Source: Bacteroidota bacterium
GTDB taxonomy: Bacteria; Bacteroidota; Bacteroidia; 2-12-FULL-35-15
NCBI GenBank assembly: GCA_029237775.1
Contig: JAQZBR010000001.1
Span: forward strand, 62,001 to 126,000
Length of the DNA stretch: 64,000 nucleotides
Reading direction: 5' to 3'
Shown: positions 1 to 64,000 of the stretch, one piece after another
Layout of the letters: every line of letters begins with the position of its first letter
How positions within the stretch are numbered: position 1 is the first letter of the stretch
Made by a program: the position numbers and the translations under genes
The notes under the pieces: generated by a model
Told to the model about the DNA's origin: nothing
What the model saw: the letters and a program-made list of their open reading frames with translations, nothing else
Databases searched by the model: none

Positions 1-1
1 T

Positions 2-2765
2 ATTACGCAACCTCCTGCAATGACTGTTACAGAAACACATGTAGATGCTAATTGTAATCTATCAAACGGAAGTGTGACTGTTTCAGCTGCAGGTGGTGCC
101 GGCTCTTACACTTATAGCTGGAACACAACTCCTGTTCAGGGAACAGCTACGGTTAACTCTTTAGCCGCAGGTACTTATGTAGTGCTGGTAAAAGACGCGA
201 ATCTTTGCTCTCAGACTCTTTCGGTTACGATCGACAATTTATCCGGACCTGTAGCCAGCATAGTTAGCAGTACCAATGTTTCCTGTAACGGTGAGAACGA
301 TGGTGCTGTAACCGCAACAGTATCCGGAGGCACTGCACCGTTTACGTATTCCTGGGCTCCTTCAGGTGGAGGTCTTCCCTCAGCAAGTAATCTTACTGCA
401 GGCAGTTATACTTTAACAGCAACGGATATTAACGGGTGCTCTGCATCCACTTCCGTTACTATCACCGAACCATTGATACTGGCTATTGCCACCACTGCAA
501 CAAATCCAAGCTGCGCAGGTCAATGCAACGGAACGATCATGACTTCAACAACCGGTGGAACAGCACCATATACTTATTTATGGTCTCCCGGAGGTTTAAC
601 TACGCCAAACGCAAACGCTCTTTGTGCAGGAAGTTATACGCTACAAGTTACTGACAACAATGGATGTATAGTTTATAAAAACTTAACACTTACTGATCCA
701 CCAGCAATCACAGCCAGTACAACAACCACAAACATCACCTGCAGCGGATTATGTAACGGAAGTGCAACAGCGAATGCTCTTTCCGGAACAGGTCCTTTCA
801 CGTATCTATGGACTGATCAGAATGCTCAGACAACACAAACCGCTACCGGAATTTGTGCCGGGACTTACAGCGTGACAGTTACAGATGCCAGCGGTTGTAG
901 CACGATCGCTCAGGCAACGATAACCACACCATCCACACTTGCATTATCGATCACTTCATTTGGAAATGTTTCCTGCTTCGGGGCGTGTGATGGTTTTGCA
1001 ACGTCTGCAGTAAGCGGTGGGTCTGCTCCTTTCTCTTATAACTGGATGCCGGGAGGTACTGCCGGAGGTACTGTGAATAATCTTTGCGCAGCTACATATA
1101 CAGTAACGGTTACCGATGCTAACGGTTGTACTGCAAGCACAAATGTTACCATTACGCAGCCGAATCCTTTGGTAGCGTCTATCAGCAATACGGATATTAG
1201 CTGTTACGGTGAATGTAACGCAGAAGCAACAGCCGTTTATACGGGTGGTACCGGACCATATACCTTTTTATGGACTCCTTCATTGCAGACCACCCCAACA
1301 GCAATGGGGCTTTGTGCAGGGATTCACAACCTTTCTATAACTGATAACAATGGCTGTACAGCGAATGCTTCTGTTGTGATCGCTGAACCTACTGTTCTCG
1401 CGGTATCAACGACAACGACCAATTCAAGCTGTGGAAATCCTGACGGGACAGCATGCGCTGCAGTGATCGGTGGATCACCACCATTTACTTATTCATGGAA
1501 TGATCCGGGGATACAGCAAACCAGCTGCGCATCAAATCTTAATGCAGGAGTTTACACCATCTCCATCACCGATAATAATGGTTGCAGCGTTACGAATGTT
1601 GCAAATGTAAACGATAACCTTGCGCCTGTAGTTACTATTCCGGTAAGCTCAGACGTAACATGTAGCGGCCTGGCTAACGGAAGCGCACAGGGAAATATAA
1701 CCGGAGGTATTCTTCCTTATAGCATCAACTGGATTCCGGGCTCGCAGAATACATTGTTTGTAAACAACTTGCAAGGAGGTATCTACTCCATGGTTGTTAC
1801 CGATTCGGTTGGTTGTGTAGGATCTGCTTCAATAACTATAAATGAACCATCTGCTTTAATAAGCGGTATCACATCTTCTTTCAGCACAAGCTGTAATCTG
1901 GTTTGTGATGGTTCTGCAACGGTATTGGCCGGAGGAGGAACAGCTCCATACACTTATCTTTGGAATGATGTGAACACCCAGTCCACCTCAACAGCGAATG
2001 GATTATGCGCACAAATCTACAGTGTGACTACTACTGATGCAAACGGCTGTATCAGCACAGCTTCTGTTACTATCACCGAGCCTACAGCATTAGCAAGTTC
2101 GCTAATATCTAAAACAGATGTATCGTGTAACGGTGATAATGATGGAGAAATTAATACAAGCGTAACAGGTGGTACACCCGGTTATACGTTCAACTGGTCA
2201 CCAGCAGGGTCAGGCCCGACTATCACAAACCTTATAGCGGGTACATATCAATTAACGGTTACCGATCTGAATGGATGTTCGCAAACAGCTTCCTATACTA
2301 TAGCGGAGCCAACACCTCTTATTCTGACACCGAATTCAAATCCTACAACATGTGGAAATTCGAATGGAAGTGCCGGTGTTAGTGTTACCGGTGGAACTAT
2401 GCCTTATACATACTTCTGGTCCCCAACATCTCAGGCAACTGCTATTATCCCGAATGTTTCAGCCGGCACATACAATGTAACCGTGACCGATGCTCAAGGA
2501 TGTACGGATACAGTTAATTCAACTGTTTTAAATATTACCGGCCCGACAGCAACCACAATTTACACGGAGCCATCGTGTAACGAAATGCCTAATGGTACAG
2601 CAACAGCAATACCTTCAGGAGGCCAGCCACTTTACACATATGTCTGGAACACAACTCCTGTTCAAACCTCTCAAACAGCATCAGGATTACTTGCAGGTAC
2701 TTATATGGTAACTGTAAAAGATGCGAACCTGTGTACGACTACAGTTCCAGTTGTGATACCGCAGC
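2..2765 (+). repeat. SprB repeat array, 12 units
   Basis: Twelve in-frame units of roughly 225-240 bp encode SprB-like modules. The opening motif varies unit by unit (VDANCNLSNG, TNVSCNGEND, TNPSCAGQCN, TNITCSGLCN, and so on). Unit order corresponds one to one with units 20-31 of the array at 9355-16490. Confidence 0.85.
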
Positions 2766-4054
2766 CTATGCCACTCCAGGTGATCACTGCTCCGCGGGAT
2801 TCTATTTGTATCGGACAACTTAGCCAGATCTATGCAGTTGGATTCGGAGGAACACCTCCTTATTCGTATTCCTGGAACCCGAGCTCATTGGGTACTGCCG
2901 CAGGACCGTTCACTGTTACACCGTCAACTTCTACTAACTATACAGTAACAGTAACTGATGCCAACGGTTGTGTATCCACGCCTTCCAACTATATTGTTGA
3001 AGTATATGTTCATCCCCAGATAACAGTTACAGCAACGGATGTTACAGTTTGTGACGGCAGCTCTGTTACAATATCTGCTACAGCAAACGATGGTAACGGT
3101 GGACCTTACACTTATAACTGGAGTAATGGTCCGGCAACTCAGTCCCAAATTGTTAGTCCAACCGGTTCCACATCTGTTAACTATACAGTGACTGCAAATG
3201 ACAACAATTGTTCTGTTGCTGTAACTGATGTAGCAACCGTGACTATACATCCTCTTGCCTTCTCTGCTATCAGCACTGCAGACACTGCAGGATGTGAAGA
3301 TTTCCAGACCTCGTTTTCAGTGATCAGCAATCTTGGAACGACATTCTCCTGGGATTTTGGGGATGGGGTTTCCGGTGTGATCGGAAGCACTGTTAATCAT
3401 ACTTATATGAATTCAGGTACTTATAATGTCTCCGTGAACGTTACGACTACAGATGGTTGTACCAATACAGTAAACGAGGTAAATTATATCGATGTTTATC
3501 CTTCACCGGTTGCCGGGTTCAGCTCTTCACCGAATCCAGCGACCACAACATCACCGGTTGTTACGTTCCTGGATCAATCAATCGGAGGTGACCAGTGGGA
3601 TTGGGATTTTGCATACATGCCACCTTTCCCAACACTATTCGGAGATACACTTCAAAATCCTTCTTACTCTTATCCGGATTCAGGTATATATGTAGTTCAA
3701 CAGGTTGTAACGAACAGCTATGGCTGCAAGGACAGTATAACACACCCGGTGGAAATCACACCTGAGTATGTATTGTATGCACCGAATGCATTTACTCCGA
3801 ACAATCATGACGGATTGAATGATATGTTCATGCCGAAAGCGATGGGTGTTGATCCTGATAATTTTGAACTTTCGATCTATGACCGGTGGGGCAATCTGAT
3901 CTTCAAGAGCACTGATATCAACAAAGGTTGGGATGGAAGAGCGAATGGAGGAAGCAATATCGCACAGGCCGATGTGTATGTGTGGAAGATCAAAGGAAAA
4001 GATTACAGAGGAAACAACCATCAATATATAGGACATGTCTCTATAGTGAGGTAG
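2..4054 (+). CDS. SprB-repeat giant surface protein, 3' part (type B T9SS sorting domain)
   Basis: This frame is open from the first bases of the window, and the residues before the first ATG (position 20) read ITQPPA, which is the normal end of a SprB unit. The gene therefore begins upstream and is cut by the window edge. About 1,350 residues are visible. They comprise 12 SprB-type units of about 75 residues (each with a Cys near the start, a GGT-PYTY-W core and a GTY-VTVTDANGC end), one Ig-like unit, a PKD-like region with WDFGDG, and a C-terminal domain starting at YVLYAPNAFTP and containing DRWGN and GWDGRANGG. That last domain is the gliding-motility/type B T9SS sorting domain (TIGR04131 type). 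By family knowledge such proteins are exported by the type IX system and displayed as long filaments used in gliding or adhesion. The unit order matches the end of the giant protein at 4903-17772. Confidence 0.9.
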   Translation: MTQPPAMTVTETHVDANCNLSNGSVTVSAAGGAGSYTYSWNTTPVQGTATVNSLAAGTYVVLVKDANLCSQTLSVTIDNLSGPVASIVSSTNVSCNGENDGAVTATVSGGTAPFTYSWAPSGGGLPSASNLTAGSYTLTATDINGCSASTSVTITEPLILAIATTATNPSCAGQCNGTIMTSTTGGTAPYTYLWSPGGLTTPNANALCAGSYTLQVTDNNGCIVYKNLTLTDPPAITASTTTTNITCSGLCNGSATANALSGTGPFTYLWTDQNAQTTQTATGICAGTYSVTVTDASGCSTIAQATITTPSTLALSITSFGNVSCFGACDGFATSAVSGGSAPFSYNWMPGGTAGGTVNNLCAATYTVTVTDANGCTASTNVTITQPNPLVASISNTDISCYGECNAEATAVYTGGTGPYTFLWTPSLQTTPTAMGLCAGIHNLSITDNNGCTANASVVIAEPTVLAVSTTTTNSSCGNPDGTACAAVIGGSPPFTYSWNDPGIQQTSCASNLNAGVYTISITDNNGCSVTNVANVNDNLAPVVTIPVSSDVTCSGLANGSAQGNITGGILPYSINWIPGSQNTLFVNNLQGGIYSMVVTDSVGCVGSASITINEPSALISGITSSFSTSCNLVCDGSATVLAGGGTAPYTYLWNDVNTQSTSTANGLCAQIYSVTTTDANGCISTASVTITEPTALASSLISKTDVSCNGDNDGEINTSVTGGTPGYTFNWSPAGSGPTITNLIAGTYQLTVTDLNGCSQTASYTIAEPTPLILTPNSNPTTCGNSNGSAGVSVTGGTMPYTYFWSPTSQATAIIPNVSAGTYNVTVTDAQGCTDTVNSTVLNITGPTATTIYTEPSCNEMPNGTATAIPSGGQPLYTYVWNTTPVQTSQTASGLLAGTYMVTVKDANLCTTTVPVVIPQPMPLQVITAPRDSICIGQLSQIYAVGFGGTPPYSYSWNPSSLGTAAGPFTVTPSTSTNYTVTVTDANGCVSTPSNYIVEVYVHPQITVTATDVTVCDGSSVTISATANDGNGGPYTYNWSNGPATQSQIVSPTGSTSVNYTVTANDNNCSVAVTDVATVTIHPLAFSAISTADTAGCEDFQTSFSVISNLGTTFSWDFGDGVSGVIGSTVNHTYMNSGTYNVSVNVTTTDGCTNTVNEVNYIDVYPSPVAGFSSSPNPATTTSPVVTFLDQSIGGDQWDWDFAYMPPFPTLFGDTLQNPSYSYPDSGIYVVQQVVTNSYGCKDSITHPVEITPEYVLYAPNAFTPNNHDGLNDMFMPKAMGVDPDNFELSIYDRWGNLIFKSTDINKGWDGRANGGSNIAQADVYVWKIKGKDYRGNNHQYIGHVSIVR

Positions 4055-4076
4055 ATAAATAAATTCTATTAGAATA

Positions 4077-4107
4077 AAAAAGGGAAGCTCAGTCTTCCCT
4101 TTTTTTA
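4077..4107 (+). terminator. Rho-independent terminator after the first SprB gene
   Basis: The arms aaaaagggaag and cttcccttttt (about 4077-4087 and 4094-4104) flank a 6-nt loop and run into a T tract. The hairpin lies 22 bp after the stop codon of the first giant protein. Confidence 0.85.
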
Positions 4108-4456
4108 TTCACCGGTTAACAATTTTTGCCGCCCCAGGCAATTAAAAGATGCTTTTATTTCCCGTTTGTTAATATTTTATTCATCCCATCTTGTAATATA
4201 TTCATATTTTTATTCCCTTGATTTTCAATAAATCAGAAGTTAGTCTTTTCAGAACAGACTTAAGGATCCATTTCATTGAATACTATTAAGGTCAGTCATA
4301 AAAGATGGTTCTATCTTATTTATTAAAATCAACGGGAAAATTTATTTAAAAAATATGCAACCTTTTTGGAAACCATTGTATCTATAAGTGTGCAGCTTAG
4401 ATTCATCCAACTTTAACAGACTATAAATCAACAGAATACCTTAAAAAAAACCATTT
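4108..4456. other. Non-coding gap before the small secreted protein gene
   Basis: This AT-rich stretch has no convincing ORF on either strand. Apart from the terminator at its left edge, the only structure I can point to is the possible ECF-type promoter near 4356-4387. Confidence 0.5.
4356..4387 (+). promoter_or_regulatory. Possible ECF-sigma-type promoter
   Basis: The block tgcaacctttttgg (4356-4369) is followed after about 15 bp by gtatctataag (4378 onward). An AAC-containing -35 box with a GTAT/TCTA -10 box resembles extracytoplasmic-function sigma promoters and does not resemble the TAnnTTTG housekeeping box seen elsewhere in the window. It lies about 70 bp before the small secreted protein gene and would drive that gene and the giant adhesin. 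This is inference from motif shape only. Confidence 0.3.
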
Positions 4457-4855
4457 ATGACTATTTTATTCAAAAAGACCTTATCGTTTATCACGCTTTT
4501 ACTCTCAGTTACCTTTTTAAATGCACAGGAAAATGATGGCCCGAGAGAATCAAACAATAAGACATATTTTATCTCAGATAAAGGAAGCATTTCTGATGTT
4601 CAACCATATATAGAGGCATTGAATAATGCCAACCTTAAAAACCACAGGTTAAAGAATAAACACTACACTATCGTTTTCGAAGGAGGTCTTAAAGTCGAAG
4701 TTCTTTCGGCACGCGAGATAGCTGCAGCCGGTTGGAACGTTAACCCTTCAGATTACCCCGAGCAATTTGAACTATCCCGTAATGAACCGGTTTTTGCTCT
4801 TGGTCCGGACAATTTTATTATAGAATATCATACATCAGTAACCAAGCATAATTAA
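4457..4855 (+). CDS. Small secreted protein of unknown function
   Basis: The 132-residue product has a clear Sec signal peptide (MTILFKKTLSFITLLLSVTFLNAQ, described in two parts: basic start, hydrophobic core residues 7-20, cleavage near NAQ-E at 23-24). The mature part of about 108 residues is mixed polar with no cysteine and no motif I recognise; a hydrophobic beta-rich stretch (YTIVFEGGLKVEVLSA) lies near the middle. It is placed between two giant SprB-repeat genes and ends 47 bp before the second one, so the two probably share a transcript. It may be a periplasmic or surface accessory of the adhesin, but this rests on position alone. Confidence 0.7.
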   Translation: MTILFKKTLSFITLLLSVTFLNAQENDGPRESNNKTYFISDKGSISDVQPYIEALNNANLKNHRLKNKHYTIVFEGGLKVEVLSAREIAAAGWNVNPSDYPEQFELSRNEPVFALGPDNFIIEYHTSVTKHN

Positions 4856-4902
4856 TCCGCTTAAAACCCTCAAGAATCTCCCAACTCCCTGAAATAAAAA
4901 TT

Positions 4903-7900
4903 ATGAAAAAGTCATTACTTGTCATTGTTTCTTTAATTGCATTACTAAACTTCAGCGCTTTTGCGCAGCCTGCCAATAATAATTGTAGTCAGGCTCAGAG
5001 TCTCGGAACACTTCCTGCTCCGGGAGCGTGTAACGGAAGTATTCAAAATGGTGCACCTGTAACAGTATCCGGAACTACTGTTGGCGCTACCGCTACGAAC
5101 CCGGCCATCAGTATCCTGAATTGTCAGGGAGGTAATGCAGATCAGTTTGCTCCGGCACCAGATGTGTGGTACTCATTTGTCGCAAGTGGTACAACAGTAA
5201 ATATTACAATGGCAGCAGGTGCTCTGGCAAATCCGAATATCGGTGTATGGACAGGAACATGTAACAATTTAACTCCCTGGGGATGTGCCATCGGGGCAGC
5301 CAACGGAAGTTTGACATCAACATTTGCACAAACTACGGTAGGTCAAACGTATTATATACAGGTTAGTGGCGGTACAGCGACAGGGACAGGAACTTTCAGC
5401 CTCTCCGTTGATAATGATATAGATTGTAACAATTGTAATCAGGTTTCCTCGATGACGGCATCGCCTACTCCTGTGAACGGGGCTTATTTGCCAGGCCAGA
5501 CTGTTCACTTTTGTTATACTGTCTCCAACTGGGTGATCCAGAACACTAACTGGTTTCATGGTGTTCAAATTACTATGGGAGCAGGATGGACAGGTACAGT
5601 ATCCAATCCTGATCCTGCTAATACTGTTCAGAACATTGCGGGCCCCGGGTTTGACGGAGCCTGGTATTATTCTGCTTCAGGGTTAGGTACAGGTTACGGT
5701 GCCGGTTTTTATTTTGAGACAGTTCAAAATGGGACAGACGCAGGAAATAATTTCGGTGATAACGGAAATGGCCCCTGGACCTTTTGCTGGGACCTGACAG
5801 TTGATCCGGGCTGCGCCCCGGGTTCAGATCTTTCGGTAACGATTAACACTTCCGGAGATGGAGAGTCGGGAAGCTGGTCGAGCACAGGTTGTACCGGAGA
5901 TGCAGCATTTGTATTCACCGCTCAGGGATCATGTTGCCCACCGACAATGACAAGCACACCTTCTTGTTCCCCAGGGAATAACGGAACTGCAACTGCCACA
6001 CCTGTTGGTGCAGGAACATATACTTATTCATGGGCTCCGGGAGGACAAACAACTCAAACTGCTACCGCGCTCGCTTCAGGCACGTACACGGTTACAGTAA
6101 CCAATTCAACAACGTTATGTGCTGTTACAAATACAGTTGTTGTTGCAGCAAGCACAGCACCAATTTCGAATGCCGGTGCTGATATATCCATTTGTTCCGG
6201 TGCTTCGGGAAGCTTAGGAGCTGCTGCTGTTGCAGGAAATACATATTTGTGGTCCCCTACAACTGGTTTGAGCAGCAGCACTGTTGCGAATCCAACTGTA
6301 ACATTAACAAATACAGGAACAGCGAACACGACAACGACCTATACGGTAACCACCACTAATACGGCAACTACCTGTACTTCCACAGATATAGTAATTGTAA
6401 CCGTGAAACCGATTCCTGTGTCGGTTGCAGGAGCTGACATAGCATATTGTTCAGGACTTACAGGTACGATTGGAACAGCAGCAACAACAGGTTATAGCTA
6501 TTCATGGTCACCGACAACCAGCTTAAGCAGTGGAACTGTTGCTAACCCAACAGTTTCATTAACTAACACAGGTACTACACCAATTAACACTACTTATACC
6601 GTTACAACCACCCTTAATGGTTGTACATCAACGGATGCAGTCATAGTAACTGTTAATCCTGTTCCTACATCCACATTCAATCAATCACCTAATCAGTGTT
6701 TAACCGGCAACAGCTTCAATTTTACAAACACGGGGAGTTCAGGTGCTGGTTATACTCAAACCTGGAATTTCGGTGGAGCAACAACAAACACTTCTACAGC
6801 AGTAAGTCCAACGGGAATTACTTATGCTGCAGCTGGAACATATACTATTACTCATACTGTAACCGGTCCGGGAGGTTGTGTTTCAACAACAACAAGCTCA
6901 GTTACTGTATATCCTTTACCTGTTGTCACTGTTACCTCTCCTACAATTTGTTCAGGACAAACAGCTACGATGACAGCTTCGGGAGCTTCCACTTATACCT
7001 GGAGCGCAGGAGCAACCTCGGCTGGTGCAACTGCAACGGCTTCACCAACAACAACGACCAGCTACACTGTTACAGGTACCAGTACTAATGGTTGTATAGC
7101 GACAGCAGTTGCTACTGTTACGGTTACCCCGCTACCGGTAATCACAGTAGCACCAATAACAATTTGTGCCGGCACACCGGGAACACTTACGGCAAGCGGA
7201 GCTGCAACTTATTCGTGGGCTGCTGCAACCGGACTTAGCGCAACAACAGGCGCTTCCGTTACAGCAAATCCTCCTTCTACAACAACATATACTGTAACAG
7301 GTACATCAGCCGCAGGATGTGTTGGAACAACTACAGTTGTTGTTACCGTTAATCCAATTCCGGTTACAACTGTAAACTCCCCTACTATTTGTTCCGGACA
7401 AACTGCAACTCTAACTGCAGCTGGCGCTACAACTTATGCATGGACTAGCGGATTAAGCGCTACAACAGGAACTTCAGTTACAGGAGCCCCTACAACAACC
7501 ACAAGCTATACAGTTACAGGAACATCTTTAGGTTGTTCAAGCACAGCGGTTGCTACTATTACAGTTAATCCTTTACCAACGGTAACTGTAGCACCTATTA
7601 CTATCTGTTCAGGGACTTCAGGAACATTAACTGCTTCAGGAGCCGCAACTTATACATGGGCTAACGCAACAGGGCTAAGTGCAACAGCCGGTGCTTCTGT
7701 TACTGCTAACCCGACTGCTACCACAACCTATACTGTTACAGGAACTTCTGCTGCCGGTTGTATCAATACCGCTACAGTGGTTGTCACCGTTACACCTTTA
7801 CCTACGATCACGGTACCTCCGATAACCATCTGTTCCGGAACTTCAGGAACTTTGACTGCTTCGGGAGCCGCTACATATACATGGGCAAATGCAACAGGAT

Positions 7901-10900
7901 TAAGCGGAACAACAGGAACTTCTGTTACAGCTAATCCAACTGCAACTACAACATATACTGTTACCGGAACTTCTGCTGCAGGATGTGTGAACACAGCTAC
8001 GGTAGTTGTTAGTGTAACACCATTACCTACTATTACAGTTGCACCAATAACAATTTGTGCGGGTGCATCAGGAACTATGACCGCTTCAGGAGCTGCAACT
8101 TATACATGGGCTAACGCCACAGGATTGAGCGGTACAACGGGAACTTCTGTAACTGCCAACCCTTCCGCGACAACAACATACACCGTTACAGGTACAACTG
8201 CCGGAGGATGCGTTAACACCACAACTGTAGTGGTTACCGTAACACCACTGCCGGTTATCACTGTGACAAACCCAACAATATGTCCAACGCAAACGGCAAC
8301 ACTAACAGCCAGTGGTGGAACTACCTACACCTGGTCACCCGGATTAAGCTCAACTACAGGATCTTCTGTAACAGGTTCTCCTTCATCAACTACAAGCTAT
8401 ACAGTGACAGGTACTACTTCAGGATGTTCTTCAACTGCAGTTGCTACTATCACAATCGGTGGAAGTATTACACCTACGGTTAACTCTCCTATTATCTGTG
8501 CAGGACAAACTGCAACTTTAACAGCCAGCAATGCAACAACATTTACCTGGACTGCAGGACTTAGCTCAACTACCGGAGCGACTGTTACAGGATCGCCTGC
8601 AACTACAACTTCATATACAGTAACTGGAAATGCTGCAGGATGTACAGGAACTGCAGTGGCAACGATTACTGTGAATCCGTTACCTGTTGTTTCAGTTCCA
8701 CCGGTTACGATTTGCTCCGGTTCATCTGGAACATTAACCGCTTCCGGTGCAGCAACATATTCATGGGCGCCATCAACAGGCCTTAGTGCAACAACAGGAA
8801 CATCCGTTACTGCTAACCCAACTTCAACAACAACTTATACAGTTACAGGAACATCTGCCGCAGGATGCGTTAATACAACTACTGTGGTTGTGACTGTGAA
8901 TCCATTACCGACAATCACTGTAGCGCCCATAACAATTTGTACAGGTATTGCAGGAACGTTAACTGCAAGCGGAGCAGCTACCTATTCATGGGCTGCAGCT
9001 ACAGGATTGAGTGCAACAACAGGAGCAAGTGTTTCTGCTAATCCGGCTGCAACCACTACTTATACTGTTACAGGAACTTCTGCTGCAGGATGTGTTAATA
9101 CGGCCTCGGTTATTGTAACTGTAAATCCATTACCTACTATTACTGTAGCACCAATTACTATCTGTACCGGAATTGCAGGAACATTAACTGCTTCGGGTGC
9201 CAATACCTATTCGTGGTCACCTGCCACAGGATTAAGTGCAACAACAGGAAGCTCAGTATCGGCTAACCCTGCAGCAACTACAACTTACACAGTTACAGGA
9301 ACAGCAGCTACGGGATGTATCAACACAACTACCGTTGTCGTAACTGTTACACCTCCGGCAACTCTTGCAATAGCAAAAGTGAATGTTTCTTGTTTTGGCG
9401 GAAGCAACGGTTCTGCAACAGTAACTCCTACAGGTGGAACAACTCCTTATACATATTCATGGTCTCCTTCGGGTGGATCAGGAGCTACTGCCAGCTCATT
9501 GACTGCAGGAACATATACTGTAACAGTAACAACAAATAACGGATGTGTTTCAACAACATCAACAACAATAACGCAGCCTGCAGGTATGACGCTTACAATG
9601 TCTGCTGTTAATGCAACATGCGGAGCTGCCAATGGCCAGGCTTCTGTAGCTGTATCAGGCGGAACGGCAGCATACACATACTCATGGGCTCCATCGGGTG
9701 GAACAGCTTCAACAGCAACAGGACTTCTTGCAGGTTCATATACAGTTACTGTTACTGATGCAAATAGTTGTACGAGCACCAACTCAGTTGCTGTGAACAA
9801 TGCTTTATCACCAAGTGCCAGTACAACGGTCATTGCAAATGTTTCATGTTTTGGAGGTAATAACGGTTCTGCATCTGTAAGTATTTCAGGTGGAACTTCT
9901 CCTTATACCCAATCATGGTCGCCAAGCGGTGGAACCGGAATTACTGCCTCTTCTTTAGCAGCCGGAACTTATACCGTTACCGTTACAGACGGTAATGGCT
10001 GTATTGTCACAGCAAATGCGACAATCACAGAACCACCATTATTAACTGCTTCAACTACAACTATCGATGCAACATGTTTCGGAGGTGCAACAGGAAGCGC
10101 AACTGTAACAGCTGGTGGCGGTACTCCGGGATATACTTATTCCTGGGCTCCTTCAGGTGGAACCGGTGTGACTGCAAGTTCATTAGCTGCAGGAACATAT
10201 ACCGTAACTGTGACTGATACCAAAGGATGTATAAGAACCGCGACAGCAGTAATATCTCAGCCGACAATCATTACAGCAACAACAAGCAATACACCTGTAT
10301 CATGTTTTGGTGGAAATAACGGAACTGCAAGTGTTGTAGCGGGCGGTGGCACTCCTGCATATTCGTATGCATGGGCTCCGGGTGGAAATACAAACCCAAC
10401 AGCCTCCGGATTAACTTTCGGAACTTATACTGTTACGGTTACGGACCTTAACGGATGTATCAGAACAGCTTCTACTACAATAACTCAGCCCACAGTTCTT
10501 GCGGTTACTACAACCAATGTAAGCTCAACATGCGGTTTATCTAATGCGTCTGCCACAGCAACTGCTACAGGCGGAACAGGTGCATACTCTTACTCCTGGA
10601 CACCTTCAGGTGGAACATCTGCTTCAGCTACCGGATTAACTGCAGGTTCTTATACTGTAACAGTAACTGATGTGAATGGTTGTACAGCCACATCTTCAAC
10701 AACTATTAATGATCTTTCGGGTTTAACAGCCTCTATAACTGCTCAGACAAATGTGAGCTGCTTCGGTGGTAACAATGGTACTGTTACTGTTACTGCTTCC
10801 GGATCAACTTCTCCTTATACTTATTCCATCAACGGAGGAACAACTTATCAGGCAAGCGGAACTTTCAGCGGATTGATCGCAGGAAGCTATACCGTTATTG

Positions 10901-13900
10901 CTAAAGATGCAAATGGTTGTACACTCTCTGTTCCGGTTATAATCACCGAACCTTCTCTGTTGTCAGCTTCCGCAACTGAAACAGATGTTCTTTGTTTTGG
11001 CGGAGCTACAGGAACCGCAACAGCAAGTGCTACGGGCGGAACTCCTAATTATACATATTCGTGGGCTCCATCAGGTGGAACAGGAATCACTGCAAATTCA
11101 TTGACTGCAGGAACGTACACGGTTACAGTTACTGATTCAAAAGGTTGTATTAAAACGGCAACCACTATTGTGAATCAACCTCCTGTTATGACCTCAACGA
11201 TCAGCAACACTCCTGTATCGTGTTTTGGAGGAAATAACGGTACTGCGAGCGTAGTGGCAGGCGGAGGAACTCCGGGATACACATATTCATGGGCTGCATC
11301 TGGTGGAACATCAGATAACGCTTCCAATTTATCTGCCGGAACTTATACAGTTACCATCACAGATCTGAACGGTTGTATAAGAACAGCATCAACTATCATT
11401 ACTCAACCGACTCAGGTAACTGTAAGTGCTACCAAAGCAGATGCAACTTGCGGAGCTGCGAACGGTACAATCACTGCAACGGGCACGGGCGGAACTCCTG
11501 CCTATACTTATTCTATTAACGGAACAACTTTTCAGGCAGGAACATCATTCACTTCATTAGCTGCCGCTACGTACACAGTTACAGTTAAAGATGCAAACGG
11601 TTGTACGAATACATCAACTATCACTATTAATGACCTGTCGGGTTTGGTTGCCTCTATCACGACTCAAGCTAATGTAAGCTGCTTCGGAGGAAATGACGGA
11701 TCAGTAACGGTATTAGCTTCAGGATCCACAGGCCCTTATACGTATTCTAACAATGGCGGAACAACATTCCAGGCCAGCGGAACTTTCAGCTCACTTACCT
11801 CAGGAAGCTTTACAGTCATCGCAAAAGATGCTAACGGTTGTACTGTGTCAGTTCCTGTTACAATTACAGAACCTACATTATTGACTGCAGCTATCACAGC
11901 ACAAACAAATATTCTTTGTTTCGGGAACAGTACAGGAAGTGTTACAGTTGCCGGGAATGACGGAACTCCGACCTATACATACTCGATCAACGGAACAACA
12001 TTTGTCGCAAGCGGAACTTTCTCTTCACTTGCTGCAGGCGCTTATACAATAACAGTTAAAGACAGCAAAGGATGTACAACCACTGTTCCTGTTACTATAA
12101 CACAGCCTCCGGTATTGGCTGCAAGCATCACGTCACAGACAAACAATATCTGTTTCGGTGGAGCAGCGGGAAGTGTTACTGTAACTGCAACAGGTGGAAC
12201 CGTTGCGTATGCCTACAGTCTTAACGGAGGAACCTCACAGGCGTCAGGATCATTTAATAACCTGACAGCAGGCTCATATACTGTTACTGTAACAGATGCC
12301 AACACATGTACTGCTACAGTCCCGGTAATTATCACAGAACCTACAATGGTAACTGTAACGGCAACTAAAGCAGATGCTACCTGCGGAGCTCCAAACGGGA
12401 CGGTAACTGCTACCGGAGCAAACGGAACACCAGCTTATACTTATTCCATTAATGGAACAACTTTCCAGTCAAGCACAACATTCACCGGCCTTGCAGCATC
12501 AACTTATACTGTGACAGTTAAGGATGCAAACGGATGTACAAATACAACAACAATAAGTGTTCTTGACCTTAGCGGACTTACTGCTTCAATAACATCACAA
12601 ACGAACGTTACATGTAATGGACTGGCGAACGGAACCGTTACCATCACGGCAAGCGGTTCAACCGGTCCGTATAATTATGCGCTGGGAGCAGGAGCTTTCG
12701 GCCCATCAGGTACATTTAATGGACTTGCTGCTTTATCATACACTGTTACGGTTCAGGATGCAAACTCATGTACGGTAACTGTTCCTGTCTTGATCACCCA
12801 ACCTCCTGTACTTGCAGGTTCTGTCAGCGCTCAGACAAACATTACCTGCTTTGGAGCTAATAATGGAACTGTAACTGTCACATCAAGTGGCGGTACTCCA
12901 ACTTACCTCTATTCTATAGATGGCGGGGCATTCGGAGCTTCAGCTACTTTCAGTGGTTTAACTCCTGGTGCACACACCGTTTCAGTAAGAGATGCTAACG
13001 GTTGTACTGTTACCATTCCGGTAACGATCACGGAGCCGACAGCCCTTACACTTGCCACTTCTTCAGTGAATGCAATCTGTACCGCTGCAAATGGTTCAGC
13101 GACAGTAGTTGCCTCAGGTGGTACTCCAAATTATACGTACGCATGGTTACCGGGTAATCAGATCACACCGACTGCTTCCAACATTACAGCGGGTAATTAT
13201 GCAGTGCAGGTAACAGATGCAAACGGTTGCGTTCAAACGGCAAACGTAAGTGTTGGATCAAGCCCGGGAGGAACAGCTTCCATTGCTTCCTCTAACAATG
13301 TAACATGTACGGGAGCTTTAGACGGGAATGCAACGGTAACAATGAGTGCGGCTGCTACTCCACCGTATACATACTCCTGGTCTCCTTCAAATCAAAATAC
13401 GGTTACGGCATACAACCTCGGTCCTGCTACATATACTGTAACAGTGACAGATGGAAACGGCTGTATCTCATCGACCAACGTAACAATCACAGAACCTTCT
13501 GCTATCACTAATTCATTCACGAATACCAACGTAAGCTGCAATGCGGGTAACAACGGTATGTCGGCAGTGAACGTTGCAGGCGGCACGCCTCCTTATTCTT
13601 ATTTATGGGTTCCCACAAATCAAACAACTCCAACAGCGGGAGGTTTGATCGCAGGGACATATACTGTTACGATCACCGATGCTAACGGTTGTATTAAAAC
13701 TGCAACAACTGCAATCACAGAGCCTGTGGCAATGGGATTAACTGAAACGCATGTTGACGCAAACTGTAACCTGTCAAACGGAAGTGCAACGGTTATGGTA
13801 AATGGCGGTGTCGGACCATATACATATTCATGGAGCACTTTACCAGTACCTCAGACTACTGCAACAGCAACAGCGCTTGCAGCTAATACTTACGTTGCAA

Positions 13901-16900
13901 CTGTTACAGATGCGAACTCATGCTCTCAGACAATTTCAGTCACTGTAAATAACCTCGCAGGACCTGTTGCAACAGTATTCTCTTCCACAAATGTTTCGTG
14001 TAACGGACTTTGTGATGGAAATGCTACGGTAACGATCTCTGGAGGTACTGCGCCTTACACTTATGCATGGACACCTTCCGGAGGATCACTTCCTACAGCC
14101 ACCAATCTGTGTGCAGGAACTTATACGCTGAATGCGACAGATGTGAACGGATGTGCTGCATCAACATCGGTAACAATTACAGAACCTGCTGTGTTAGCTA
14201 CAACCTATACTTCAGTTAACCCTTCATGCTTTGGTGGATCTAACGGTTCAATCACATCTGCTACGACAGGTGGAACAACGCCATACACTTATCTATGGTC
14301 TCCGGGATCTACTACAACTAGCAATCTTACAGGATTATCGGCCGGAACATACATGCTTCAGGTAACTGATGAGAACGGCTGTTTAACTGTTACAAATATA
14401 ACACTGAACAATCCTCCGGCTCTTACAGCATCGACTACTACAACCAATGTTACATGTAACGGTTTATGTAATGGAACTGCAACAGTGAATGTTTTAAATG
14501 CTACAGGTCCGATCAACTACCTATGGACTGATGTTAATGTGCAAACTATCCCAACAGCTACTGCCCTTTGTGCGGGAACATATTCTGTAACTGCAACAGA
14601 TGCAAACGGTTGTATTGTAACAACAACAGCAACAATTACGACTCCGGCTTCTATCTCAGTTAACATCACAGCTTTGGGACATGTGTCCTGCTATGGTGCT
14701 TGTGACGGGTTTGCAACGGCAGCTGTAACGGGTGGAACTGCTCCTTTCAGCTACATGTGGGCTCCGAGCGGAACTGCAGGCTCATCGGTGAATAACCTTT
14801 GCGCTGCTAACTACACAGTAACAGTTACAGATGCTAACGGATGTACCGCATCAACAACAGTTCTGATCAATCAACCGAATCCGCTTGTTGCAAGTATCAC
14901 TAATACTGATGTAACATGCTATGGAGATTGTGATGCTCAGGCAACAGTTGTTTATACCGGTGGTACAGGTCCATACACATTCTTATGGAGCAATTTCCAG
15001 ACTACTCCGACTATTGATTCAGTATGCGCAGGCTTACTAAACGTTAATATTACCGATTCAAAAGGTTGTGTGGCGAGCAGTGCAGCCGTAGTTGAAGAGC
15101 CTACTATTTTAGCAGTTACAACAACAACGGTCAATTCGACCTGCGGTGTTGCAAATGGTACAGCGTGCGCTTCAATAACAGGAGGATCGCCACCATTCAT
15201 TTACTCATGGAATGATCCTGCAACGCAAGCAAACAGCTGCGCTACAGGATTGAATGCGGGAGTTTATACGATCTCTATCACTGACAGTCATAATTGCAGC
15301 GTTACCAATGTTGCGAATGTAAACGATGACAACGCTCCGATTGTAACCATTCCATCAAGCACGGATGTTACCTGCTTTGGTCTGGCAAACGGAAGTGCAC
15401 AGGGTAACATTACAGGTGGTGTGATTCCTTACACTATTGGATGGACTCCGGGCGGACAAACGAACACATTCGCCAATAACCTTTCAGGAGGTATCTATTC
15501 ACTTATAGTTACGGATTCAGTTGGCTGTACAGGATCTGCTTCAGTTACTATCAATGAACCAATGCAATTGTTGAGCGGAATTGTTTCAACGATCAACACT
15601 TCATGTAACTTAGGTTGCGATGGTTCAGCGACAGTGCTTGCGGGCGGAGGAACAGCGCCATATACATACTTATGGAATGATGTTAACACTCAAACAACGA
15701 CCACAGCAAACAACTTGTGCGCTCAGGCTTATACGGTAACGGTGACGGATGCAAACGGTTGTACCGCTTCCACTTCCACAACGGTTACTCAGCCTTCTGC
15801 AATTGCAGTAAACGTAGTTCAAAGTACTAATGTATCATGTAACGGAGGAAGTAACGGAAGCATCGATGTTGCTGTAACGGGTGGAAGTCCGGGATACACT
15901 TATGACTGGTTGCCTAATGTGGGATCAAGCTCATCAGTAACTAATCTTGCTGCGGGAACTTATACTTTAACTGTTACTGACGTAAGAGGATGTGCAAAGG
16001 TAATCACAGTTGTTATCTCAGAGCCTACCCCTGTTGTGTTGACACCGAACTCAAACTTCAGCACCTGCGGTAATTCAAATGGTAGTGCCGGAGTGAGTGT
16101 ACTGGGCGGAGTTAGCCCATACTCTTATGCATGGTCGCCAACACCGGGCTCAACTGCTATCATCACTAATATACCGGCAGGAGTTTACACTGTAACTGTT
16201 ACTGATAATAATGGTTGTATCTCTTCAGCAACTTCAACTGTTGCTGATTCAGCAGGACCTACAATACAGCAGCCGATTACTTTCACAAGACCTTCTTGTG
16301 CTGAATTATCGAATGGAACTGCGACAGTAGTTGCAACAGGCGGTCAGCCCCAGTATTCTTACTTGTGGAATACAACCCCTATTCAGACCACGCAAACTGC
16401 TTCAGCATTGCATGCCGGTCCGTACCAAGTAACTGTCACCGATCAAAATGGCTGCAGTGTTACAGGAACAGTGATTGTTACACAACCACAACCGTTGACG
16501 ATACCTCTTATTCCAATAGACACAATTTGTATTGGGCAGCTTACTCAAATTTATGGAAGTGCGCAAGGCGGAACACCGCCATATACATTCACATGGAATC
16601 CTTCGTCTGTAGGAACCGGACCAGGTCTGTTTAATGTAAGCCCTGTTTCACCAACAACCTATACTTTTACAGTCGTTGATGCTAACATGTGTGTGGCACA
16701 GCCGCAGGGTTTTGTGACAGTTCATGTTAATCCGCAGATCACTGTTACAGCAACAGATGTATCTGTTTGTGATGGAACTGCCGTAACAATATCTGCTACA
16801 GCAAATGGTGGTGCAGGTGCACCATACACATACACATGGAACAATGGAGCTGTTGGAGCGTCACAAACGGTAACTCCAACAGGTGCAACATCAATAGACT

Positions 16901-17772
16901 ACACAGTGACTGCAAATGACAATGGCTGCTCCGTAGCTGTTACTGATGTGGCTACGGTTACAATTCATCCTCTTGCGGTAGGATTCATAACACCTGGATC
17001 TCAGTCGGGCTGTGAAGATTTCACAACAACATTTACCGGATTGAGCAATTCAGGGGTATCCTACGACTGGAATTTCGGGGATGGTACTGGAACTTACAAT
17101 GGAAATCCAATGGATCATACTTTCACAAATGCAGGCACATATAGCATCAGCCTTGATATTACCACTGCGGATGGTTGTGTTACCACTGTAACTAATCCGA
17201 ATTCAATTCAGGTTAATCCGGCACCAACTGCAGCATTCGACTACACACCGAAACCTGTGCTGCTTTCTGATCCGACAGTAACATTTGTTGACCAGTCGAT
17301 TGGTGGAAATGATTGGTTGTATGATTTCATTTACATCAACAATACCATTCCGATCTACACGGACACATTACAGAATCCTACATTTGTTTACCCTGATACC
17401 GGAATCTATGTTGTGCAGCAGGTTGTGTTCAACTCCTTCGGTTGTACGGATACTACTTATAGAAATATTGAAGTAGAACCTGAATATGTATTGTATGCAC
17501 CAAATGCATTCACTCCGACTAACCACGATGGAGTAAATGATGTGTTCATGGTGAAGGGAATCGGAATTGATCCTGACAACTTTACAATGATGATCTTCGA
17601 TCGTTGGGGTAATGAGATCTTCAAAACCACTGACCTTGCAAAAGGTTGGGATGGAAGAGCAAACGGAGGAAGCAATGTTGCGCAGATAGATGTTTATGTG
17701 TGGAAGGTGATCACTAAAGATTATCGAGGTGATGAACACTCATATACAGGACATGTGAGTTTAGTTAAATAA
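4903..17772 (+). CDS. Giant SprB/Ig-repeat surface adhesin (4,289 aa, type B T9SS sorting domain)
   Basis: The start is fixed by a signal peptide (residues 1-21, ending SAFA-QP). Domain order is as follows. An N-terminal beta-sandwich (about 22-175) has the DVWYSF motif common to such proteins. A Cys/Trp-rich domain (about 176-345) follows. Then come Ig/PKD-like units, including 11 nearly identical units of about 74 residues (TICSGTSGTLTASGAATY type, DNA 6931-9354), and about 31 SprB units (9355-16490). The protein ends with an Ig-like unit, PKD-like modules with WNFGDG, and a gliding-associated type B T9SS sorting domain (from about residue 4195, YVLYAPNAFTP to GHVSLVK). By family knowledge it is exported across the outer membrane by the type IX system, as SprB is in gliding Flavobacterium. 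Predicted size is over 400 kDa. No enzymatic domain is visible. The match to the upstream gene shows tandem duplication. Confidence 0.93.
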   Translation: MKKSLLVIVSLIALLNFSAFAQPANNNCSQAQSLGTLPAPGACNGSIQNGAPVTVSGTTVGATATNPAISILNCQGGNADQFAPAPDVWYSFVASGTTVNITMAAGALANPNIGVWTGTCNNLTPWGCAIGAANGSLTSTFAQTTVGQTYYIQVSGGTATGTGTFSLSVDNDIDCNNCNQVSSMTASPTPVNGAYLPGQTVHFCYTVSNWVIQNTNWFHGVQITMGAGWTGTVSNPDPANTVQNIAGPGFDGAWYYSASGLGTGYGAGFYFETVQNGTDAGNNFGDNGNGPWTFCWDLTVDPGCAPGSDLSVTINTSGDGESGSWSSTGCTGDAAFVFTAQGSCCPPTMTSTPSCSPGNNGTATATPVGAGTYTYSWAPGGQTTQTATALASGTYTVTVTNSTTLCAVTNTVVVAASTAPISNAGADISICSGASGSLGAAAVAGNTYLWSPTTGLSSSTVANPTVTLTNTGTANTTTTYTVTTTNTATTCTSTDIVIVTVKPIPVSVAGADIAYCSGLTGTIGTAATTGYSYSWSPTTSLSSGTVANPTVSLTNTGTTPINTTYTVTTTLNGCTSTDAVIVTVNPVPTSTFNQSPNQCLTGNSFNFTNTGSSGAGYTQTWNFGGATTNTSTAVSPTGITYAAAGTYTITHTVTGPGGCVSTTTSSVTVYPLPVVTVTSPTICSGQTATMTASGASTYTWSAGATSAGATATASPTTTTSYTVTGTSTNGCIATAVATVTVTPLPVITVAPITICAGTPGTLTASGAATYSWAAATGLSATTGASVTANPPSTTTYTVTGTSAAGCVGTTTVVVTVNPIPVTTVNSPTICSGQTATLTAAGATTYAWTSGLSATTGTSVTGAPTTTTSYTVTGTSLGCSSTAVATITVNPLPTVTVAPITICSGTSGTLTASGAATYTWANATGLSATAGASVTANPTATTTYTVTGTSAAGCINTATVVVTVTPLPTITVPPITICSGTSGTLTASGAATYTWANATGLSGTTGTSVTANPTATTTYTVTGTSAAGCVNTATVVVSVTPLPTITVAPITICAGASGTMTASGAATYTWANATGLSGTTGTSVTANPSATTTYTVTGTTAGGCVNTTTVVVTVTPLPVITVTNPTICPTQTATLTASGGTTYTWSPGLSSTTGSSVTGSPSSTTSYTVTGTTSGCSSTAVATITIGGSITPTVNSPIICAGQTATLTASNATTFTWTAGLSSTTGATVTGSPATTTSYTVTGNAAGCTGTAVATITVNPLPVVSVPPVTICSGSSGTLTASGAATYSWAPSTGLSATTGTSVTANPTSTTTYTVTGTSAAGCVNTTTVVVTVNPLPTITVAPITICTGIAGTLTASGAATYSWAAATGLSATTGASVSANPAATTTYTVTGTSAAGCVNTASVIVTVNPLPTITVAPITICTGIAGTLTASGANTYSWSPATGLSATTGSSVSANPAATTTYTVTGTAATGCINTTTVVVTVTPPATLAIAKVNVSCFGGSNGSATVTPTGGTTPYTYSWSPSGGSGATASSLTAGTYTVTVTTNNGCVSTTSTTITQPAGMTLTMSAVNATCGAANGQASVAVSGGTAAYTYSWAPSGGTASTATGLLAGSYTVTVTDANSCTSTNSVAVNNALSPSASTTVIANVSCFGGNNGSASVSISGGTSPYTQSWSPSGGTGITASSLAAGTYTVTVTDGNGCIVTANATITEPPLLTASTTTIDATCFGGATGSATVTAGGGTPGYTYSWAPSGGTGVTASSLAAGTYTVTVTDTKGCIRTATAVISQPTIITATTSNTPVSCFGGNNGTASVVAGGGTPAYSYAWAPGGNTNPTASGLTFGTYTVTVTDLNGCIRTASTTITQPTVLAVTTTNVSSTCGLSNASATATATGGTGAYSYSWTPSGGTSASATGLTAGSYTVTVTDVNGCTATSSTTINDLSGLTASITAQTNVSCFGGNNGTVTVTASGSTSPYTYSINGGTTYQASGTFSGLIAGSYTVIAKDANGCTLSVPVIITEPSLLSASATETDVLCFGGATGTATASATGGTPNYTYSWAPSGGTGITANSLTAGTYTVTVTDSKGCIKTATTIVNQPPVMTSTISNTPVSCFGGNNGTASVVAGGGTPGYTYSWAASGGTSDNASNLSAGTYTVTITDLNGCIRTASTIITQPTQVTVSATKADATCGAANGTITATGTGGTPAYTYSINGTTFQAGTSFTSLAAATYTVTVKDANGCTNTSTITINDLSGLVASITTQANVSCFGGNDGSVTVLASGSTGPYTYSNNGGTTFQASGTFSSLTSGSFTVIAKDANGCTVSVPVTITEPTLLTAAITAQTNILCFGNSTGSVTVAGNDGTPTYTYSINGTTFVASGTFSSLAAGAYTITVKDSKGCTTTVPVTITQPPVLAASITSQTNNICFGGAAGSVTVTATGGTVAYAYSLNGGTSQASGSFNNLTAGSYTVTVTDANTCTATVPVIITEPTMVTVTATKADATCGAPNGTVTATGANGTPAYTYSINGTTFQSSTTFTGLAASTYTVTVKDANGCTNTTTISVLDLSGLTASITSQTNVTCNGLANGTVTITASGSTGPYNYALGAGAFGPSGTFNGLAALSYTVTVQDANSCTVTVPVLITQPPVLAGSVSAQTNITCFGANNGTVTVTSSGGTPTYLYSIDGGAFGASATFSGLTPGAHTVSVRDANGCTVTIPVTITEPTALTLATSSVNAICTAANGSATVVASGGTPNYTYAWLPGNQITPTASNITAGNYAVQVTDANGCVQTANVSVGSSPGGTASIASSNNVTCTGALDGNATVTMSAAATPPYTYSWSPSNQNTVTAYNLGPATYTVTVTDGNGCISSTNVTITEPSAITNSFTNTNVSCNAGNNGMSAVNVAGGTPPYSYLWVPTNQTTPTAGGLIAGTYTVTITDANGCIKTATTAITEPVAMGLTETHVDANCNLSNGSATVMVNGGVGPYTYSWSTLPVPQTTATATALAANTYVATVTDANSCSQTISVTVNNLAGPVATVFSSTNVSCNGLCDGNATVTISGGTAPYTYAWTPSGGSLPTATNLCAGTYTLNATDVNGCAASTSVTITEPAVLATTYTSVNPSCFGGSNGSITSATTGGTTPYTYLWSPGSTTTSNLTGLSAGTYMLQVTDENGCLTVTNITLNNPPALTASTTTTNVTCNGLCNGTATVNVLNATGPINYLWTDVNVQTIPTATALCAGTYSVTATDANGCIVTTTATITTPASISVNITALGHVSCYGACDGFATAAVTGGTAPFSYMWAPSGTAGSSVNNLCAANYTVTVTDANGCTASTTVLINQPNPLVASITNTDVTCYGDCDAQATVVYTGGTGPYTFLWSNFQTTPTIDSVCAGLLNVNITDSKGCVASSAAVVEEPTILAVTTTTVNSTCGVANGTACASITGGSPPFIYSWNDPATQANSCATGLNAGVYTISITDSHNCSVTNVANVNDDNAPIVTIPSSTDVTCFGLANGSAQGNITGGVIPYTIGWTPGGQTNTFANNLSGGIYSLIVTDSVGCTGSASVTINEPMQLLSGIVSTINTSCNLGCDGSATVLAGGGTAPYTYLWNDVNTQTTTTANNLCAQAYTVTVTDANGCTASTSTTVTQPSAIAVNVVQSTNVSCNGGSNGSIDVAVTGGSPGYTYDWLPNVGSSSSVTNLAAGTYTLTVTDVRGCAKVITVVISEPTPVVLTPNSNFSTCGNSNGSAGVSVLGGVSPYSYAWSPTPGSTAIITNIPAGVYTVTVTDNNGCISSATSTVADSAGPTIQQPITFTRPSCAELSNGTATVVATGGQPQYSYLWNTTPIQTTQTASALHAGPYQVTVTDQNGCSVTGTVIVTQPQPLTIPLIPIDTICIGQLTQIYGSAQGGTPPYTFTWNPSSVGTGPGLFNVSPVSPTTYTFTVVDANMCVAQPQGFVTVHVNPQITVTATDVSVCDGTAVTISATANGGAGAPYTYTWNNGAVGASQTVTPTGATSIDYTVTANDNGCSVAVTDVATVTIHPLAVGFITPGSQSGCEDFTTTFTGLSNSGVSYDWNFGDGTGTYNGNPMDHTFTNAGTYSISLDITTADGCVTTVTNPNSIQVNPAPTAAFDYTPKPVLLSDPTVTFVDQSIGGNDWLYDFIYINNTIPIYTDTLQNPTFVYPDTGIYVVQQVVFNSFGCTDTTYRNIEVEPEYVLYAPNAFTPTNHDGVNDVFMVKGIGIDPDNFTMMIFDRWGNEIFKTTDLAKGWDGRANGGSNVAQIDVYVWKVITKDYRGDEHSYTGHVSLVK
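6931..9354 (+). repeat. Tandem Ig-like repeat array, 11 units
   Basis: Eleven in-frame units of about 220 bp encode near-identical modules (P-TIC-G-SGTLTASGAATY-W, ATTTYTVTGTSAAGC, VTVNPLP). Two subtypes occur, one with TICSGQTATLTA and a shorter middle and one with TICSGTSGTLTA. Protein identity between neighbours is much higher than DNA identity because many third codon positions differ. Confidence 0.85.
9355..16490 (+). repeat. SprB repeat array, about 31 units
   Basis: About 31 in-frame units of 220-240 bp each carry a CFGG-NG/CNG/CGAANG-type opening and a GTYTVTVTDANGC-type end. Units 7 and 10-16 (about 10.73-10.95 kb and 11.4-13.04 kb) have a YSINGTTF-type core lacking the tryptophan of the usual SWAPSGG core, so two module subtypes are mixed. 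Confidence 0.85.
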
Positions 17773-17793
17773 TAAATAATAAAATAGTGAATG

Positions 17794-17826
17794 AAAAAGA
17801 TGGGCCGAGAGGCTCATCTTTTTTTG
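17794..17826 (+). terminator. Rho-independent terminator after the giant adhesin
   Basis: The stem aaaaagatgggcc (17794-17806) pairs with ggctcatcttttt (17811-17823) around a gaga loop and is followed by a T run. It is 21 bp after the adhesin stop codon. The A-rich left side could make it work in both directions. Confidence 0.85.
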
Positions 17827-17857
17827 TTTTAGATGGGTGGATTTATAATTACATTTG
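17824..17857 (+). promoter_or_regulatory. Bacteroidota promoter for the HWPGA membrane protein
   Basis: TACATTTG at 17850-17857 matches the -7 consensus TAnnTTTG, with TTG at 17824-17826, 23 bp upstream. The -33 element lies in the T tract of the preceding terminator. The box covers a TTG codon that would otherwise extend the next ORF, which argues for the ATG at 17891. Confidence 0.55.
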
Positions 17858-17890
17858 AGATATTATGGCTTAGCAATAACCAAACGATAT

Positions 17891-18451
17891 ATGAAAACAG
17901 AAAAGACACTTGCACTTTTATTTTTTATCGGAGTTCTTTTTAAGGTTATGCACTGGCCCGGAGCAGGTCCGCTAATCGTTGTTTCCTTATCAACCTTAGC
18001 AATTCTGTATTTCCCTTTGGCGTTTTATTTTTTCTGTGACAAAACAATCAAACATCAAAACCTTCCACTTTCCGTTGTTTCAGGTTTCTTTTTATCTATT
18101 ATACCAATCGGACTAGCATTCAAACTTCAACACTGGCCAGGAGCTCAGATATATTTACTAATAGGCATTATTACTTCACCCATTATCTTAACTACAGTGT
18201 ATGTGTTGCGGGAACGCGCACCTATCAACTTAAGCGTTTACTATAATAATATGCTGAAACGCACAGCTGTGTCATTCATATTTGCAACAATTTTGTATTT
18301 TACCCCAAATGACAGACTGATAATAATTCAACATTGGGACGATCCTGAATTTGCAAGATTAAAAATTCTGTATTTTAGTGATCCTGGGAACGCTGAATAC
18401 GAAAGACAGTATAATGACTATATCATTAAGCTGGAAAGAAAAGACCAATAA
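17891..18451 (+). CDS. Small membrane protein with duplicated GldL-like HWPGA hairpins
   Basis: The 186-residue product has four predicted membrane segments arranged as two hairpins. Each hairpin carries the same motif: FKVMHWPGA (HWPGA at 21-25) and FKLQHWPGA (81-85), exactly 60 residues apart. This motif resembles the first membrane segment of GldL, the inner-membrane motor partner of GldM in the type IX/gliding machine. The acidic residue that follows in the second GldL membrane segment is not obvious here. A hydrophobic segment (125-137) and a charged tail follow. I chose ATG 17891 over an in-frame TTG at 17855 because that TTG lies in a promoter box. Placement just after a giant T9SS substrate suggests a surface or export role, but that is inference. 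Confidence 0.75.
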   Translation: MKTEKTLALLFFIGVLFKVMHWPGAGPLIVVSLSTLAILYFPLAFYFFCDKTIKHQNLPLSVVSGFFLSIIPIGLAFKLQHWPGAQIYLLIGIITSPIILTTVYVLRERAPINLSVYYNNMLKRTAVSFIFATILYFTPNDRLIIIQHWDDPEFARLKILYFSDPGNAEYERQYNDYIIKLERKDQ

Positions 18452-18489
18452 ATCATACAACCACCTGAAAAAATCAATCAACTCCAACC

Positions 18490-19446
18490 ATGAAAAAAAC
18501 TCTACTCCTCTTCTCCTTCATTTTCCTGCTTTTAACATCTTCCGTTAAAGCTCAGCTTATCAATCCCGGCTTCGAAACATGGACAAACGATATGCTGGTT
18601 CCAACAGCGATGAATCCAAACAGTGGGAATGATACCTACGGCTGGTGGGACTTCAACTATTTTAACAGCTCTTTCCTCGGGAGCAGCCCGGTATCGGTTA
18701 GCAGAAGCTCTGATACGGTACACGGTGGGAATTATTCGGTAAGGGTTGAAACTAAAGTTTATACTCCGACTTCCTGGAATATGTACAGATATTGGGGAAT
18801 TCCTTATATAGGACATGAATACAATGATACACTAGGGATCTTGTTTGATGGTAAGGTGAATGTAACCAACCAGACATTCAAGCCGGGAATAGCCTGCACA
18901 CAACATTTAACGCAGTTTAAATTCTTTTACCAATATCGCCCTAACGGAAATGATACTGCTGAATGTCGCGTTGCTTTACTTAGCTCAGGTTCTCTGGTTG
19001 CAGGTGGTGTTTTTAAAACAGGTGCAGCTACCGGAAGTGCCGGCTGGCAGCAAGCTGTTGTGAATTTTACTTATATAAATAACTTAACGCCTGATACATT
19101 ATACATCCTTTACAGCTCTTCCTCCCTTGACTACAAACCGAAAGCAGGAAGCGTTCTTTGGATAGATGATGCAAGTGTTTCTTTTACAACCGGGGTCGAA
19201 GAGTTTATGGCTGAAGATCAACGGATGGTTTTCCCTAATCCTTCAAACGGTTCTTTCTCTGTCAGAAATAACAGCAAGGAGATGCAGACAGTTGAAGTTT
19301 TCAATGTGATCGGAGAGATGATCTATTCGTCAAGAAACTCTCAATCCGTGAAACACATCGATATCTCTGAAGCACCGAAGGGTATTTATTTTGTGAGAAT
19401 TCTGACAGGCGGCAATCAACACACGGAGAAAATTGTTGTGCGGTAA
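18490..19446 (+). CDS. Secreted T9SS type A cargo protein, PCMD/jelly-roll-like
   Basis: The 318-residue product has a signal peptide (1-21, ending VKA-Q). The mature start LINPGFETWTND and the later VLWIDDASVSF are typical of carbohydrate-binding-like beta-sandwich domains of the PCMD type found in Bacteroidota. Residues from about 247 (MVFPNPSNGSFSV) to the end (KIVVR), including VFNVIGEMIYS and APKGIYFVRI, form a type A T9SS sorting domain. The protein should be exported across the outer membrane and anchored or released. No catalytic motif is visible, so a binding role is more likely than an enzyme. It starts 38 bp after the HWPGA gene and may share its transcript. Confidence 0.82.
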   Translation: MKKTLLLFSFIFLLLTSSVKAQLINPGFETWTNDMLVPTAMNPNSGNDTYGWWDFNYFNSSFLGSSPVSVSRSSDTVHGGNYSVRVETKVYTPTSWNMYRYWGIPYIGHEYNDTLGILFDGKVNVTNQTFKPGIACTQHLTQFKFFYQYRPNGNDTAECRVALLSSGSLVAGGVFKTGAATGSAGWQQAVVNFTYINNLTPDTLYILYSSSSLDYKPKAGSVLWIDDASVSFTTGVEEFMAEDQRMVFPNPSNGSFSVRNNSKEMQTVEVFNVIGEMIYSSRNSQSVKHIDISEAPKGIYFVRILTGGNQHTEKIVVR

Positions 19447-19480
19447 ATTGTTACGCAGAGACGCAGAGAGCGCAGAGTAC
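19447..19480 (+). repeat. cgcagag dispersed repeat
   Basis: Three close copies of the motif cgcagag (acgcagagacgcagagag region) start right after the stop codon of the T9SS cargo gene. The same motif follows murB at 31545-31584. It is an intergenic repeat family with no coding content. Confidence 0.6.
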
Positions 19481-19544
19481 TGATTTATTGATAGAGAATC
19501 ACTAGAGATTGTGTAGAAATCTAAAACGAAACAGTCAAATTTTT

Positions 19545-19575
19545 TCATAAAAAAACCCGGCTACTGGCCGGGTTT
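19545..19575 (-). terminator. gyrB terminator
   Basis: The stem aaacccggc (19553-19561) pairs with gccgggttt (19567-19575) around tactg. On the minus strand it is followed by a T run, which suits termination of gyrB, whose stop codon is at 19594. It could also stop the convergent + strand gene. Confidence 0.85.
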
Positions 19576-19593
19576 CTCTATATATGTAATTGC

Positions 19594-21672
<2,079 letters not shown>

Positions 21673-21801
21673 TTAATAAAAAAGGGCGCATTTTTTTTGG
21701 TAAACTCAGCATTTTTTATAGCTAAATATAGGCGCAGAAATTGTGATGTAAAAAACGATTAATCATAATTTGTAACAGGGATTTTCTATGCTAAAAAGAT
21801 G

Positions 21802-22023
21802 TTATTCCGAGCGTAGCCGAATGGATCTTTTTGACAGTGTTAAAATTATTGCGCAGTACTACTTTGATATGTTATAACTCGAACTTATCCGGCAATGATA
21901 TGAGAATGTCACGGAAGTACGCAGATCACTAAGATATCATAGCGATATGAAATTGTTAAGTTATTTGACGATTACAAATAACTGCTTGAACGAATTAGAT
22001 CCATTCGGCTACACTCAGAATGA
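21802..22023. repeat. Inverted-repeat element (222 bp) with gtagccgaatggatct arms
   Basis: The 27-nt arms at 21802-21828 and 21997-22023 are inverted copies that match at 24 of 27 positions by eye. The outer part reads like the ATTC-GAGYGTAGCCGAA dispersed repeats of Bacteroidota. The 168 bp between the arms has no ORF. The element fills most of the 522-bp gap between gyrB and the beta-barrel gene and looks like a non-autonomous palindromic element. Confidence 0.65.
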
Positions 22024-22083
22024 CTATCACTCCGAATTAAGATTACACCTTTTCCTCAGAAACAGGACGATTGGTTATCGAAT

Positions 22084-23814
22084 TTAAAACGCGAACGACA
22101 ATCCGCCCATCACACCGAAGCGTTGTGTAGGATACTTATACCAGCGGTTATAGCTTTGAGAAGCGATATTATTAAAATTAAGAAAGAAACTCAGCTTTTT
22201 GTTATAACGATATTCTAAACCGATATTCGCATCAAATACGCCCTTAATTTCTTTTGCAACAGTTTTGTTGGTGCTTGTGCCCGTTCCATCATCTTCAAAT
22301 AGTTTTGCGAACTGACTGTCGATATAAAACATATCTGCCTTCACAACGATCTTATCCTTCAGATCGTAGTTTCCTGAAAGCGTGATCTTCACCTGTGGCT
22401 TGAACCATGCTCTCAGCTCATTTTCCATTTTATAGTTATAATAATCTCCGCGGATATTCAAACGAAACTTCTCACGGCTTTGATACGAAACCTCGCCCCT
22501 TACATTCAATACTTCTGCATCATCATAGATCACATCGTATTTGTTTGCCAGCACATCACTGAAATCATTCACATACATCATCAGGTTGCCAACTGTCGCG
22601 TATGATACACGCGTAGTGTATGCGATCTTTGATGAAAGTGTCCCTCTTAGTCCTCCGAAGAATTCGTACTTCGTATTTGTATTCTTCGTTTGAAGTTCTG
22701 ATTTCACAAATGGATTTTCATTTGTTATGGACCTGAAACTATTTTTATGCAACCCTCCGGTTAATCCGGCATAAGGAATAATGATCTCTTCGAAAATATT
22801 ATAGCTCAATTCCACATTCGGATAAAAATAAAATTTTGAGCCGCTCTGAATATCAACAGCTGCAGTTACTCCTAAGCTTGCCCTGTATTTTTCACCATCA
22901 GCGATAAAAGAAGGCGACAAAGCAATGATTGTATTATCGGTTGTGTCCGTGTTCGTTTTGTAATTATAATAATCGACCAATGCGTTGATCTTTAATGTTT
23001 CTCCGCTAACAGCTGTCTGAACATACCCATCCGCCTTTATATTATTCTCTGAAGATTTATACAGATCCATCAGGTTGTAATACTGCAATCTGATATCATG
23101 ATTGAAGCGTTCCGGTTTAGGGTAATGGCTTTTTAATTCAGCCCCGGCAGCAAACAAATTAAATCGCTGAACTGTCTGATCCTTTTCAAGCTTATTGATA
23201 GTGGCATCATAACCGTAATAATGGAATACATCACGGTCATAATCGAATGTTCCTGATAAGGTATGTTCTTTTAAAAACTTCTTTCCGTACAGACTGATCT
23301 CATTATCGCTATATCCTGCATATCCGTAATCACGAAATGAAGCTTTTGAGAATGCTCCGGTGTTCTCATAATCCTTATACTTCGGAGAAGAAGATAAATG
23401 CTTTAAACGAATTCCATAAGCCATTTCCTTCGAACGTAATGAGTTATACCACACTTCGCCATAAGGTGTGTTGTAATTCCCGATCCCGATCTTAACTAGT
23501 CCGTTGTAAAGCTTCGTAAGTGGATCTCCGGAGATCTGTGCCGGAACTATGGGCTCAACACTGAAAGGAGTATTAATTCTTTTCGAGTTAATTGAATACG
23601 GCCCTACAGCAATCTTCTTAGTGGAGTCCTGCACTTCGGGGTTATCACTTATCTTGTTTGCGTCAGCGATCTGCGGCTTGTATTCACCTATATTATTTAT
23701 AACTGCTATTGAACCCAGCGTATCGTATTTCTGAGCTGAAGCAGAATGAATTGAGATCACTGTGATAAAAACAGTAACAAAACTAATACGTATGAAAGAG
23801 ATCATCTTATTCAT
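22084..23814 (-). CDS. Outer-membrane beta-barrel protein paired with the TPR gene
   Basis: The 576-residue product has a signal peptide (about 1-27, ending ASA-Q), a short N-terminal linker rich in Pro/Ser, then a long run of alternating aromatic beta-strands from about residue 105 to a C-terminal phenylalanine (GGLSFAF). That pattern fits an outer-membrane beta-barrel related to TonB-dependent receptor barrels. No plug domain or TonB box is visible, so I do not call it a receptor. Its first ATG overlaps the end of the TPR gene by 8 bp (a second ATG would leave a 1-nt gap), so the two are translated from one message. It may be a barrel assembled or scaffolded with the periplasmic TPR protein. 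Substrate unknown. Confidence 0.7.
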   Translation of the reverse strand: MNKMISFIRISFVTVFITVISIHSASAQKYDTLGSIAVINNIGEYKPQIADANKISDNPEVQDSTKKIAVGPYSINSKRINTPFSVEPIVPAQISGDPLTKLYNGLVKIGIGNYNTPYGEVWYNSLRSKEMAYGIRLKHLSSSPKYKDYENTGAFSKASFRDYGYAGYSDNEISLYGKKFLKEHTLSGTFDYDRDVFHYYGYDATINKLEKDQTVQRFNLFAAGAELKSHYPKPERFNHDIRLQYYNLMDLYKSSENNIKADGYVQTAVSGETLKINALVDYYNYKTNTDTTDNTIIALSPSFIADGEKYRASLGVTAAVDIQSGSKFYFYPNVELSYNIFEEIIIPYAGLTGGLHKNSFRSITNENPFVKSELQTKNTNTKYEFFGGLRGTLSSKIAYTTRVSYATVGNLMMYVNDFSDVLANKYDVIYDDAEVLNVRGEVSYQSREKFRLNIRGDYYNYKMENELRAWFKPQVKITLSGNYDLKDKIVVKADMFYIDSQFAKLFEDDGTGTSTNKTVAKEIKGVFDANIGLEYRYNKKLSFFLNFNNIASQSYNRWYKYPTQRFGVMGGLSFAF

Positions 23815-26800
23815 TTTTATTTTCCCCTCCCTGTGGTGTATTCGGTTCGTTAAATAATTTCTTTTGTTCCGTAGAATCTCCCTTAAATTCTATCTGCAAA
23901 GGCTCACTCATTATCTTCGCATTCTTAGCCGCCTCCTCATCCGCAATGATCTTATCAAGCTTTTCCTGCGCGGTCTTGATCAGCTCCGGAGTTTTAGAAT
24001 CCCCGATAACCGTTTTTAAAGTGGTCTTAGCCTGGAAATTATCTTTTAATGCAACATATGTATCAGCTAGTAAGATGAATGCTTTGGAAGCCCAGTACTC
24101 ATAATCGCTCTCACCGATAAAATCAAAGATCGCTTTCTGAGATTGCTTAAATTCGTTTTTCAGATAATAAATGTATGCAACATTATATCCTGCTTCCGCT
24201 CCCATTTCATTTTTTGCGGTATTGGAAAGGGCTTTGAACTCTGCAAATGCTTCATCATACTTTTGCATAGCCATGTACGATTGCGCAATATAATAATGCG
24301 CTTCATTCTTCAATTCCTTGGACGGGTTTTCTAAAGAAAGAACTTTGCCTGCGTAATCGATCGCATCCTGGTAACTCTTCAGCTGATAATTTGATCTCAT
24401 CAACCCTATTCTTGAAGAAGAAAGCGTTTTTGGATCAGCAGCCATTTGCTCCAGTTGTTTATACCAGTCGAGCGACTGAGTATAATTCTGTTTTTTGTAG
24501 GAGATCTCCGCCCCTCTATATAACGCTTGCTCCGTATACTCACTCTTATTCTTTCCGATCACATACGCATAACCTGCAAGCGCTGCGTCAGTATTTCCCT
24601 GCCTGTCATCCGCATCTGCCTTCATTGCCGTAGCCGGAAGGATATAAAAACCGTCAGGGAATTTCGATATGTAGTTATTAAAATCAGTGATCGCGGTTTT
24701 ATAATCACCACCCTCATAGTGATTTCGTCCTGCAATGAAGCTGAGAGAATCAAGCTCCCCTTTCGGAATGACAGCTCCTTTGGAAGCAAGATAAGATTCC
24801 AGCTCTTGAACTTTGCCTTTGGCAGAATAGATCTGCTTTACATTGTTGATCGCAGCTTTCGCCTCATCCGACTTCGGTGAGCGCGTGATCAGTTTATCAA
24901 AATAAACCAAGGCGTTCTCATCATCATTCTTACGGAAATAAATCAGGCCGATTTTACTGAGCACAGAATTAACATACCCGCTGTTCGGATATTCATCAAG
25001 AAACTTTTTGTAAGATGTTAATGCAAGATCGTTCTGATTGTCTTTCTCATACGTCAAAGCCAGTTCATATTTCGCCTGCGAGATGTAAACAGATTTAGGA
25101 TAAGAATTGATCAAGGTCTGTAGATCGGAAACCTTTGCAGAATATTTTTTAAGTACCCCGTTCGCCAATCCTTTCTGCAGCAGCGAATAATCCGGATTCA
25201 TTTGCTTCATTCTGTAGGCCTGATCGTAATAATCAGCAGCATTCACGAAATCCCTGCTCATAAAATATCCGTCCCCGATCCTGTTGTAAGCGTCATTGAT
25301 CTTCTTCGCATCAGCTTGAGGTTTAAAGGTTACAAACTTCCTGAACCACATGTTACTATTATTGTAATCTTTCAGCTTATAATACGAGTATCCAACATTG
25401 TAATTAGCATCACTCAGCTCCATCCTTCCGATAGCACCGGGTTCCGACATATAATCGATATAGGATTCGATTGCCTGATCATATTTTCCTAAACGAAAAT
25501 AAGATTCACCCTTCCAGTAAATCGCCTGAGCAATAATGTTTTTATCGAAACGGTAAGTTGTTGCCTTATCGAACATCTTTATCGCCTCAGCATATTCAGC
25601 GTTGTTAAAAAGATCGACTCCTCTGAAATAAGCAACCTTCTGATGAGCCTGTTTTAACTCTGGTGTAGGAACTTTGATCGCTTCGATAGCTTCTATTGCA
25701 CCTTTGTAGTTTCGTGTGGTCGTGAAAACATTTACCAGATAAGTGTAAGCTTCGTCTATTCTCGCAGAATTCGGATAGTTCTTGATGTAAAGCTGGAATG
25801 CTTTGATCGCTTCGTTATAGGGATTATAGGCGAGCTCATAGCACAGCTTTGCATAACTGTACAATGCATCTTCCTGAATGGACTTGTCAAAATCAAGCTT
25901 GGAGGCTTCCGAAAAAGCGTTCCTTGCATTTTGTTTGTTATTCAATTTCAGATAACAATCACCTAAATGGTAATATGCATTTTGCACAAGGGAATCACTT
26001 ACGTTTGTGACACCTGTGAAATAATTTACAGCTTCATCATAATCCTTTACTTTGTAGAAGGCATAACCCAATTCGTATTGATCTGAACGCGGAAGTTTAC
26101 CTACACCTTTTTCGTATTTTTTCAAAAAAGGAATTGCCTCTGAATATTTACCTAAACGATAATAGGATTCGCCAAGAACGCGCGCAATCTCTGGTCCACG
26201 TTTAGTATTAGCTGAATCCAGTAGCGCAGGTGCGTAAGATATAACCTGCTCGTATTTACCCTGCAGATAGTACAATTGCGCAATGTAATAAGGGACAACC
26301 GGGCCAAAGGTTTCATTCTGCTGAAGTTTCAGAAAGTCTGTAAGGGCAGTCTCGTAGTTCTTTTCTGTATACGCAATGTGAGCGAAATAATATTTAGCAG
26401 CACCTGCATAGTTGTTATCCACATCTTTTATCTCGTAGAAGTCTTTTTTCGCTTCAGCAAATTTCTCTGTGCTAAAATAACTGTAACCTCTTTTGAAATA
26501 AAATTCCGATAACTCCTCTGTTGTAAGATCATACACATCGACCTTTTGAAACCAGTCAATTGCATCTCTCCACTTTTTCTTTCTGTAATTATATTTTCCG
26601 AGATAAAAATAAGCAGAGCGTACTTTCGGACTTTCAGGATGGTCTTTTACGAATTGCTTCAGATATAATTCACCGTCTTTATTAAAAAGCTCGGCAGCGC
26701 AAATGGCGTTGTAGTATTCAGCGTCAATACGTACAAGTGAATGACGATCAGGATGAGACTGGATGGTTTTTACAAAACTGTTTTGTGCCGCTCCGAATTT

Positions 26801-26932
26801 TTCTTTCTGATATAGCTCGATCCCTTTTTTGAATTCCGCATCTTCATGCGTATAGATCAGCGTTTGCTGTGCAGATGCTGAAGCAGAAAGAAAAACACTC
26901 AATAAAAAAACTATCCCTCTTAACTTGCTCAT
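23807..26932 (-). CDS. Large periplasmic tetratricopeptide-repeat protein
   Basis: The 1,041-residue product has a signal peptide (1-21, ending ASA-Q) and is then almost entirely TPR-type helix pairs, with recurring Y-LGKY-EAI-F and A-Y-LG--Y-K patterns along the length. The last 35 residues are charged and low in complexity (FKGDSTEQKK, NEPNTPQGGENKNE). Such long exported TPR proteins are common in Bacteroidota and act as scaffolds, some in type IX secretion or outer-membrane assembly. I see no lipobox, so it is probably soluble in the periplasm. It heads a two-gene unit with the overlapping beta-barrel gene. The exact complex cannot be read from sequence. Confidence 0.85.
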   Translation of the reverse strand: MSKLRGIVFLLSVFLSASASAQQTLIYTHEDAEFKKGIELYQKEKFGAAQNSFVKTIQSHPDRHSLVRIDAEYYNAICAAELFNKDGELYLKQFVKDHPESPKVRSAYFYLGKYNYRKKKWRDAIDWFQKVDVYDLTTEELSEFYFKRGYSYFSTEKFAEAKKDFYEIKDVDNNYAGAAKYYFAHIAYTEKNYETALTDFLKLQQNETFGPVVPYYIAQLYYLQGKYEQVISYAPALLDSANTKRGPEIARVLGESYYRLGKYSEAIPFLKKYEKGVGKLPRSDQYELGYAFYKVKDYDEAVNYFTGVTNVSDSLVQNAYYHLGDCYLKLNNKQNARNAFSEASKLDFDKSIQEDALYSYAKLCYELAYNPYNEAIKAFQLYIKNYPNSARIDEAYTYLVNVFTTTRNYKGAIEAIEAIKVPTPELKQAHQKVAYFRGVDLFNNAEYAEAIKMFDKATTYRFDKNIIAQAIYWKGESYFRLGKYDQAIESYIDYMSEPGAIGRMELSDANYNVGYSYYKLKDYNNSNMWFRKFVTFKPQADAKKINDAYNRIGDGYFMSRDFVNAADYYDQAYRMKQMNPDYSLLQKGLANGVLKKYSAKVSDLQTLINSYPKSVYISQAKYELALTYEKDNQNDLALTSYKKFLDEYPNSGYVNSVLSKIGLIYFRKNDDENALVYFDKLITRSPKSDEAKAAINNVKQIYSAKGKVQELESYLASKGAVIPKGELDSLSFIAGRNHYEGGDYKTAITDFNNYISKFPDGFYILPATAMKADADDRQGNTDAALAGYAYVIGKNKSEYTEQALYRGAEISYKKQNYTQSLDWYKQLEQMAADPKTLSSSRIGLMRSNYQLKSYQDAIDYAGKVLSLENPSKELKNEAHYYIAQSYMAMQKYDEAFAEFKALSNTAKNEMGAEAGYNVAYIYYLKNEFKQSQKAIFDFIGESDYEYWASKAFILLADTYVALKDNFQAKTTLKTVIGDSKTPELIKTAQEKLDKIIADEEAAKNAKIMSEPLQIEFKGDSTEQKKLFNEPNTPQGGENKNE

Positions 26933-26951
26933 CTTTATTTAAATAAAATAA

Positions 26952-26985
26952 TAAATGTAAAATTAGTAAGGATAGTACCATTCAA
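26952..26985 (-). promoter_or_regulatory. Possible promoter of the TPR gene
   Basis: On the minus strand TTG is followed by 23 bp and TACATTTA, one base off the TAnnTTTG -7 consensus, 20 bp before the TPR start codon. Confidence 0.3.
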
Positions 26986-27094
26986 TTTTCCGGCTGATGG
27001 AAGTTATTAACGCACAACTGTTGAAAGTATTGCAACAAAGTAAAATCCTGTTCGCTCGTTTAAAGCTAATTTTCGGATTGTAAAAAAACATGCC

Positions 27095-27113
27095 CTGAAG
27101 GATCACCCTTCAG
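27095..27113. other. Hairpin ahead of the FtsE-like gene
   Basis: The arms ctgaagg (27095-27101) and ccttcag (27107-27113) form a short stem followed by agatattttt. It looks like a small terminator or leader hairpin, but no gene is visible upstream on the + strand to be terminated. Confidence 0.35.
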
Positions 27114-27150
27114 AGATATTTTTCGACACAAAGTGAATAAATTCAATACA

Positions 27151-27831
27151 ATGGCATTAGATACGATCATCAGCCTCGATAAAGTTTCGATCTTCCAGAA
27201 GCATAACCTTGTGCTGAACAACGTTTCGCTTCGGATCGACAAAGGTGAATTCGTGTACCTGCTTGGGAAGACTGGCAGTGGAAAAAGCAGTCTGCTGAAA
27301 ACATTGTATGCCGATCTTGACCTTACCGAAGGCTCTGGAACTGTTGCAGGCTTTGACCTTGCAAAGATCCGAAATAAAGAAATTCCATTTCTGAGAAGAA
27401 AACTGGGAATCGTATTCCAGGATTTCCAATTGCTTACCGACAGAAGCGTTAACGATAATTTAAAATTTGTTTTAAAAGCCACAGGCTGGACCGACAAAGA
27501 TGCAATGCAGAAAAGAATGCAGGAAGTACTTGACAAAGTGCACCTGAACACGAAAGGATTTAAGATGCCGCATGAGCTTTCCGGAGGTGAACAACAACGC
27601 GTAGCTATTGCAAGGGCATTGCTGAATGATCCTGAATTAATACTTGCTGATGAGCCCACAGGAAATCTTGACCCCGAAACTTCTGAGGGAATCATGAATT
27701 TGTTACTTGAAATTTCTCGCAGCGGAAGAGCTGTCCTGATCGCTACACATGATATAATGATGTTTAGGAAATTCCCTTCAAGAACCATCAAATGTGAGGA
27801 TGGTAAGGTGATTGATTCGAAAGTGAATTAA
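27151..27831 (+). CDS. ftsE: FtsE-like ABC transporter ATP-binding protein
   Basis: The 226-residue product is an ABC ATPase with Walker A GKTGSGKS (39-46), Q-loop at VFQ (88-90), signature LSGGEQ (143-148), Walker B LILADE (163-168) and switch H200. Length and the ADEPTGNLD context fit the FtsE/LolD group; the sequence of the N-terminal half is most like the FtsE of Bacteroidota. FtsE with FtsX couples cytoplasmic ATP hydrolysis to peptidoglycan hydrolase activation at division. No ftsX lies nearby, which is common in this phylum. A GTG at 27133 in frame could add six residues; ATG 27151 seems better. A LolD-like lipoprotein-export role cannot be excluded. Confidence 0.8.
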   Translation: MALDTIISLDKVSIFQKHNLVLNNVSLRIDKGEFVYLLGKTGSGKSSLLKTLYADLDLTEGSGTVAGFDLAKIRNKEIPFLRRKLGIVFQDFQLLTDRSVNDNLKFVLKATGWTDKDAMQKRMQEVLDKVHLNTKGFKMPHELSGGEQQRVAIARALLNDPELILADEPTGNLDPETSEGIMNLLLEISRSGRAVLIATHDIMMFRKFPSRTIKCEDGKVIDSKVN

Positions 27832-27956
27832 GCAGGCGTTTATTTCCATCTGCTTAATGGCGCAGATTCTCACTGATCTGTTATGCGGTAAATTGATCAC
27901 GATTTGATCTTCTTATAGCTTTGTCGATCTACACTCAAACACGAGCCGAGTCTATT

Positions 27957-27985
27957 CCCCTCCTACCAGGAGGGGTTAGGAGTGA
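27957..27985. repeat. cccctcct palindromic repeat, copy 1
   Basis: The arms cccctcct and aggagggg (27957-27975) are followed by ttaggagtg. The unit sits just past the 3' end of the first glycosyltransferase. Related copies lie at 29125-29198. Confidence 0.6.
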
Positions 27986-27987
27986 TG

Positions 27988-29103
27988 TTACGACAATAGC
28001 CCAATCAACTTCTTCACATTCTCTTCATTTGAAAAACTCTCCAAAAGTATATCGTCACGCTTCTCTTTCTTAGCCATATCAAATTCTTTAGAAAACAATT
28101 CAGAGATCTTTTGAGCCATCTCAGAAGCATTATCACTGATCACACATAAGTCTTCCAGTCCGGTACTATTCACCATTGGAGAATTAACAACACAATGCCT
28201 TCCATTGAACAAAGCAGCAAGTAGTTTCAGTTTAATTCCGGTAGCCTGGAAAGTAGGCAATACATTTATTTGAGCATTCCGGATCAATTCATCAATCTCA
28301 TGCGTATTGATATTAGCTTTAATCTGAATGTGGGGATATACCGCTATAGTAGACAGAAGTTCTGCCGAAGGCTTTTTTCCTGCAATAATGAAAGGAATTT
28401 TTATTTTGGAGAACACTTCTTTCACAAGAAACATTGCCGCTTCATTATTCTCACCCACCTCCAGATTCCCATGATATAAACAAAAATCACCCTTACCACC
28501 TTTTATTTTCACTTCATCATTCGGGTGAAATGCAGTGATATGATGCACGTTTTTATAATGCTTACCCAGGTATTCCGCATCGGCTTTTGAGATCGCAGCA
28601 ACATGATCAGCGTTATGTAAATTCTTTTCGAAGCGTTCCAGCTTATTGGCTTCCATTCTGAAATAGGCTTTTCGGAAAAACCTTCTCTCCACACTCGCAA
28701 GATTTTTATAATAGTCGTGCTCGATGTTATGGGTCCGTACGATTTTTACGCGATCACTCAACCTCTCATCATTCAAATGAAAACAGGAATGCAAACCTTC
28801 AAATAAAATCGGATGTTTATCGCGTAACAAATTTTCGATCAGTTTATCAGAAGAGCGTGTAACAACCACAAAGGGCAAAGAGTTGAACAGGAGCTGCTTG
28901 CTCATGTTACGCTTGTAATAATAAACCTTTTCACAAACTGTTTCAAGGCTCAATGCTTCTGCCCGGCCATATTCAAAACAATGCAGATGAATCTTAACTC
29001 GCTGCGCATGTAATGCTTTGATCTTATAATACACATCTATCACCCCCCCGTAATTAGCAGGAAGCGGAACGTCAAATGATATGATGTGTAAATGTTTTTC
29101 CAA
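27988..29103 (-). CDS. Glycosyltransferase (GT-B fold, family 4-like)
   Basis: The 371-residue product has a GT-B layout. The N-terminal half starts HIISFDVPLPANYGGVIDV, a sugar-acceptor-side start typical of GT4 enzymes, and includes VRTHNIEHDYY. The C-terminal half has LYHGNLEVGENN and the nucleotide-sugar region QATGIKLKLLAALFNGRHCVV. It probably transfers a sugar from an NDP- or GDP-donor to a cell-envelope glycan or lipid on the cytoplasmic face. Donor and acceptor cannot be told. It is adjacent to a second glycosyltransferase on the same strand, separated by a 105-bp gap holding inverted repeats. Confidence 0.82.
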   Translation of the reverse strand: MEKHLHIISFDVPLPANYGGVIDVYYKIKALHAQRVKIHLHCFEYGRAEALSLETVCEKVYYYKRNMSKQLLFNSLPFVVVTRSSDKLIENLLRDKHPILFEGLHSCFHLNDERLSDRVKIVRTHNIEHDYYKNLASVERRFFRKAYFRMEANKLERFEKNLHNADHVAAISKADAEYLGKHYKNVHHITAFHPNDEVKIKGGKGDFCLYHGNLEVGENNEAAMFLVKEVFSKIKIPFIIAGKKPSAELLSTIAVYPHIQIKANINTHEIDELIRNAQINVLPTFQATGIKLKLLAALFNGRHCVVNSPMVNSTGLEDLCVISDNASEMAQKISELFSKEFDMAKKEKRDDILLESFSNEENVKKLIGLLS

Positions 29104-29124
29104 TGTGTAATCTTCTACGAAGGG

Positions 29125-29198
29125 TTCCCCCCGCCTCGAGGAGGGGAAAGGGGTGGTGATTTTATTTTTACCACCCTAGCCCTCCTTAAAGGAGGGAA
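29125..29198. repeat. Facing cctcc/ggagg repeats between the two glycosyltransferases
   Basis: Two palindromic units, about 29125-29148 (cctcgaggagg core) and 29171-29198 (cctccttaaaggagg core), lie in opposite orientation and share the flank ggggtggt/accacccta. Together they can fold into one long stem around tttttatttt. They are related to the copy at 27957. Confidence 0.6.
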
Positions 29199-29208
29199 TT
29201 GATCCCGA

Positions 29209-30333
29209 TTATTCCAAAAACTCCTTATAAACCTCCACCAACTGTTTCTCTTCTTCCTCCCAGTTCAGCTTTTGCGCGGCAATTTTACAGTTTTTTTTCC
29301 ATTCAGGAAGTAAACGCTCGCTATTTAACAGTAGGTTAATCTTCGCGCCTATTTGTTTAGGATCATGATTGTATACGATATCGCCCACATGATAATCCAT
29401 AATTATCTTTTTCACCTCAACAAGATCAGATGCCAAAACAGGAACCCCAGCGTGGATGTAATCAAATAACTTATTCGGCAGACTATACCTGTAATTTATA
29501 TTTGTGTCTTTATCAAGTGTAAGCCCGAGATCAGCATGACGTGTATATTGAACCAACTTCTCAAAAGGAACTTTACCGGTGAAGATAACCTTGTCATTTA
29601 GTTTCAAACGCTCAACAATTGATTTCAGAATCGGGATAACATCTCCACTGCCCACTATCATCAGGATCGCATTTTCCACGTACTGCATTGCTTCCACAGC
29701 TTCCTCCGCCCCACGATCAACATTAATTCCGGCTCCCTGCAATACTACAATTTTTTTTCCCAAAGGAATTCCCAATATTTCTTTTGTCGCAGCCTGAACA
29801 TTTTCCTGCGTAGATAAATACGGAATATTTCTTACCACTCTAACATTAACTTTATACTGCTCTGAGTATATTTTAGCAATGGAATCATTGACAGTAAAAA
29901 CATATTTTAATCTGGGAAAGATCCAACCCTCAAGTGTTTTCCAAGTTTTCTTTTTAGCGGGATTATTCTGTAGTTCCGGAACTTCACAAAATAATTCATG
30001 GCTGTCGTAAACAAGCTTAGATCCCATGAATTTTGAAACTAAAAAATTCGGCAGCAGAGTATCAAGATCATTTGAAACTAAAACTGCAAAATTTCTAAAA
30101 AAAAGAAAGAAAAATAAACGAAGCTGAAATTCAGCATAGAACAATGGGCCTTTCTCGAAAAGAAGAAACATTCTCTTGGTCGAATAACTTCTGGGAATCA
30201 ATGGCATACTTTGCCTTTGCTTTCTCCCAACAAGGGTCACATCATATCCCATCCCATGCAAAGTGGTACACACCTTATGCACGCGTTGATCTGTACTAAG
30301 GTCATTGATAACAGATACAATAACTTTTTTCAT
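29209..30333 (-). CDS. Glycosyltransferase (GT-B fold, family 4-like)
   Basis: I set the start at ATG 30333 (MKKVIVSVINDLSTDQRVHK, 374 residues); the longer reading adds 27 poorly fitting residues. The N-terminal domain has the DQRVHK start common to Bacteroidota glycosyltransferases and VYDSHELFCEVPEL. A hydrophobic patch (FFLFFRNFAVLV) may associate with the membrane. The C-terminal domain has VVLQGAGINVDRGAEEAVEAM, KVIFTGKVPFEKL and the donor-binding region YRYSLPNKLFDYIHAGVPVLAS. It probably builds a surface or envelope glycan. It is divergently arranged with murB, 159 bp apart. Confidence 0.85.
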   Translation of the reverse strand: MKKVIVSVINDLSTDQRVHKVCTTLHGMGYDVTLVGRKQRQSMPLIPRSYSTKRMFLLFEKGPLFYAEFQLRLFFFLFFRNFAVLVSNDLDTLLPNFLVSKFMGSKLVYDSHELFCEVPELQNNPAKKKTWKTLEGWIFPRLKYVFTVNDSIAKIYSEQYKVNVRVVRNIPYLSTQENVQAATKEILGIPLGKKIVVLQGAGINVDRGAEEAVEAMQYVENAILMIVGSGDVIPILKSIVERLKLNDKVIFTGKVPFEKLVQYTRHADLGLTLDKDTNINYRYSLPNKLFDYIHAGVPVLASDLVEVKKIIMDYHVGDIVYNHDPKQIGAKINLLLNSERLLPEWKKNCKIAAQKLNWEEEEKQLVEVYKEFLE

Positions 30334-30492
30334 GTTTTTCCTCTGCGAAGATATATTAAAATACGCTCCCTGACTCTCCTTCCACGAAAGGCGATCAGCT
30401 AAGGTTATCAGCATTCAATTATGAATAACTTTTCATTCTGTTTATTGATAGCCTGCATTCTAATTCCGAATTTTAAGAATTAATTTTATAAT

Positions 30493-31530
30493 ATGACCAT
30501 ACGTGAAAATATCTCCTTAAAGAAGTTCAACACCTTCGGTATCGATGCTTCCGCAAGATATTACGCTGAAGTATCTTCACTTGAAGAAATAAAAGAAACT
30601 TTATCTGATTCGAAACTCGGAATGCCAAGAAAAATGATTCTTGGGGGCGGAAGCAATCTTTTATTCACGAAGGATTTTGACGGATTGATAATAAAGAACA
30701 ATCTCAAGGGGATTGAGGTCGTGAATGAAGATGATGAACATTTTTATGTACGATCAGCGGCAGGTGAAGTGTGGCATGAATTCGTGATGCATTGCATCGA
30801 GAACAATTATGCGGGCATTGAAAATCTTTCCCTGATACCCGGAAACGTGGGCGCAAGCCCGATGCAAAACATCGGAGCTTACGGAGTGGAGATAAAGGAT
30901 TCCTTTCATGAGCTTCAGGCTTTTCATATCAACGACAAAGCCTTGCATGTGTTCACCAATAACGACTGCAAGTTCGGATACCGTGAAAGTGTTTTTAAAC
31001 GAGATCTGAAAGATCAATTCATCATCACTTCAGTTACATTCAAACTTCGAAAAACACCCGTATTAAATACCAGCTATGGTGCAATCGAAAAAGAGCTGGA
31101 TGCAATGGGTGTGACAAGTCCGACCATACACTCCGTAAGCAAAGCTGTCTGCAATATTCGCAGTAGCAAGCTCCCCGATCCTAAAGTAATTGGGAATGCA
31201 GGAAGCTTTTTTAAGAACCCGGTGATCAGCGCGAAGAAACACAACGAATTAAAAGCAAAATTCCCCGAAATGGTTTCATATACCGCTGCATTTTCTCCGG
31301 ATGGGAAATCCGGTGAAGAATATAAGTTGGCGGCCGGCTGGTTAATTGAACAGTGCGGCTGGAAAGGAAAAACTTTAGGTGATGCGGGCGTTCATAAACT
31401 GCAGGCCCTGGTGCTTGTTAATTATGGAAACGCAAAAGGATCGGAGATCTATGACCTGTCTACAAAGATCCTTGAATCGGTAAAGAAGAAATTTGGAGTT
31501 GATTTAGAGAGGGAAGTGAATATAGTTTAG
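30493..31530 (+). CDS. murB: UDP-N-acetylenolpyruvoylglucosamine reductase
   Basis: MurB reduces UDP-GlcNAc-enolpyruvate to UDP-MurNAc with FAD and NADPH, the second committed step of peptidoglycan synthesis in the cytoplasm. The 345-residue length is that of the type I (E. coli-like) enzyme. Visible are the FAD-binding motif LGGGSNLLFTKDF, IPGNVGASPMQNIGAYG, the active-site Arg in GYRES (R164), the catalytic Ser in GSFFKNP (S238) and the C-terminal Glu in LEREVNIV (E341). Start NTFGIDASARYY is typical. It is a single gene followed by cgcagag repeats. Confidence 0.96.
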   Translation: MTIRENISLKKFNTFGIDASARYYAEVSSLEEIKETLSDSKLGMPRKMILGGGSNLLFTKDFDGLIIKNNLKGIEVVNEDDEHFYVRSAAGEVWHEFVMHCIENNYAGIENLSLIPGNVGASPMQNIGAYGVEIKDSFHELQAFHINDKALHVFTNNDCKFGYRESVFKRDLKDQFIITSVTFKLRKTPVLNTSYGAIEKELDAMGVTSPTIHSVSKAVCNIRSSKLPDPKVIGNAGSFFKNPVISAKKHNELKAKFPEMVSYTAAFSPDGKSGEEYKLAAGWLIEQCGWKGKTLGDAGVHKLQALVLVNYGNAKGSEIYDLSTKILESVKKKFGVDLEREVNIV

Positions 31531-31544
31531 CTAGGGAGTTCTTT

Positions 31545-31584
31545 TACCGCAGAGAACGCAGAGCTTTACGCAGAGTTCGCAGAG
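31545..31584 (+). repeat. cgcagag dispersed repeat
   Basis: Four copies of a cgcagag-like motif lie in 40 bp, starting 15 bp after the murB stop codon. This is the same family as at 19447-19480. Confidence 0.6.
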
Positions 31585-31677
31585 ATTAAAACGGACCAGC
31601 TTAAGTTTGAAAAAAAAGATTTTCAGGTTTCTTAAATGTGCATTAACCTTTAACATTTAGCAGATAACCTTCTTCCA

Positions 31678-32193
31678 CTAATCGAGAAGGTATTTCGTCT
31701 TCAAAACATTTAAATGATGAGTAGCATGCCCCGCTACCATAAATATGATCGCGCGAACAGAAACATCTTTACTGTTTGCATTCCCGATCTGACTTAATTC
31801 TTCTTCTCCAAAAGAACGGAACAGTGCAAGGTTAGCTTCACGGACAATTGCAAATTCATGCCCTAATTCATAAAGCGTTCTCTTATTATAATTGGAGTTT
31901 GCAGCAAATGCATTCTCATCAAATCCCGGTAACGCAGTTTTATCTTTTCTCGCAAAGCACATAGCACGGTAACCAAAAACACGCTCCGTATCTATCACAT
32001 GGCCGATCAACTCTTTGATGGTCCACTTTCCTTCCGCATACGCATAACCTTCTTTGTCTTCAGGAATTTCCGAGATCACTGCCTGAAAATTCAGGATCTG
32101 ATCTTTCAGTTCTTTTACTACATCATCGGATTTTACTTTGTCGATATAGCTTGCGTAGTAAGGCGGGAATTCTGTTGGTTGCGGTCTTTTCAT
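31678..32193 (-). CDS. DinB-like four-helix metal-binding protein
   Basis: The 171-residue product matches the DinB/YfiT superfamily layout. A helix carries WTIKELIGHVIDTERVF (H65) and the C-terminal helix has AGHATHHLNVLK (H156, H159/H160), giving the three-histidine divalent-metal site. Family members include thiol-dependent transferases, but many, including damage-inducible DinB, have unknown substrates. The FDENAFA segment is typical of the Bacteroidota branch. The gene is monocistronic, with a composite repeat as its upstream leader. Confidence 0.85.
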   Translation of the reverse strand: MKRPQPTEFPPYYASYIDKVKSDDVVKELKDQILNFQAVISEIPEDKEGYAYAEGKWTIKELIGHVIDTERVFGYRAMCFARKDKTALPGFDENAFAANSNYNKRTLYELGHEFAIVREANLALFRSFGEEELSQIGNANSKDVSVRAIIFMVAGHATHHLNVLKTKYLLD

Positions 32194-32539
32194 GTACTGA
32201 TAGCGAATAAAAAACGAATTACGAATCTGTGTTTGCGAATAACGAATTTAACAGATAGCGAATCTGTGAAATCCACGAATTATGAATCTTTACGAATATA
32301 CGAATCTGTGTGTGAGAAACGCTGTGTGAATGATTTGTATGTAAATTTTACGAAGCGAGGGCTAGGTCATCCTGAACTTGTTTCAGGATCCGCGCGATGA
32401 GAGAACCTAATGTTAAGTACATCTAACGCGATCCAAATTGGGTCTCATGATTCTTCTTCCAACCGTCTCCAAAATACCCATCATGAACTACAAACTACTA
32501 CCGTCTACGCACTACAAACTACGAACTACATACTAACCG
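32194..32539 (-). repeat. Composite leader repeat, copy A (before the DinB-like gene)
   Basis: No gene is visible in this 346-bp gap. Read on the minus strand toward the DinB-like ATG it holds, in order: actacaaact-type repeats (32484-32534), a ggagacgg box (around 32462-32470), gcgttagatgta (32418-32429), a hairpin with the core tcctgaacttgtttcagga (32366-32390) and a run of attcg/attcgt words (about 32200-32320). The same order occurs before holA and the EVE gene. Confidence 0.7.
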
Positions 32540-34270
32540 CTACCCACTAATCTGATCTAACTCACCTTTAACAAACTGAGCAAGTTCCTTTACATACTCC
32601 TGTGAAAAATTAAACTCTACACCTGCTGCTTTATAAATTTCCGGGATCGACTTAGTATAACCTAAGCGTAATGCTGCTTCATAACCGTCCAGCGCTTTCT
32701 CTGGATTCTGTTTATAATTTCTCCACACCGCAATAGCGCCAAGCTGTGCCATGCCGTATTCAATGTAATAAAAAGGTACTTCGAAAATATGAAGCTGGCT
32801 CTGCCATCCGCGTTTTCTGATCTCTTCCATCCCGCTCCAGTCAACTACGTTACTGCTGAACTCTCCAATGATCTTTGCCCATGTATCCATTCTGTCTGAG
32901 ATCGAGTGCTGCGGGTTTTCATACATCCAATGCTGGAATTTATCTACCGCACCAATCCACAATAATGATTTTAATGTCTGCTCCAGCTGTTCCTGCTTCG
33001 CTCTTCTCAATTCATCCTTATCATCATAAAACACATCCCAGTGTTCCATGGAAATTAATTCCATTGACATTGAAGCGAGCTCAGCAACTTCAGACGGTGT
33101 GCTTTTGAAATCAGTAATTTCAAGATCACGTGTCACGAATGAATGTATTGCATGTCCGCCTTCATGCACCATGGTGATCACATCACGCTGCGCACCTACA
33201 GAATTCATAAAAATAAATGGAACACCGATTTCATATAGTGGATAATTATATCCGCCCGGAGCTTTACCTTTACGCGACTCGAGGTCGAGATGCCCCATCG
33301 TTTTCATGATCTCAAGGTACTCACCATAAGAATGCCTTATCTTGTAAAAACACGCAATGCTCTTATCAATTAATTCCTGCCCGGTTTTTACTGGCATCAA
33401 TGCAGGTTTTCCATCCACATCAACATCCATATCCCATGGCTTCAATACATCAAGCTTCAGCTTGGCTTTTCTCTTCAAATTAATTCCCTCACTTATCGGA
33501 AGCAACTCTTTTGATATTGATTTATGAAAATCAAAACAATCCTGCACAGTGTAATCAAACCGTCCGAGCTCAGCGAACTTGTAATCACGGTAATTTTTAA
33601 AACCTGCGTTCACTGCAACCTGATGACGAAGACTTAACAATTCAGAAAACAAATTATTCAGTGTATCAACATCCTTTTCTTTACGCTCCTGGATCTTAAA
33701 GAAAATTTCTTCACGCACTTTCCGATCAGCTTCCTTTAAAATATTTGCGGCTTTTTGTAAAGTGATCTCCTGCCCTTTCCAGTTAACAGTCATTGCAGCA
33801 GCAATAGCACCGTACTTCTGAGAGTCAGTTGAGATCTTTGTATTTAAAGGAATATTCTCCTCACGATAGATCTCAAGCGCTTTCTTTACGCCACGCAAAT
33901 AAATATTGTACTCAGGCTTGTTCAGCTTTGAAACGAATTCACACTCAACAAGCTTTTTATTAAGATCATTATTATAAGGTGCGATATGCGGCTCGATCTC
34001 TGATACAAAATAGTTGAATGATTCTGTGATGTCTTTATCAGTCGTATCGCAGGTCATTTTAATATATCTCCAGGCAAGCTCTTCACTGATTACTGCTTCC
34101 AGCTCGCTCCTGTCTTTCAGCCACTTTTCAAGATCCTTAACGGATGAAATTTTCCTGTCCATCAGATCCTTAAAGAAAGGCATGATTGTTTCCCAGGTAT
34201 CTATGCTTAATTGCTGAGGCAGAAAATGGCGGACAGGCTTTTTGGGAATAACAATCTGATTTGTTTCCAT
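32540..34270 (-). CDS. M3-family oligoendopeptidase
   Basis: This is a cytoplasmic zinc metallopeptidase of the thimet/oligopeptidase-F family, 576 residues, with no signal peptide. The zinc motif HEGGH is at 369-373 and the third ligand is probably E397 in AELASMSME. The all-helical N-terminal half and YEIGVPFIFMN before the active site fit the PepF-like branch. It would cleave short peptides released by protein turnover. It is transcribed alone or with nothing obvious downstream. Confidence 0.88.
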   Translation of the reverse strand: METNQIVIPKKPVRHFLPQQLSIDTWETIMPFFKDLMDRKISSVKDLEKWLKDRSELEAVISEELAWRYIKMTCDTTDKDITESFNYFVSEIEPHIAPYNNDLNKKLVECEFVSKLNKPEYNIYLRGVKKALEIYREENIPLNTKISTDSQKYGAIAAAMTVNWKGQEITLQKAANILKEADRKVREEIFFKIQERKEKDVDTLNNLFSELLSLRHQVAVNAGFKNYRDYKFAELGRFDYTVQDCFDFHKSISKELLPISEGINLKRKAKLKLDVLKPWDMDVDVDGKPALMPVKTGQELIDKSIACFYKIRHSYGEYLEIMKTMGHLDLESRKGKAPGGYNYPLYEIGVPFIFMNSVGAQRDVITMVHEGGHAIHSFVTRDLEITDFKSTPSEVAELASMSMELISMEHWDVFYDDKDELRRAKQEQLEQTLKSLLWIGAVDKFQHWMYENPQHSISDRMDTWAKIIGEFSSNVVDWSGMEEIRKRGWQSQLHIFEVPFYYIEYGMAQLGAIAVWRNYKQNPEKALDGYEAALRLGYTKSIPEIYKAAGVEFNFSQEYVKELAQFVKGELDQISG

Positions 34271-34352
34271 TGAAGTAGAAATTAAATTCCGGGTGAAAGG
34301 CGAATAGGCCTTCGTCCTTTAAAGTATTAATTCGATCCGTAGCCGATCAAAT

Positions 34353-34387
34353 GAAAAAAAACCGGTGCTTATGCAGTTCCGGTTTTT
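34353..34387 (-). terminator. Terminator overlapping the DUF5606 stop codon
   Basis: On the minus strand AAAAACCGG pairs with CCGGTTTTT (34379-34387 with 34357-34365). The left arm encodes the last Lys-Thr-Gly codons and the TAA stop codon (34369-34371) lies in the loop. Confidence 0.8.
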
Positions 34388-34908
34388 CTTACGCCTTGTG
34401 TTTTAACCTTTGTTCCGGCAGTCTTCACCGGCTTGGCCATTGTATCTTTTGTCTTTGTCTTCACTGCCCCCTTTGCATCGGCTGCAGCTTTAACTTTCTT
34501 CTTTGACTCTTCTTCTGTTTCCTCTTTGGTCTCCAGCAATCCTTCTTTCTGAAGAATATTGTACCACATTAAAACCTTTTTAATATCCGAAGTGTAAACT
34601 CTTTCTTCATCATATTCTGCAAAAGCTTTTTTAAAATATGATCTTAATTCCGCGTCTGCAGACTTATGATCGATCGCTGCAGCTCCTTTTTCTTTGTCGA
34701 AGATCTTTTGAAACACTTCCTTCAAAGGAACATCATCACCTGTTGAATAGATGCTTACATCTTCCAGCGCACTAACTCTGTTTGTAGAATGTGCAGGTAT
34801 GCGTTTTTTATCCACCAATGATTCAACAATCAATCCGTTTTTCGATTGAGCAATCACTTTGTACAATCCACTCATTCCTGCAATTGAAATAATCCCGCTT
34901 AAATTCAT
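34369..34908 (-). CDS. DUF5606-type protein
   Basis: The 179-residue product has the start NLSGIISIAGMSGLYKVIAQ, then KNGLIVESLVDKKRIPA, a pattern I recognise as the DUF5606 family found across Bacteroidota. The first 70 residues look like a small beta-barrel of SH3-like type. Residues 90-120 are helical (ADAELRSYFKKAF, VYTSDIKKVLMWYNIL). The tail from about 125 is Lys/Ala/Thr-rich and disordered, and could bind nucleic acid, though that is only inference. No signal peptide is present. Function is unknown. The stop codon is in the loop of its own terminator. Confidence 0.8.
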   Translation of the reverse strand: MNLSGIISIAGMSGLYKVIAQSKNGLIVESLVDKKRIPAHSTNRVSALEDVSIYSTGDDVPLKEVFQKIFDKEKGAAAIDHKSADAELRSYFKKAFAEYDEERVYTSDIKKVLMWYNILQKEGLLETKEETEEESKKKVKAAADAKGAVKTKTKDTMAKPVKTAGTKVKTQGVRKTGTA

Positions 34909-34944
34909 ATCTATTATTTATTATTTTCTTAATTTATATTTACA

Positions 34945-34952
34945 CAAATGTA
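34945..34952 (-). promoter_or_regulatory. -7 promoter box of the DUF5606 gene
   Basis: On the minus strand this reads TACATTTG, an exact TAnnTTTG match, 36 bp before the start codon. No good TTG at the -33 distance was found. Confidence 0.45.
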
Positions 34953-34969
34953 AAAATTATTGCCTGATT

Positions 34970-37861
34970 TTACTTCGCGATCATTAATTTATAAGTGTAT
35001 TTTTTATTATTGATTCTCATATCATAAAAATAGATGCCATTCTCAAGGCCGGCAATATTTGTTACTATATTATGCTCTCCGGCCGACATCCTTTCTGAAA
35101 GAATATTTTTAACGGTTCTTCCCATAATATCATAAAGCTTCAGAGAAATCATGGCCGCTTCTGACAAATTAATAGCAATATTTGAGATTTCAGCTGCCGG
35201 GTTTGGATATACAACCCAGCTGTTCTCTGCGTCAGAACTTTCTTCAATACCGGTTGCCATGAGGCCATCATACATGATCTGAGCATTTCCGGCAGAAGTC
35301 TGGAGATCAGAAAGACTGTCCCCGGCAATAAGCGCGAAAGCCACTTTTATTGAATCTCCGCCAGCAATTACAAATGGTCCGGAACTGACAACATCACAAA
35401 TATCCACTCCTGTTCCACCCACTCCTGCATCTGAACGGTTTGTAGATAAGGCCGTGTACTTTTCGCTGACATCAAATCCTCCACCGTTAAGATCGATCCC
35501 TCCTGCTCCTCCTGCCACGTTATCCAATGCATAATGCCTGACAGGGGCGGTGTTTGTCAAAAGCTTTATTCCGGCATATTTTCCTGCCGCACCTGTATAA
35601 TAAGCATAACCCATTTTATTGGCCGCATCAAAAGACGACCGGTTAGAGCCGAATGTAGCAGCATCAATATCCCAGTCGGCAAAAATGCCTGCGTAAAGAT
35701 TGTTCAGATTTACCGTTCCGGTGTTCTTTATTATGTACTCAACTATTACATATTTGCGGTTCCCCGGAGTTGACCAGGCATATGCCTTATGGTGCACCCT
35801 AATTGGTAGCGCACCGGTAGCAGCCGGTGCATCGCTGAACGTGCCATCAACATCAAATTCAGATGTTACATCTGGCACAAGTCGCTGAGCCCTCACCACT
35901 GTTTGAAAATCAGCATCCGATGCTCCCGCAGTAACACCTCTCACCACATTGGAAACTTTTGAAGTGCTTGTCCCTACCATTAATCCGGCTTCGTACAGCA
36001 GCGTTCCAGCTCCCATGTAGTTGAATCCTAGCCCGCCCGACTGGCCATCAGCACGGTAACCGATCCGGCCAGTGCTTGTAACAGTGGTGCTTACATCATT
36101 AATATTAATGTTAACGTAATCCACATTTACATTGATTGTAAAATATTCGGTCTGATTGTATCCTGTTGCCGCATCAGCGTAAGTAAGGCGAAACTGTACT
36201 ACCGTATTCAAAGGCGCTGTCGGCTTTATTCTTACTGTAAACGGATCTGCATTATTATTAGCCGTAGCTAACGTACCCATTGCGCCAAGCGTTGTTGACC
36301 CATCAAGTATAGTTACACTGGATGATGTCCCTCCGATTGCATTTAAAGTAACAACCACATTGGATGCAGGTGCCAGGTAATTGATAAAATTTCCGCGGAT
36401 CTTCAGTGTATCATTCGGCAGATATGTTTCATCATTCCCATCAGTGTCGGTGCGGCTGGTAAGTACGACAGAAGGGGACGCTGTTTGTGTTAATGCTTTA
36501 TAAAGATTTACACGCCCTTCGCCCAATCGGTTAGCGTACGCAGTTGCATTAAGTGAATAGATATTATCGCAGGTAACCTTTAGCTGTTCACCGATCTGCA
36601 AAGCATTATATGAAGGGTAAAATGATTTTATGATGGCCGCTGCCCCGGCAGCACAAGGCGCAGCCATTGACGTTCCGCTCTGATACGTATATGTGTTTGT
36701 CGGGTAAGTCGCATAAATATTTTCTCCGGGTGCACACACATCAATGTTATATCCATAGTTAGTGCTACCAGCTGCAACATCACTGTTGTTGGTATTCGCA
36801 ACGCTTATCACATACTGAAGTGACGCAGGATAAAAATCTGTGAGAACACCATCGTTACCTGATGCAGCAATAACAAGCGCATTGTTATTGATAGTCGCGT
36901 ATGTTATGATATCCTGTGCAAATTGTCCGCCTGCAGGTCCGCCCCATGAGCAGTTGATTATAGCACATCCGTGTGAAGCAGCATATTGAATCCCTTCGTA
37001 GGCAGCAACAAGTGCACCGGAGGCGTCAGCGATCTTCACCGGTAAAAATTTACATTTGAAACCAACTCCGGCAATTCCAAGCCCGTTATCTACTGATGCG
37101 GCAGCAATACCCGAAACATGCACTCCATGCTGACTTCCCTGCCAGGCAGGATTATTATCATCCATCCCGACATCCCATCCGGAAAAATTATCCACGAATC
37201 CGTCTCCATCTTCATCGCCTCCGCCAATCGGATCAGCATAGTTATGCTTAATGTTATTTTTAAGATCGTTATGTGTAGGTTCAACACCTGTGTCTGTAAT
37301 TCCTATCACCACATTTGTATCTCCGCGCGCAGTGGTCGTATTGACTCCCCAGGCAGCAGGAGCCTGAATTTTGTTGATAGCGTATTGCATTCCGATACTC
37401 GGATCATTAGGAGTGTAGCAGGTACGGGGAATATAATGTGGCTCAGCATATTCAAAAATGCCCAGATTATTGAATGTATTGATGACCTTCACAAGATCAG
37501 CATCCACAGAATATTTAAATTCATAAATGAGTGAAATGTCGGCCAAATGTAGGCCCTGATCATTCACCTTACGCTCTGGTTCTTTTTCCTTTGGGAATTT
37601 CCTTTTAAGCCCCGCTCCACCGATAGTTGTGTAGAGCTGAATAAATGATGGGTTGTTTATGGTTGTATTACTACAGATCTGTCTGTAAGAATCTTTCACT
37701 TTCAGAATAACTGTTTTTTCGAGATAATCACCAGGCCTTACCGCAGCCGGCATGCTAAAATGAGCAGTATTAGAAACAGTCGGTGATTTTTGCGCAAAAA
37801 GTATTCCTGAAGCACAAGCGAAGAAAAGCGCTGCGCTTAATTTTTTCGATAAATGTAGCAT
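34970..37861 (-). CDS. Secreted subtilisin-family (S8) protease with type A T9SS tail
   Basis: The 963-residue product has a signal peptide (1-23, ending LFA-Q), a propeptide-like region, and a subtilase domain with catalytic Asp190 (GITDTGVEPTHNDL), His245 (QHGVHVSGI), oxyanion Asn336 (AASGND) and Ser398 (SGTSMAAP). A Ca-loop-like DEDGDGFVDN stretch lies between Asp and His. A beta-sandwich-rich region of about 480 residues follows. The C-terminal 75 residues (WVVYPNPAAE, LKLYDIMGRTV, GLENGIYFYDMRI, KLMIAK) form a type A T9SS sorting domain. It should be secreted to the cell surface or medium to degrade protein. All catalytic residues are intact. Confidence 0.93.
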   Translation of the reverse strand: MLHLSKKLSAALFFACASGILFAQKSPTVSNTAHFSMPAAVRPGDYLEKTVILKVKDSYRQICSNTTINNPSFIQLYTTIGGAGLKRKFPKEKEPERKVNDQGLHLADISLIYEFKYSVDADLVKVINTFNNLGIFEYAEPHYIPRTCYTPNDPSIGMQYAINKIQAPAAWGVNTTTARGDTNVVIGITDTGVEPTHNDLKNNIKHNYADPIGGGDEDGDGFVDNFSGWDVGMDDNNPAWQGSQHGVHVSGIAAASVDNGLGIAGVGFKCKFLPVKIADASGALVAAYEGIQYAASHGCAIINCSWGGPAGGQFAQDIITYATINNNALVIAASGNDGVLTDFYPASLQYVISVANTNNSDVAAGSTNYGYNIDVCAPGENIYATYPTNTYTYQSGTSMAAPCAAGAAAIIKSFYPSYNALQIGEQLKVTCDNIYSLNATAYANRLGEGRVNLYKALTQTASPSVVLTSRTDTDGNDETYLPNDTLKIRGNFINYLAPASNVVVTLNAIGGTSSSVTILDGSTTLGAMGTLATANNNADPFTVRIKPTAPLNTVVQFRLTYADAATGYNQTEYFTINVNVDYVNININDVSTTVTSTGRIGYRADGQSGGLGFNYMGAGTLLYEAGLMVGTSTSKVSNVVRGVTAGASDADFQTVVRAQRLVPDVTSEFDVDGTFSDAPAATGALPIRVHHKAYAWSTPGNRKYVIVEYIIKNTGTVNLNNLYAGIFADWDIDAATFGSNRSSFDAANKMGYAYYTGAAGKYAGIKLLTNTAPVRHYALDNVAGGAGGIDLNGGGFDVSEKYTALSTNRSDAGVGGTGVDICDVVSSGPFVIAGGDSIKVAFALIAGDSLSDLQTSAGNAQIMYDGLMATGIEESSDAENSWVVYPNPAAEISNIAINLSEAAMISLKLYDIMGRTVKNILSERMSAGEHNIVTNIAGLENGIYFYDMRINNKKYTYKLMIAK

Positions 37862-37883
37862 TAGGGATTGTTATTAATTATCA

Positions 37884-37914
37884 GCAAGATAGACATGTTT
37901 TATGAAAAAACAAA
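37884..37914 (-). promoter_or_regulatory. Promoter of the S8 protease gene
   Basis: On the minus strand TTTG, 19 bp and TATCTTGC lie within the 56-bp gap after the HsdR-N gene. Spacing fits the Bacteroidota consensus; the -7 box departs from TAnnTTTG at its last two bases. Confidence 0.4.
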
Positions 37915-37917
37915 GCT

Positions 37918-38361
37918 TCATTCGAAATCCGGAACCATTTTAAGAAAGTGATATGAATTGTCGTTATAATCCATCTCGCAGCAAAAATGATCAAGGCCAT
38001 TTGTAACGACCAGATAGCTCACTTTAAAGGACATGTTATACACTGCGATCTGGTGAAAAGTATCCTGACTGATCTTCACTCCGGGCGCCTTGCACTCGAT
38101 CATGAGAAAGGGGCTTCCTTGTTTATTGTATATCAGAACATCGGCCCTCTTCTGAAGCTGATTGTATTTCAATCCGATCTCAACGCCAATCAGTGAGGCA
38201 GGGTATTTTTTGTCTTCGATCAAAAACCGGATGAAATTCTGCCGCACCCACTCTTCAGGAGTAAGCACAACGAATTTTTTCCTGATATCATCAAAGATGA
38301 ACGCCAGTTCATTCTCTTTTTTTAAGCGAAATTGGTATGTCGGGAGATTAAGTTCCTGCAT
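37918..38361 (-). CDS. HsdR N-terminal-like PD-(D/E)XK domain protein (orphan)
   Basis: The 147-residue product (start at ATG 38361, MQELNLPTYQ) matches the type I restriction enzyme R-protein N-terminal domain (HSDR_N_2 type). It shows Glu37 (EEWVRQNF), Asp74 (KRADVLIYN) and the E-x-K pair in MIECKAP (E89, K91), the core of a restriction-nuclease fold. No helicase, HsdM or HsdS gene is near, so it is not part of a complete restriction system here. Such stand-alone proteins are widespread in Bacteroidota with unknown function. A longer start at 38394 adds 11 residues. Its promoter region is shared divergently with the AMP nucleosidase gene. Confidence 0.82.
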   Translation of the reverse strand: MQELNLPTYQFRLKKENELAFIFDDIRKKFVVLTPEEWVRQNFIRFLIEDKKYPASLIGVEIGLKYNQLQKRADVLIYNKQGSPFLMIECKAPGVKISQDTFHQIAVYNMSFKVSYLVVTNGLDHFCCEMDYNDNSYHFLKMVPDFE

Positions 38362-38450
38362 TGCCTTGCAAAGAACCGTTTTTATAAAAAACACGGATTA
38401 TCTATTTATGAATAATTCTCAACATGTTTTTATTCCGCGCTCTTAATTCG

Positions 38451-38458
38451 TATTTTCG
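38451..38458 (+). promoter_or_regulatory. Possible -7 box of the AMP nucleosidase gene
   Basis: TATTTTCG differs from TAnnTTTG at one base and lies 27 bp before the start codon, in the divergent 124-bp region with the HsdR-N gene. Confidence 0.3.
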
Positions 38459-38485
38459 CGTGAGAATTTAATTTTAATTCAAACT

Positions 38486-39256
38486 ATGAAAAGCAAAGAA
38501 GAGATCGTAGCCAATTGGTTACCAAGATATACAGGTACAGAATTAAAAGATTTTGGAAAATATATTATCCTGACAAATTTCAACAAATATGTAAGAAAAT
38601 TTGCTGAATGGAATGGTGTTGAAGTGGTAGGTGTTGATATGCCTATGCCTAATGCAACTGCGAACGGTATTACCATCATTAACTTTGGAATGGGGAGCGC
38701 AAATGCAGCAACGATCATGGATCTGTTAAGTGCTATTCAACCTGAAGCAGCTTTATTTCTTGGAAAATGTGGCGGATTAAAAAAGAAGAATAATCTCGGT
38801 GATCTTATCCTGCCTATCGCTGCTATCCGTGGAGAAGGTACTTCAGACGATTATTTCCCTTCTGAAGTCCCAGCATTACCGGCCTTCAGTCTTCAGAAAG
38901 CAATTTCAACAACAATACGTAATCATAATAAAGATTACTGGACAGGAACTGTATATACTACAAACAGGAGGGTTTGGGAGCATGATGAAGAGTTCAAAGA
39001 CTATTTGCGTTCAATTCGTGCTATGGGTATTGATATGGAGACTGCTACAATTTTCAGTACAGGTTTTTATAACGAGATCCCGACAGGAGCATTACTTCTT
39101 GTGAGTGATCAACCAATGATCTCTACTGGAGTAAAGACAACCGAAAGCGATAAAAAGATCACACTTAACTTCGTTGACGATCATTTGAAAATTGGCATTG
39201 ATGCTTTGAATGAGCTTAAGAATAACGGATTAACGGTGAAGCATTTAAGGTTTTAA
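38486..39256 (+). CDS. amn: AMP nucleosidase
   Basis: The 256-residue product is a phosphorylase-fold nucleosidase (PNP/UDP family) that splits AMP into adenine and ribose 5-phosphate. The layout IINFGMGSANAATIMDLL, ALFLGKCGGLKKKNNLGDLI and the nucleoside-site segment MGIDMETATIF matches the short AMP nucleosidases typical of Bacteroidota, which lack the extra N-terminal domain of the E. coli enzyme. It acts in the cytoplasm in purine salvage and AMP-level control. I use amn for the enzyme activity; short-form genes are not always given that name. Confidence 0.85.
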   Translation: MKSKEEIVANWLPRYTGTELKDFGKYIILTNFNKYVRKFAEWNGVEVVGVDMPMPNATANGITIINFGMGSANAATIMDLLSAIQPEAALFLGKCGGLKKKNNLGDLILPIAAIRGEGTSDDYFPSEVPALPAFSLQKAISTTIRNHNKDYWTGTVYTTNRRVWEHDEEFKDYLRSIRAMGIDMETATIFSTGFYNEIPTGALLLVSDQPMISTGVKTTESDKKITLNFVDDHLKIGIDALNELKNNGLTVKHLRF

Positions 39257-39443
39257 TTAGTCGGGGAACGGAGTCGGGAGACGGGTAGAAATAAACTCGG
39301 AATTAAATTTAACAGAAGTAATTCTTGCGCGCAGATCCTGAAACAAGTTCAGGATGACCAACACACCAATTCGTTATTCGTTCCATAATTCGTTATTCGT
39401 AGATACAGAGATTCGTAAATTCGCATAGATTAGTATTCGTACC
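39257..39443 (+). repeat. Composite leader repeat, copy B (before holA)
   Basis: In order toward the holA ATG: a gagacggg box (about 39271-39285), the hairpin gatcctgaaacaagttcagg (starting 39334, stem to 39358) and an attcgt-rich run (39366-39441). It matches copies A and C in order and orientation but lacks a clear gcgttagatgta box. Confidence 0.65.
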
Positions 39444-40475
39444 ATGGATTACAATTCAATAATGTCAGACCTTAAAAAGAAAACCTACCGACCGGTATAT
39501 TTTCTGATGGGTGATGAACCTTATTTTATTGACATGATCTCGGACTACATCGAGCAGAATGTACTTGATGAAAGTGAAAAAGAATTTAACCAGACTGTCC
39601 TTTACGGCCGTGATGTAAGTACCGCTGAAATCATTGGCGCTGCAAAGCGTTTCCCGATGATGAGCGAATATCAGGTTGTGATCATTAAGGAAGCGCAGGA
39701 TATTAAAGATCTTGTTAAAAAAGAAAAAGAGGACAAGAAGGAAAAAGTAAAGTCCCCTTTTGAAGCTTATCTTGAAAACCCTCTCCCTTCAACTATACTT
39801 GTCTTCTGTTACAAATACAAAAGCATTGATAAACGTACGGCACTTGCAAAGCTGATTGAGAAAAAAGCGGTGCTGTTCGAATCCAAAAAGTTGTATGATA
39901 ACCAGGTTGCCGACTGGATCAACAATTATCTTAAGACAAAAGGCTTTACAATTAACCAGCGTGCTGCCGGATTGCTTGGTGAATACCTGGGAACAGGATT
40001 AAGCAAGATCACCAACGAGCTGGATAAACTCATTATTAATCTTCCGCCAAAATCCGAGATCACTCAGGAACATATCCAGACAAACATTGGGATCAGCAAA
40101 GATTATAATGTATTTGAGCTGCAAACTTCGATTGGAAAAAAAGAAGTTTTGAAAGTAAACCGCATCATCAATTATTTTGCAGCCAATCCAAAAGACAATC
40201 CGATGGTGATGACAGTTTCTTCTCTGTATGGATATTTCTGCAAGGTCCTCACCTACCATTTTGTTCCCGATAAAAAGATGGCCGCTTCAGCAATGGGTGT
40301 CAATCCATATTTTGTAAAAGATTATGAAATTGCCGCCCGGAATTTCAGTGTGGGGAAATTAAAGTCCATTTTCAGCTATTTAAGGGATTATGACCTCAAA
40401 TCGAAGGGGGTCGATAACGGCTCAGCCACTGAAGGCGAACTACTTAAAGAGATGATTTTCAAGATTTTGCACTAA
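39444..40475 (+). CDS. holA: DNA polymerase III subunit delta
   Basis: HolA opens the sliding clamp as part of the clamp-loader complex. The 343-residue product has the typical start PVYFLMGDEPYFIDMISDYIE, read here in parts: the PVYFLMGDEP loop and the helical follow-on. VVIIKEAQDIKD and a degenerate AAA+ core follow, and the C-terminal collar helices include GYFCKVLTYHF. Length is normal for the family. The gene appears single and is preceded immediately by a composite repeat leader. Confidence 0.92.
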   Translation: MDYNSIMSDLKKKTYRPVYFLMGDEPYFIDMISDYIEQNVLDESEKEFNQTVLYGRDVSTAEIIGAAKRFPMMSEYQVVIIKEAQDIKDLVKKEKEDKKEKVKSPFEAYLENPLPSTILVFCYKYKSIDKRTALAKLIEKKAVLFESKKLYDNQVADWINNYLKTKGFTINQRAAGLLGEYLGTGLSKITNELDKLIINLPPKSEITQEHIQTNIGISKDYNVFELQTSIGKKEVLKVNRIINYFAANPKDNPMVMTVSSLYGYFCKVLTYHFVPDKKMAASAMGVNPYFVKDYEIAARNFSVGKLKSIFSYLRDYDLKSKGVDNGSATEGELLKEMIFKILH

Positions 40476-40555
40476 AGCATTCTTACCCTTTTCTTTTCCG
40501 GAAAATATTTTTCAAATCTGCTCCTGAATGCCGCACCAAACGGCTATTCCTTTCG

Positions 40556-40563
40556 TAAATTTG
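40556..40563 (+). promoter_or_regulatory. -7 promoter box of the CHAT-like gene
   Basis: TAAATTTG is an exact match to TAnnTTTG, 97 bp before the start codon, which implies a leader of about 90 nt. No clear TTG is seen at the -33 distance. Confidence 0.4.
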
Positions 40564-40660
40564 CTGTATAGGAATTGGAATTACGAAAAGCCAGTTCCTT
40601 TTAAAAATGAATTATACAATGGCATATTCCTATAGCCTGTAAAGAAGTGTTTGATTATAT

Positions 40661-41332
40661 ATGAAAAAGGGGATTTATTGTCTGGAAGGCTTGTGGGATT
40701 ATAATTTAAAAGATAAATCTACTGTACAGCCTATATTGGAATTGTTGGAGAAGAGTGACATCTGTAAACACATGTACCATTCCTGCGCGACAAAAGATGA
40801 GCTTGAATTTTTTCTTAAAAAATGGAAACAAAAAATAATCAACAAACGATTTCCCATTCTTTATCTCGCCTTTCATGGCAGTCGCGGTAACATTCTGATA
40901 ACGCACAATAAACCATACTCGCTTACCGAACTCGGAAATATTCTTGAAGGAGCATGCGATGGCAAGGTCATCTTCTTCGCTTCGTGCGAAACATTAAACA
41001 CTGACGAAAGAAAGATTCAGTCATTTCTTAAAAAAACAAACGCCATTGCTGTTGTTGGCTACAAACAGGAAGTTGAATGGATGCTCGCCACTGCTTTCGA
41101 GCTGTTAGTGCTCGATGCATTTCAGCAGGACAGGTTTGACAGTCGCGGCATACTGAATATCGAAGAAAAAATAAAGTCAGAATACGGTAAATTACATCAC
41201 AAGCTTTATTTCCGGATGGTAATAAACAAGCACGTTCATTTTCCAAGGAAGCGTGAAATAAAAACTATTTCCGAGTTGAGCACGAAAAGGGTGCGGAAGC
41301 GGAAAGAAACAGAGAAGAGATTGAAGAATTAA
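40661..41332 (+). CDS. CHAT/caspase-like domain protein (DUF6642-like)
   Basis: The 223-residue product shows a His-Cys dyad in the pattern of CHAT and caspase-like proteases: LYLAFHGSRGNI (H72 followed by Gly) and VIFFASCETL (C109). The YSLTELGNIL helix between them is like the CHAT core. The start KKGIYCLEGLWDYNLKD is one I associate with the DUF6642 family of such small proteins. A basic C-terminal tail (from about 190, KRVRKRKETEKRL) is not part of the fold. No repeat, sensor or effector domain is fused, and neighbours (holA, EVE protein) do not show an obvious target. It may be a small peptidase or a regulator; activity is inference. Confidence 0.7.
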   Translation: MKKGIYCLEGLWDYNLKDKSTVQPILELLEKSDICKHMYHSCATKDELEFFLKKWKQKIINKRFPILYLAFHGSRGNILITHNKPYSLTELGNILEGACDGKVIFFASCETLNTDERKIQSFLKKTNAIAVVGYKQEVEWMLATAFELLVLDAFQQDRFDSRGILNIEEKIKSEYGKLHHKLYFRMVINKHVHFPRKREIKTISELSTKRVRKRKETEKRLKN

Positions 41333-41639
41333 AAGTTGGTAGTTCGCAGTTAATAGTTCGGAGTTTGTAGTTCGGAGACGGTTAAAAGGAACAATATTGA
41401 GCAGAAACCAAAAGAGGATTGCGTTAGATGTATTTTAAACATGAGGAACCCTCTGTCATCCCGCAGACCCTGAAATATTCCGATATCTATTGGATCAGGA
41501 TGACTAACTGGACAATTCGTAGTTTAAAACACAGATATAACAAGCAGTTATTTACACACAGATTGGTAAATCCGTAAAAATTCGCAATTCGTCTTTACAC
41601 ATATTAGTATATTCGTTTCTTTATTCGTTATTCGTACTC
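41333..41639 (+). repeat. Composite leader repeat, copy C (before the EVE gene)
   Basis: No gene is visible in this 307-bp gap. In order toward the EVE ATG it has: tagttcgg/agtttgtag words (41339-41375), ggagacggtt (41374-41383), gcgttagatgta (41421-41432), a region bounded by gtcatcc and ggatgac (41455-41504) and attcgt-rich words (41515-41636). The order repeats that of copies A and B. Confidence 0.7.
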
Positions 41640-42050
41640 ATGAATCATTGGCTAATAAAATCAGAACCTTTTAAATACAGCTGGGAGAAATTCGAAAAAG
41701 ACGGGAAGGCCGTTTGGGATGGTGTTCGTAATTATGCTGCACGAAACAATATGCGTGCTATGAAAAAAGGTGATCTCGCATTTTTTTATCATAGCAATGA
41801 AGGATTGGAAATAGTCGGAATCGCTAAAGTAGTGAAGGAGCATTATCAGGATCCTACAACCGAAGATCCAGCCTGGAGCGTGGTTGAATTTGCTCCTTTC
41901 AAAAAACTAAAACGCCCCGTTACCCTGGCGGAGATAAAAGCTGATAAAAACCTTCAAAACATGCAGATCATTAAACTTTCGCGTCTGTCTGTTTCGTCTG
42001 TGACTGCTGCTGAATTCGATCACATCCTTGCATTATCGCAAACCAAATGA
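41640..42050 (+). CDS. EVE domain protein
   Basis: The 136-residue product is a single EVE (PUA-like) domain. It has the family start NHWLIKSEPFKYSWEKF, WDGVRNYAARNNMRAMKKGD and LAFFYHSNEGLEIVGIAKV. EVE domains bind modified bases in RNA or DNA, and stand-alone members such as the human THYN1 relative bind modified cytosines. The cellular role here is not established. It has the composite repeat leader directly before its ATG. Confidence 0.9.
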   Translation: MNHWLIKSEPFKYSWEKFEKDGKAVWDGVRNYAARNNMRAMKKGDLAFFYHSNEGLEIVGIAKVVKEHYQDPTTEDPAWSVVEFAPFKKLKRPVTLAEIKADKNLQNMQIIKLSRLSVSSVTAAEFDHILALSQTK

Positions 42051-42281
42051 TTTTTTTACCACATAGACACGGAGGTCACCTGGTGTTTTATTAGGATTGT
42101 TTTTGAATTTAGAATTTGCTCTTTTGACTTCTCTAATTGTTTCAAAATAACCATTTATAATCCAAAACCCACCGGTTAAACCTCTCTTTCTGCATCCCGG
42201 AAATTCAGTGTGCATTTTTTACAATAAATGATTACATTTACGCGCCTTTAGAACAAGGCTTTTTTATTTAATTGTTGCACC
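42051..42281. other. Intergenic gap before the TonB-dependent receptor
   Basis: The stretch starts with a ccacatagacacgg word, another common intergenic repeat type. A TACATTTA sequence at 42233-42240, one base from the -7 consensus, lies about 42 bp before the receptor ATG. A 60-codon minus-strand ORF here is not convincing. Confidence 0.35.
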
Positions 42282-44606
42282 ATGAATTTTAAACGTTTAC
42301 TGATCATATCTGTTTGCATTTTAATTGCAAGTTTTTCCTTTTCTCAAAGCACCGGCACAATCCGCGGGATTGTTAACCTGAAAGATACAGGTGAGCCTAT
42401 GCTTTTCACAAACGTGGTTTTAAAAGGAACAACAATTGGTAACGCAACTGATGTTAATGGATATTATTCGATAACAAAGGTTCCTCCGGGAAACTATACA
42501 CTTATGATTGCTTCCGCTTTAGGGTATGATACTCTTATGGTTCCTGTAACTGTTAAGGCAGGCGAGATAGTTCAAAAAAACCTTACGCTTGTCAAATCGA
42601 ATGTGAGCCTTAAAATAGTTGAGATCACTGCAGAACAGGAAGCAAAGCAAACAGAGACCCGGGTTTCGGTTAATAAGATAGATCCTATCGTTATTAAAAA
42701 ACTACCTACCGTTGGTGGTGAACCTGACCTGGCTCAATATCTGCAGGTATTACCAGGTGTAATTTTCACAGGCGATCAGGGTGGACAGCTTTACATCCGT
42801 GGTGGATCACCGATCCAGAATAAAGTATTGCTGGATGGTATGATCGTTTACAACCCATTTCACTCTATCGGTCTTTTTTCGGTGTTCGATGCAGATATTA
42901 TCCGTAATGCAGATGTTTACAGCGGAGGATTTGGCGCTGAGTATGGCGGACGTATCTCATCCGTGATGGACATTACAACCCGTGATGGTAACAAAAAACG
43001 TGTTGCAGGTAAATTGGCTGCCAGCCCTTTTGGCGCTAAAGTATTGGTTGAAGGTCCTCTGAAAAAATTGAAAGAAAACTCTAACTCTTCCATATCATTT
43101 TTACTTTCTGCGAAGACATCTTACCTTCCAACAACCTCCAAGCTTCTTTATTCATATGTGAATCCGGATGGTTTGCCTTTCAGCTTCAATGATTATTACG
43201 GAAAAGTTTCATTTAACTCTAACAACGGAAGTAAGCTTAATTTATTCGGTTTTAATTTCAGTGATCGTGTAAGCTACAAAGCTTTACAGGACATGAAATG
43301 GGATTCATACGGTGGTGGTGGAAATTTCCTTGTGGTACCAAGCAACTCTCCGATTCTGGTGAACGGTAATTTTGCTTATTCACAATATAAAATTGTTTTG
43401 AAGCCTGAAGGAGAAGACCCAAAAAGCAGCGCTATCAAAGGATTTAACATGGGTGTAGGATTCACTTATTTTATGGGTAAGAATGAGTTGAATTACGGCC
43501 TTGAGGTTCTCGGATTTACAACTGATTTCGATTTTTATAACAGTGTTGGACGCCATCTTTCACAAAATGAGAACACAACTGAAATTGGCGGATATGTGAA
43601 GTACAAATATGTTTCAAAACGCAAAAAACTCCTTATCGAGCCTAGCTTCCGGATGCAATATTATGCTTCACTTTCCAATGCATCACCTGAGCCTCGCCTT
43701 GGCCTGAAATACAATATAACTCCACGCATCCGCTTTAAAGCTGCCGGAGGAGTTTATTCTCAGAACCTGATGGCTGCTAATTCTGATAAAGATGTAGTGA
43801 ATCTATTCTATGGTTTCCTTTCAGGGCCGGATAACCTTCCGGAAGAAATGACCTACAAAAATGGTGTAACAAAAGATCTGAAACATAAACTTCAGAAAGC
43901 AAACCATTATATCTTCGGAATGGAATTCGATCTTACGCGTCATATTGACTTTAACGTAGAGGTTTACCGCAAGGACTTCACTCAGCTGACAAATCTTAAC
44001 CGAAATAAGATCTTTGAAGAATCACAAACAGATAAACCTGCAAGATACCGTTCAGATTATATTATTGAAACCGGAAGGGCACAGGGACTTGACATGGTAT
44101 TGAAGTACGATTATAAGCGGATTTACGTATGGATTGTTTATTCACTTGGTTATGTTACACGCTGGGATGGACTTCAGGAATATCGTCCGCATTACGACAG
44201 AAGGCACAACGCAAATATCGTTGCTTCCTATACTTTCGGAAAAAACCGCAACTGGGAAATTGATGCGCGCTGGAATATTGGTTCAGGATTCCCCTTTAAG
44301 CCAACAGGCGGATTTTACGAAGATGTTAACTTCACAGACGGCATCACAACAGACTACACAAGCACCAATGGTGATATAAATTATTTCTATGATGAAGGCC
44401 AGGTAAAGCAATTACCATGGTATCACCGTCTGGATGTGAACGTAAAACGCACGTTCCAGCTTTTTGAGAACACAAAAATCGAAGCTGCTGTTGGAGCAAC
44501 CAATGTTTACAGCCGTAAGAATGTGTTCTATTTCGACCGTGTGCTTTATAAGCGTGTGGACCAGCTACCGATCCTGCCTACGGTCAGCATCTCAATGACA
44601 TTCTAA
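42282..44606 (+). CDS. TonB-dependent outer-membrane receptor
   Basis: The 774-residue product has a signal peptide (1-21, ending SFS-Q), then a carboxypeptidase-like regulatory beta-sandwich (about 25-110, GTIRGIVNLKDTGEPM, DVNGYYSITKVPPGNYTLMI), a plug domain (about 125-250, LAQYLQVLPGV, QLYIRGGSPIQNKVLLDGM, GGFGAEYGGRISSVMDI) and a 22-strand-type barrel ending in Phe (SISMTF). This is the usual Bacteroidota layout. It would import a ligand across the outer membrane using TonB energy. No SusD partner is adjacent, so this is not a polysaccharide-utilisation pair. The substrate is unknown. Confidence 0.9.
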   Translation: MNFKRLLIISVCILIASFSFSQSTGTIRGIVNLKDTGEPMLFTNVVLKGTTIGNATDVNGYYSITKVPPGNYTLMIASALGYDTLMVPVTVKAGEIVQKNLTLVKSNVSLKIVEITAEQEAKQTETRVSVNKIDPIVIKKLPTVGGEPDLAQYLQVLPGVIFTGDQGGQLYIRGGSPIQNKVLLDGMIVYNPFHSIGLFSVFDADIIRNADVYSGGFGAEYGGRISSVMDITTRDGNKKRVAGKLAASPFGAKVLVEGPLKKLKENSNSSISFLLSAKTSYLPTTSKLLYSYVNPDGLPFSFNDYYGKVSFNSNNGSKLNLFGFNFSDRVSYKALQDMKWDSYGGGGNFLVVPSNSPILVNGNFAYSQYKIVLKPEGEDPKSSAIKGFNMGVGFTYFMGKNELNYGLEVLGFTTDFDFYNSVGRHLSQNENTTEIGGYVKYKYVSKRKKLLIEPSFRMQYYASLSNASPEPRLGLKYNITPRIRFKAAGGVYSQNLMAANSDKDVVNLFYGFLSGPDNLPEEMTYKNGVTKDLKHKLQKANHYIFGMEFDLTRHIDFNVEVYRKDFTQLTNLNRNKIFEESQTDKPARYRSDYIIETGRAQGLDMVLKYDYKRIYVWIVYSLGYVTRWDGLQEYRPHYDRRHNANIVASYTFGKNRNWEIDARWNIGSGFPFKPTGGFYEDVNFTDGITTDYTSTNGDINYFYDEGQVKQLPWYHRLDVNVKRTFQLFENTKIEAAVGATNVYSRKNVFYFDRVLYKRVDQLPILPTVSISMTF

Positions 44607-44613
44607 AAATCAT

Positions 44614-44643
44614 AAAACCGCAGCCATAAACTGCGGTTTTTTT
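44614..44643 (+). terminator. Terminator of the TonB-dependent receptor gene
   Basis: The arms aaaaccgcag (44614-44623) and ctgcggtttt (44631-44640) flank a 7-nt loop and run into a T tract. Confidence 0.88.
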
Positions 44644-44686
44644 CTAAGATTTTGCCAAAACCTTTTTCGGGCAGGGGAATTATTCG

Positions 44687-44694
44687 TACTTTTG
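44687..44694 (+). promoter_or_regulatory. -7 promoter box of pyrG
   Basis: TACTTTTG matches TAnnTTTG exactly and lies 88 bp before the pyrG ATG. No clear -33 TTG at the expected distance. Confidence 0.4.
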
Positions 44695-44743
44695 TACGAC
44701 CAATAAAATTGGCAATTCCCTCACAGGCTTTGGCAAGAAGTAA

Positions 44744-46402
<1,659 letters not shown>

Positions 46403-46414
46403 ATTTTCTCTTCG

Positions 46415-46882
46415 ATGAGACATTTATTTCTTCTGCTATTTTTCTTTTTGTCCTGCTTTACTCAGGCACAAACTGCAGACAGCGGAAAGGTCATCGGCTT
46501 GCACCCTTCTGTGGGAAAAATTATTTCTCAGGAAGAAAAGCTCAGGTATCATCTCTTTCCTGATTACAAAGACAATGTTTTTCAAAACGCAAAAGTGATC
46601 AAGTACAACGACAGTACTTTCATTTTGTCTGTCAGCACCGTTACAGGAAAAGAAGTTCAAAGTCCAATTACCACCACCGAGCTTGATGATCTTTATTATC
46701 AGATAGAAGATGCCGAAAAGGCAAAGAGATCTGAGGAAGAATATGTAATGACTGAGGAAGAAAAAAAGGAGATCAAAAAGAAAAGGGTGAGGCAGTATAA
46801 CAGCACCTTTTGGTATAATTTTCTCGCACAAATGACCATACTTACCATCGAAGTTGTGCTTGCTATAGCTGCAGGAAGCTAA
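46415..46882 (+). CDS. Small envelope protein with C-terminal membrane segment, unknown function
   Basis: The 155-residue product has a signal peptide (1-19, ending TQA-Q), a polar stretch with beta-like segments (VIKYNDSTFILSVSTV), a strongly charged helical region (about 95-125, EKAKRSEEEYVMTEEEKKEI) and a final hydrophobic segment (about 135-155) that may span the inner membrane. It starts 12 bp after pyrG, so it is probably on the same transcript, and lies ahead of the yidC promoter. I do not recognise a family. Confidence 0.7.
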   Translation: MRHLFLLLFFFLSCFTQAQTADSGKVIGLHPSVGKIISQEEKLRYHLFPDYKDNVFQNAKVIKYNDSTFILSVSTVTGKEVQSPITTTELDDLYYQIEDAEKAKRSEEEYVMTEEEKKEIKKKRVRQYNSTFWYNFLAQMTILTIEVVLAIAAGS

Positions 46883-46923
46883 GTCCCGTCAGCACAATCT
46901 GTTCGTATTTTCCCCCTCCAAAA

Positions 46924-46957
46924 TTGCTCCCCTCACTGTAAAATATTGCTATCTTTG
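46924..46957 (+). promoter_or_regulatory. Promoter of yidC-psd
   Basis: TTG at 46924-46926 is followed after 23 bp by TATCTTTG (46950-46957), an exact TAnnTTTG match. It lies 45 bp before the yidC ATG. Confidence 0.5.
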
Positions 46958-47001
46958 CGCCCTAAATTCACGGGGCTGACATTGGCCTCAAAAAACACAA
47001 A

Positions 47002-48906
47002 ATGGATAGGAATTCAATAATTGGTCTGCTATTAATTGGCGGAATTTTAGTGGGCTGGATGGTTTTTTCACAACCGAATGCCGCAGAAAAAGCAAAAATC
47101 CAACACGCTCAGGATTCAATTGCGCAATACGCCTTAAGTCACCAAGCGACTGAGGATGCTCAGAAAAAAGCACAGGCTGCAAAACAAACCAAAGCTGTAG
47201 CAATTAATTTACCTAAAGACTCTACCGGCAACATTAGTGATTCTGCTAAAACGATATATCAAAAACAGGTGTATGGTGAATTTTATGAAGCTTCTAAAGG
47301 CGAAAATAAAACCATTCTTCTTGAAAATGAATTGATGAAGGTGCATGTTTCAACACTTGGCGGACGCATTGCCTCAGTTGAACTGAAGAATTACAAAACG
47401 TTTGATGGTAAGCCATTGATACTTTTCTATCCTGATTCCTCACAACAAAGCATCGTGTTTGAAACTGCGGCAAAAAAGCTTTCTACGGATACAATGTATT
47501 TTACCACCGAAGGCAGTGATATAAAAATCGCAGGCGAGGACACGAAGGATCTTTCACTTCGTATGTATGCAGGAGACAAATCCCGTTACATCGAATACGT
47601 TTATTCTCTTAAGGGAAATGAATACATGATGGGCTTCCGCATTAATATCGCTGGAATGGAAAACCTAATTGCTCCATCCGCTAAGAATGTGGTTCTTAAT
47701 CTGCAGATGAAATCGCCTGTTCAGGAGAAACATCATGAAACACAAGCTGCTGCATCTACCATTTATTATGAGAATAATGAAGAAGTGGTGGATAAGATCA
47801 GCGAAACCTCGGAAGAAAAATTACCATTGGAAACCCCTGTAAAATGGATCGGTTTCAAGCAACAGTTTTTTACAAGCTCATATATTGCGGACAATTCATT
47901 TGAAGCGCAAAGTGTTATTGAAACAAAGAATGATGTTTCTGCAACTGAGTATGTGAAGAATTTTTCAGCTTCGTTGCTAATCCCATACAACCATGAAAAA
48001 GTGAAAACTTTCGGCATGCGTGTTTATTTCGGGCCGAACCATTACCAGACGTTAAAAAAATACGATCTGAACCTGGAGCGCCAGATCAACCTTGGATGGA
48101 AGATCTTCGGCTGGATCAACCGTTTCATTGTTATTCCGCTTTTCAATTTCCTGAGTGGCTTCAATATGAATTATGGAATTATCATTTTGATCCTTACGAT
48201 TATTCTTAAGATCGCTTTATTGCCGATCGCTTACCGTACCGTTCTTTCTTCAGCTAAGATGCGCGTTCTCAAGCCTGAGATCGATGAGCTGAATGAAAAG
48301 CACAAGAATGATGATCCGATGAAAAAACAGCAGGCAACAATGGCTCTTTACAAAAGTGCCGGAGTTAACCCGATGGCTGGTTGTATCCCGGTATTGCTTC
48401 AGATGCCGATCCTTATGGCGTTATTCAGCTTCTTCCCTGCTTCTATCGAGTTACGTCAGCAAGGCTTTCTTTGGGCGAGCGATCTTTCCACCTATGATTC
48501 CGTTTACAATTTTGGATTTGCAATCCCATGGTATGGTGATCACGTGAGTTTGTTTGCGTTGCTGATGACCGGTTCCACTTTGCTTTATACCTGGAGCAAT
48601 AGTCAGCTGATGGGCTCCAACAATCAGATGCCCGGTATGAAATGGATGATGTACCTGATGCCGATCTTGTTCCTTGGCTTCCTGAATAACTATTCTGCCG
48701 GATTAAGCTGGTATTATTTCCTTGCGAATATGATCACGTTCGGACAAACATGGTTCATGCAAAAATATGTGATCGACAGTGATGCACTTCACAAAAAGAT
48801 CCAGGAGAACAAAACAAAACCGGTAAAGGTTTCAAAATTCCAGCAGCGACTGGAAGCTATGTCGAAAGAAGCACAGCAGAGACAGGCTCAAACTAAAAAG
48901 AAATAA
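47002..48906 (+). CDS. yidC: Membrane protein insertase YidC
   Basis: YidC inserts and folds inner-membrane proteins, alone or with SecYEG. The 634-residue product has an N-terminal membrane anchor (about 6-24), a long periplasmic beta-domain (about 75-360) typical of Gram-negative YidC, and the conserved five-helix core (from about 380, FNMNYGIIILILTIILKIAL, KSAGVNPMAGCIPVLLQMPI). The Arg in TM2 (PIAYRTVLSSAK) is in the expected place. The tail is basic. It is followed 12 bp later by psd and probably forms an operon with it. Confidence 0.96.
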   Translation: MDRNSIIGLLLIGGILVGWMVFSQPNAAEKAKIQHAQDSIAQYALSHQATEDAQKKAQAAKQTKAVAINLPKDSTGNISDSAKTIYQKQVYGEFYEASKGENKTILLENELMKVHVSTLGGRIASVELKNYKTFDGKPLILFYPDSSQQSIVFETAAKKLSTDTMYFTTEGSDIKIAGEDTKDLSLRMYAGDKSRYIEYVYSLKGNEYMMGFRINIAGMENLIAPSAKNVVLNLQMKSPVQEKHHETQAAASTIYYENNEEVVDKISETSEEKLPLETPVKWIGFKQQFFTSSYIADNSFEAQSVIETKNDVSATEYVKNFSASLLIPYNHEKVKTFGMRVYFGPNHYQTLKKYDLNLERQINLGWKIFGWINRFIVIPLFNFLSGFNMNYGIIILILTIILKIALLPIAYRTVLSSAKMRVLKPEIDELNEKHKNDDPMKKQQATMALYKSAGVNPMAGCIPVLLQMPILMALFSFFPASIELRQQGFLWASDLSTYDSVYNFGFAIPWYGDHVSLFALLMTGSTLLYTWSNSQLMGSNNQMPGMKWMMYLMPILFLGFLNNYSAGLSWYYFLANMITFGQTWFMQKYVIDSDALHKKIQENKTKPVKVSKFQQRLEAMSKEAQQRQAQTKKK

Positions 48907-48918
48907 AAACTATTTAGC

Positions 48919-49575
48919 ATGATACATAAAGAAGGTTATCCATCCATCATACTTACAATCATTGTTGTTGCTCTGATCACATTCCTGACGCATTACTTTG
49001 CAGCAGATTATCATATTGTTATCATTCTCGGACATTTATTGTCACTGTTCCTTCTTGTAACGATACTGCAATTCTTTCGTAATCCATCCCGGAAGGTGAT
49101 CATTGATGAAAACAGTATTGTAGCTCCTGCCGATGGAAGAGTGGTAGTAATTGAAGAGGTAACAGAAACAGAATACTTTAAAGGCAAACGTTTACAGATC
49201 TCTATTTTCATGTCGCCTATAAACGTTCATGCTAACCGTTACCCTATCGGTGGACTGGTGAAATACGCGAAATATCATCCGGGACTATTCCTGGTTGCAT
49301 GGCATCCGAAATCTTCAACGGACAATGAACGCACAACAATTGTTGTTCAGCATAAGAACGGACAGGAAGTTTTATTCCGTCAGATCGCAGGAGCTTTGGC
49401 CAGACGAATTGTTTTTTATTCAAAGGAAGGTGACCAGGCCGTGCAGGGAAATGAATTCGGTTTTATTAAATTTGGTTCAAGAGTGGACCTTTTACTTCCA
49501 TTAGATGTGAAAGTGAAAGTAAATCTTGAGCAGAAAGTGATTGGGAACACTACTGTTATTGCCACTTTCAGCTAA
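48919..49575 (+). CDS. psd: Phosphatidylserine decarboxylase (short type)
   Basis: The enzyme converts phosphatidylserine to phosphatidylethanolamine at the inner membrane. The 218-residue product is the short form seen in Bacteroidota, with two N-terminal membrane segments (8-27, 31-50), FFRNPSRKV, INVHANRYPIGG with the active-site His, and the self-cleavage site Gly186-Ser187 in FIKFGSRVDLLLP, where cleavage leaves the pyruvoyl group. It follows yidC by 12 bp. Confidence 0.93.
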   Translation: MIHKEGYPSIILTIIVVALITFLTHYFAADYHIVIILGHLLSLFLLVTILQFFRNPSRKVIIDENSIVAPADGRVVVIEEVTETEYFKGKRLQISIFMSPINVHANRYPIGGLVKYAKYHPGLFLVAWHPKSSTDNERTTIVVQHKNGQEVLFRQIAGALARRIVFYSKEGDQAVQGNEFGFIKFGSRVDLLLPLDVKVKVNLEQKVIGNTTVIATFS

Positions 49576-49684
49576 TTCTGTTCAGTTTTAACAGATTTTA
49601 ACCGGGTTTTTAGCAAACTGGTATTCTTTTCGCTAACTTTATACTTAAGAAAATAACATTAACACAATTATAAAACTGAAAATC

Positions 49685-49981
49685 ATGAAAAAATTATTTT
49701 TATTATTAGCATTCACAGGAGTTATTGGAGCAGCATCAGCGACTTCAGTTGTTACACTTGCAAAAGGAACTGTGATCACTTTAAAAGGTGATGACAAAAA
49801 AGGTGATGACAAGAAGAAAGAAAAGAAATCTGAAAAAGACAAAGCTTGCTGCAAAAAAGACGGAGCGAAAGCTGAAGCTTCAACAGGTTCTTGCCACGAA
49901 GCAAAAACAGAAGGCAAAGCATGCTGCAAAAAAGGCGGTACAGCAGAAGCATCAACAACTGCTCCGGCTGAGAAGAAATAA
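49685..49981 (+). CDS. Lys/Cys-rich small secreted protein with two CCKK motifs
   Basis: The 98-residue product has a signal peptide (1-19, ending ASA-T). The mature part is rich in Lys, Glu, Asp and Ala, with two repeats of KACCKK (one followed by DG, one by GG) and a lone Cys in GSCHEAK between them. The spaced Cys pairs suggest metal or disulfide chemistry, but no known fold is visible. Similar short CCKK-rich exported peptides occur in other Bacteroidota, from general knowledge; function unknown. The reading frame is supported by the signal peptide and by a terminator directly after the stop. Confidence 0.75.
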   Translation: MKKLFLLLAFTGVIGAASATSVVTLAKGTVITLKGDDKKGDDKKKEKKSEKDKACCKKDGAKAEASTGSCHEAKTEGKACCKKGGTAEASTTAPAEKK

Positions 49982-50001
49982 TCTCTAAGGAAATAAAAAA
50001 G

Positions 50002-50030
50002 AAACCCCGGAATCACCGGGGTTTTCTTTT
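50002..50030. terminator. Bidirectional terminator between the CCKK gene and the YjjG-like gene
   Basis: The arms aaaccccgg (50002-50010) and ccggggttt (50016-50024) around aatca are flanked by A-rich and T-rich tracts. It serves the two convergent genes. Confidence 0.85.
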
Positions 50031-50726
50031 TTATAATATATTCTGGAGTTCTTTTAGCGAGCTTATCTCATGCGTAACCTTTTCGGTGTGCGATGTCCTT
50101 TCCGGATTAAAATAGATCTGAGCCATTCCGTAATTTCTTGCCCCGGCAATATCTGCATCAAGGCTATCACCGATCATAATGCTATTATGGAGATTTGCTT
50201 CGGCAGCCTTCAGAGAAAAATCGAAGATTCTCGGGTCAGGCTTTTTAAATCCCGCCAGATCAGATGTAATCACGTTCTTAAAATATTTTTTCAGGTTGCT
50301 TTTTTCAATCTTCACGTGCTGTACTTCCTCAAAGCCATTTGTTATAATATGCAGCTCATATTTCCCGGACAGATAATCCAGTACTTCCATCGTATCAGGC
50401 ATCAGCTTGTTCTTTAAAGGAGCATGACTTACATAATCATTTGAGAAAGTTGTCGCAAGCTCATCATCTGTAAGGTTAAACTCTTTAAAGGCTCGGGTAA
50501 ATCTCTCTTTGCGGAGTACATCACGACTTACGAGATCACGGCTGTAATCCAGCCATAACTGATCATTGATCACTTTATAACGGCAGATAAATTCATTGCA
50601 ATCATTCAAGCCTTTACTCTTCAGATCATGTTGTTCATATAGCTCACAGAGGGTCTGGTAAGAATTACCATCCATATCCCAGAGTGTCCGGTCAAGATCA
50701 AAAAAGATATGTTTATATGCTGGCAT
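50031..50726 (-). CDS. YjjG-like HAD-family nucleotidase
   Basis: The 231-residue product is a HAD phosphatase: motif I FFDLDRTLWD (Asp10, Asp12), motif II HIITNGFEEV, motif III Lys in GFKKPDPRIF, and motif IV MIGDSLDADIAGA. The cap layout and these motifs resemble YjjG-type pyrimidine nucleotidases, which clear non-canonical nucleotides. I chose ATG 50726 (MPAYKHIFF); the longer reading adds 22 residues from inside the upstream membrane-protein gene. The two genes overlap by 14 bp, implying coupled translation. Confidence 0.85.
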   Translation of the reverse strand: MPAYKHIFFDLDRTLWDMDGNSYQTLCELYEQHDLKSKGLNDCNEFICRYKVINDQLWLDYSRDLVSRDVLRKERFTRAFKEFNLTDDELATTFSNDYVSHAPLKNKLMPDTMEVLDYLSGKYELHIITNGFEEVQHVKIEKSNLKKYFKNVITSDLAGFKKPDPRIFDFSLKAAEANLHNSIMIGDSLDADIAGARNYGMAQIYFNPERTSHTEKVTHEISSLKELQNIL

Positions 50727-51171
50727 TATATAATAACTTGAAAGAAGAAACGGATACAGACCAGAAAAGGATCGAAAGGAACATGAATACAAGGATCCTG
50801 TGTTTGTTCTTAAAATAGCGGACCGCCAGGAAGCAGCCGATTGGAATGGATAAAAGCAGTGGAGTCAGGAACGCAATGCCAATGAGGCCGAATCGCATTT
50901 TTACCCAAACTATGATTTTGTTCTTTTTGGTGAATTTTTTTTTAGGAGCTTCCTGTTTATTATGCTGCTTTTCGAGCTTTCGTTTTTTTAATCGCTCCAC
51001 TATTTTTTCACTCATAAAGACAAAAATAGTCACACCGGTTATACCACCTATTGAGGTGACAGTAACGGCCTCAAAGAAAGAGAAACCTGCAGCCAAAGCC
51101 ATAGGAACAGCTCCGAAAACAAATTTCACCGTACTCAGCAAAAATATCAGAACAATTTCCCACCAATCCAT
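50713..51171 (-). CDS. Small integral membrane protein (possible small multidrug-export family)
   Basis: The 152-residue product has about four predicted membrane segments (5-24, 33-55, 92-116, 124-144) separated by a basic loop (KKRKLEKQHNKQEAPKKK). The motif GLIGIAFLTPLLLSIPIGCF resembles the family annotated as small multi-drug export proteins, for which transport has not been shown clearly. It lies between upp and the YjjG-like gene, 12 bp after the upp stop, and overlaps the next gene by 14 bp. Role unknown. Confidence 0.6.
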   Translation of the reverse strand: MDWWEIVLIFLLSTVKFVFGAVPMALAAGFSFFEAVTVTSIGGITGVTIFVFMSEKIVERLKKRKLEKQHNKQEAPKKKFTKKNKIIVWVKMRFGLIGIAFLTPLLLSIPIGCFLAVRYFKNKHRILVFMFLSILFWSVSVSSFKLLYNASI

Positions 51172-51183
51172 TGTATAAACTAT

Positions 51184-51831
51184 TTAGATTTTATGTCCGA
51201 AAGACAGATCACCGGCATCACCTAATCCGGGAACAATATACGACTGAGCAGTTAACTCCTCATCAACCGCCCCGCACCAGAAGGTTACGGATTCAGGAAG
51301 ATGCTTTTTAGCGTAGTCAAGCCCTTCGCTGCTCGCTATTACTGATACGATATGAGTGTGACGTGGCTTTCCCCGTTTCATTAATGCCTGGTAGGCAAGA
51401 ACCATCGAAGCGCCAGTGGCCAGCATAGGATCACAAAGGATAAGAACTTTATCAGTCAGGTCAGGCGCAGAAAGATATTCAACATGAATATCAAAGCTGC
51501 CGTCCTTGTGATGCCTGCGGTAAGCTGAAATAAACGCGTTTTGCGCTTTATCGAAATAATTCAGTAACCCTTGGTGAACAGGTAATCCCGCGCGAAGGAT
51601 GGTTCCTATCACAGGTTGTTCTTTAGGCACAGATACATTGGCAATACCAAGCGGAGTGGTAATTTCGCGTGAATGAAACTGAAGCGTCTTGCTAATCTCA
51701 TATGCGATGATCTCACCCATACGTTCCATATTTCTGCGGAAACGCATACTGTCGTCCTGAACATTCACTTCACGGATCTCAGAAATGTATTGGTTAAACA
51801 ATGAATTTGTTGCACCTAAAATATGAACCAT
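51184..51831 (-). CDS. upp: Uracil phosphoribosyltransferase
   Basis: Upp makes UMP from uracil and PRPP in pyrimidine salvage. The 215-residue product has the PRPP site LILCDPMLATGASM and the uracil-binding end GLGDAGDLSFGHKI, plus the RAGLPV segment, all typical. It lies 3 bp after the FemAB-like gene and 12 bp before the membrane protein gene, inside a run of minus-strand genes. Its placement beside polysaccharide genes looks coincidental. Confidence 0.95.
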   Translation of the reverse strand: MVHILGATNSLFNQYISEIREVNVQDDSMRFRRNMERMGEIIAYEISKTLQFHSREITTPLGIANVSVPKEQPVIGTILRAGLPVHQGLLNYFDKAQNAFISAYRRHHKDGSFDIHVEYLSAPDLTDKVLILCDPMLATGASMVLAYQALMKRGKPRHTHIVSVIASSEGLDYAKKHLPESVTFWCGAVDEELTAQSYIVPGLGDAGDLSFGHKI

Positions 51832-51834
51832 AAA

Positions 51835-52758
51835 TTATTTTTTTAACGATTTTAGCCATTTGACAAGCGTGGGTAGCTTGTTCTTTTTCACCTGTAAATA
51901 TACGCAATCTTTTGCTCCAAAATTCTTATAAAAGCGGGCCACCGATGCCACGGAGGATCCGCCAAAATCCAATATGTATCCGCTCTCTGCATGCTTTCTT
52001 AAAAATGTATCAAAGATCAAATACATATGCCCATTGTTCTTCCCTTCATCCGTAAGTCCACTCTTTAAAAAAACGTACCTGTTACGATATCTCATAAAAA
52101 ACGCTGCAGCACTCAACTCTCCCTTTTCACTATAGATGCCAAAGCTTTCAGAAAACCCTTGTTCAGTGCAGTTGTTCATCAGGGAAACTAATTTTTTATA
52201 GTCTTCTGTGTCAAAAACCTCCAGCTCATTTCCTTTTGTTTTTTTAAACAAATCCACAACTTCCGAACCTGTTATTCCCTCCTTGATTATATGTGCAGAC
52301 TTAACCGCTTTCTTAATACTTCTTTTACCATTGTCTTTAAACCCTGAATGCAGCTTTTCGTATGGAAGGCTGAGATCCAGCTCCTGAAACACCTTCTCTT
52401 TCAGCTCGAAGCCGGAGCCGTTAATTGATTGACTTTCGTGAAAACAAAATTCCATGTACCGAAACTTTTCAGGAATGTTGTTCAAGAAAGAGGTAGTAAC
52501 TTCTGCTGTAACCCGACTTTTAGAATAAACACCAAAGTACCTTGTAAAAAAGGGCTGATACAAATAATTCAGTCCGAACTTTGCCGCTGGAGCGATGGGA
52601 AACACTGCGTCATAATCATTAAACACCAGAGCTTCCCATGGTCCTGCAACTGTATCAAGATACCAGGAACAGACAAATATGTTACCATGTTCACTTGCAT
52701 CGATACACTTGTCCCACTTGGACCTATCGATCCTGTTATGTTCTACGTATCTGATCAT
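51835..52758 (-). CDS. FemAB/GNAT-like acyltransferase
   Basis: The 307-residue product has a FemAB/CelD-like double GNAT layout: N-terminal SWYLDTVAGPWEALVFNDY, KGNELEVFDTEDYKKLV, AAFFMRYRNRYVFLKSG, and the end motif YILDFGGSSVASVARFYKNFGA. Members transfer aminoacyl or acyl groups in cell-wall and surface-polysaccharide synthesis. Its ATG overlaps the stop of the deacetylase gene upstream by 4 bp (ATGA), a sign of coupled translation. A role in modifying the same glycan is plausible but not shown. Confidence 0.75.
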   Translation of the reverse strand: MIRYVEHNRIDRSKWDKCIDASEHGNIFVCSWYLDTVAGPWEALVFNDYDAVFPIAPAAKFGLNYLYQPFFTRYFGVYSKSRVTAEVTTSFLNNIPEKFRYMEFCFHESQSINGSGFELKEKVFQELDLSLPYEKLHSGFKDNGKRSIKKAVKSAHIIKEGITGSEVVDLFKKTKGNELEVFDTEDYKKLVSLMNNCTEQGFSESFGIYSEKGELSAAAFFMRYRNRYVFLKSGLTDEGKNNGHMYLIFDTFLRKHAESGYILDFGGSSVASVARFYKNFGAKDCVYLQVKKNKLPTLVKWLKSLKK

Positions 52759-53744
52759 TTCAGAAATTCTTTTTCAAAAGTGCTGAAGCTGTTTTCTGAT
52801 TTATTTGCAGCAATAAACTTTTCAATCATCACGAGCGAATACCTCGAAAGTGCTTTCGGATGGCCGATTACCACCATATGTTGCCTGTTCGCCTTTTTCA
52901 ATCTTTTGAGAGATCTGTTAAGAAGATGCGAATTGTAACCGTCAACTGAAACCGGATTATTTGTAAACCGTGTTAATAATTTTTTTCTGTATCCCGGAGC
53001 AGCCATTGCACGGCCATCTCCCAAGGGCTTGTGCATGTACGGATCTTTTCTGCCAAGCAAAAACAATTTCCAGAAAAACAAGGGAGAATTTTTTACAGAA
53101 CTTATCGGAACTTCGGTAAATGTTCCGGCCGGATCTTCTTTCACAACATCCGTTTCAAACTTGTAAATATCCTTATCGGGAGCATTTCTGAAATCGTATG
53201 CATATTGCGGAGATGAAAAGAAACCATTCCTGAAGACACTGCTGTCAAGTGTTATATTTTCTTTCTTAAACGCGCTGTATAGCTTGCTGAAAGGCTGCAA
53301 ACACCAGCCACCTGCACGAAACGCGAAGATTTTCTTCCCCGTGATATCTGAAATCACCTTTTTATATCGCTTCACGATATCCAATATATCATCATCAGAA
53401 AAATCGGCAAGCTTATATCTGTTTACATTTATAATCCATTTTTCTCCATTGTAAAAACTATCTTCCCAGTGAGGATGAATATGCAGCTGAATATCGTGCC
53501 CTTTCTCACTAAGCTCCTTTACCTGATCTGTGATTAATTTATAGTCTTTCTCAAGCGCAGGATATTTTATTCTGTACTCTGCAAGCTTCAAAATAAACCC
53601 GCAATCCACAAAAAAGACAAAGGTCACATTATGCTTTTCTCCGATCCTTATCAATTCAGAGGTTGGATAAATGATACACTTTTCCACCGTACCATGGTTT
53701 TCACCAAAGTAGATCTCATAGTCAAGTGTAATGTAGATCTTCAT
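52755..53744 (-). CDS. Polysaccharide deacetylase-like protein (NodB-type)
   Basis: The 329-residue product has the carbohydrate-esterase-4 pattern: Asp8 in ITLDYE and the metal-binding HDIQLHIHPHW (H83, H88, H90), with FRAGGWCLQPFSK following. It would remove acetyl groups from amino sugars in a surface or wall glycan. There is no signal peptide, so it probably acts in the cytoplasm on a precursor. It overlaps the FemAB-like gene by 4 bp, and a hairpin repeat lies in its 5' region at 53783-53807. Confidence 0.8.
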   Translation of the reverse strand: MKIYITLDYEIYFGENHGTVEKCIIYPTSELIRIGEKHNVTFVFFVDCGFILKLAEYRIKYPALEKDYKLITDQVKELSEKGHDIQLHIHPHWEDSFYNGEKWIINVNRYKLADFSDDDILDIVKRYKKVISDITGKKIFAFRAGGWCLQPFSKLYSAFKKENITLDSSVFRNGFFSSPQYAYDFRNAPDKDIYKFETDVVKEDPAGTFTEVPISSVKNSPLFFWKLFLLGRKDPYMHKPLGDGRAMAAPGYRKKLLTRFTNNPVSVDGYNSHLLNRSLKRLKKANRQHMVVIGHPKALSRYSLVMIEKFIAANKSENSFSTFEKEFLK

Positions 53745-53782
53745 ACTTATTTATCTTTTCAAAATTCATCTTTGTGCGTAGA

Positions 53783-53807
53783 GTCATCCTGAACTTGTTT
53801 CAGGATC
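53783..53807 (-). repeat. Lone hairpin repeat with core tcctgaacttgtttcagga
   Basis: The hairpin shared by the composite leaders occurs here alone, 39 bp before the deacetylase ATG, in the same orientation toward the downstream gene as in copies A and B. Confidence 0.7.
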
Positions 53808-53822
53808 TGAGCGCAGCCTTTC

Positions 53823-54752
53823 TTATTCCTGCTTATGATGTTTTTTAAGACTATGACCTTTATCTCCAAACGGTGTATACATCGTGACTCCCTTTTCATT
53901 GTAATTACGAATCATTACTTCAAGCATTTTGTTTGCATCAATCAGCATGCTTTTTGCTTCCCCAATTATTCCATTCACTAGCACGCCCTCCTTCTCAAAC
54001 ATCGGCTTTAAAGCATCGCAATTGCGTTTCACAGAATACTCCGGATCGTGAACCTTCGTTTTCATAACCGAAACATTTCCCTTCGCATCCTTCATTTTTA
54101 CTTCAAAAATTTTTTCGTCATAGACGGGAAACTTAAAATCAACCGCGTCTTCCAGGGTATGTAAGTTTGTGCCTGCACCATTCAGTGTAGTGCCAAGCAT
54201 AAGAATCTTTCCATTCTTTTCACCTAACTTTCTGAAAGGTGAATTTTCATTATAAGGAGTTAATTGTCCGAAATGTGTATTCGTAAAATATTCTGCAAGC
54301 GGTCCTTTCGCTGCGACACAATCCGTTGGATGAAAGCTACGGAATACACCATCCATCTTTCTGAAGTATTCAGTCACGCTTCCCATTTGTGATGGGGTAT
54401 TTACAATATCAAAAATCGAATTTTCTTGCAGATGATCTTTACTTTTACCTTTAGCAGGAAATGTTGGAAACAACAATGTACCCTCTTCGCCAATCACTCT
54501 AAACAACGCATCAATAACGGTTTTTGGCCCGCCTTTAACAAAGCCTATTTTACTCAGACTGCAATGCACCAGAAGAGAATCGCCTCTTTTAATTCCGATC
54601 TCTTTCAAGTCAGCAACAAGATCATCAAGTGTTAATCCTTCATTGCTCATCTGTTTAGATTGCAAATATTTTCTTCTCCGCGATTTTTTGAGCGACTTCA
54701 GCCACTCAAGTAAAAACTGAGGAGAATATTTAAGGAGCAACTGCTTAAGCAT
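53823..54752 (-). CDS. AAC(3)-family N-acetyltransferase
   Basis: The 309-residue product has the Antibiotic_NAT (AAC(3)) pattern: GDSLLVHCSLSKIGFVKGG, LLFPTFP, the active-site region RSFHPTDCVAAKGP and LMLGTTLNGAGTNLHTLED with the His-Glu pair. AAC(3) enzymes acetylate the 3-amino group of aminoglycosides, but chromosomal members beside polysaccharide genes more likely act on amino sugars or other natural acceptors. Its neighbours are two deacetylase-like proteins and a UDP-GlcNAc epimerase. Antibiotic resistance cannot be inferred from this alone. Confidence 0.8.
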   Translation of the reverse strand: MLKQLLLKYSPQFLLEWLKSLKKSRRRKYLQSKQMSNEGLTLDDLVADLKEIGIKRGDSLLVHCSLSKIGFVKGGPKTVIDALFRVIGEEGTLLFPTFPAKGKSKDHLQENSIFDIVNTPSQMGSVTEYFRKMDGVFRSFHPTDCVAAKGPLAEYFTNTHFGQLTPYNENSPFRKLGEKNGKILMLGTTLNGAGTNLHTLEDAVDFKFPVYDEKIFEVKMKDAKGNVSVMKTKVHDPEYSVKRNCDALKPMFEKEGVLVNGIIGEAKSMLIDANKMLEVMIRNYNEKGVTMYTPFGDKGHSLKKHHKQE

Positions 54753-54763
54753 TGATGAAGATT

Positions 54764-56074
54764 CTAATTTGATTGAGTTGCGTATTGAAGCATAGTTTCA
54801 TATACATCTTTCCAGCCTTTCCATAGCTTCTGATCGTTGAGGGTATCATTATGCCATAAACTGATAAAACAGCCATTCACAGCCTTCACTTCATCTATCA
54901 ACGGCTTGATTTTTTTAAATGCATCTTCTGGCTCAACTTTCATATAATACTTTAAAGTTCCTTCCATCACAGCAAATGGATGAACTTTCAGATTTGTTTC
55001 AAGCTCCATATCCAGATCATAAAAATTGAACGGAGTGCAAATGCTCGCCCTGAACCCCACTTGCGATGCGAACCCCATGGTGTAATCATGCCGAATATCG
55101 AGATCTATAAGATTCCGGTATGTATCCGGAAGTGTGAGCTTGAGAAAATGCTGGCGGCTGCGAACAACATCACGATGAAGAATTTTCGAAAGACGATCTA
55201 CCTCCTTTTTCAGCTGCTCCTTACTTTTATTTGAGCCGTATGAAGGGTGGATGCCCATCATCGCGTAATCACCCAGCATTTTAATGAGTGATTGAAATTT
55301 TTCACTTTCTGGTGGCAGATTCTTATCATTCACTCCATAATCACCAAGCAATACAAAATAGATACTTTTGTATTTGTATTTCTTCAGCATCTTTAACTGA
55401 AAATCGTATGTATCATAAGGATCCTTCATTAAACCAAAAAGAACTTTTGTTCGCTCGCGGATCTCTGAGAAATTAAATTGCGATAACGCTTTCAGGTAAC
55501 CGCCCAGGCTTCGTGTAAACCCTTTTTCACGGTATGCATAGGCATTATCGATATCTAGTGTTGAAATGAATTCGTACTTGCGTTCATGAAATTCCATAGC
55601 CGGGTAGCTCTGCAAAAGAATCTCTTTGATCCAGCCAACCCAGATATTGATCACCGGCTTTTGAAGAAACCCATGCTCATAAGCCAGGCTGTCCTTCGCA
55701 TCAAAACGATCGTGTTCATCTCGGATGTGAGGAAGATACTCTTCATAGCGGCTCACCAGATAAAACGCTGCAGCAAAAACATCGAATGGCAAAGCAGATG
55801 ATTTACCTGTTGCGAAAAAAACTTTGCTCCCACGGAAATCAAAGATTGAAATATTCTGCTCGGTGATTCCTGTCTCCAGCAAAAGATGCCTTGACTCAAA
55901 ATGGATCTCATCAGCAATGCGGTTATTTGAATAGCTGAACTTGTATCCTTGTTCCTCCCTGAATTCAAGCTCTTTGTCGGTAAGCGTGAAGTTTATCCCA
56001 AGCATATCTTTAAATATAAGATTAAAAATATACTTGTTTCTGTGCGAGATCTTATCAGTGAAAATAAACAGCAT
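54764..56074 (-). CDS. Polysaccharide deacetylase-fold protein with DUF7033-like N-domain
   Basis: The 436-residue product begins with an N-terminal domain of about 170 residues (DUF7033-like: SRYEEYLPH, KPVINIWVGWIKEIL) and then a deacetylase-like domain with STLDIDNAYAYREKGF and MGIHPSYGSNKSK, in the place where polysaccharide deacetylases have THDVD and HPSY motifs. It is a common companion of surface-polysaccharide clusters in Bacteroidota. Its start codon directly follows the wecB stop codon (TAA-ATG), and the AAC(3)-like gene follows 11 bp later. Confidence 0.8.
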   Translation of the reverse strand: MLFIFTDKISHRNKYIFNLIFKDMLGINFTLTDKELEFREEQGYKFSYSNNRIADEIHFESRHLLLETGITEQNISIFDFRGSKVFFATGKSSALPFDVFAAAFYLVSRYEEYLPHIRDEHDRFDAKDSLAYEHGFLQKPVINIWVGWIKEILLQSYPAMEFHERKYEFISTLDIDNAYAYREKGFTRSLGGYLKALSQFNFSEIRERTKVLFGLMKDPYDTYDFQLKMLKKYKYKSIYFVLLGDYGVNDKNLPPESEKFQSLIKMLGDYAMMGIHPSYGSNKSKEQLKKEVDRLSKILHRDVVRSRQHFLKLTLPDTYRNLIDLDIRHDYTMGFASQVGFRASICTPFNFYDLDMELETNLKVHPFAVMEGTLKYYMKVEPEDAFKKIKPLIDEVKAVNGCFISLWHNDTLNDQKLWKGWKDVYETMLQYATQSN

Positions 56075-57229
56075 TTATTTTGTGCTAAAGGTTTTAAGGA
56101 TCTCGGAGCAAATAAATTCGGACGACTTACCATCTCCGAATAATTGCGGAAACTGAAGATCCTTAGCATTATTGAAATAGATGAAAGCTTCTTTTATTTT
56201 TTTCTCATTTGCATCAACGATTTTTGCGGACCCACAATTCACAAGCTCTACCCACTCTGTTTCGGATCTCAAAATAATGCAGGGCTTTTTGAAAAAGAAC
56301 GCTTCCTTCTGTACCCCTCCACTGTCAGTCATTACAAGACTTGCATTTTTTTCGAGCGCAATCATTTCAAGGAAAGAAACCGGAGGAATGATAATAATAA
56401 ACCGGCTTGTTTTTATTTTACTGTAAAGTTCAGATGATAGATTTTGTGATAACAACTTTGCTGTGCGCGGATGAAGAGGTAAAACCACCTTCAATTTATT
56501 TTCTTCAGCGATCGCATTCATAGCACTGAATAAAGCATTCAAACGCTCCGGTTCATCTGTATTATTATTCCGATGAATGGTTGAAAGGATGAAATTATTT
56601 TTTTCCAGGCCATTCTTCTCCAGTATATCTGATTGCTGTTCTGCCACTGCTGAAAAATGAAGGGAATTATCATACATAACATCACCGCAATGATAGATCT
56701 TCGGATTATCAGCAGTGTAAGGTGCCCTGTTATCCTCTTTGAATCCTTCTTTCAATAAATTATCATAACCTGCTCTTGTTGGAGAAAACAACAACGTGGA
56801 TGCATGATCACACATGATCCTGTTGATCTCCTCAGGCATTGCTTTGTTAAAAGATCGCAGTCCGGCTTCAATATGCACGACAGGCACATGAATTTTTGAA
56901 GCTGCGATCGCCCCTGCTAAGGTTGAATTGGTGTCCCCATATAAAATGATCGCATTAGGCTTTTCTTTTTGCAGGATCTCTTCAATGCCTTCTATCATGA
57001 AGGCCGTTTGCTTTCCATGACTTCCGGAACCCGCATTTAAATTGTAATCAGGACGGGGAATATCAAGCTCATCAAAAAACACTCCCGACATATTTTCATC
57101 ATAATGTTGTCCGGTATGAACGATGATCTCTTTTATACTATCAGAAAACGACCCTCTCACTGCTCTGCTTAGTGCAGCAGCTTTGATGATCTGGGGCCTC
57201 GCGCCAATGATGGTAAGAATTTTAATCAT
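56075..57229 (-). CDS. wecB: UDP-N-acetylglucosamine 2-epimerase
   Basis: WecB interconverts UDP-GlcNAc and UDP-ManNAc, feeding surface-polysaccharide synthesis. The 384-residue product shows GARPQIIKAAALS, HTGQHYDENMSGVFF, YGDTNSTLAGA, HIEAGLRSFNKAMPEEINR and TDSGGVQKEAFFFKKPC, all family hallmarks. It heads the polysaccharide-related run and is 25 bp after radC, so the two may be co-transcribed. The UDP-GlcNAc product could also feed cell-wall teichoic-type polymers; the exact polymer is unknown. Confidence 0.93.
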   Translation of the reverse strand: MIKILTIIGARPQIIKAAALSRAVRGSFSDSIKEIIVHTGQHYDENMSGVFFDELDIPRPDYNLNAGSGSHGKQTAFMIEGIEEILQKEKPNAIILYGDTNSTLAGAIAASKIHVPVVHIEAGLRSFNKAMPEEINRIMCDHASTLLFSPTRAGYDNLLKEGFKEDNRAPYTADNPKIYHCGDVMYDNSLHFSAVAEQQSDILEKNGLEKNNFILSTIHRNNNTDEPERLNALFSAMNAIAEENKLKVVLPLHPRTAKLLSQNLSSELYSKIKTSRFIIIIPPVSFLEMIALEKNASLVMTDSGGVQKEAFFFKKPCIILRSETEWVELVNCGSAKIVDANEKKIKEAFIYFNNAKDLQFPQLFGDGKSSEFICSEILKTFSTK

Positions 57230-57254
57230 TAAATAATTTATGTATTATCGTTAA

Positions 57255-57953
57255 TTATATCAGACCCTCGTCTGCGAAGCTGTAATACCCTCCGTCAGTC
57301 ACTATCAGATGGTCAATCAGGGGAATCTCCATGATCTTTCCTGCCTCTTTAATGTTTTTCGTTATCCTGATGTCGGCATCACTTGGTTTTAAATTTCCTG
57401 AAGGATGATTGTGACAAATAATGATCGAGCTTGCATAGTGTTCAACTGCAGATTTAAAAATGATCTTGGTATCAACCACTGTTCCTGCGACTCCACCTCT
57501 GCTGATCAGCTCTTTCTTTATGATTGCATTTGCACGGTTTAGGATCATCAGCCAGAACTCCTCATGAGGCAGATCAGCCATTTTCGACTTTATGGCATCA
57601 TATGCATCTTTGCTGGTACTAACCTTTTCCTTTTTTAGAACTTCAGTTTCTTTCCTTCTTCTACCCAGCTCAAGCGCTGCAACAATACTTACTGCTTTCG
57701 CTTCACCGATTCCCTTGAATTTCGTGAGCTCCTTAATACCGAGCTTTCCAAGTTCGTTAAGGTTGTTTTCAACTGCAGATAAAATACGTTTTGAAAGCTC
57801 TACTGCTGTTTCATTTCTGCTCCCCGATCCAATAAGAATTGCTATCAGCTCAGCTTCGGAAAGGATCTGCCTTCCTTTTTCCATTAATTTCTCTCTCGGG
57901 CGATCTTCTTCTGCCCAGGCTTTGATCTTTAATGTTTCTGTATCGTCATTCAT
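57255..57953 (-). CDS. radC: RadC/JAB domain DNA-repair protein
   Basis: The 232-residue product has an N-terminal helix-hairpin-helix (about 73-95, KFKGIGEAKAVSI) and a C-terminal JAB/MPN metalloprotease-fold domain with HNHPSGNLKPSDAD (His181, His183, Asp194). Despite the name, E. coli RadC is not shown to act in repair; the domain may act on DNA or protein substrates. It is in a housekeeping context, and no restriction or phage genes are adjacent. Confidence 0.9.
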   Translation of the reverse strand: MNDDTETLKIKAWAEEDRPREKLMEKGRQILSEAELIAILIGSGSRNETAVELSKRILSAVENNLNELGKLGIKELTKFKGIGEAKAVSIVAALELGRRRKETEVLKKEKVSTSKDAYDAIKSKMADLPHEEFWLMILNRANAIIKKELISRGGVAGTVVDTKIIFKSAVEHYASSIIICHNHPSGNLKPSDADIRITKNIKEAGKIMEIPLIDHLIVTDGGYYSFADEGLI

Positions 57954-57978
57954 ACATTATTTCAATTTTTAAAGGTAA

Positions 57979-57986
57979 CAAAAATA
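57979..57986 (-). promoter_or_regulatory. -7 promoter box of radC
   Basis: On the minus strand this reads TATTTTTG, an exact TAnnTTTG match, 25 bp before the radC start codon. Confidence 0.35.
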
Positions 57987-58023
57987 TAAAGCGGTTATAT
58001 TGGCTTAGCGGGGTGTATAAATA

Positions 58024-58050
58024 AAAAAGGCTCCGCATGAGCGGAGCCTT
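58024..58050 (-). terminator. rpsT terminator
   Basis: The arms aaggctccgc (58027-58036) and gcggagcctt (58041-58050) flank a 4-nt loop. On the minus strand the stem is followed by a T run, downstream of the rpsT stop codon at 58105. Confidence 0.85.
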
Positions 58051-58104
58051 CATCTGTTTCAAGTAAATAAATATTTATTCGGTATTCGTAACTGAAGCTA
58101 TTCC

Positions 58105-58362
58105 TTATTTTTTAAGGGCGTTCACTTTTTTAGTCAATTTCGACTTTAAGTTCGCAGCTTTATTTTTATGAATAACGTTTTTCTTTGCTAGTTTATCAAC
58201 CATAGCAACAACTTTAGGAAGTTTTTCAGTAGCCGATTTTTTGTTGTCATCTGCCCTTAATTCCTTCACTGCATTACGCATTGTTTTTGCCTGGTAACGG
58301 TTTCTTAAACGTTTAGCATCGTTAGAACGGATTCTTTTGATACTCGATTTGTGATTTGCCAT
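58105..58362 (-). CDS. rpsT: 30S ribosomal protein S20
   Basis: S20 is a primary binder of 16S rRNA in the small subunit. The 85-residue, strongly basic, helical product has the S20 start [20 protein letters not shown] and the end [15 protein letters not shown]. It is a single gene with its own promoter (58455-58483), a leader of about 85 nt with a hairpin, and a strong terminator. Confidence 0.96.
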
Positions 58363-58378
58363 TTTCTTTTATTTGTTA

Positions 58379-58399
58379 GGCTGATCAACGATCACAGCC
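58379..58399 (-). other. Hairpin in the rpsT 5' leader
   Basis: The sequence ggctgatcaacgatcacag (58379-58397, completed by cc) is nearly self-complementary and lies 17 nt before the rpsT start codon. A stem so close to the start could regulate S20 translation, but no specific mechanism is shown. Confidence 0.4.
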
Positions 58400-58454
58400 A
58401 TTTTATTGATTACAGTTTTCAGTCTTTCCCGCCCATTTTTCGTGAATCGGGATG

Positions 58455-58483
58455 CAAATATAAGGATTTATTTATTTCGGGCA
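58455..58483 (-). promoter_or_regulatory. rpsT promoter
   Basis: On the minus strand TTG (58483-58481) is followed by 18 bp and TATATTTG (58462-58455), an exact TAnnTTTG -7 box. Confidence 0.7.
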
Positions 58484-58646
58484 ACAAAAATTCTTGAAAA
58501 AATTAGGTAAAATGCCTTGAGATTATTGAAATGCACGATCTCATAAAACGAACTATCTTTTTCGGGCCCTTAATGCTAATCCGACTTCATAAAAATTAAG
58601 ATTACGAATAAAGACTAAAACATGTAATATCTAATACCAATTAAAC
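58484..58646. other. Short gap between the rpsT promoter and tRNA-Glu terminator
   Basis: No ORF or motif stands out here. It separates the rpsT promoter from the tRNA-Glu terminator. Confidence 0.5.
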
Positions 58647-58681
58647 AAAAATCCCTCTAAGAAACTTAGAGGGATTTTTTT
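58647..58681 (-). terminator. tRNA-Glu terminator
   Basis: The long arms aaaaatccctctaag (58647-58661) and cttagagggattttt (58665-58679) flank a 3-nt loop. It lies 14 bp after the tRNA 3' end on the minus strand, followed there by T-rich sequence. Confidence 0.85.
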
Positions 58682-58692
58682 ATTTACTTCTG

Positions 58693-58764
58693 TAGCCCGT
58701 AGGGGAATCGAACCCCTGTTTCCAGGATGAAAACCTGGCGTCCTAACCCCTAGACGAACGGGCC
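58693..58764 (-). tRNA. tRNA-Glu (anticodon TTC)
   Basis: On the minus strand the 72-nt sequence starts GGCCCGTTCGTCTAGGGG, has the anticodon arm CAGG-TTTTCAT-CCTG with anticodon TTC, the T arm AGGGGTTCGATTCCCCT, and an acceptor stem (GGCCCGT with ACGGGCT, one G-U pair) plus an A discriminator. No CCA is encoded after it, which is normal for this phylum. Promoter and terminator flank it, so it is a single-gene transcript. Confidence 0.95.
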
Positions 58765-58781
58765 ATTTTGATTTAGGGTTG

Positions 58782-58811
58782 CAAATGTAGAGTAATAATC
58801 TGTTTTTGCAA
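58782..58811 (-). promoter_or_regulatory. tRNA-Glu promoter
   Basis: On the minus strand TTG (58811-58809) is followed by 19 bp and TACATTTG (58789-58782), a textbook Bacteroidota promoter, just 17 bp before the tRNA. Confidence 0.75.
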
Positions 58812-58837
58812 AATATTTTTTTCTTTTTTTCAGGATA

Positions 58838-59530
58838 TTATTCGATACTGTCGTTATCTGCCTGAAAACGAAATCCTAAACGTTTTCCGGTCTTTATCTG
58901 CATGCTCTCACTTGCCGTCTGCATATCCTGAACGGAAACCTCTTTCACTGCATCAAACGGTGGGGTAAATAAATCAAAGCTCAGACAGTACAGGATTGTT
59001 GACTCCAGAACTTCCTTCATCTTTTCGGTATTCACCACAGCATGCACAAAATCATTGTAAAGAAAACCCAACTGTTTTTTGCCTTCAACGAAATAATGGT
59101 TTTCCTTGTTAATGAAAACCCTTCCGATCACATATCCAAGGTCATTTACTCTGTTATACACGAATGAATCATTGAGGAAGTTGTAAATGTTGATAATTCC
59201 GCAAAAAGACCTGGAATGATCTTCTTTGATGTATGAATTTCTCCAGATCGGGTGGGTTTTATCAAATTCAAAAATATTGGTATGCATCGCAAAAATAAGA
59301 AGGTCTCCCGCCACTCTCAGCTCAAACTCAAATTCACCTTTTTCCTTGAATTCGATGATCACCCGTTTATCTATATCAGCTGCAGCCTTTTTATATTCGG
59401 CTGCCAGCTCCTTCGCCTCCGCTTTCATGATCTTAAAAGCCTGGATCGTATTTGCATACACATCCTGCTTTACACTCGATTTTTCCTTCAGGATCTTTAA
59501 GATCAACTCCCGTGAACTTTGCTTTTCCAT
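58838..59530 (-). CDS. Conserved hypothetical protein downstream of proS
   Basis: I choose ATG 59530 (MEKQSSRELILKIL, 230 residues); the longer reading overlaps the end of proS. The product has a helical N-terminal part (ANTIQAFKIMKAEAKELAAE) and then a mixed alpha/beta domain with GEFEFELRVAGDLLIFAMHT, NFLNDSFVYNRVNDLGYVIG and TILYCLSFDLFTPPFDAV. I do not recognise the family. It starts 11 bp after the proS stop and is probably co-transcribed with it. No signal peptide or membrane segment is seen, so it is cytoplasmic. Confidence 0.75.
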   Translation of the reverse strand: MEKQSSRELILKILKEKSSVKQDVYANTIQAFKIMKAEAKELAAEYKKAAADIDKRVIIEFKEKGEFEFELRVAGDLLIFAMHTNIFEFDKTHPIWRNSYIKEDHSRSFCGIINIYNFLNDSFVYNRVNDLGYVIGRVFINKENHYFVEGKKQLGFLYNDFVHAVVNTEKMKEVLESTILYCLSFDLFTPPFDAVKEVSVQDMQTASESMQIKTGKRLGFRFQADNDSIE

Positions 59531-59541
59531 GACCTTTTCAT

Positions 59542-61020
59542 TTAATATGCCTTTGCAAACACCACCCGCTGCGCTGATGGCTGGCCGGTATAAATGCACT
59601 TTCCTTCTTCCTTTTTATTATCTAACGGAATACAGCGGATAGTGGCTTTTGTTTCTTCCTTGATTTTCTTTTCAGTTTCAGACGTCCCATCCCAATGCGC
59701 AAGGATGAATCCTCCCTTACTTTCCAGAACTGTCTTAAATTCTTCATACGTATTTACCGAAGTGGTTTTCTCTTCACGTAATGCAATCGCCTTTTTGTAA
59801 AGGTTTTCCTGAATTTCATTCAACAGACTTTCAACCTTATTTTCAATCCCTTCCTGCTGAATGGTTTCTTTTTCAAATGTATCCCTTCTTGCAATCTCCA
59901 GGGTTCCGTTTTCAAGGTCACGCCCGCCAATAGCTATTCTCACAGGAACTCCTTTCATCTCGTATTCAGCAAACTTCCATCCCGGACGCTGATTATCGCG
60001 ATCATCGTACTTCACAGAAATTCCTTTCGCTTCCATTGCCTTTTTCATTTTTAAAACAACTTCCGAAATTTGTGCCAGCTGTTCCTCGCCTTTATAGATT
60101 GGAACAATAACTACCTGAAAAGGAGCAAGTTTTGGAGGCAAAACCAAACCTTTATCATCTGAATGTGACATAATTAAGGCACCCATCAGGCGGGTGGAAA
60201 CTCCCCAGGAAGTAGCCCAGACATAATCCTGCTTGCCTTCCTTATTCGCAAACTTCACATCAAACGCTTTCGCGAAATTCTGTCCCAGAAAATGCGAGGT
60301 GCCGGCCTGCAAAGCTTTTCCATCCTGCATTAATGCTTCGATGCAATATGTTTCATCCGCTCCTGCAAACCGTTCGTTCGCAGTTTTGAATCCTTTCAGT
60401 ACAGGCATGGCCATCCAGTTTTCGGCAAAGTCCGCATAAACATGAAGCATTTTTTCTGTTTCTGCGATAGCCTCTGCCTTGCTTTCATGTGCCGTGTGCC
60501 CTTCCTGCCATAAAAATTCCGCGGTACGAAGAAACAATCTGGTTCTCATCTCCCAGCGGACAACATTCGCCCACTGATTGATCAAAATAGGCAAATCGCG
60601 GTAGGACTGGATCCAACCTTTATATGTACTCCAGATGATAGCTTCACTTGTAGGCCTTACGATCAGCTCTTCAGTCAGCTTCGCATCGGGATCAACGATT
60701 AATTTCCCTTTGTTATTAGGGTCAGATTTTAATCTGTAATGTGTTACTACTGCGCATTCTTTTGCGAATCCTTCTGCGTTGGTTTCTTCGGCCTCAAAAA
60801 GGCTTTTCGGCACGAATAATGGAAAATATGCATTTACATGTCCTGTATCCTTAAACATTTTATCCAATGCCTGCTGCATCTTCTCCCAGATCGCGTAACC
60901 ATACGGTTTAATGACCATGCAACCTTTTACTGCAGAATGCTGAGCCAGATCAGCTTTTTCCACCAGTTCATTGTACCACTCAGAATAATTAGCGGCCCGC
61001 GTTGATAACTCCTTGCTCAT
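59542..61020 (-). CDS. proS: Prolyl-tRNA synthetase
   Basis: ProS charges tRNA-Pro with proline. The 492-residue product is of the shorter (type 3, eukaryote/archaeon-like) class lacking the bacterial insertion domain: class II motif 2 region [20 protein letters not shown], motif 1 [19 protein letters not shown], and the anticodon domain with VVIVPIYK. It ends [18 protein letters not shown]. It is followed closely by a conserved hypothetical gene and preceded by a promoter-like CAAAAATA box. Confidence 0.93.
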
Positions 61021-61072
61021 ATATAGGTTTTTATGGTATAGTATTTGTAATTTTAAGACAGAAATAGGTGGA

Positions 61073-61080
61073 CAAAAATA
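61073..61080 (-). promoter_or_regulatory. -7 promoter box of proS
   Basis: On the minus strand this reads TATTTTTG, an exact TAnnTTTG match, 52 bp before the proS start codon. A -33 TTG is not evident. Confidence 0.35.
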
Positions 61081-61149
61081 GAAAAATAAACCTTTTAAGC
61101 TTTCGTTCGTCTATATTATAATCATCCCCATATTCAATCGTAACAGAAA

Positions 61150-62433
61150 ATGAAAAAGTACATTGGAATATTACTCGTTGCATCTCTGGCATTTACGGCC
61201 TGCAATTCTCCAAAAGGAGCTGCGTCCCGCACTTACAGCGATGATGTGTATTATACTTCTGCCGATGCTGCTGCTGATAAGGCGCAAAAAGCAAAAGAAG
61301 AGGAAAATGCCAGACGTGAAGCTGCAGAAGAGAGAAAAGCTGCAGAAAGACGTGCAGAAGAAAGTCGAAATACGGCAAAGTCCTCCGAATCTGAATCTGA
61401 TGAATATTATAAAACAACTGAAAAACGCACCGATAGTGAAGGAAACACTTATGTAACCAACAACTACTATGATGAACCTTTCGATTATGATGATTATTAT
61501 GATTACGAATATGCCACCCGCATCAGACGTTTTCACACCAATGTAGGAACTTACGGTTACTACGATAACTATTACACAAACACCTATTTTTACACTTACG
61601 ATCCGATGTATTACGGTACCAGCGTTTACATGGGTTATAATTTCTGGGGGCCTTCTTATGCAGTATATAGCTACAATCCCGGATATTACTGGTATTCAAA
61701 CTGTGGCTGGGGTTATGATCCGTGGTACACTCCTTACGGATACAATCCTTATTACATGAACAGCTACTCATACGGTTATTATAACGGTTATAACGCAGGA
61801 TATAATAATGGTTACTACAACGGCTATTATGGCCATGGCCCTGAAAACAATTATTTTAACAGCTATGATAACAACAGCTATTACGGACCACGTAATTCCG
61901 TAAGCGCAAACAGCCGTACAAAAACAAAACCTCCCTTGGCGCATCGTTACATGCAGCAGGTAGAAGCTGAAACTCACAAGCCTTTTGAAGCAACTCACGG
62001 AAGGGACAATAATCCGCACATGAAACCAACAACGGTTGATGATTACAGAACTAAACCGGTTGACCGCGGGAGCATGAATTCGAAGCCGGTATCGCCTGCT
62101 CACAGGGGTGACAATAACAATGTCAATACGCGTCCTGATAATTCAGTTACTCCGGAAAGAACTAAGCCGTCACGTAATGACAGGCCGGTTTATAACGACC
62201 GTCCAAGCGTTACTCCTTCAAAAGAGAAACCTGCCGACAAGCCACGTGATAATAACCAGCAGTCGCGCCCGGCAGAGAGAAATGAGCGCCCGCAGCAACG
62301 TTACGACAATAAGCCGGTTGAAAAACCGAATTATGAGCAACCACGCCAAAGTACTGCTCCGGCTTCAAGTCCGGCACCATCTAATAGCAATCCAAGAAAT
62401 CAGGGTTCCACCTCAGGGCCAAGAAAGAGATAA
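61150..62433 (+). CDS. Tyr/Gly/Asn-rich outer lipoprotein with basic Pro-rich tail
   Basis: The 427-residue product starts with a lipoprotein-type signal (lipid Cys at 18 in SLAFTACNS). After that comes a charged helical stretch (AQKAKEEENARREAAEERKA, about 45-75), then a Tyr/Gly/Asn-rich low-complexity block (about 115-255, NYYDEPFDYDDYYDYEYATR, YYNGYNAGYNNGYYNG) and a Pro/Arg/Asn-rich tail to the end. No enzyme motif is seen. It could be a surface or envelope-linked protein, though function is unknown. It ends 12 bp before the OmpP1-like gene, and the pair may be one transcript. Confidence 0.75.
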   Translation: MKKYIGILLVASLAFTACNSPKGAASRTYSDDVYYTSADAAADKAQKAKEEENARREAAEERKAAERRAEESRNTAKSSESESDEYYKTTEKRTDSEGNTYVTNNYYDEPFDYDDYYDYEYATRIRRFHTNVGTYGYYDNYYTNTYFYTYDPMYYGTSVYMGYNFWGPSYAVYSYNPGYYWYSNCGWGYDPWYTPYGYNPYYMNSYSYGYYNGYNAGYNNGYYNGYYGHGPENNYFNSYDNNSYYGPRNSVSANSRTKTKPPLAHRYMQQVEAETHKPFEATHGRDNNPHMKPTTVDDYRTKPVDRGSMNSKPVSPAHRGDNNNVNTRPDNSVTPERTKPSRNDRPVYNDRPSVTPSKEKPADKPRDNNQQSRPAERNERPQQRYDNKPVEKPNYEQPRQSTAPASSPAPSNSNPRNQGSTSGPRKR

Positions 62434-62445
62434 ACAATACTTAAC

Positions 62446-63894
62446 ATGAAGAAAATAATCTTTACAGGAGGTTTTGGATTGTTATGTTCCATCTTCTCCT
62501 TTGCTCAAAATGATATCGATGCGATGCGTTATTCCCAAACCACTTTTGGTGGCACAGCACGCTTTAATTCCATGGCAGGATCGATGGGAGCCATTGGCGG
62601 TGATTTTTCAACCCTAAGCTTCAACCCTGCCGGGATCGGAGTATTTCGCAGATCAGAATTTTCGTTTACTGCGCCCTCGTTGGTATATAAAAATACTTCA
62701 TCCAGTTACCTTGGAAAGAATGCGGGTGATACAAAACTGAGTGTAAACATCGGAAACATAGGTTTGGTGGGAACGATCGTTTTAAAAGACACCAGCAGCG
62801 GGTGGAAATCTGTTAATATCGGTGTCGGTTATAACAGGACTAATGATTTTAATTACAGAATGGATATCACCGGGAATAATAAAGAGAGTTCGCTCCTGGA
62901 TGTATTTGCAGCTGATGCGAACAACACAGTTGATCCTGATAAATTCGATGGATTTTCTACAGGACTTGCCTGGACCACTTATCTCATCAATCCCTCTTTC
63001 CTTGATACAACACAATACGATCATGTAATTTATAACTACGGCCAGACTCAAAGAAAAACGGTAGAATCAAGTGGACACATGGGAGAATTCACTGCGAGCT
63101 TTGGCGGAAACTATAAGGAGAAGTTAATGGTTGGCGCAACAGTCGGGCTTATAAAGGCCCGATATGAGGAAGAATCCAACTACCAGGAATATGATGAGTT
63201 TGATTCGATTCAGTATTTTGAGTCGTTCAACTATGTGAATAAGCTATCAAGTGTAGGAACGGGAGTAAATGTTAAACTTGGGATGATCGTAAAACCGAAC
63301 GACTGGCTGAGATTGGGATTGGCATTCCATACACCGGGCGCTATTTGGTTCAGCGATCATTACAGCAGCACAATGAATTCCGATCTTGAAGATGGTTACA
63401 CGTATGCTGACAGTTCGCAGGACGGATCGTTCAGATACTCTGTTATTACCCCATACAGGGCAATAGCAAGTGCGGGATTCATAATCAATAAAACTGCTTT
63501 GATCAATATTGATTATGAATATGTTGATTATTCCACAGCACAGCTCAATTCTCATCCTAATGTTTTCACGGACGTAAATTCCGGAATCCGTTCAAAATAC
63601 AAGGCCACCGGAAACCTGCGTGTAGGGGGTGAAGTTCGCTTGGATCCAATCGCACTTAGAGCGGGTTACGCTATGTATGGCAGCCCTTTCCGCAACGGTG
63701 ATAACAGCACCGCTTTCAGATCAAGCTATACGGCAGGGATCGGATACCGGTTAAACCATTTTTTCATGGATTTCGCCTATGTGCTTGGCAAATATTCCGA
63801 AACCAGCTATTTGTATGACCCTGGCATTTCTAAGCCGGTAAGAAGCAATTATAGAAGCTCGTCTTTTATTCTGAGCCTCGGTTTTCGCTGGTAA
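62446..63894 (+). CDS. OmpP1/FadL-family outer-membrane protein
   Basis: The 482-residue product has a signal peptide (1-20, ending SFA-Q) and the family N-terminus ALRYSQTTFGGTARFNSMAG-like (here AMRYSQTTFGGTARF), GDFSTLSFNPAGIGVFRRSE, and a C-terminal barrel with final Trp (FILSLGFRW). The NPAGIG motif is characteristic of the OmpP1/FadL group, which move hydrophobic molecules across the outer membrane. The substrate is not shown. It follows the lipoprotein gene by 12 bp and has its own terminator. Confidence 0.88.
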   Translation: MKKIIFTGGFGLLCSIFSFAQNDIDAMRYSQTTFGGTARFNSMAGSMGAIGGDFSTLSFNPAGIGVFRRSEFSFTAPSLVYKNTSSSYLGKNAGDTKLSVNIGNIGLVGTIVLKDTSSGWKSVNIGVGYNRTNDFNYRMDITGNNKESSLLDVFAADANNTVDPDKFDGFSTGLAWTTYLINPSFLDTTQYDHVIYNYGQTQRKTVESSGHMGEFTASFGGNYKEKLMVGATVGLIKARYEEESNYQEYDEFDSIQYFESFNYVNKLSSVGTGVNVKLGMIVKPNDWLRLGLAFHTPGAIWFSDHYSSTMNSDLEDGYTYADSSQDGSFRYSVITPYRAIASAGFIINKTALINIDYEYVDYSTAQLNSHPNVFTDVNSGIRSKYKATGNLRVGGEVRLDPIALRAGYAMYGSPFRNGDNSTAFRSSYTAGIGYRLNHFFMDFAYVLGKYSETSYLYDPGISKPVRSNYRSSSFILSLGFRW

Positions 63895-63916
63895 ATTTTG
63901 TTGTTTGTGATTGCAG

Positions 63917-63950
63917 GAACGCCTCTCTGAAATCAGGGAGGCGTTCTTGT
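63917..63950 (+). terminator. Terminator of the OmpP1/FadL-like gene
   Basis: The arms gaacgcctctctga (63917-63930) and tcagggaggcgttc (63933-63946) form a 13-14 bp stem with one G-U pair, followed by ttgttta. Confidence 0.8.
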
Positions 63951-64000
63951 TTAAATAAAATGTTAATAACTTTTGTTTTTGTTAATAAATAGTTTAATTT

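Follow-up and report, generated by a model that had tools for sequence, protein, structure and literature searches.

A double GldL-type hairpin protein lacking the proton-coupling glutamate and its GldM-, PadR- and SpoIIE-linked relatives in Bacteroidota

The locus and its neighbouring genes

The window analysed here is a 64,000-nt stretch of the genome of a Bacteroidota bacterium (contig JAQZBR010000001.1). On its forward strand, a coding sequence at 17891..18451 (+) specifies a 186-aa protein with two GldL-type hairpins; it starts with ATG, and an alternative TTG start at 17855 is less likely. The upstream neighbour, which is not part of the feature, is a giant repeat adhesin with a CHU_C-like end (4903..17772, +). 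An intrinsic terminator with a 14-bp stem and a T run (17793..17824, +) lies between the two genes. The consensus of the Bacteroidota −7 promoter element is TAnnTTTG; the octamer TACATTTG at 17850..17857 (+) fits it and is presumably such an element, and TTTG at 17823-17826 (+) is a possible −33 element, both putative assignments being read from the sequence. After a 38-bp gap follows a type IX secretion system (T9SS) substrate with a Por_Secre_tail domain (18490..19446, +), possibly carried on the same transcript. Further upstream, a 132-aa ORF at 4457-4855, for which no convincing family match was found, is flanked by two giant proteins (20-4054 and 4903-17772) whose CHU_C-like ends are nearly identical.

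The earlier note on this DNA had linked the protein to the adhesin beside it, and this link did not survive comparison. Gene order in the window genome is in its favour, as is one relative (locus L101) encoded downstream of an SprB-like gene. Against a partnership with the giant adhesin stand the terminator between the two genes and the position of the closest ortholog (54–56% identical), which is flanked by metK and a pheT-like gene (both named from their sequences, metK by Pfam as well). Short relatives are likewise not enriched beside T9SS substrates: in a motif-based test on a small sample (37 short relatives), such genes accounted for 3/64 adjacent ORFs versus 16/235 other ORFs in the same loci (p=0.77). 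Moreover, at least 150 Por_Secre_tail matches occur in the window genome, so neighbours of this kind are common. We therefore rejected the adhesin-partner reading as highly improbable.

Comparison with the closest ortholog gave dN 0.35 and dS about 3.4, that is, dN/dS of about 0.1 with dS near saturation, which marks the window gene as a real gene under purifying selection. A decayed or neutral GldL duplicate without function would suit the patchy distribution within the genus, where one close ortholog was found, but this origin is very unlikely given the selection estimate, the conserved motifs and the better fit of the hairpins to a family other than GldL (see below).

The window protein against canonical GldL

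The motifs FKVMHWPGA and FKLQHWPGA begin at residues 17 and 77 of the window protein, confirming the ORF, its coordinates and the exact 60-residue spacing reported previously. Translated in all six frames, the 64-kb window contains HWPGA only at these two sites. Aligned to each other, the two repeats score 66, whereas 2000 shuffles average 24 (sd 5) and peak at 46, as expected of the internal duplication that had been proposed. A search with the GldL N-terminal domain, suggested at the same time, was significant: Pfam GldL_N (PF22827) matches both repeats in two stretches (E=2.5e-14; 53.7 bits against a curated cut-off of 24 bits), placing the protein in this superfamily. Against the GldL equivalog model TIGR03513 it reaches 33.4 bits, below the whole-protein cut-off of 68.3 bits for GldL/PorL. 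This score, together with the non-acidic residues described below, rules out a plain GldL. The genome also encodes a canonical 263-aa GldL with gldM adjoining on contig C3; the gene order in the window places no gldM beside the window gene. Contig C6 (86603-88147) encodes another GldM of full length, which exceeds the cut-off with 352.9 bits and has no GldL gene beside it in the stretch examined.

An AlphaFold2 model built with 58 aligned rows (pLDDT 88.8) contains five long helices (residues 2-19, 25-47, 58-79, 85-109 and 112-137) followed by three short ones. Hairpin 1 (residues 2-47; 17894..18031, +) comprises TM1, the FKVMHWPGA turn (17939-17965) and TM2, and hairpin 2 (residues 58-109; 18062..18217, +) comprises TM3, the FKLQHWPGA turn (18119-18145) and TM4. 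According to model and alignment, TM5 (residues 112-137; 18224..18301, +) sits where longer relatives have a GldM-type helix and, going by this position, would be the equivalent of the GldM helix. In the model, a helical C-terminal tail of 49 residues (138-186; 18302..18448, +), whose membrane side we infer, takes the place of the first periplasmic domain of GldM, which is absent. The former description as a four-segment membrane protein is thus wrong, since five membrane helices and a tail are predicted. Foldseek found no significant fold match to the model in the PDB. Arg124 in TM5 is invariant in a five-row ortholog alignment (A2), and GldM also has an invariant arginine, Arg9, immediately ahead of its helix; the parallel is suggestive only.

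In alignment with the GldL of PDB 7sau, STEAV is replaced by STLAI, so that Leu36 occupies the position of Glu49 in hairpin 1, and the corresponding residue of hairpin 2 is non-acidic. The absence of a charged second-segment residue had been noted correctly, as had that of the GldL cytoplasmic domain, which is borne out by the equivalog profile comparison. Across 58 proteins of the wider family, none of 116 hairpins has an acidic residue in the Glu49 column, whereas all 26 GldL listed have one; more generally, acidic residues midway along TM2 or TM4 are absent from the family, single exceptions aside. The HWPGA turn, for its part, is more uniform in family hairpins than within GldL. Published work found Glu49 of GldL to be indispensable and conserved without exception; whether it is protonated governs GldL–GldM contacts and the conformation of GldM, and the E49A substitution abolishes motor function (PMC8986121). 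Were the window protein a small working motor or ion channel in its own right, with another residue in place of the glutamate, this could account for the way in which the hairpins, TM5 and invariant Arg124 recall the GldL–GldM arrangement, but the family-wide absence of the acidic residue and the effect of the equivalent E49A exchange make this a very unlikely alternative.

A wider double-hairpin family with GldM-type and SpoIIE modules and PadR neighbours

A large Bacteroidota family shares the Glu-less double hairpin with repeats about 60 residues apart, and the window protein has the same features: two HWPGA-type hairpins at this spacing, each with a non-acidic residue at the Glu49 position. 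With the window protein as query, a scan of 84,980 species genomes yielded 79 loci, among them loci of Fluviicola, Flavobacterium caeni, Taibaiella lutea and Aquimarina mytili; proportions among these loci are not population frequencies, because the sample was selected by query peptide patterns. The hairpins lie at residues 105/165 or 23/83, about 60 apart, in nearly all long members. Of the ten relatives scanned first, five carry GldL_N and GldM_1st in one polypeptide, above or near the Pfam cut-off, one of them (L066) together with SpoIIE. Among 75 relatives scanned, Pfam matched GldL_N in all, GldM_1st in 28 (best 6.6e-27) and SpoIIE in three. A set of members that mostly lack a Pfam GldM match could nevertheless be aligned with canonical GldM (hhalign probability 95%, E=2e-8). 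In the AlphaFold2 model of the PadR-linked member L176 (pLDDT 89), helices precede the membrane part, and the first 16 Foldseek matches in the PDB are all GldM/PorM (probability 1.0). Counted among the matches listed in a class-wide survey, hairpin-part matches to the fusion profile, distinct from canonical GldM, occur in more than 60 of 295 genomes and about 20 family-level groups.

Against hairpin models of the long family, the window hairpins score 53-55 and 31-39 bits, and against the GldL model 37 and 32 bits (true GldL reaches 106 bits with its own model). The window protein therefore groups with the long family, although less clearly through its second hairpin, for which the family model has only a modest advantage over the GldL model (39 vs 32 bits).

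Other architectures were encountered as well. Two proteins of ~900 aa (L140:2791-5541 and L141:1786-4491) combine a long N-terminal part containing many predicted membrane segments with GldL-type hairpins and a TPR-like tail. Another relative in the window genome has three HWPGA-type hairpins followed by a terminal TM (L108:6575-7402, contig C5), and other members of the genus have counterparts of it (L048, L051 and L053). Divergent hairpin proteins at L105:7034-7570 and L107:7173-7700 have the same neighbours in two species, lysC-like and lysA-like genes named from sequence.

Long relatives are recurrently linked to genes of PadR-type regulators. PadR (PF03551) matched the directly upstream ORF in 41 of 77 loci (best 9.6e-22), and in 14 further loci this ORF encodes a GldL_N plus GldM_1st protein, several such tandems opening with a PadR-like gene. 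By motif, PadR occurs within four collinear upstream genes in 49 of 79 loci, with about six more PadR-like by eye. Long relatives share such a neighbouring stand-alone PadR gene with HAAS–PadR dyads. In these proposed signalling pairs, an alternative to two-component systems, a HAAS helical domain joined to various membrane sensors works with a stand-alone PadR; the accessible parts of these descriptions name no GldL- or GldM-type sensor (PMC11237479, PMC12419801). The N-terminal domain of the long forms occupies the HAAS position, as a candidate HAAS domain, and is predicted to be helical. It matched none of the Pfam HAAS types (DUF1700, DUF1129 and DUF1048) and nothing in the PDB; perm_prefix_1 matched it in three of 25 members (best 3.2e-5). 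In its PadR-linked form, this cytosolic domain measures 83 aa and has a conserved D-H-x-C-C motif (alignment A7), and PRD was matched weakly in 6/25 members (best 4.7e-5).

The window genome contains a third hairpin protein (L109:6828-9223, contig C8), which ends in a coiled coil and a linker resembling those that precede SpoIIE; a TPR–SpoIIE phosphatase gene lies 29 bp ahead of it. In short-form loci, profile search found no PadR neighbour, and a GldM-type fusion neighbour occurs in one alone, L104, where it overlaps a short gene like that of the window protein. A signalling role of the window protein itself is accordingly speculative.

The distribution of the family bears on its main rival explanation, in which the window protein regulates the GldLM motor or acts as its decoy, inserting into the GldL ring or binding the GldM helix and thereby blocking or tuning rotation, with effects on T9SS secretion or gliding. 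The uniformly kept HWPGA turn would suit such a role, and the window genome has a canonical GldL and two GldM for it to act on. T9SS is near-universal where the family occurs: SprA is found in 286 of 295 class genomes surveyed, a background against which co-occurrence with T9SS says little, and the family is absent from those complete genomes examined that have no GldM/SprA. The one SprA-negative genome with a fusion (G481) has at least 150 sorting-domain matches, so its assembly probably lacks the T9SS genes. On the other side, no locus examined encodes T9SS motor genes alongside family members, the window protein is patchy within its genus, and long relatives, which bring a GldM-type domain of their own, have no need of GldM. 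We regard motor regulation as unlikely, though less so than the other alternatives, and the relatives point to signalling rather than to a motor decoy.

Proposed role and comparison with known systems

These comparisons demonstrate homology across the family, loss of the glutamate, ring–axle fusions and linkage to PadR and PP2C. What had first been read from the sequence holds for the GldL-hairpin homology, the tandem duplication and the lost glutamate, and fails for the adhesin. We consider it probable that the window protein belongs, as a stand-alone protein without motor function, to a family derived from GldL–GldM or from a common ancestor, with long forms acting as membrane receptors and the short form as a passive subunit. 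Within this explanation, we infer that the long forms are most likely membrane receptors; that the short form serves as a passive membrane subunit of a receptor assembly is the most speculative part.

Mechanistically, the family would derive from, or share an ancestor with, the T9SS/gliding motor pair, keeping two GldL-type hairpins per chain without the proton-coupling glutamate. The hairpins of long forms may pack around the GldM-type helix, and the resulting motor-type module could sense the state of the membrane or periplasm and relay it to the N-terminal helical domain paired with PadR, or to a C-terminal SpoIIE/PP2C phosphatase. With its membrane part and short tail but no output domain, the window protein would pack with itself or with a longer relative. 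The more specific proposal, that a proton-driven GldL–GldM motor was turned into proton-free one-chain receptors controlling PadR and PP2C, with the window protein as their minimal output-less subunit, is tentative and falls somewhat short of an even chance.

If this is correct, parts of a rotary secretion motor have been reused as a sensor domain across Bacteroidota, many proteins now known only by GldL_N or GldM_1st matches would gain testable functions, and assembly could be studied apart from proton coupling in a GldL–GldM arrangement that naturally lacks the glutamate. A further caution is that a short GldL_N match does not justify annotation as GldL. The open-access literature yielded no link of GldL or GldM to PadR or SpoIIE and no GldL-like paralogs, in agreement with the earlier remark that such a protein had not been seen described.

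Compared with GldL/PorL (TIGR03513; PDB 7sau, 6ys8), the window protein has a homologous two-helix hairpin and the FKxxHWPGA turn in common, but differs in its two hairpins per chain, missing Glu49 equivalent, additional TM5 and tail, lack of a cytoplasmic domain, location outside the gldLM locus and score under the family cut-off. Long relatives share the GldM-type helix and first periplasmic domain with GldM/PorM (PF12081, TIGR03517; PDB 7saz, 7sau) and lack the three distal GldM domains, whereas the window protein has only the helix and a short tail at this point. Like HAAS–PadR dyads, as far as the accessible text of Ravi et al. 2024 (PMC11237479) describes them, long relatives have a stand-alone PadR gene directly ahead and a cytosolic N-terminal helical domain before the membrane part, but their sensor is GldL–GldM-like; the window protein has neither the N-terminal domain nor an adjacent PadR, its neighbours being an adhesin and a T9SS substrate. 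Finally, relatives of 719 aa (L177) and 715 aa (L234) end in a coiled coil and SpoIIE, as do SpoIIE/PP2C serine phosphatase receptors, yet unlike those receptors they have a GldL–GldM module as their input part, and the window protein differs from all of these in carrying the membrane part without a phosphatase.

What the first reader, a model, noticed from the sequence alone, without database searches (positions are those of the whole stretch)
32194..41639. A composite repeat forms the immediate leader of three genes in the same orientation
Before the DinB-like gene (32194-32539), holA (39257-39443) and the EVE gene (41333-41639) the same series of blocks occurs in the same order: actacaaact/agtttgtag words (A, C), ggagacgg, gcgttagatgta (A, C), a hairpin with tcctgaa...ttcagga, attcgt runs, then ATG within a few bases of the last word. 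The copies lie on both strands but always point toward the start codon, and are diverged, so they are not recent. A lone hairpin occurs before the deacetylase gene (53783-53807). The elements may be mobile units that insert upstream of genes, or shared regulatory leaders.
Basis: partly seen in the sequence, partly recalled or inferred. Interest (0 to 1): 0.7.

Follow-up and report, generated by a model that had tools for sequence, protein, structure and literature searches.

The report
Stacked intergenic repeats with nuclease-linked hairpins
The shared 'leader' is not one element but several kinds of intergenic repeat piled up between genes, and its hairpin belongs to a family of tiny palindromes whose copying enzyme was reported missing; here and in distant bacteria matching hairpins flank a small GIY-YIG DNA-cutting enzyme, the best candidate so far for what moves them.

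Summary
In detail: three intergenic regions carry heptamer words, a hairpin and ATTCGT runs in the same order. They are not one mobile unit and not a start-codon leader. (1) ATTCGT arrays (B) read into the nearest gene edge, stop codons as well as starts (39 of 45, p=5e-7; 24 of 27 in relatives). TAGTTYG/GGAGACGG arrays (A) read away from stop codons. H hairpins show no such bias. (2) At the orthologous DinB, holA and EVE junctions, relatives either have almost bare 0-40 bp junctions or keep A/B while the hairpins in the middle differ. The stack is lineage-specific accretion. (3) The hairpin is a GTC-tagged REP of the CGTC superfamily, for which no dedicated transposase was known (PMC3733652). 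Inverted copies of it flank a 104-aa GIY-YIG nuclease gene in this genome. Across 59 genomes 45 of 70 single-domain GIY-YIG genes have terminal inverted repeats (36 with a GTC tag), against 11 of 257 control genes; 12 of 14 distant plasmid relatives (mostly Proteobacteria) also have them. Hairpin sequence follows protein subfamily. None of 30 Y1-transposase loci had GTC-tagged ends. I propose that GIY-YIG units are the mobility partners of CGTC REPs: inferred, not shown. What the arrays do is open.

The parts
32463..32535 (-). A array before DinB: TAGTTYG heptamers directly after the stop of the M3 peptidase gene (32540-34270, -), ending in GGAGACGGTT
32418..32429 (-). K word GCGTTAGATGTA (only two exact copies in the genome)
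32365..32394 (-). H: GTC-tagged REP hairpin, perfect copy; absent from the orthologous junction of relatives G009 and G028, which hold other GTC-type hairpins there
32200..32316 (-). B array: ATTCGTN heptamers reading into the DinB start codon
39257..39286 (+). A-type heptamers (GGAGTCGGGAGACGGG) after the stop of the phosphorylase-superfamily gene (38486-39256)
39331..39358 (+). H: GTC-tagged REP hairpin before holA; also present at the orthologous site in L130, as a remnant in L129
39369..39440 (+). B array reading into the holA start codon
41334..41381 (+). A array after the stop of the DUF6642 gene (40661-41332), ending GGAGACGG
41421..41432 (+). K word, second exact copy
41462..41504 (+). 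H: REP hairpin with a second small palindrome (CCGATATCTATTGG) in its loop
41514..41635 (+). B array reading into the EVE-gene start codon
53783..53809 (-). lone H hairpin between the deacetylase-like gene (52755-53744, -) and the N-acetyltransferase-like gene (53823-54752, -)

Best explanation
The series is accretion at gene junctions by two independent kinds of intergenic repeat. First, heptamer arrays with fixed polarity relative to gene edges (A reads outward from stop codons; B reads inward to starts and, reversed, to stops) fill junctions that were originally 0-40 bp. Second, GTC-tagged palindromes (CGTC-type REPs) land in that non-coding space in either orientation. The REPs are the terminal repeats, and their solo or dimer derivatives, of small GIY-YIG nuclease genes. 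By the most likely mechanism the nuclease recognises its own hairpin end and cleaves at or near the GTC tag or at the target, and host repair copies the hairpin, or hairpin-gene-hairpin, into new sites. Shown: anatomy, polarity statistics, presence/absence at orthologous junctions, and association and co-variation of hairpin and nuclease. Inferred: cleavage, copying, and any effect on expression.
For: Polarity: B nearest edge on its 3' side 39 of 45 (p=5e-7), median 11 bp; A on its 5' side 20 of 23, of which 17 at stops; H 23 of 41. Relatives: B 24 of 27. Orthologous junctions differ: M3-DinB is 6-40 bp and bare in at least 10 genus members, while G009 and G028 share A and B but hold other GTC-type hairpins; PNP-holA; EVE. 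REP-nuclease link: inverted H pair 327 bp apart around a 104-aa GIY-YIG ORF; 45 of 70 GIY-YIG loci with terminal inverted repeats at score >=12.5 against 1% of random sites and 11 of 257 control genes (Fisher 7e-27); 15 of 20 in a further batch; 36 of 45 hold GTCA/GTCG, against 0 of 13 Y1-transposase TIRs; Mantel rho 0.49, 0 of 2000 permutations; 12 of 14 plasmid relatives from Alpha-, Beta- and Gammaproteobacteria, Cyanobacteria and Bacteroidota, with 0-1 of about 580 random sites per replicon reaching 16.
Against: No transposition event, target duplication or nuclease activity was observed. 25 of the first 70 GIY-YIG genes have no detectable ends, and only 6 of 15 TIRs in the second batch hold GTC in the expected orientation; some carry terminator-like palindromes. 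GIY-YIG genes could merely accumulate where REPs are, although the co-variation with subfamily argues against that. DinB and EVE leaders share a weak similarity beyond the words, so part of A+K may have been copied as one piece. How the arrays arise is unexplained.
Confidence: 0.68

Rival explanations
1. The whole A-K-H-B series is one composite mobile element (a MITE) that inserts upstream of genes with a fixed orientation.
For: Same order in three places; weak similarity of the DinB and EVE leaders beyond the words.
Against: Most genome copies of A, B and H occur without the others. In orthologous junctions the arrays stay while the hairpins differ. H is orientation-random while A and B are not. 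No common ends or target duplication seen.
Confidence: 0.07
2. Shared regulatory 5' leader (RNA element or protein-binding array) conserved for control of these genes.
For: B arrays lie a few to 30 bp before many start codons; MacGregor 2015 proposed translational regulation for TAACTGA heptamers in such positions (PMC4679880).
Against: 15 of 39 edge-facing B arrays face stops; junctions bare in most relatives; no Rfam hit; folding no better than shuffles; unrelated downstream genes.
Confidence: 0.12
3. GIY-YIG genes only hitch-hike: REPs are moved by another enzyme and the nuclease gene is cargo or sits by chance in REP-rich gaps.
For: REPs can cluster; one Y1 transposase gene is also in this genome; some GIY-YIG genes lack ends.
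Against: No GTC-tagged ends among 13 Y1 TIRs; hairpin type tracks the GIY-YIG subfamily, with different types in one genome each on its own nuclease (G018, G010, G017); random sites on three proteobacterial plasmids almost never show such ends.
Confidence: 0.25
4. Hairpins are transcription terminators and the arrays are neutral slippage products; nothing is mobile.
For: H sits in gaps, often near stops; arrays are tandem heptamers.
Against: H has no T-run, is dispersed in about 38 near-identical copies, forms only tag-outward dimers, and bounds a gene unit.
Confidence: 0.06

Closest known systems
CGTC-tagged REPs (Di Nocera et al. 2013, PMC3733652; includes Neisseria dRS3, Rickettsia RPE-4/6)
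   Same: Stem ATCCTGAA of 8 bp, loop CTTGT of 5, AT first in the stem, GTC tag at one end, tag-outward (HH) dimers only, intergenic
   Different: Tag here is mostly GGTC; tail C(T/C)G rather than CCA; here and elsewhere the repeats bound a GIY-YIG gene, whereas the paper reports no associated transposase
RAYT / REPtron and REPIN systems (Y1 HUH transposase with GTAG REPs)
   Same: Small enzyme gene flanked by inverted REPs, with many solo and dimer REPs elsewhere
   Different: Enzyme is a GIY-YIG nuclease, not Y1; tag GTC, not GTAG
TAACTGA heptamer direct repeats (MacGregor 2015, PMC4679880)
   Same: Heptamer arrays in gaps, forward just before starts and at least once reversed just after a stop; lineage-specific at orthologous gaps; in Bacteroidetes
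   Different: Different heptamers (ATTCGTN, TAGTTYG); polarity at both kinds of edge measured here
Single-domain GIY-YIG nucleases (PF01541; superfamily survey PMC1564403)
   Same: Same domain; the survey noted the family's ties to selfish elements
   Different: The survey text has no mention of palindromes; these are not homing endonucleases in introns

Membership tests
CGTC REP superfamily (block H) | GTC tag at one end (CGTC, TGTC or CCTC) | tested here: met
   GTC in 38 of 41 copies, preceding base mostly G (25) rather than C
CGTC REP superfamily (block H) | stem 8-9 bp beginning A-T, loop 4-5 | tested here: met
   ATCCTGAA-CTTGT-TTCAGGAT in nearly all copies
CGTC REP superfamily (block H) | dimers mostly HH, TT rare | tested here: met
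   the closely spaced inverted pairs all have tags outside
CGTC REP superfamily (block H) | 3-nt tail fitting CCA | tested here: not met
   tail is CTG or CCG; the paper says most tails, not all, fit CCA, so H is filed as CGTC-like
RAYT/REPtron | Y1 HUH transposase flanked by its REPs | tested here: not met
   enzyme is PF01541; 0 of 13 Y1 TIRs hold GTC
TAACTGA heptamer repeats | sequence TAACTGA in tandem | tested here: not met
   words are ATTCGTN and TAGTTYG; these words are absent from the paper
TAACTGA-like heptamer arrays in general | intergenic heptamer arrays placed at gene edges | tested here: met
Structured RNA leader / riboswitch | known family or fold better than shuffles | tested here: not met
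   no Rfam hit but a tRNA; z +1.3, +1.3, +0.1
MITE (whole series) | same boundaries and order in most copies | tested here: not met
   blocks mostly occur alone
GIY-YIG mobile unit | nuclease-dependent movement of its ends | not testable with these tools
   needs an experiment

The most novel reading that the evidence does not exclude
Single-domain GIY-YIG nucleases are the dedicated mobility enzymes of the CGTC REP superfamily in several phyla, forming a second REP system that parallels RAYT/GTAG REPs with an unrelated nuclease; the stacked leaders are one of its visible products.
Probability: 0.55. Interest if true: 0.85.

Novelty: new variant of a known kind. Interest (0 to 1): 0.68.

Why it matters
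CGTC REPs are found in at least five phyla, and the paper that defined them stated that no dedicated transposase was known. A small, testable nuclease whose subfamilies match the hairpin types would fill that gap and explain repeats such as dRS3 and the 'GTCATCC...' palindromes seen in many genomes. It would also show that REP spread evolved with two unrelated nucleases. The edge polarity of heptamer arrays, at starts and stops alike, is a clean and unexplained regularity that warns against reading such words as start-codon leaders.

Tried and rejected
One composite mobile unit: rejected. RAYT as the mover of H: one Y1 gene in the genome (C5:278584-278928), but no GTC-tagged ends at any of the 30 Y1 loci tested in relatives. 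Shared RNA fold: rejected. K word as a genome-wide family: only two exact copies. A strict palindrome test for GTC hairpins was too stringent for Bacteroidota arms (12 of 90 both sides against 1 of 516 random sites), so the terminal-inverted-repeat score is the main measure. Literature searches joining GIY-YIG with REP, CGTC or dRS3 gave no paper; RepRanger 2025 mentions no nuclease. Only open-licence papers were searchable.
Full report
What was checked. The three regions were read directly and every named word was located with shuffle controls. The words are real and exceed chance for the hairpin, GGAGACGG, TAGTTTGTAGT and ATTCGT runs; GCGTTAGATGTA at up to 2 mismatches is barely above chance in the window (8 found, 4.1 expected), but has two exact copies there and no other exact copy in the 4.08-Mb genome. 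The window lies in an unnamed Bacteroidetes genome in 12 contigs; the closest holA protein found is 90% identical, in MAG RYN_274. Each series fills the entire gap between the stop codon of one gene and the start codon of the next gene on the same strand.

The arrays. In about 0.95 Mb of the genome, with approximate gene calls, B (ATTCGTWATTCGT, one mismatch allowed) gave 46 intergenic and 5 intragenic arrays although about 85% of the bases were called coding. The nearest gene edge lies on the 3' side of the word in 39 of 45 (p=5e-7), at a median of 11 bp; 24 of these edges are starts and 15 are stops. A (TAGTTYG) is the mirror image: 20 of 23 have the nearest edge on the 5' side, 17 of them stops. 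The hairpin H has no preference (23 of 41). The B rule repeats in other genomes (24 of 27), and B words occur in 49 of 59 genomes searched, 14 of 24 genera. The stretches were partly chosen because they hold words, which does not bias orientation but does bias abundance. GGAGACGG is the inner end of A; the recurring form is TAGTTCGTAGACGGTTAACC.

History of the three junctions. M3 peptidase-DinB: in at least ten genus members the gap is 6-40 bp without repeats; G009 and G028 have A at the stop and B at the start, as here, but different GTC-type hairpins in between. PNP-holA: relatives L136, L139 and L143 have 0-3 bp; L129 has an A-type array, a hairpin remnant and B; L130 has H. EVE: L129 has A, two other hairpins and B; L131 and L135 have reversed B after the stop and another hairpin in the middle. 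The layout therefore repeats because each ingredient has its own placement rule, not because one unit was copied. A weak 97-nt similarity between the DinB and EVE leaders (72%, E=7e-7) leaves room for partial copying.

The hairpin. H is GTC-ATCCTGAA-CTTGT-TTCAGGAT-C(T/C)G, with 38 exact palindromes of this class in the genome against none for the pattern read backwards. Closely spaced inverted pairs always have tags outside. This fits CGTC REPs as defined in PMC3733652, which reports that they lack a dedicated transposase.

The nuclease. Two H pairs 327 bp apart at C8:133057-134285 enclose a 104-aa GIY-YIG ORF (PF01541, E=7e-15) and a decayed second copy; the hairpin encodes the protein's C-terminus. 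At the junction of the second copy G028 and G003 carry such a unit, G009 has a solo hairpin, and G035 and G010 have the two genes abutting with nothing between. For 70 single-domain GIY-YIG loci in this genome and its relatives, flanks were aligned to each other in inverted orientation: 45 reached a score that 1% of random sites reach; 11 of 257 control genes in relatives did. In 36 of the 45 the arm holds GTCA/GTCG; of 13 Y1-transposase loci with inverted ends none does. A further batch taken from lower-scoring hits gave 15 of 20, with GTC in the expected orientation in 6 and terminator-like palindromes in 4. Protein identity and hairpin similarity co-vary (rho 0.49, no permutation of 2000 reached it), and several genomes with more than one nuclease subfamily show a different hairpin on each. 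That test does not correct for phylogeny.

Generality. tblastn with the nuclease in plasmids found 33 records. Of 14 diverse loci, 12 have inverted ends above shuffles and above the 12.5 cut, for example CGTCATCCTCGGGCTTGACCCGAGGAT in S. meliloti and CGTCGCCCCGTGCTTGACACGGGGC in Novosphingobium, both groups listed with CGTC REPs in PMC3733652. In Azospirillum the unit sits between sufB and sufC. Random sites on three of these replicons: 0, 0 and 1 of about 580 reached a score of 16.

Interpretation. The association, its sequence specificity and its breadth are shown. That the nuclease moves the REP is inferred by analogy with RAYT/REP, an analogy of anatomy rather than of enzyme. For the arrays, placement is shown and cause is not; the closest precedent is the TAACTGA heptamers (PMC4679880), which also stand forward before starts and, in one case, reversed after a stop.

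Limits.

Noticed in passing
window 21801-21828 and 21997-22024: Second inverted pair of GTC-type palindromes (GTTATTCCGAGCGTAGCCGAATGGATCT / AGATCCATTCGGCTACACTCAGAATGAC), 168 bp apart, a different REP class.
   Followed up: no
window 41462-41504: A second small palindrome (CCGATATCTATTGG, like the CCCGATAGCTATCGGG words seen in L130 and at C8:56912) sits inside the loop of the EVE-leader hairpin: nested palindromes.
   Followed up: partly
L120:8057-8371 and L120:8930-9290: GIY-YIG gene unit with H ends, intact, and a second copy with an internal stop, on either side of a 160-aa gene; relative G009 has only one H at the junction where G000 has the second copy.
   Followed up: yes
L414, L424, L426, L430, L334 (relatives): A GIY-YIG subset flanked on both sides by terminator-like palindromes (AAAGCCCCAACAGTCGTTGGGGCTTT) instead of GTC hairpins.
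   Followed up: no
window 19453-19477 and 31543-31584; C5:3815-3829: Other tandem words, ACGCAGAG type, next to gene ends; further words (CCCTAAT, CTTAGTGCC) in other gaps of the genome.
   Followed up: no
window 4903-17772 and 20-4054: Very large ORFs (4289 and 1344 aa) built of repeats of about 225-234 bases.
   Followed up: no
L129 EVE leader, L131, L135, L340: CCCCTCTCGAGAGGGGCTAGGGGTGTGTT palindrome recurs in the same gaps of several relatives, another dispersed hairpin family.
   Followed up: no
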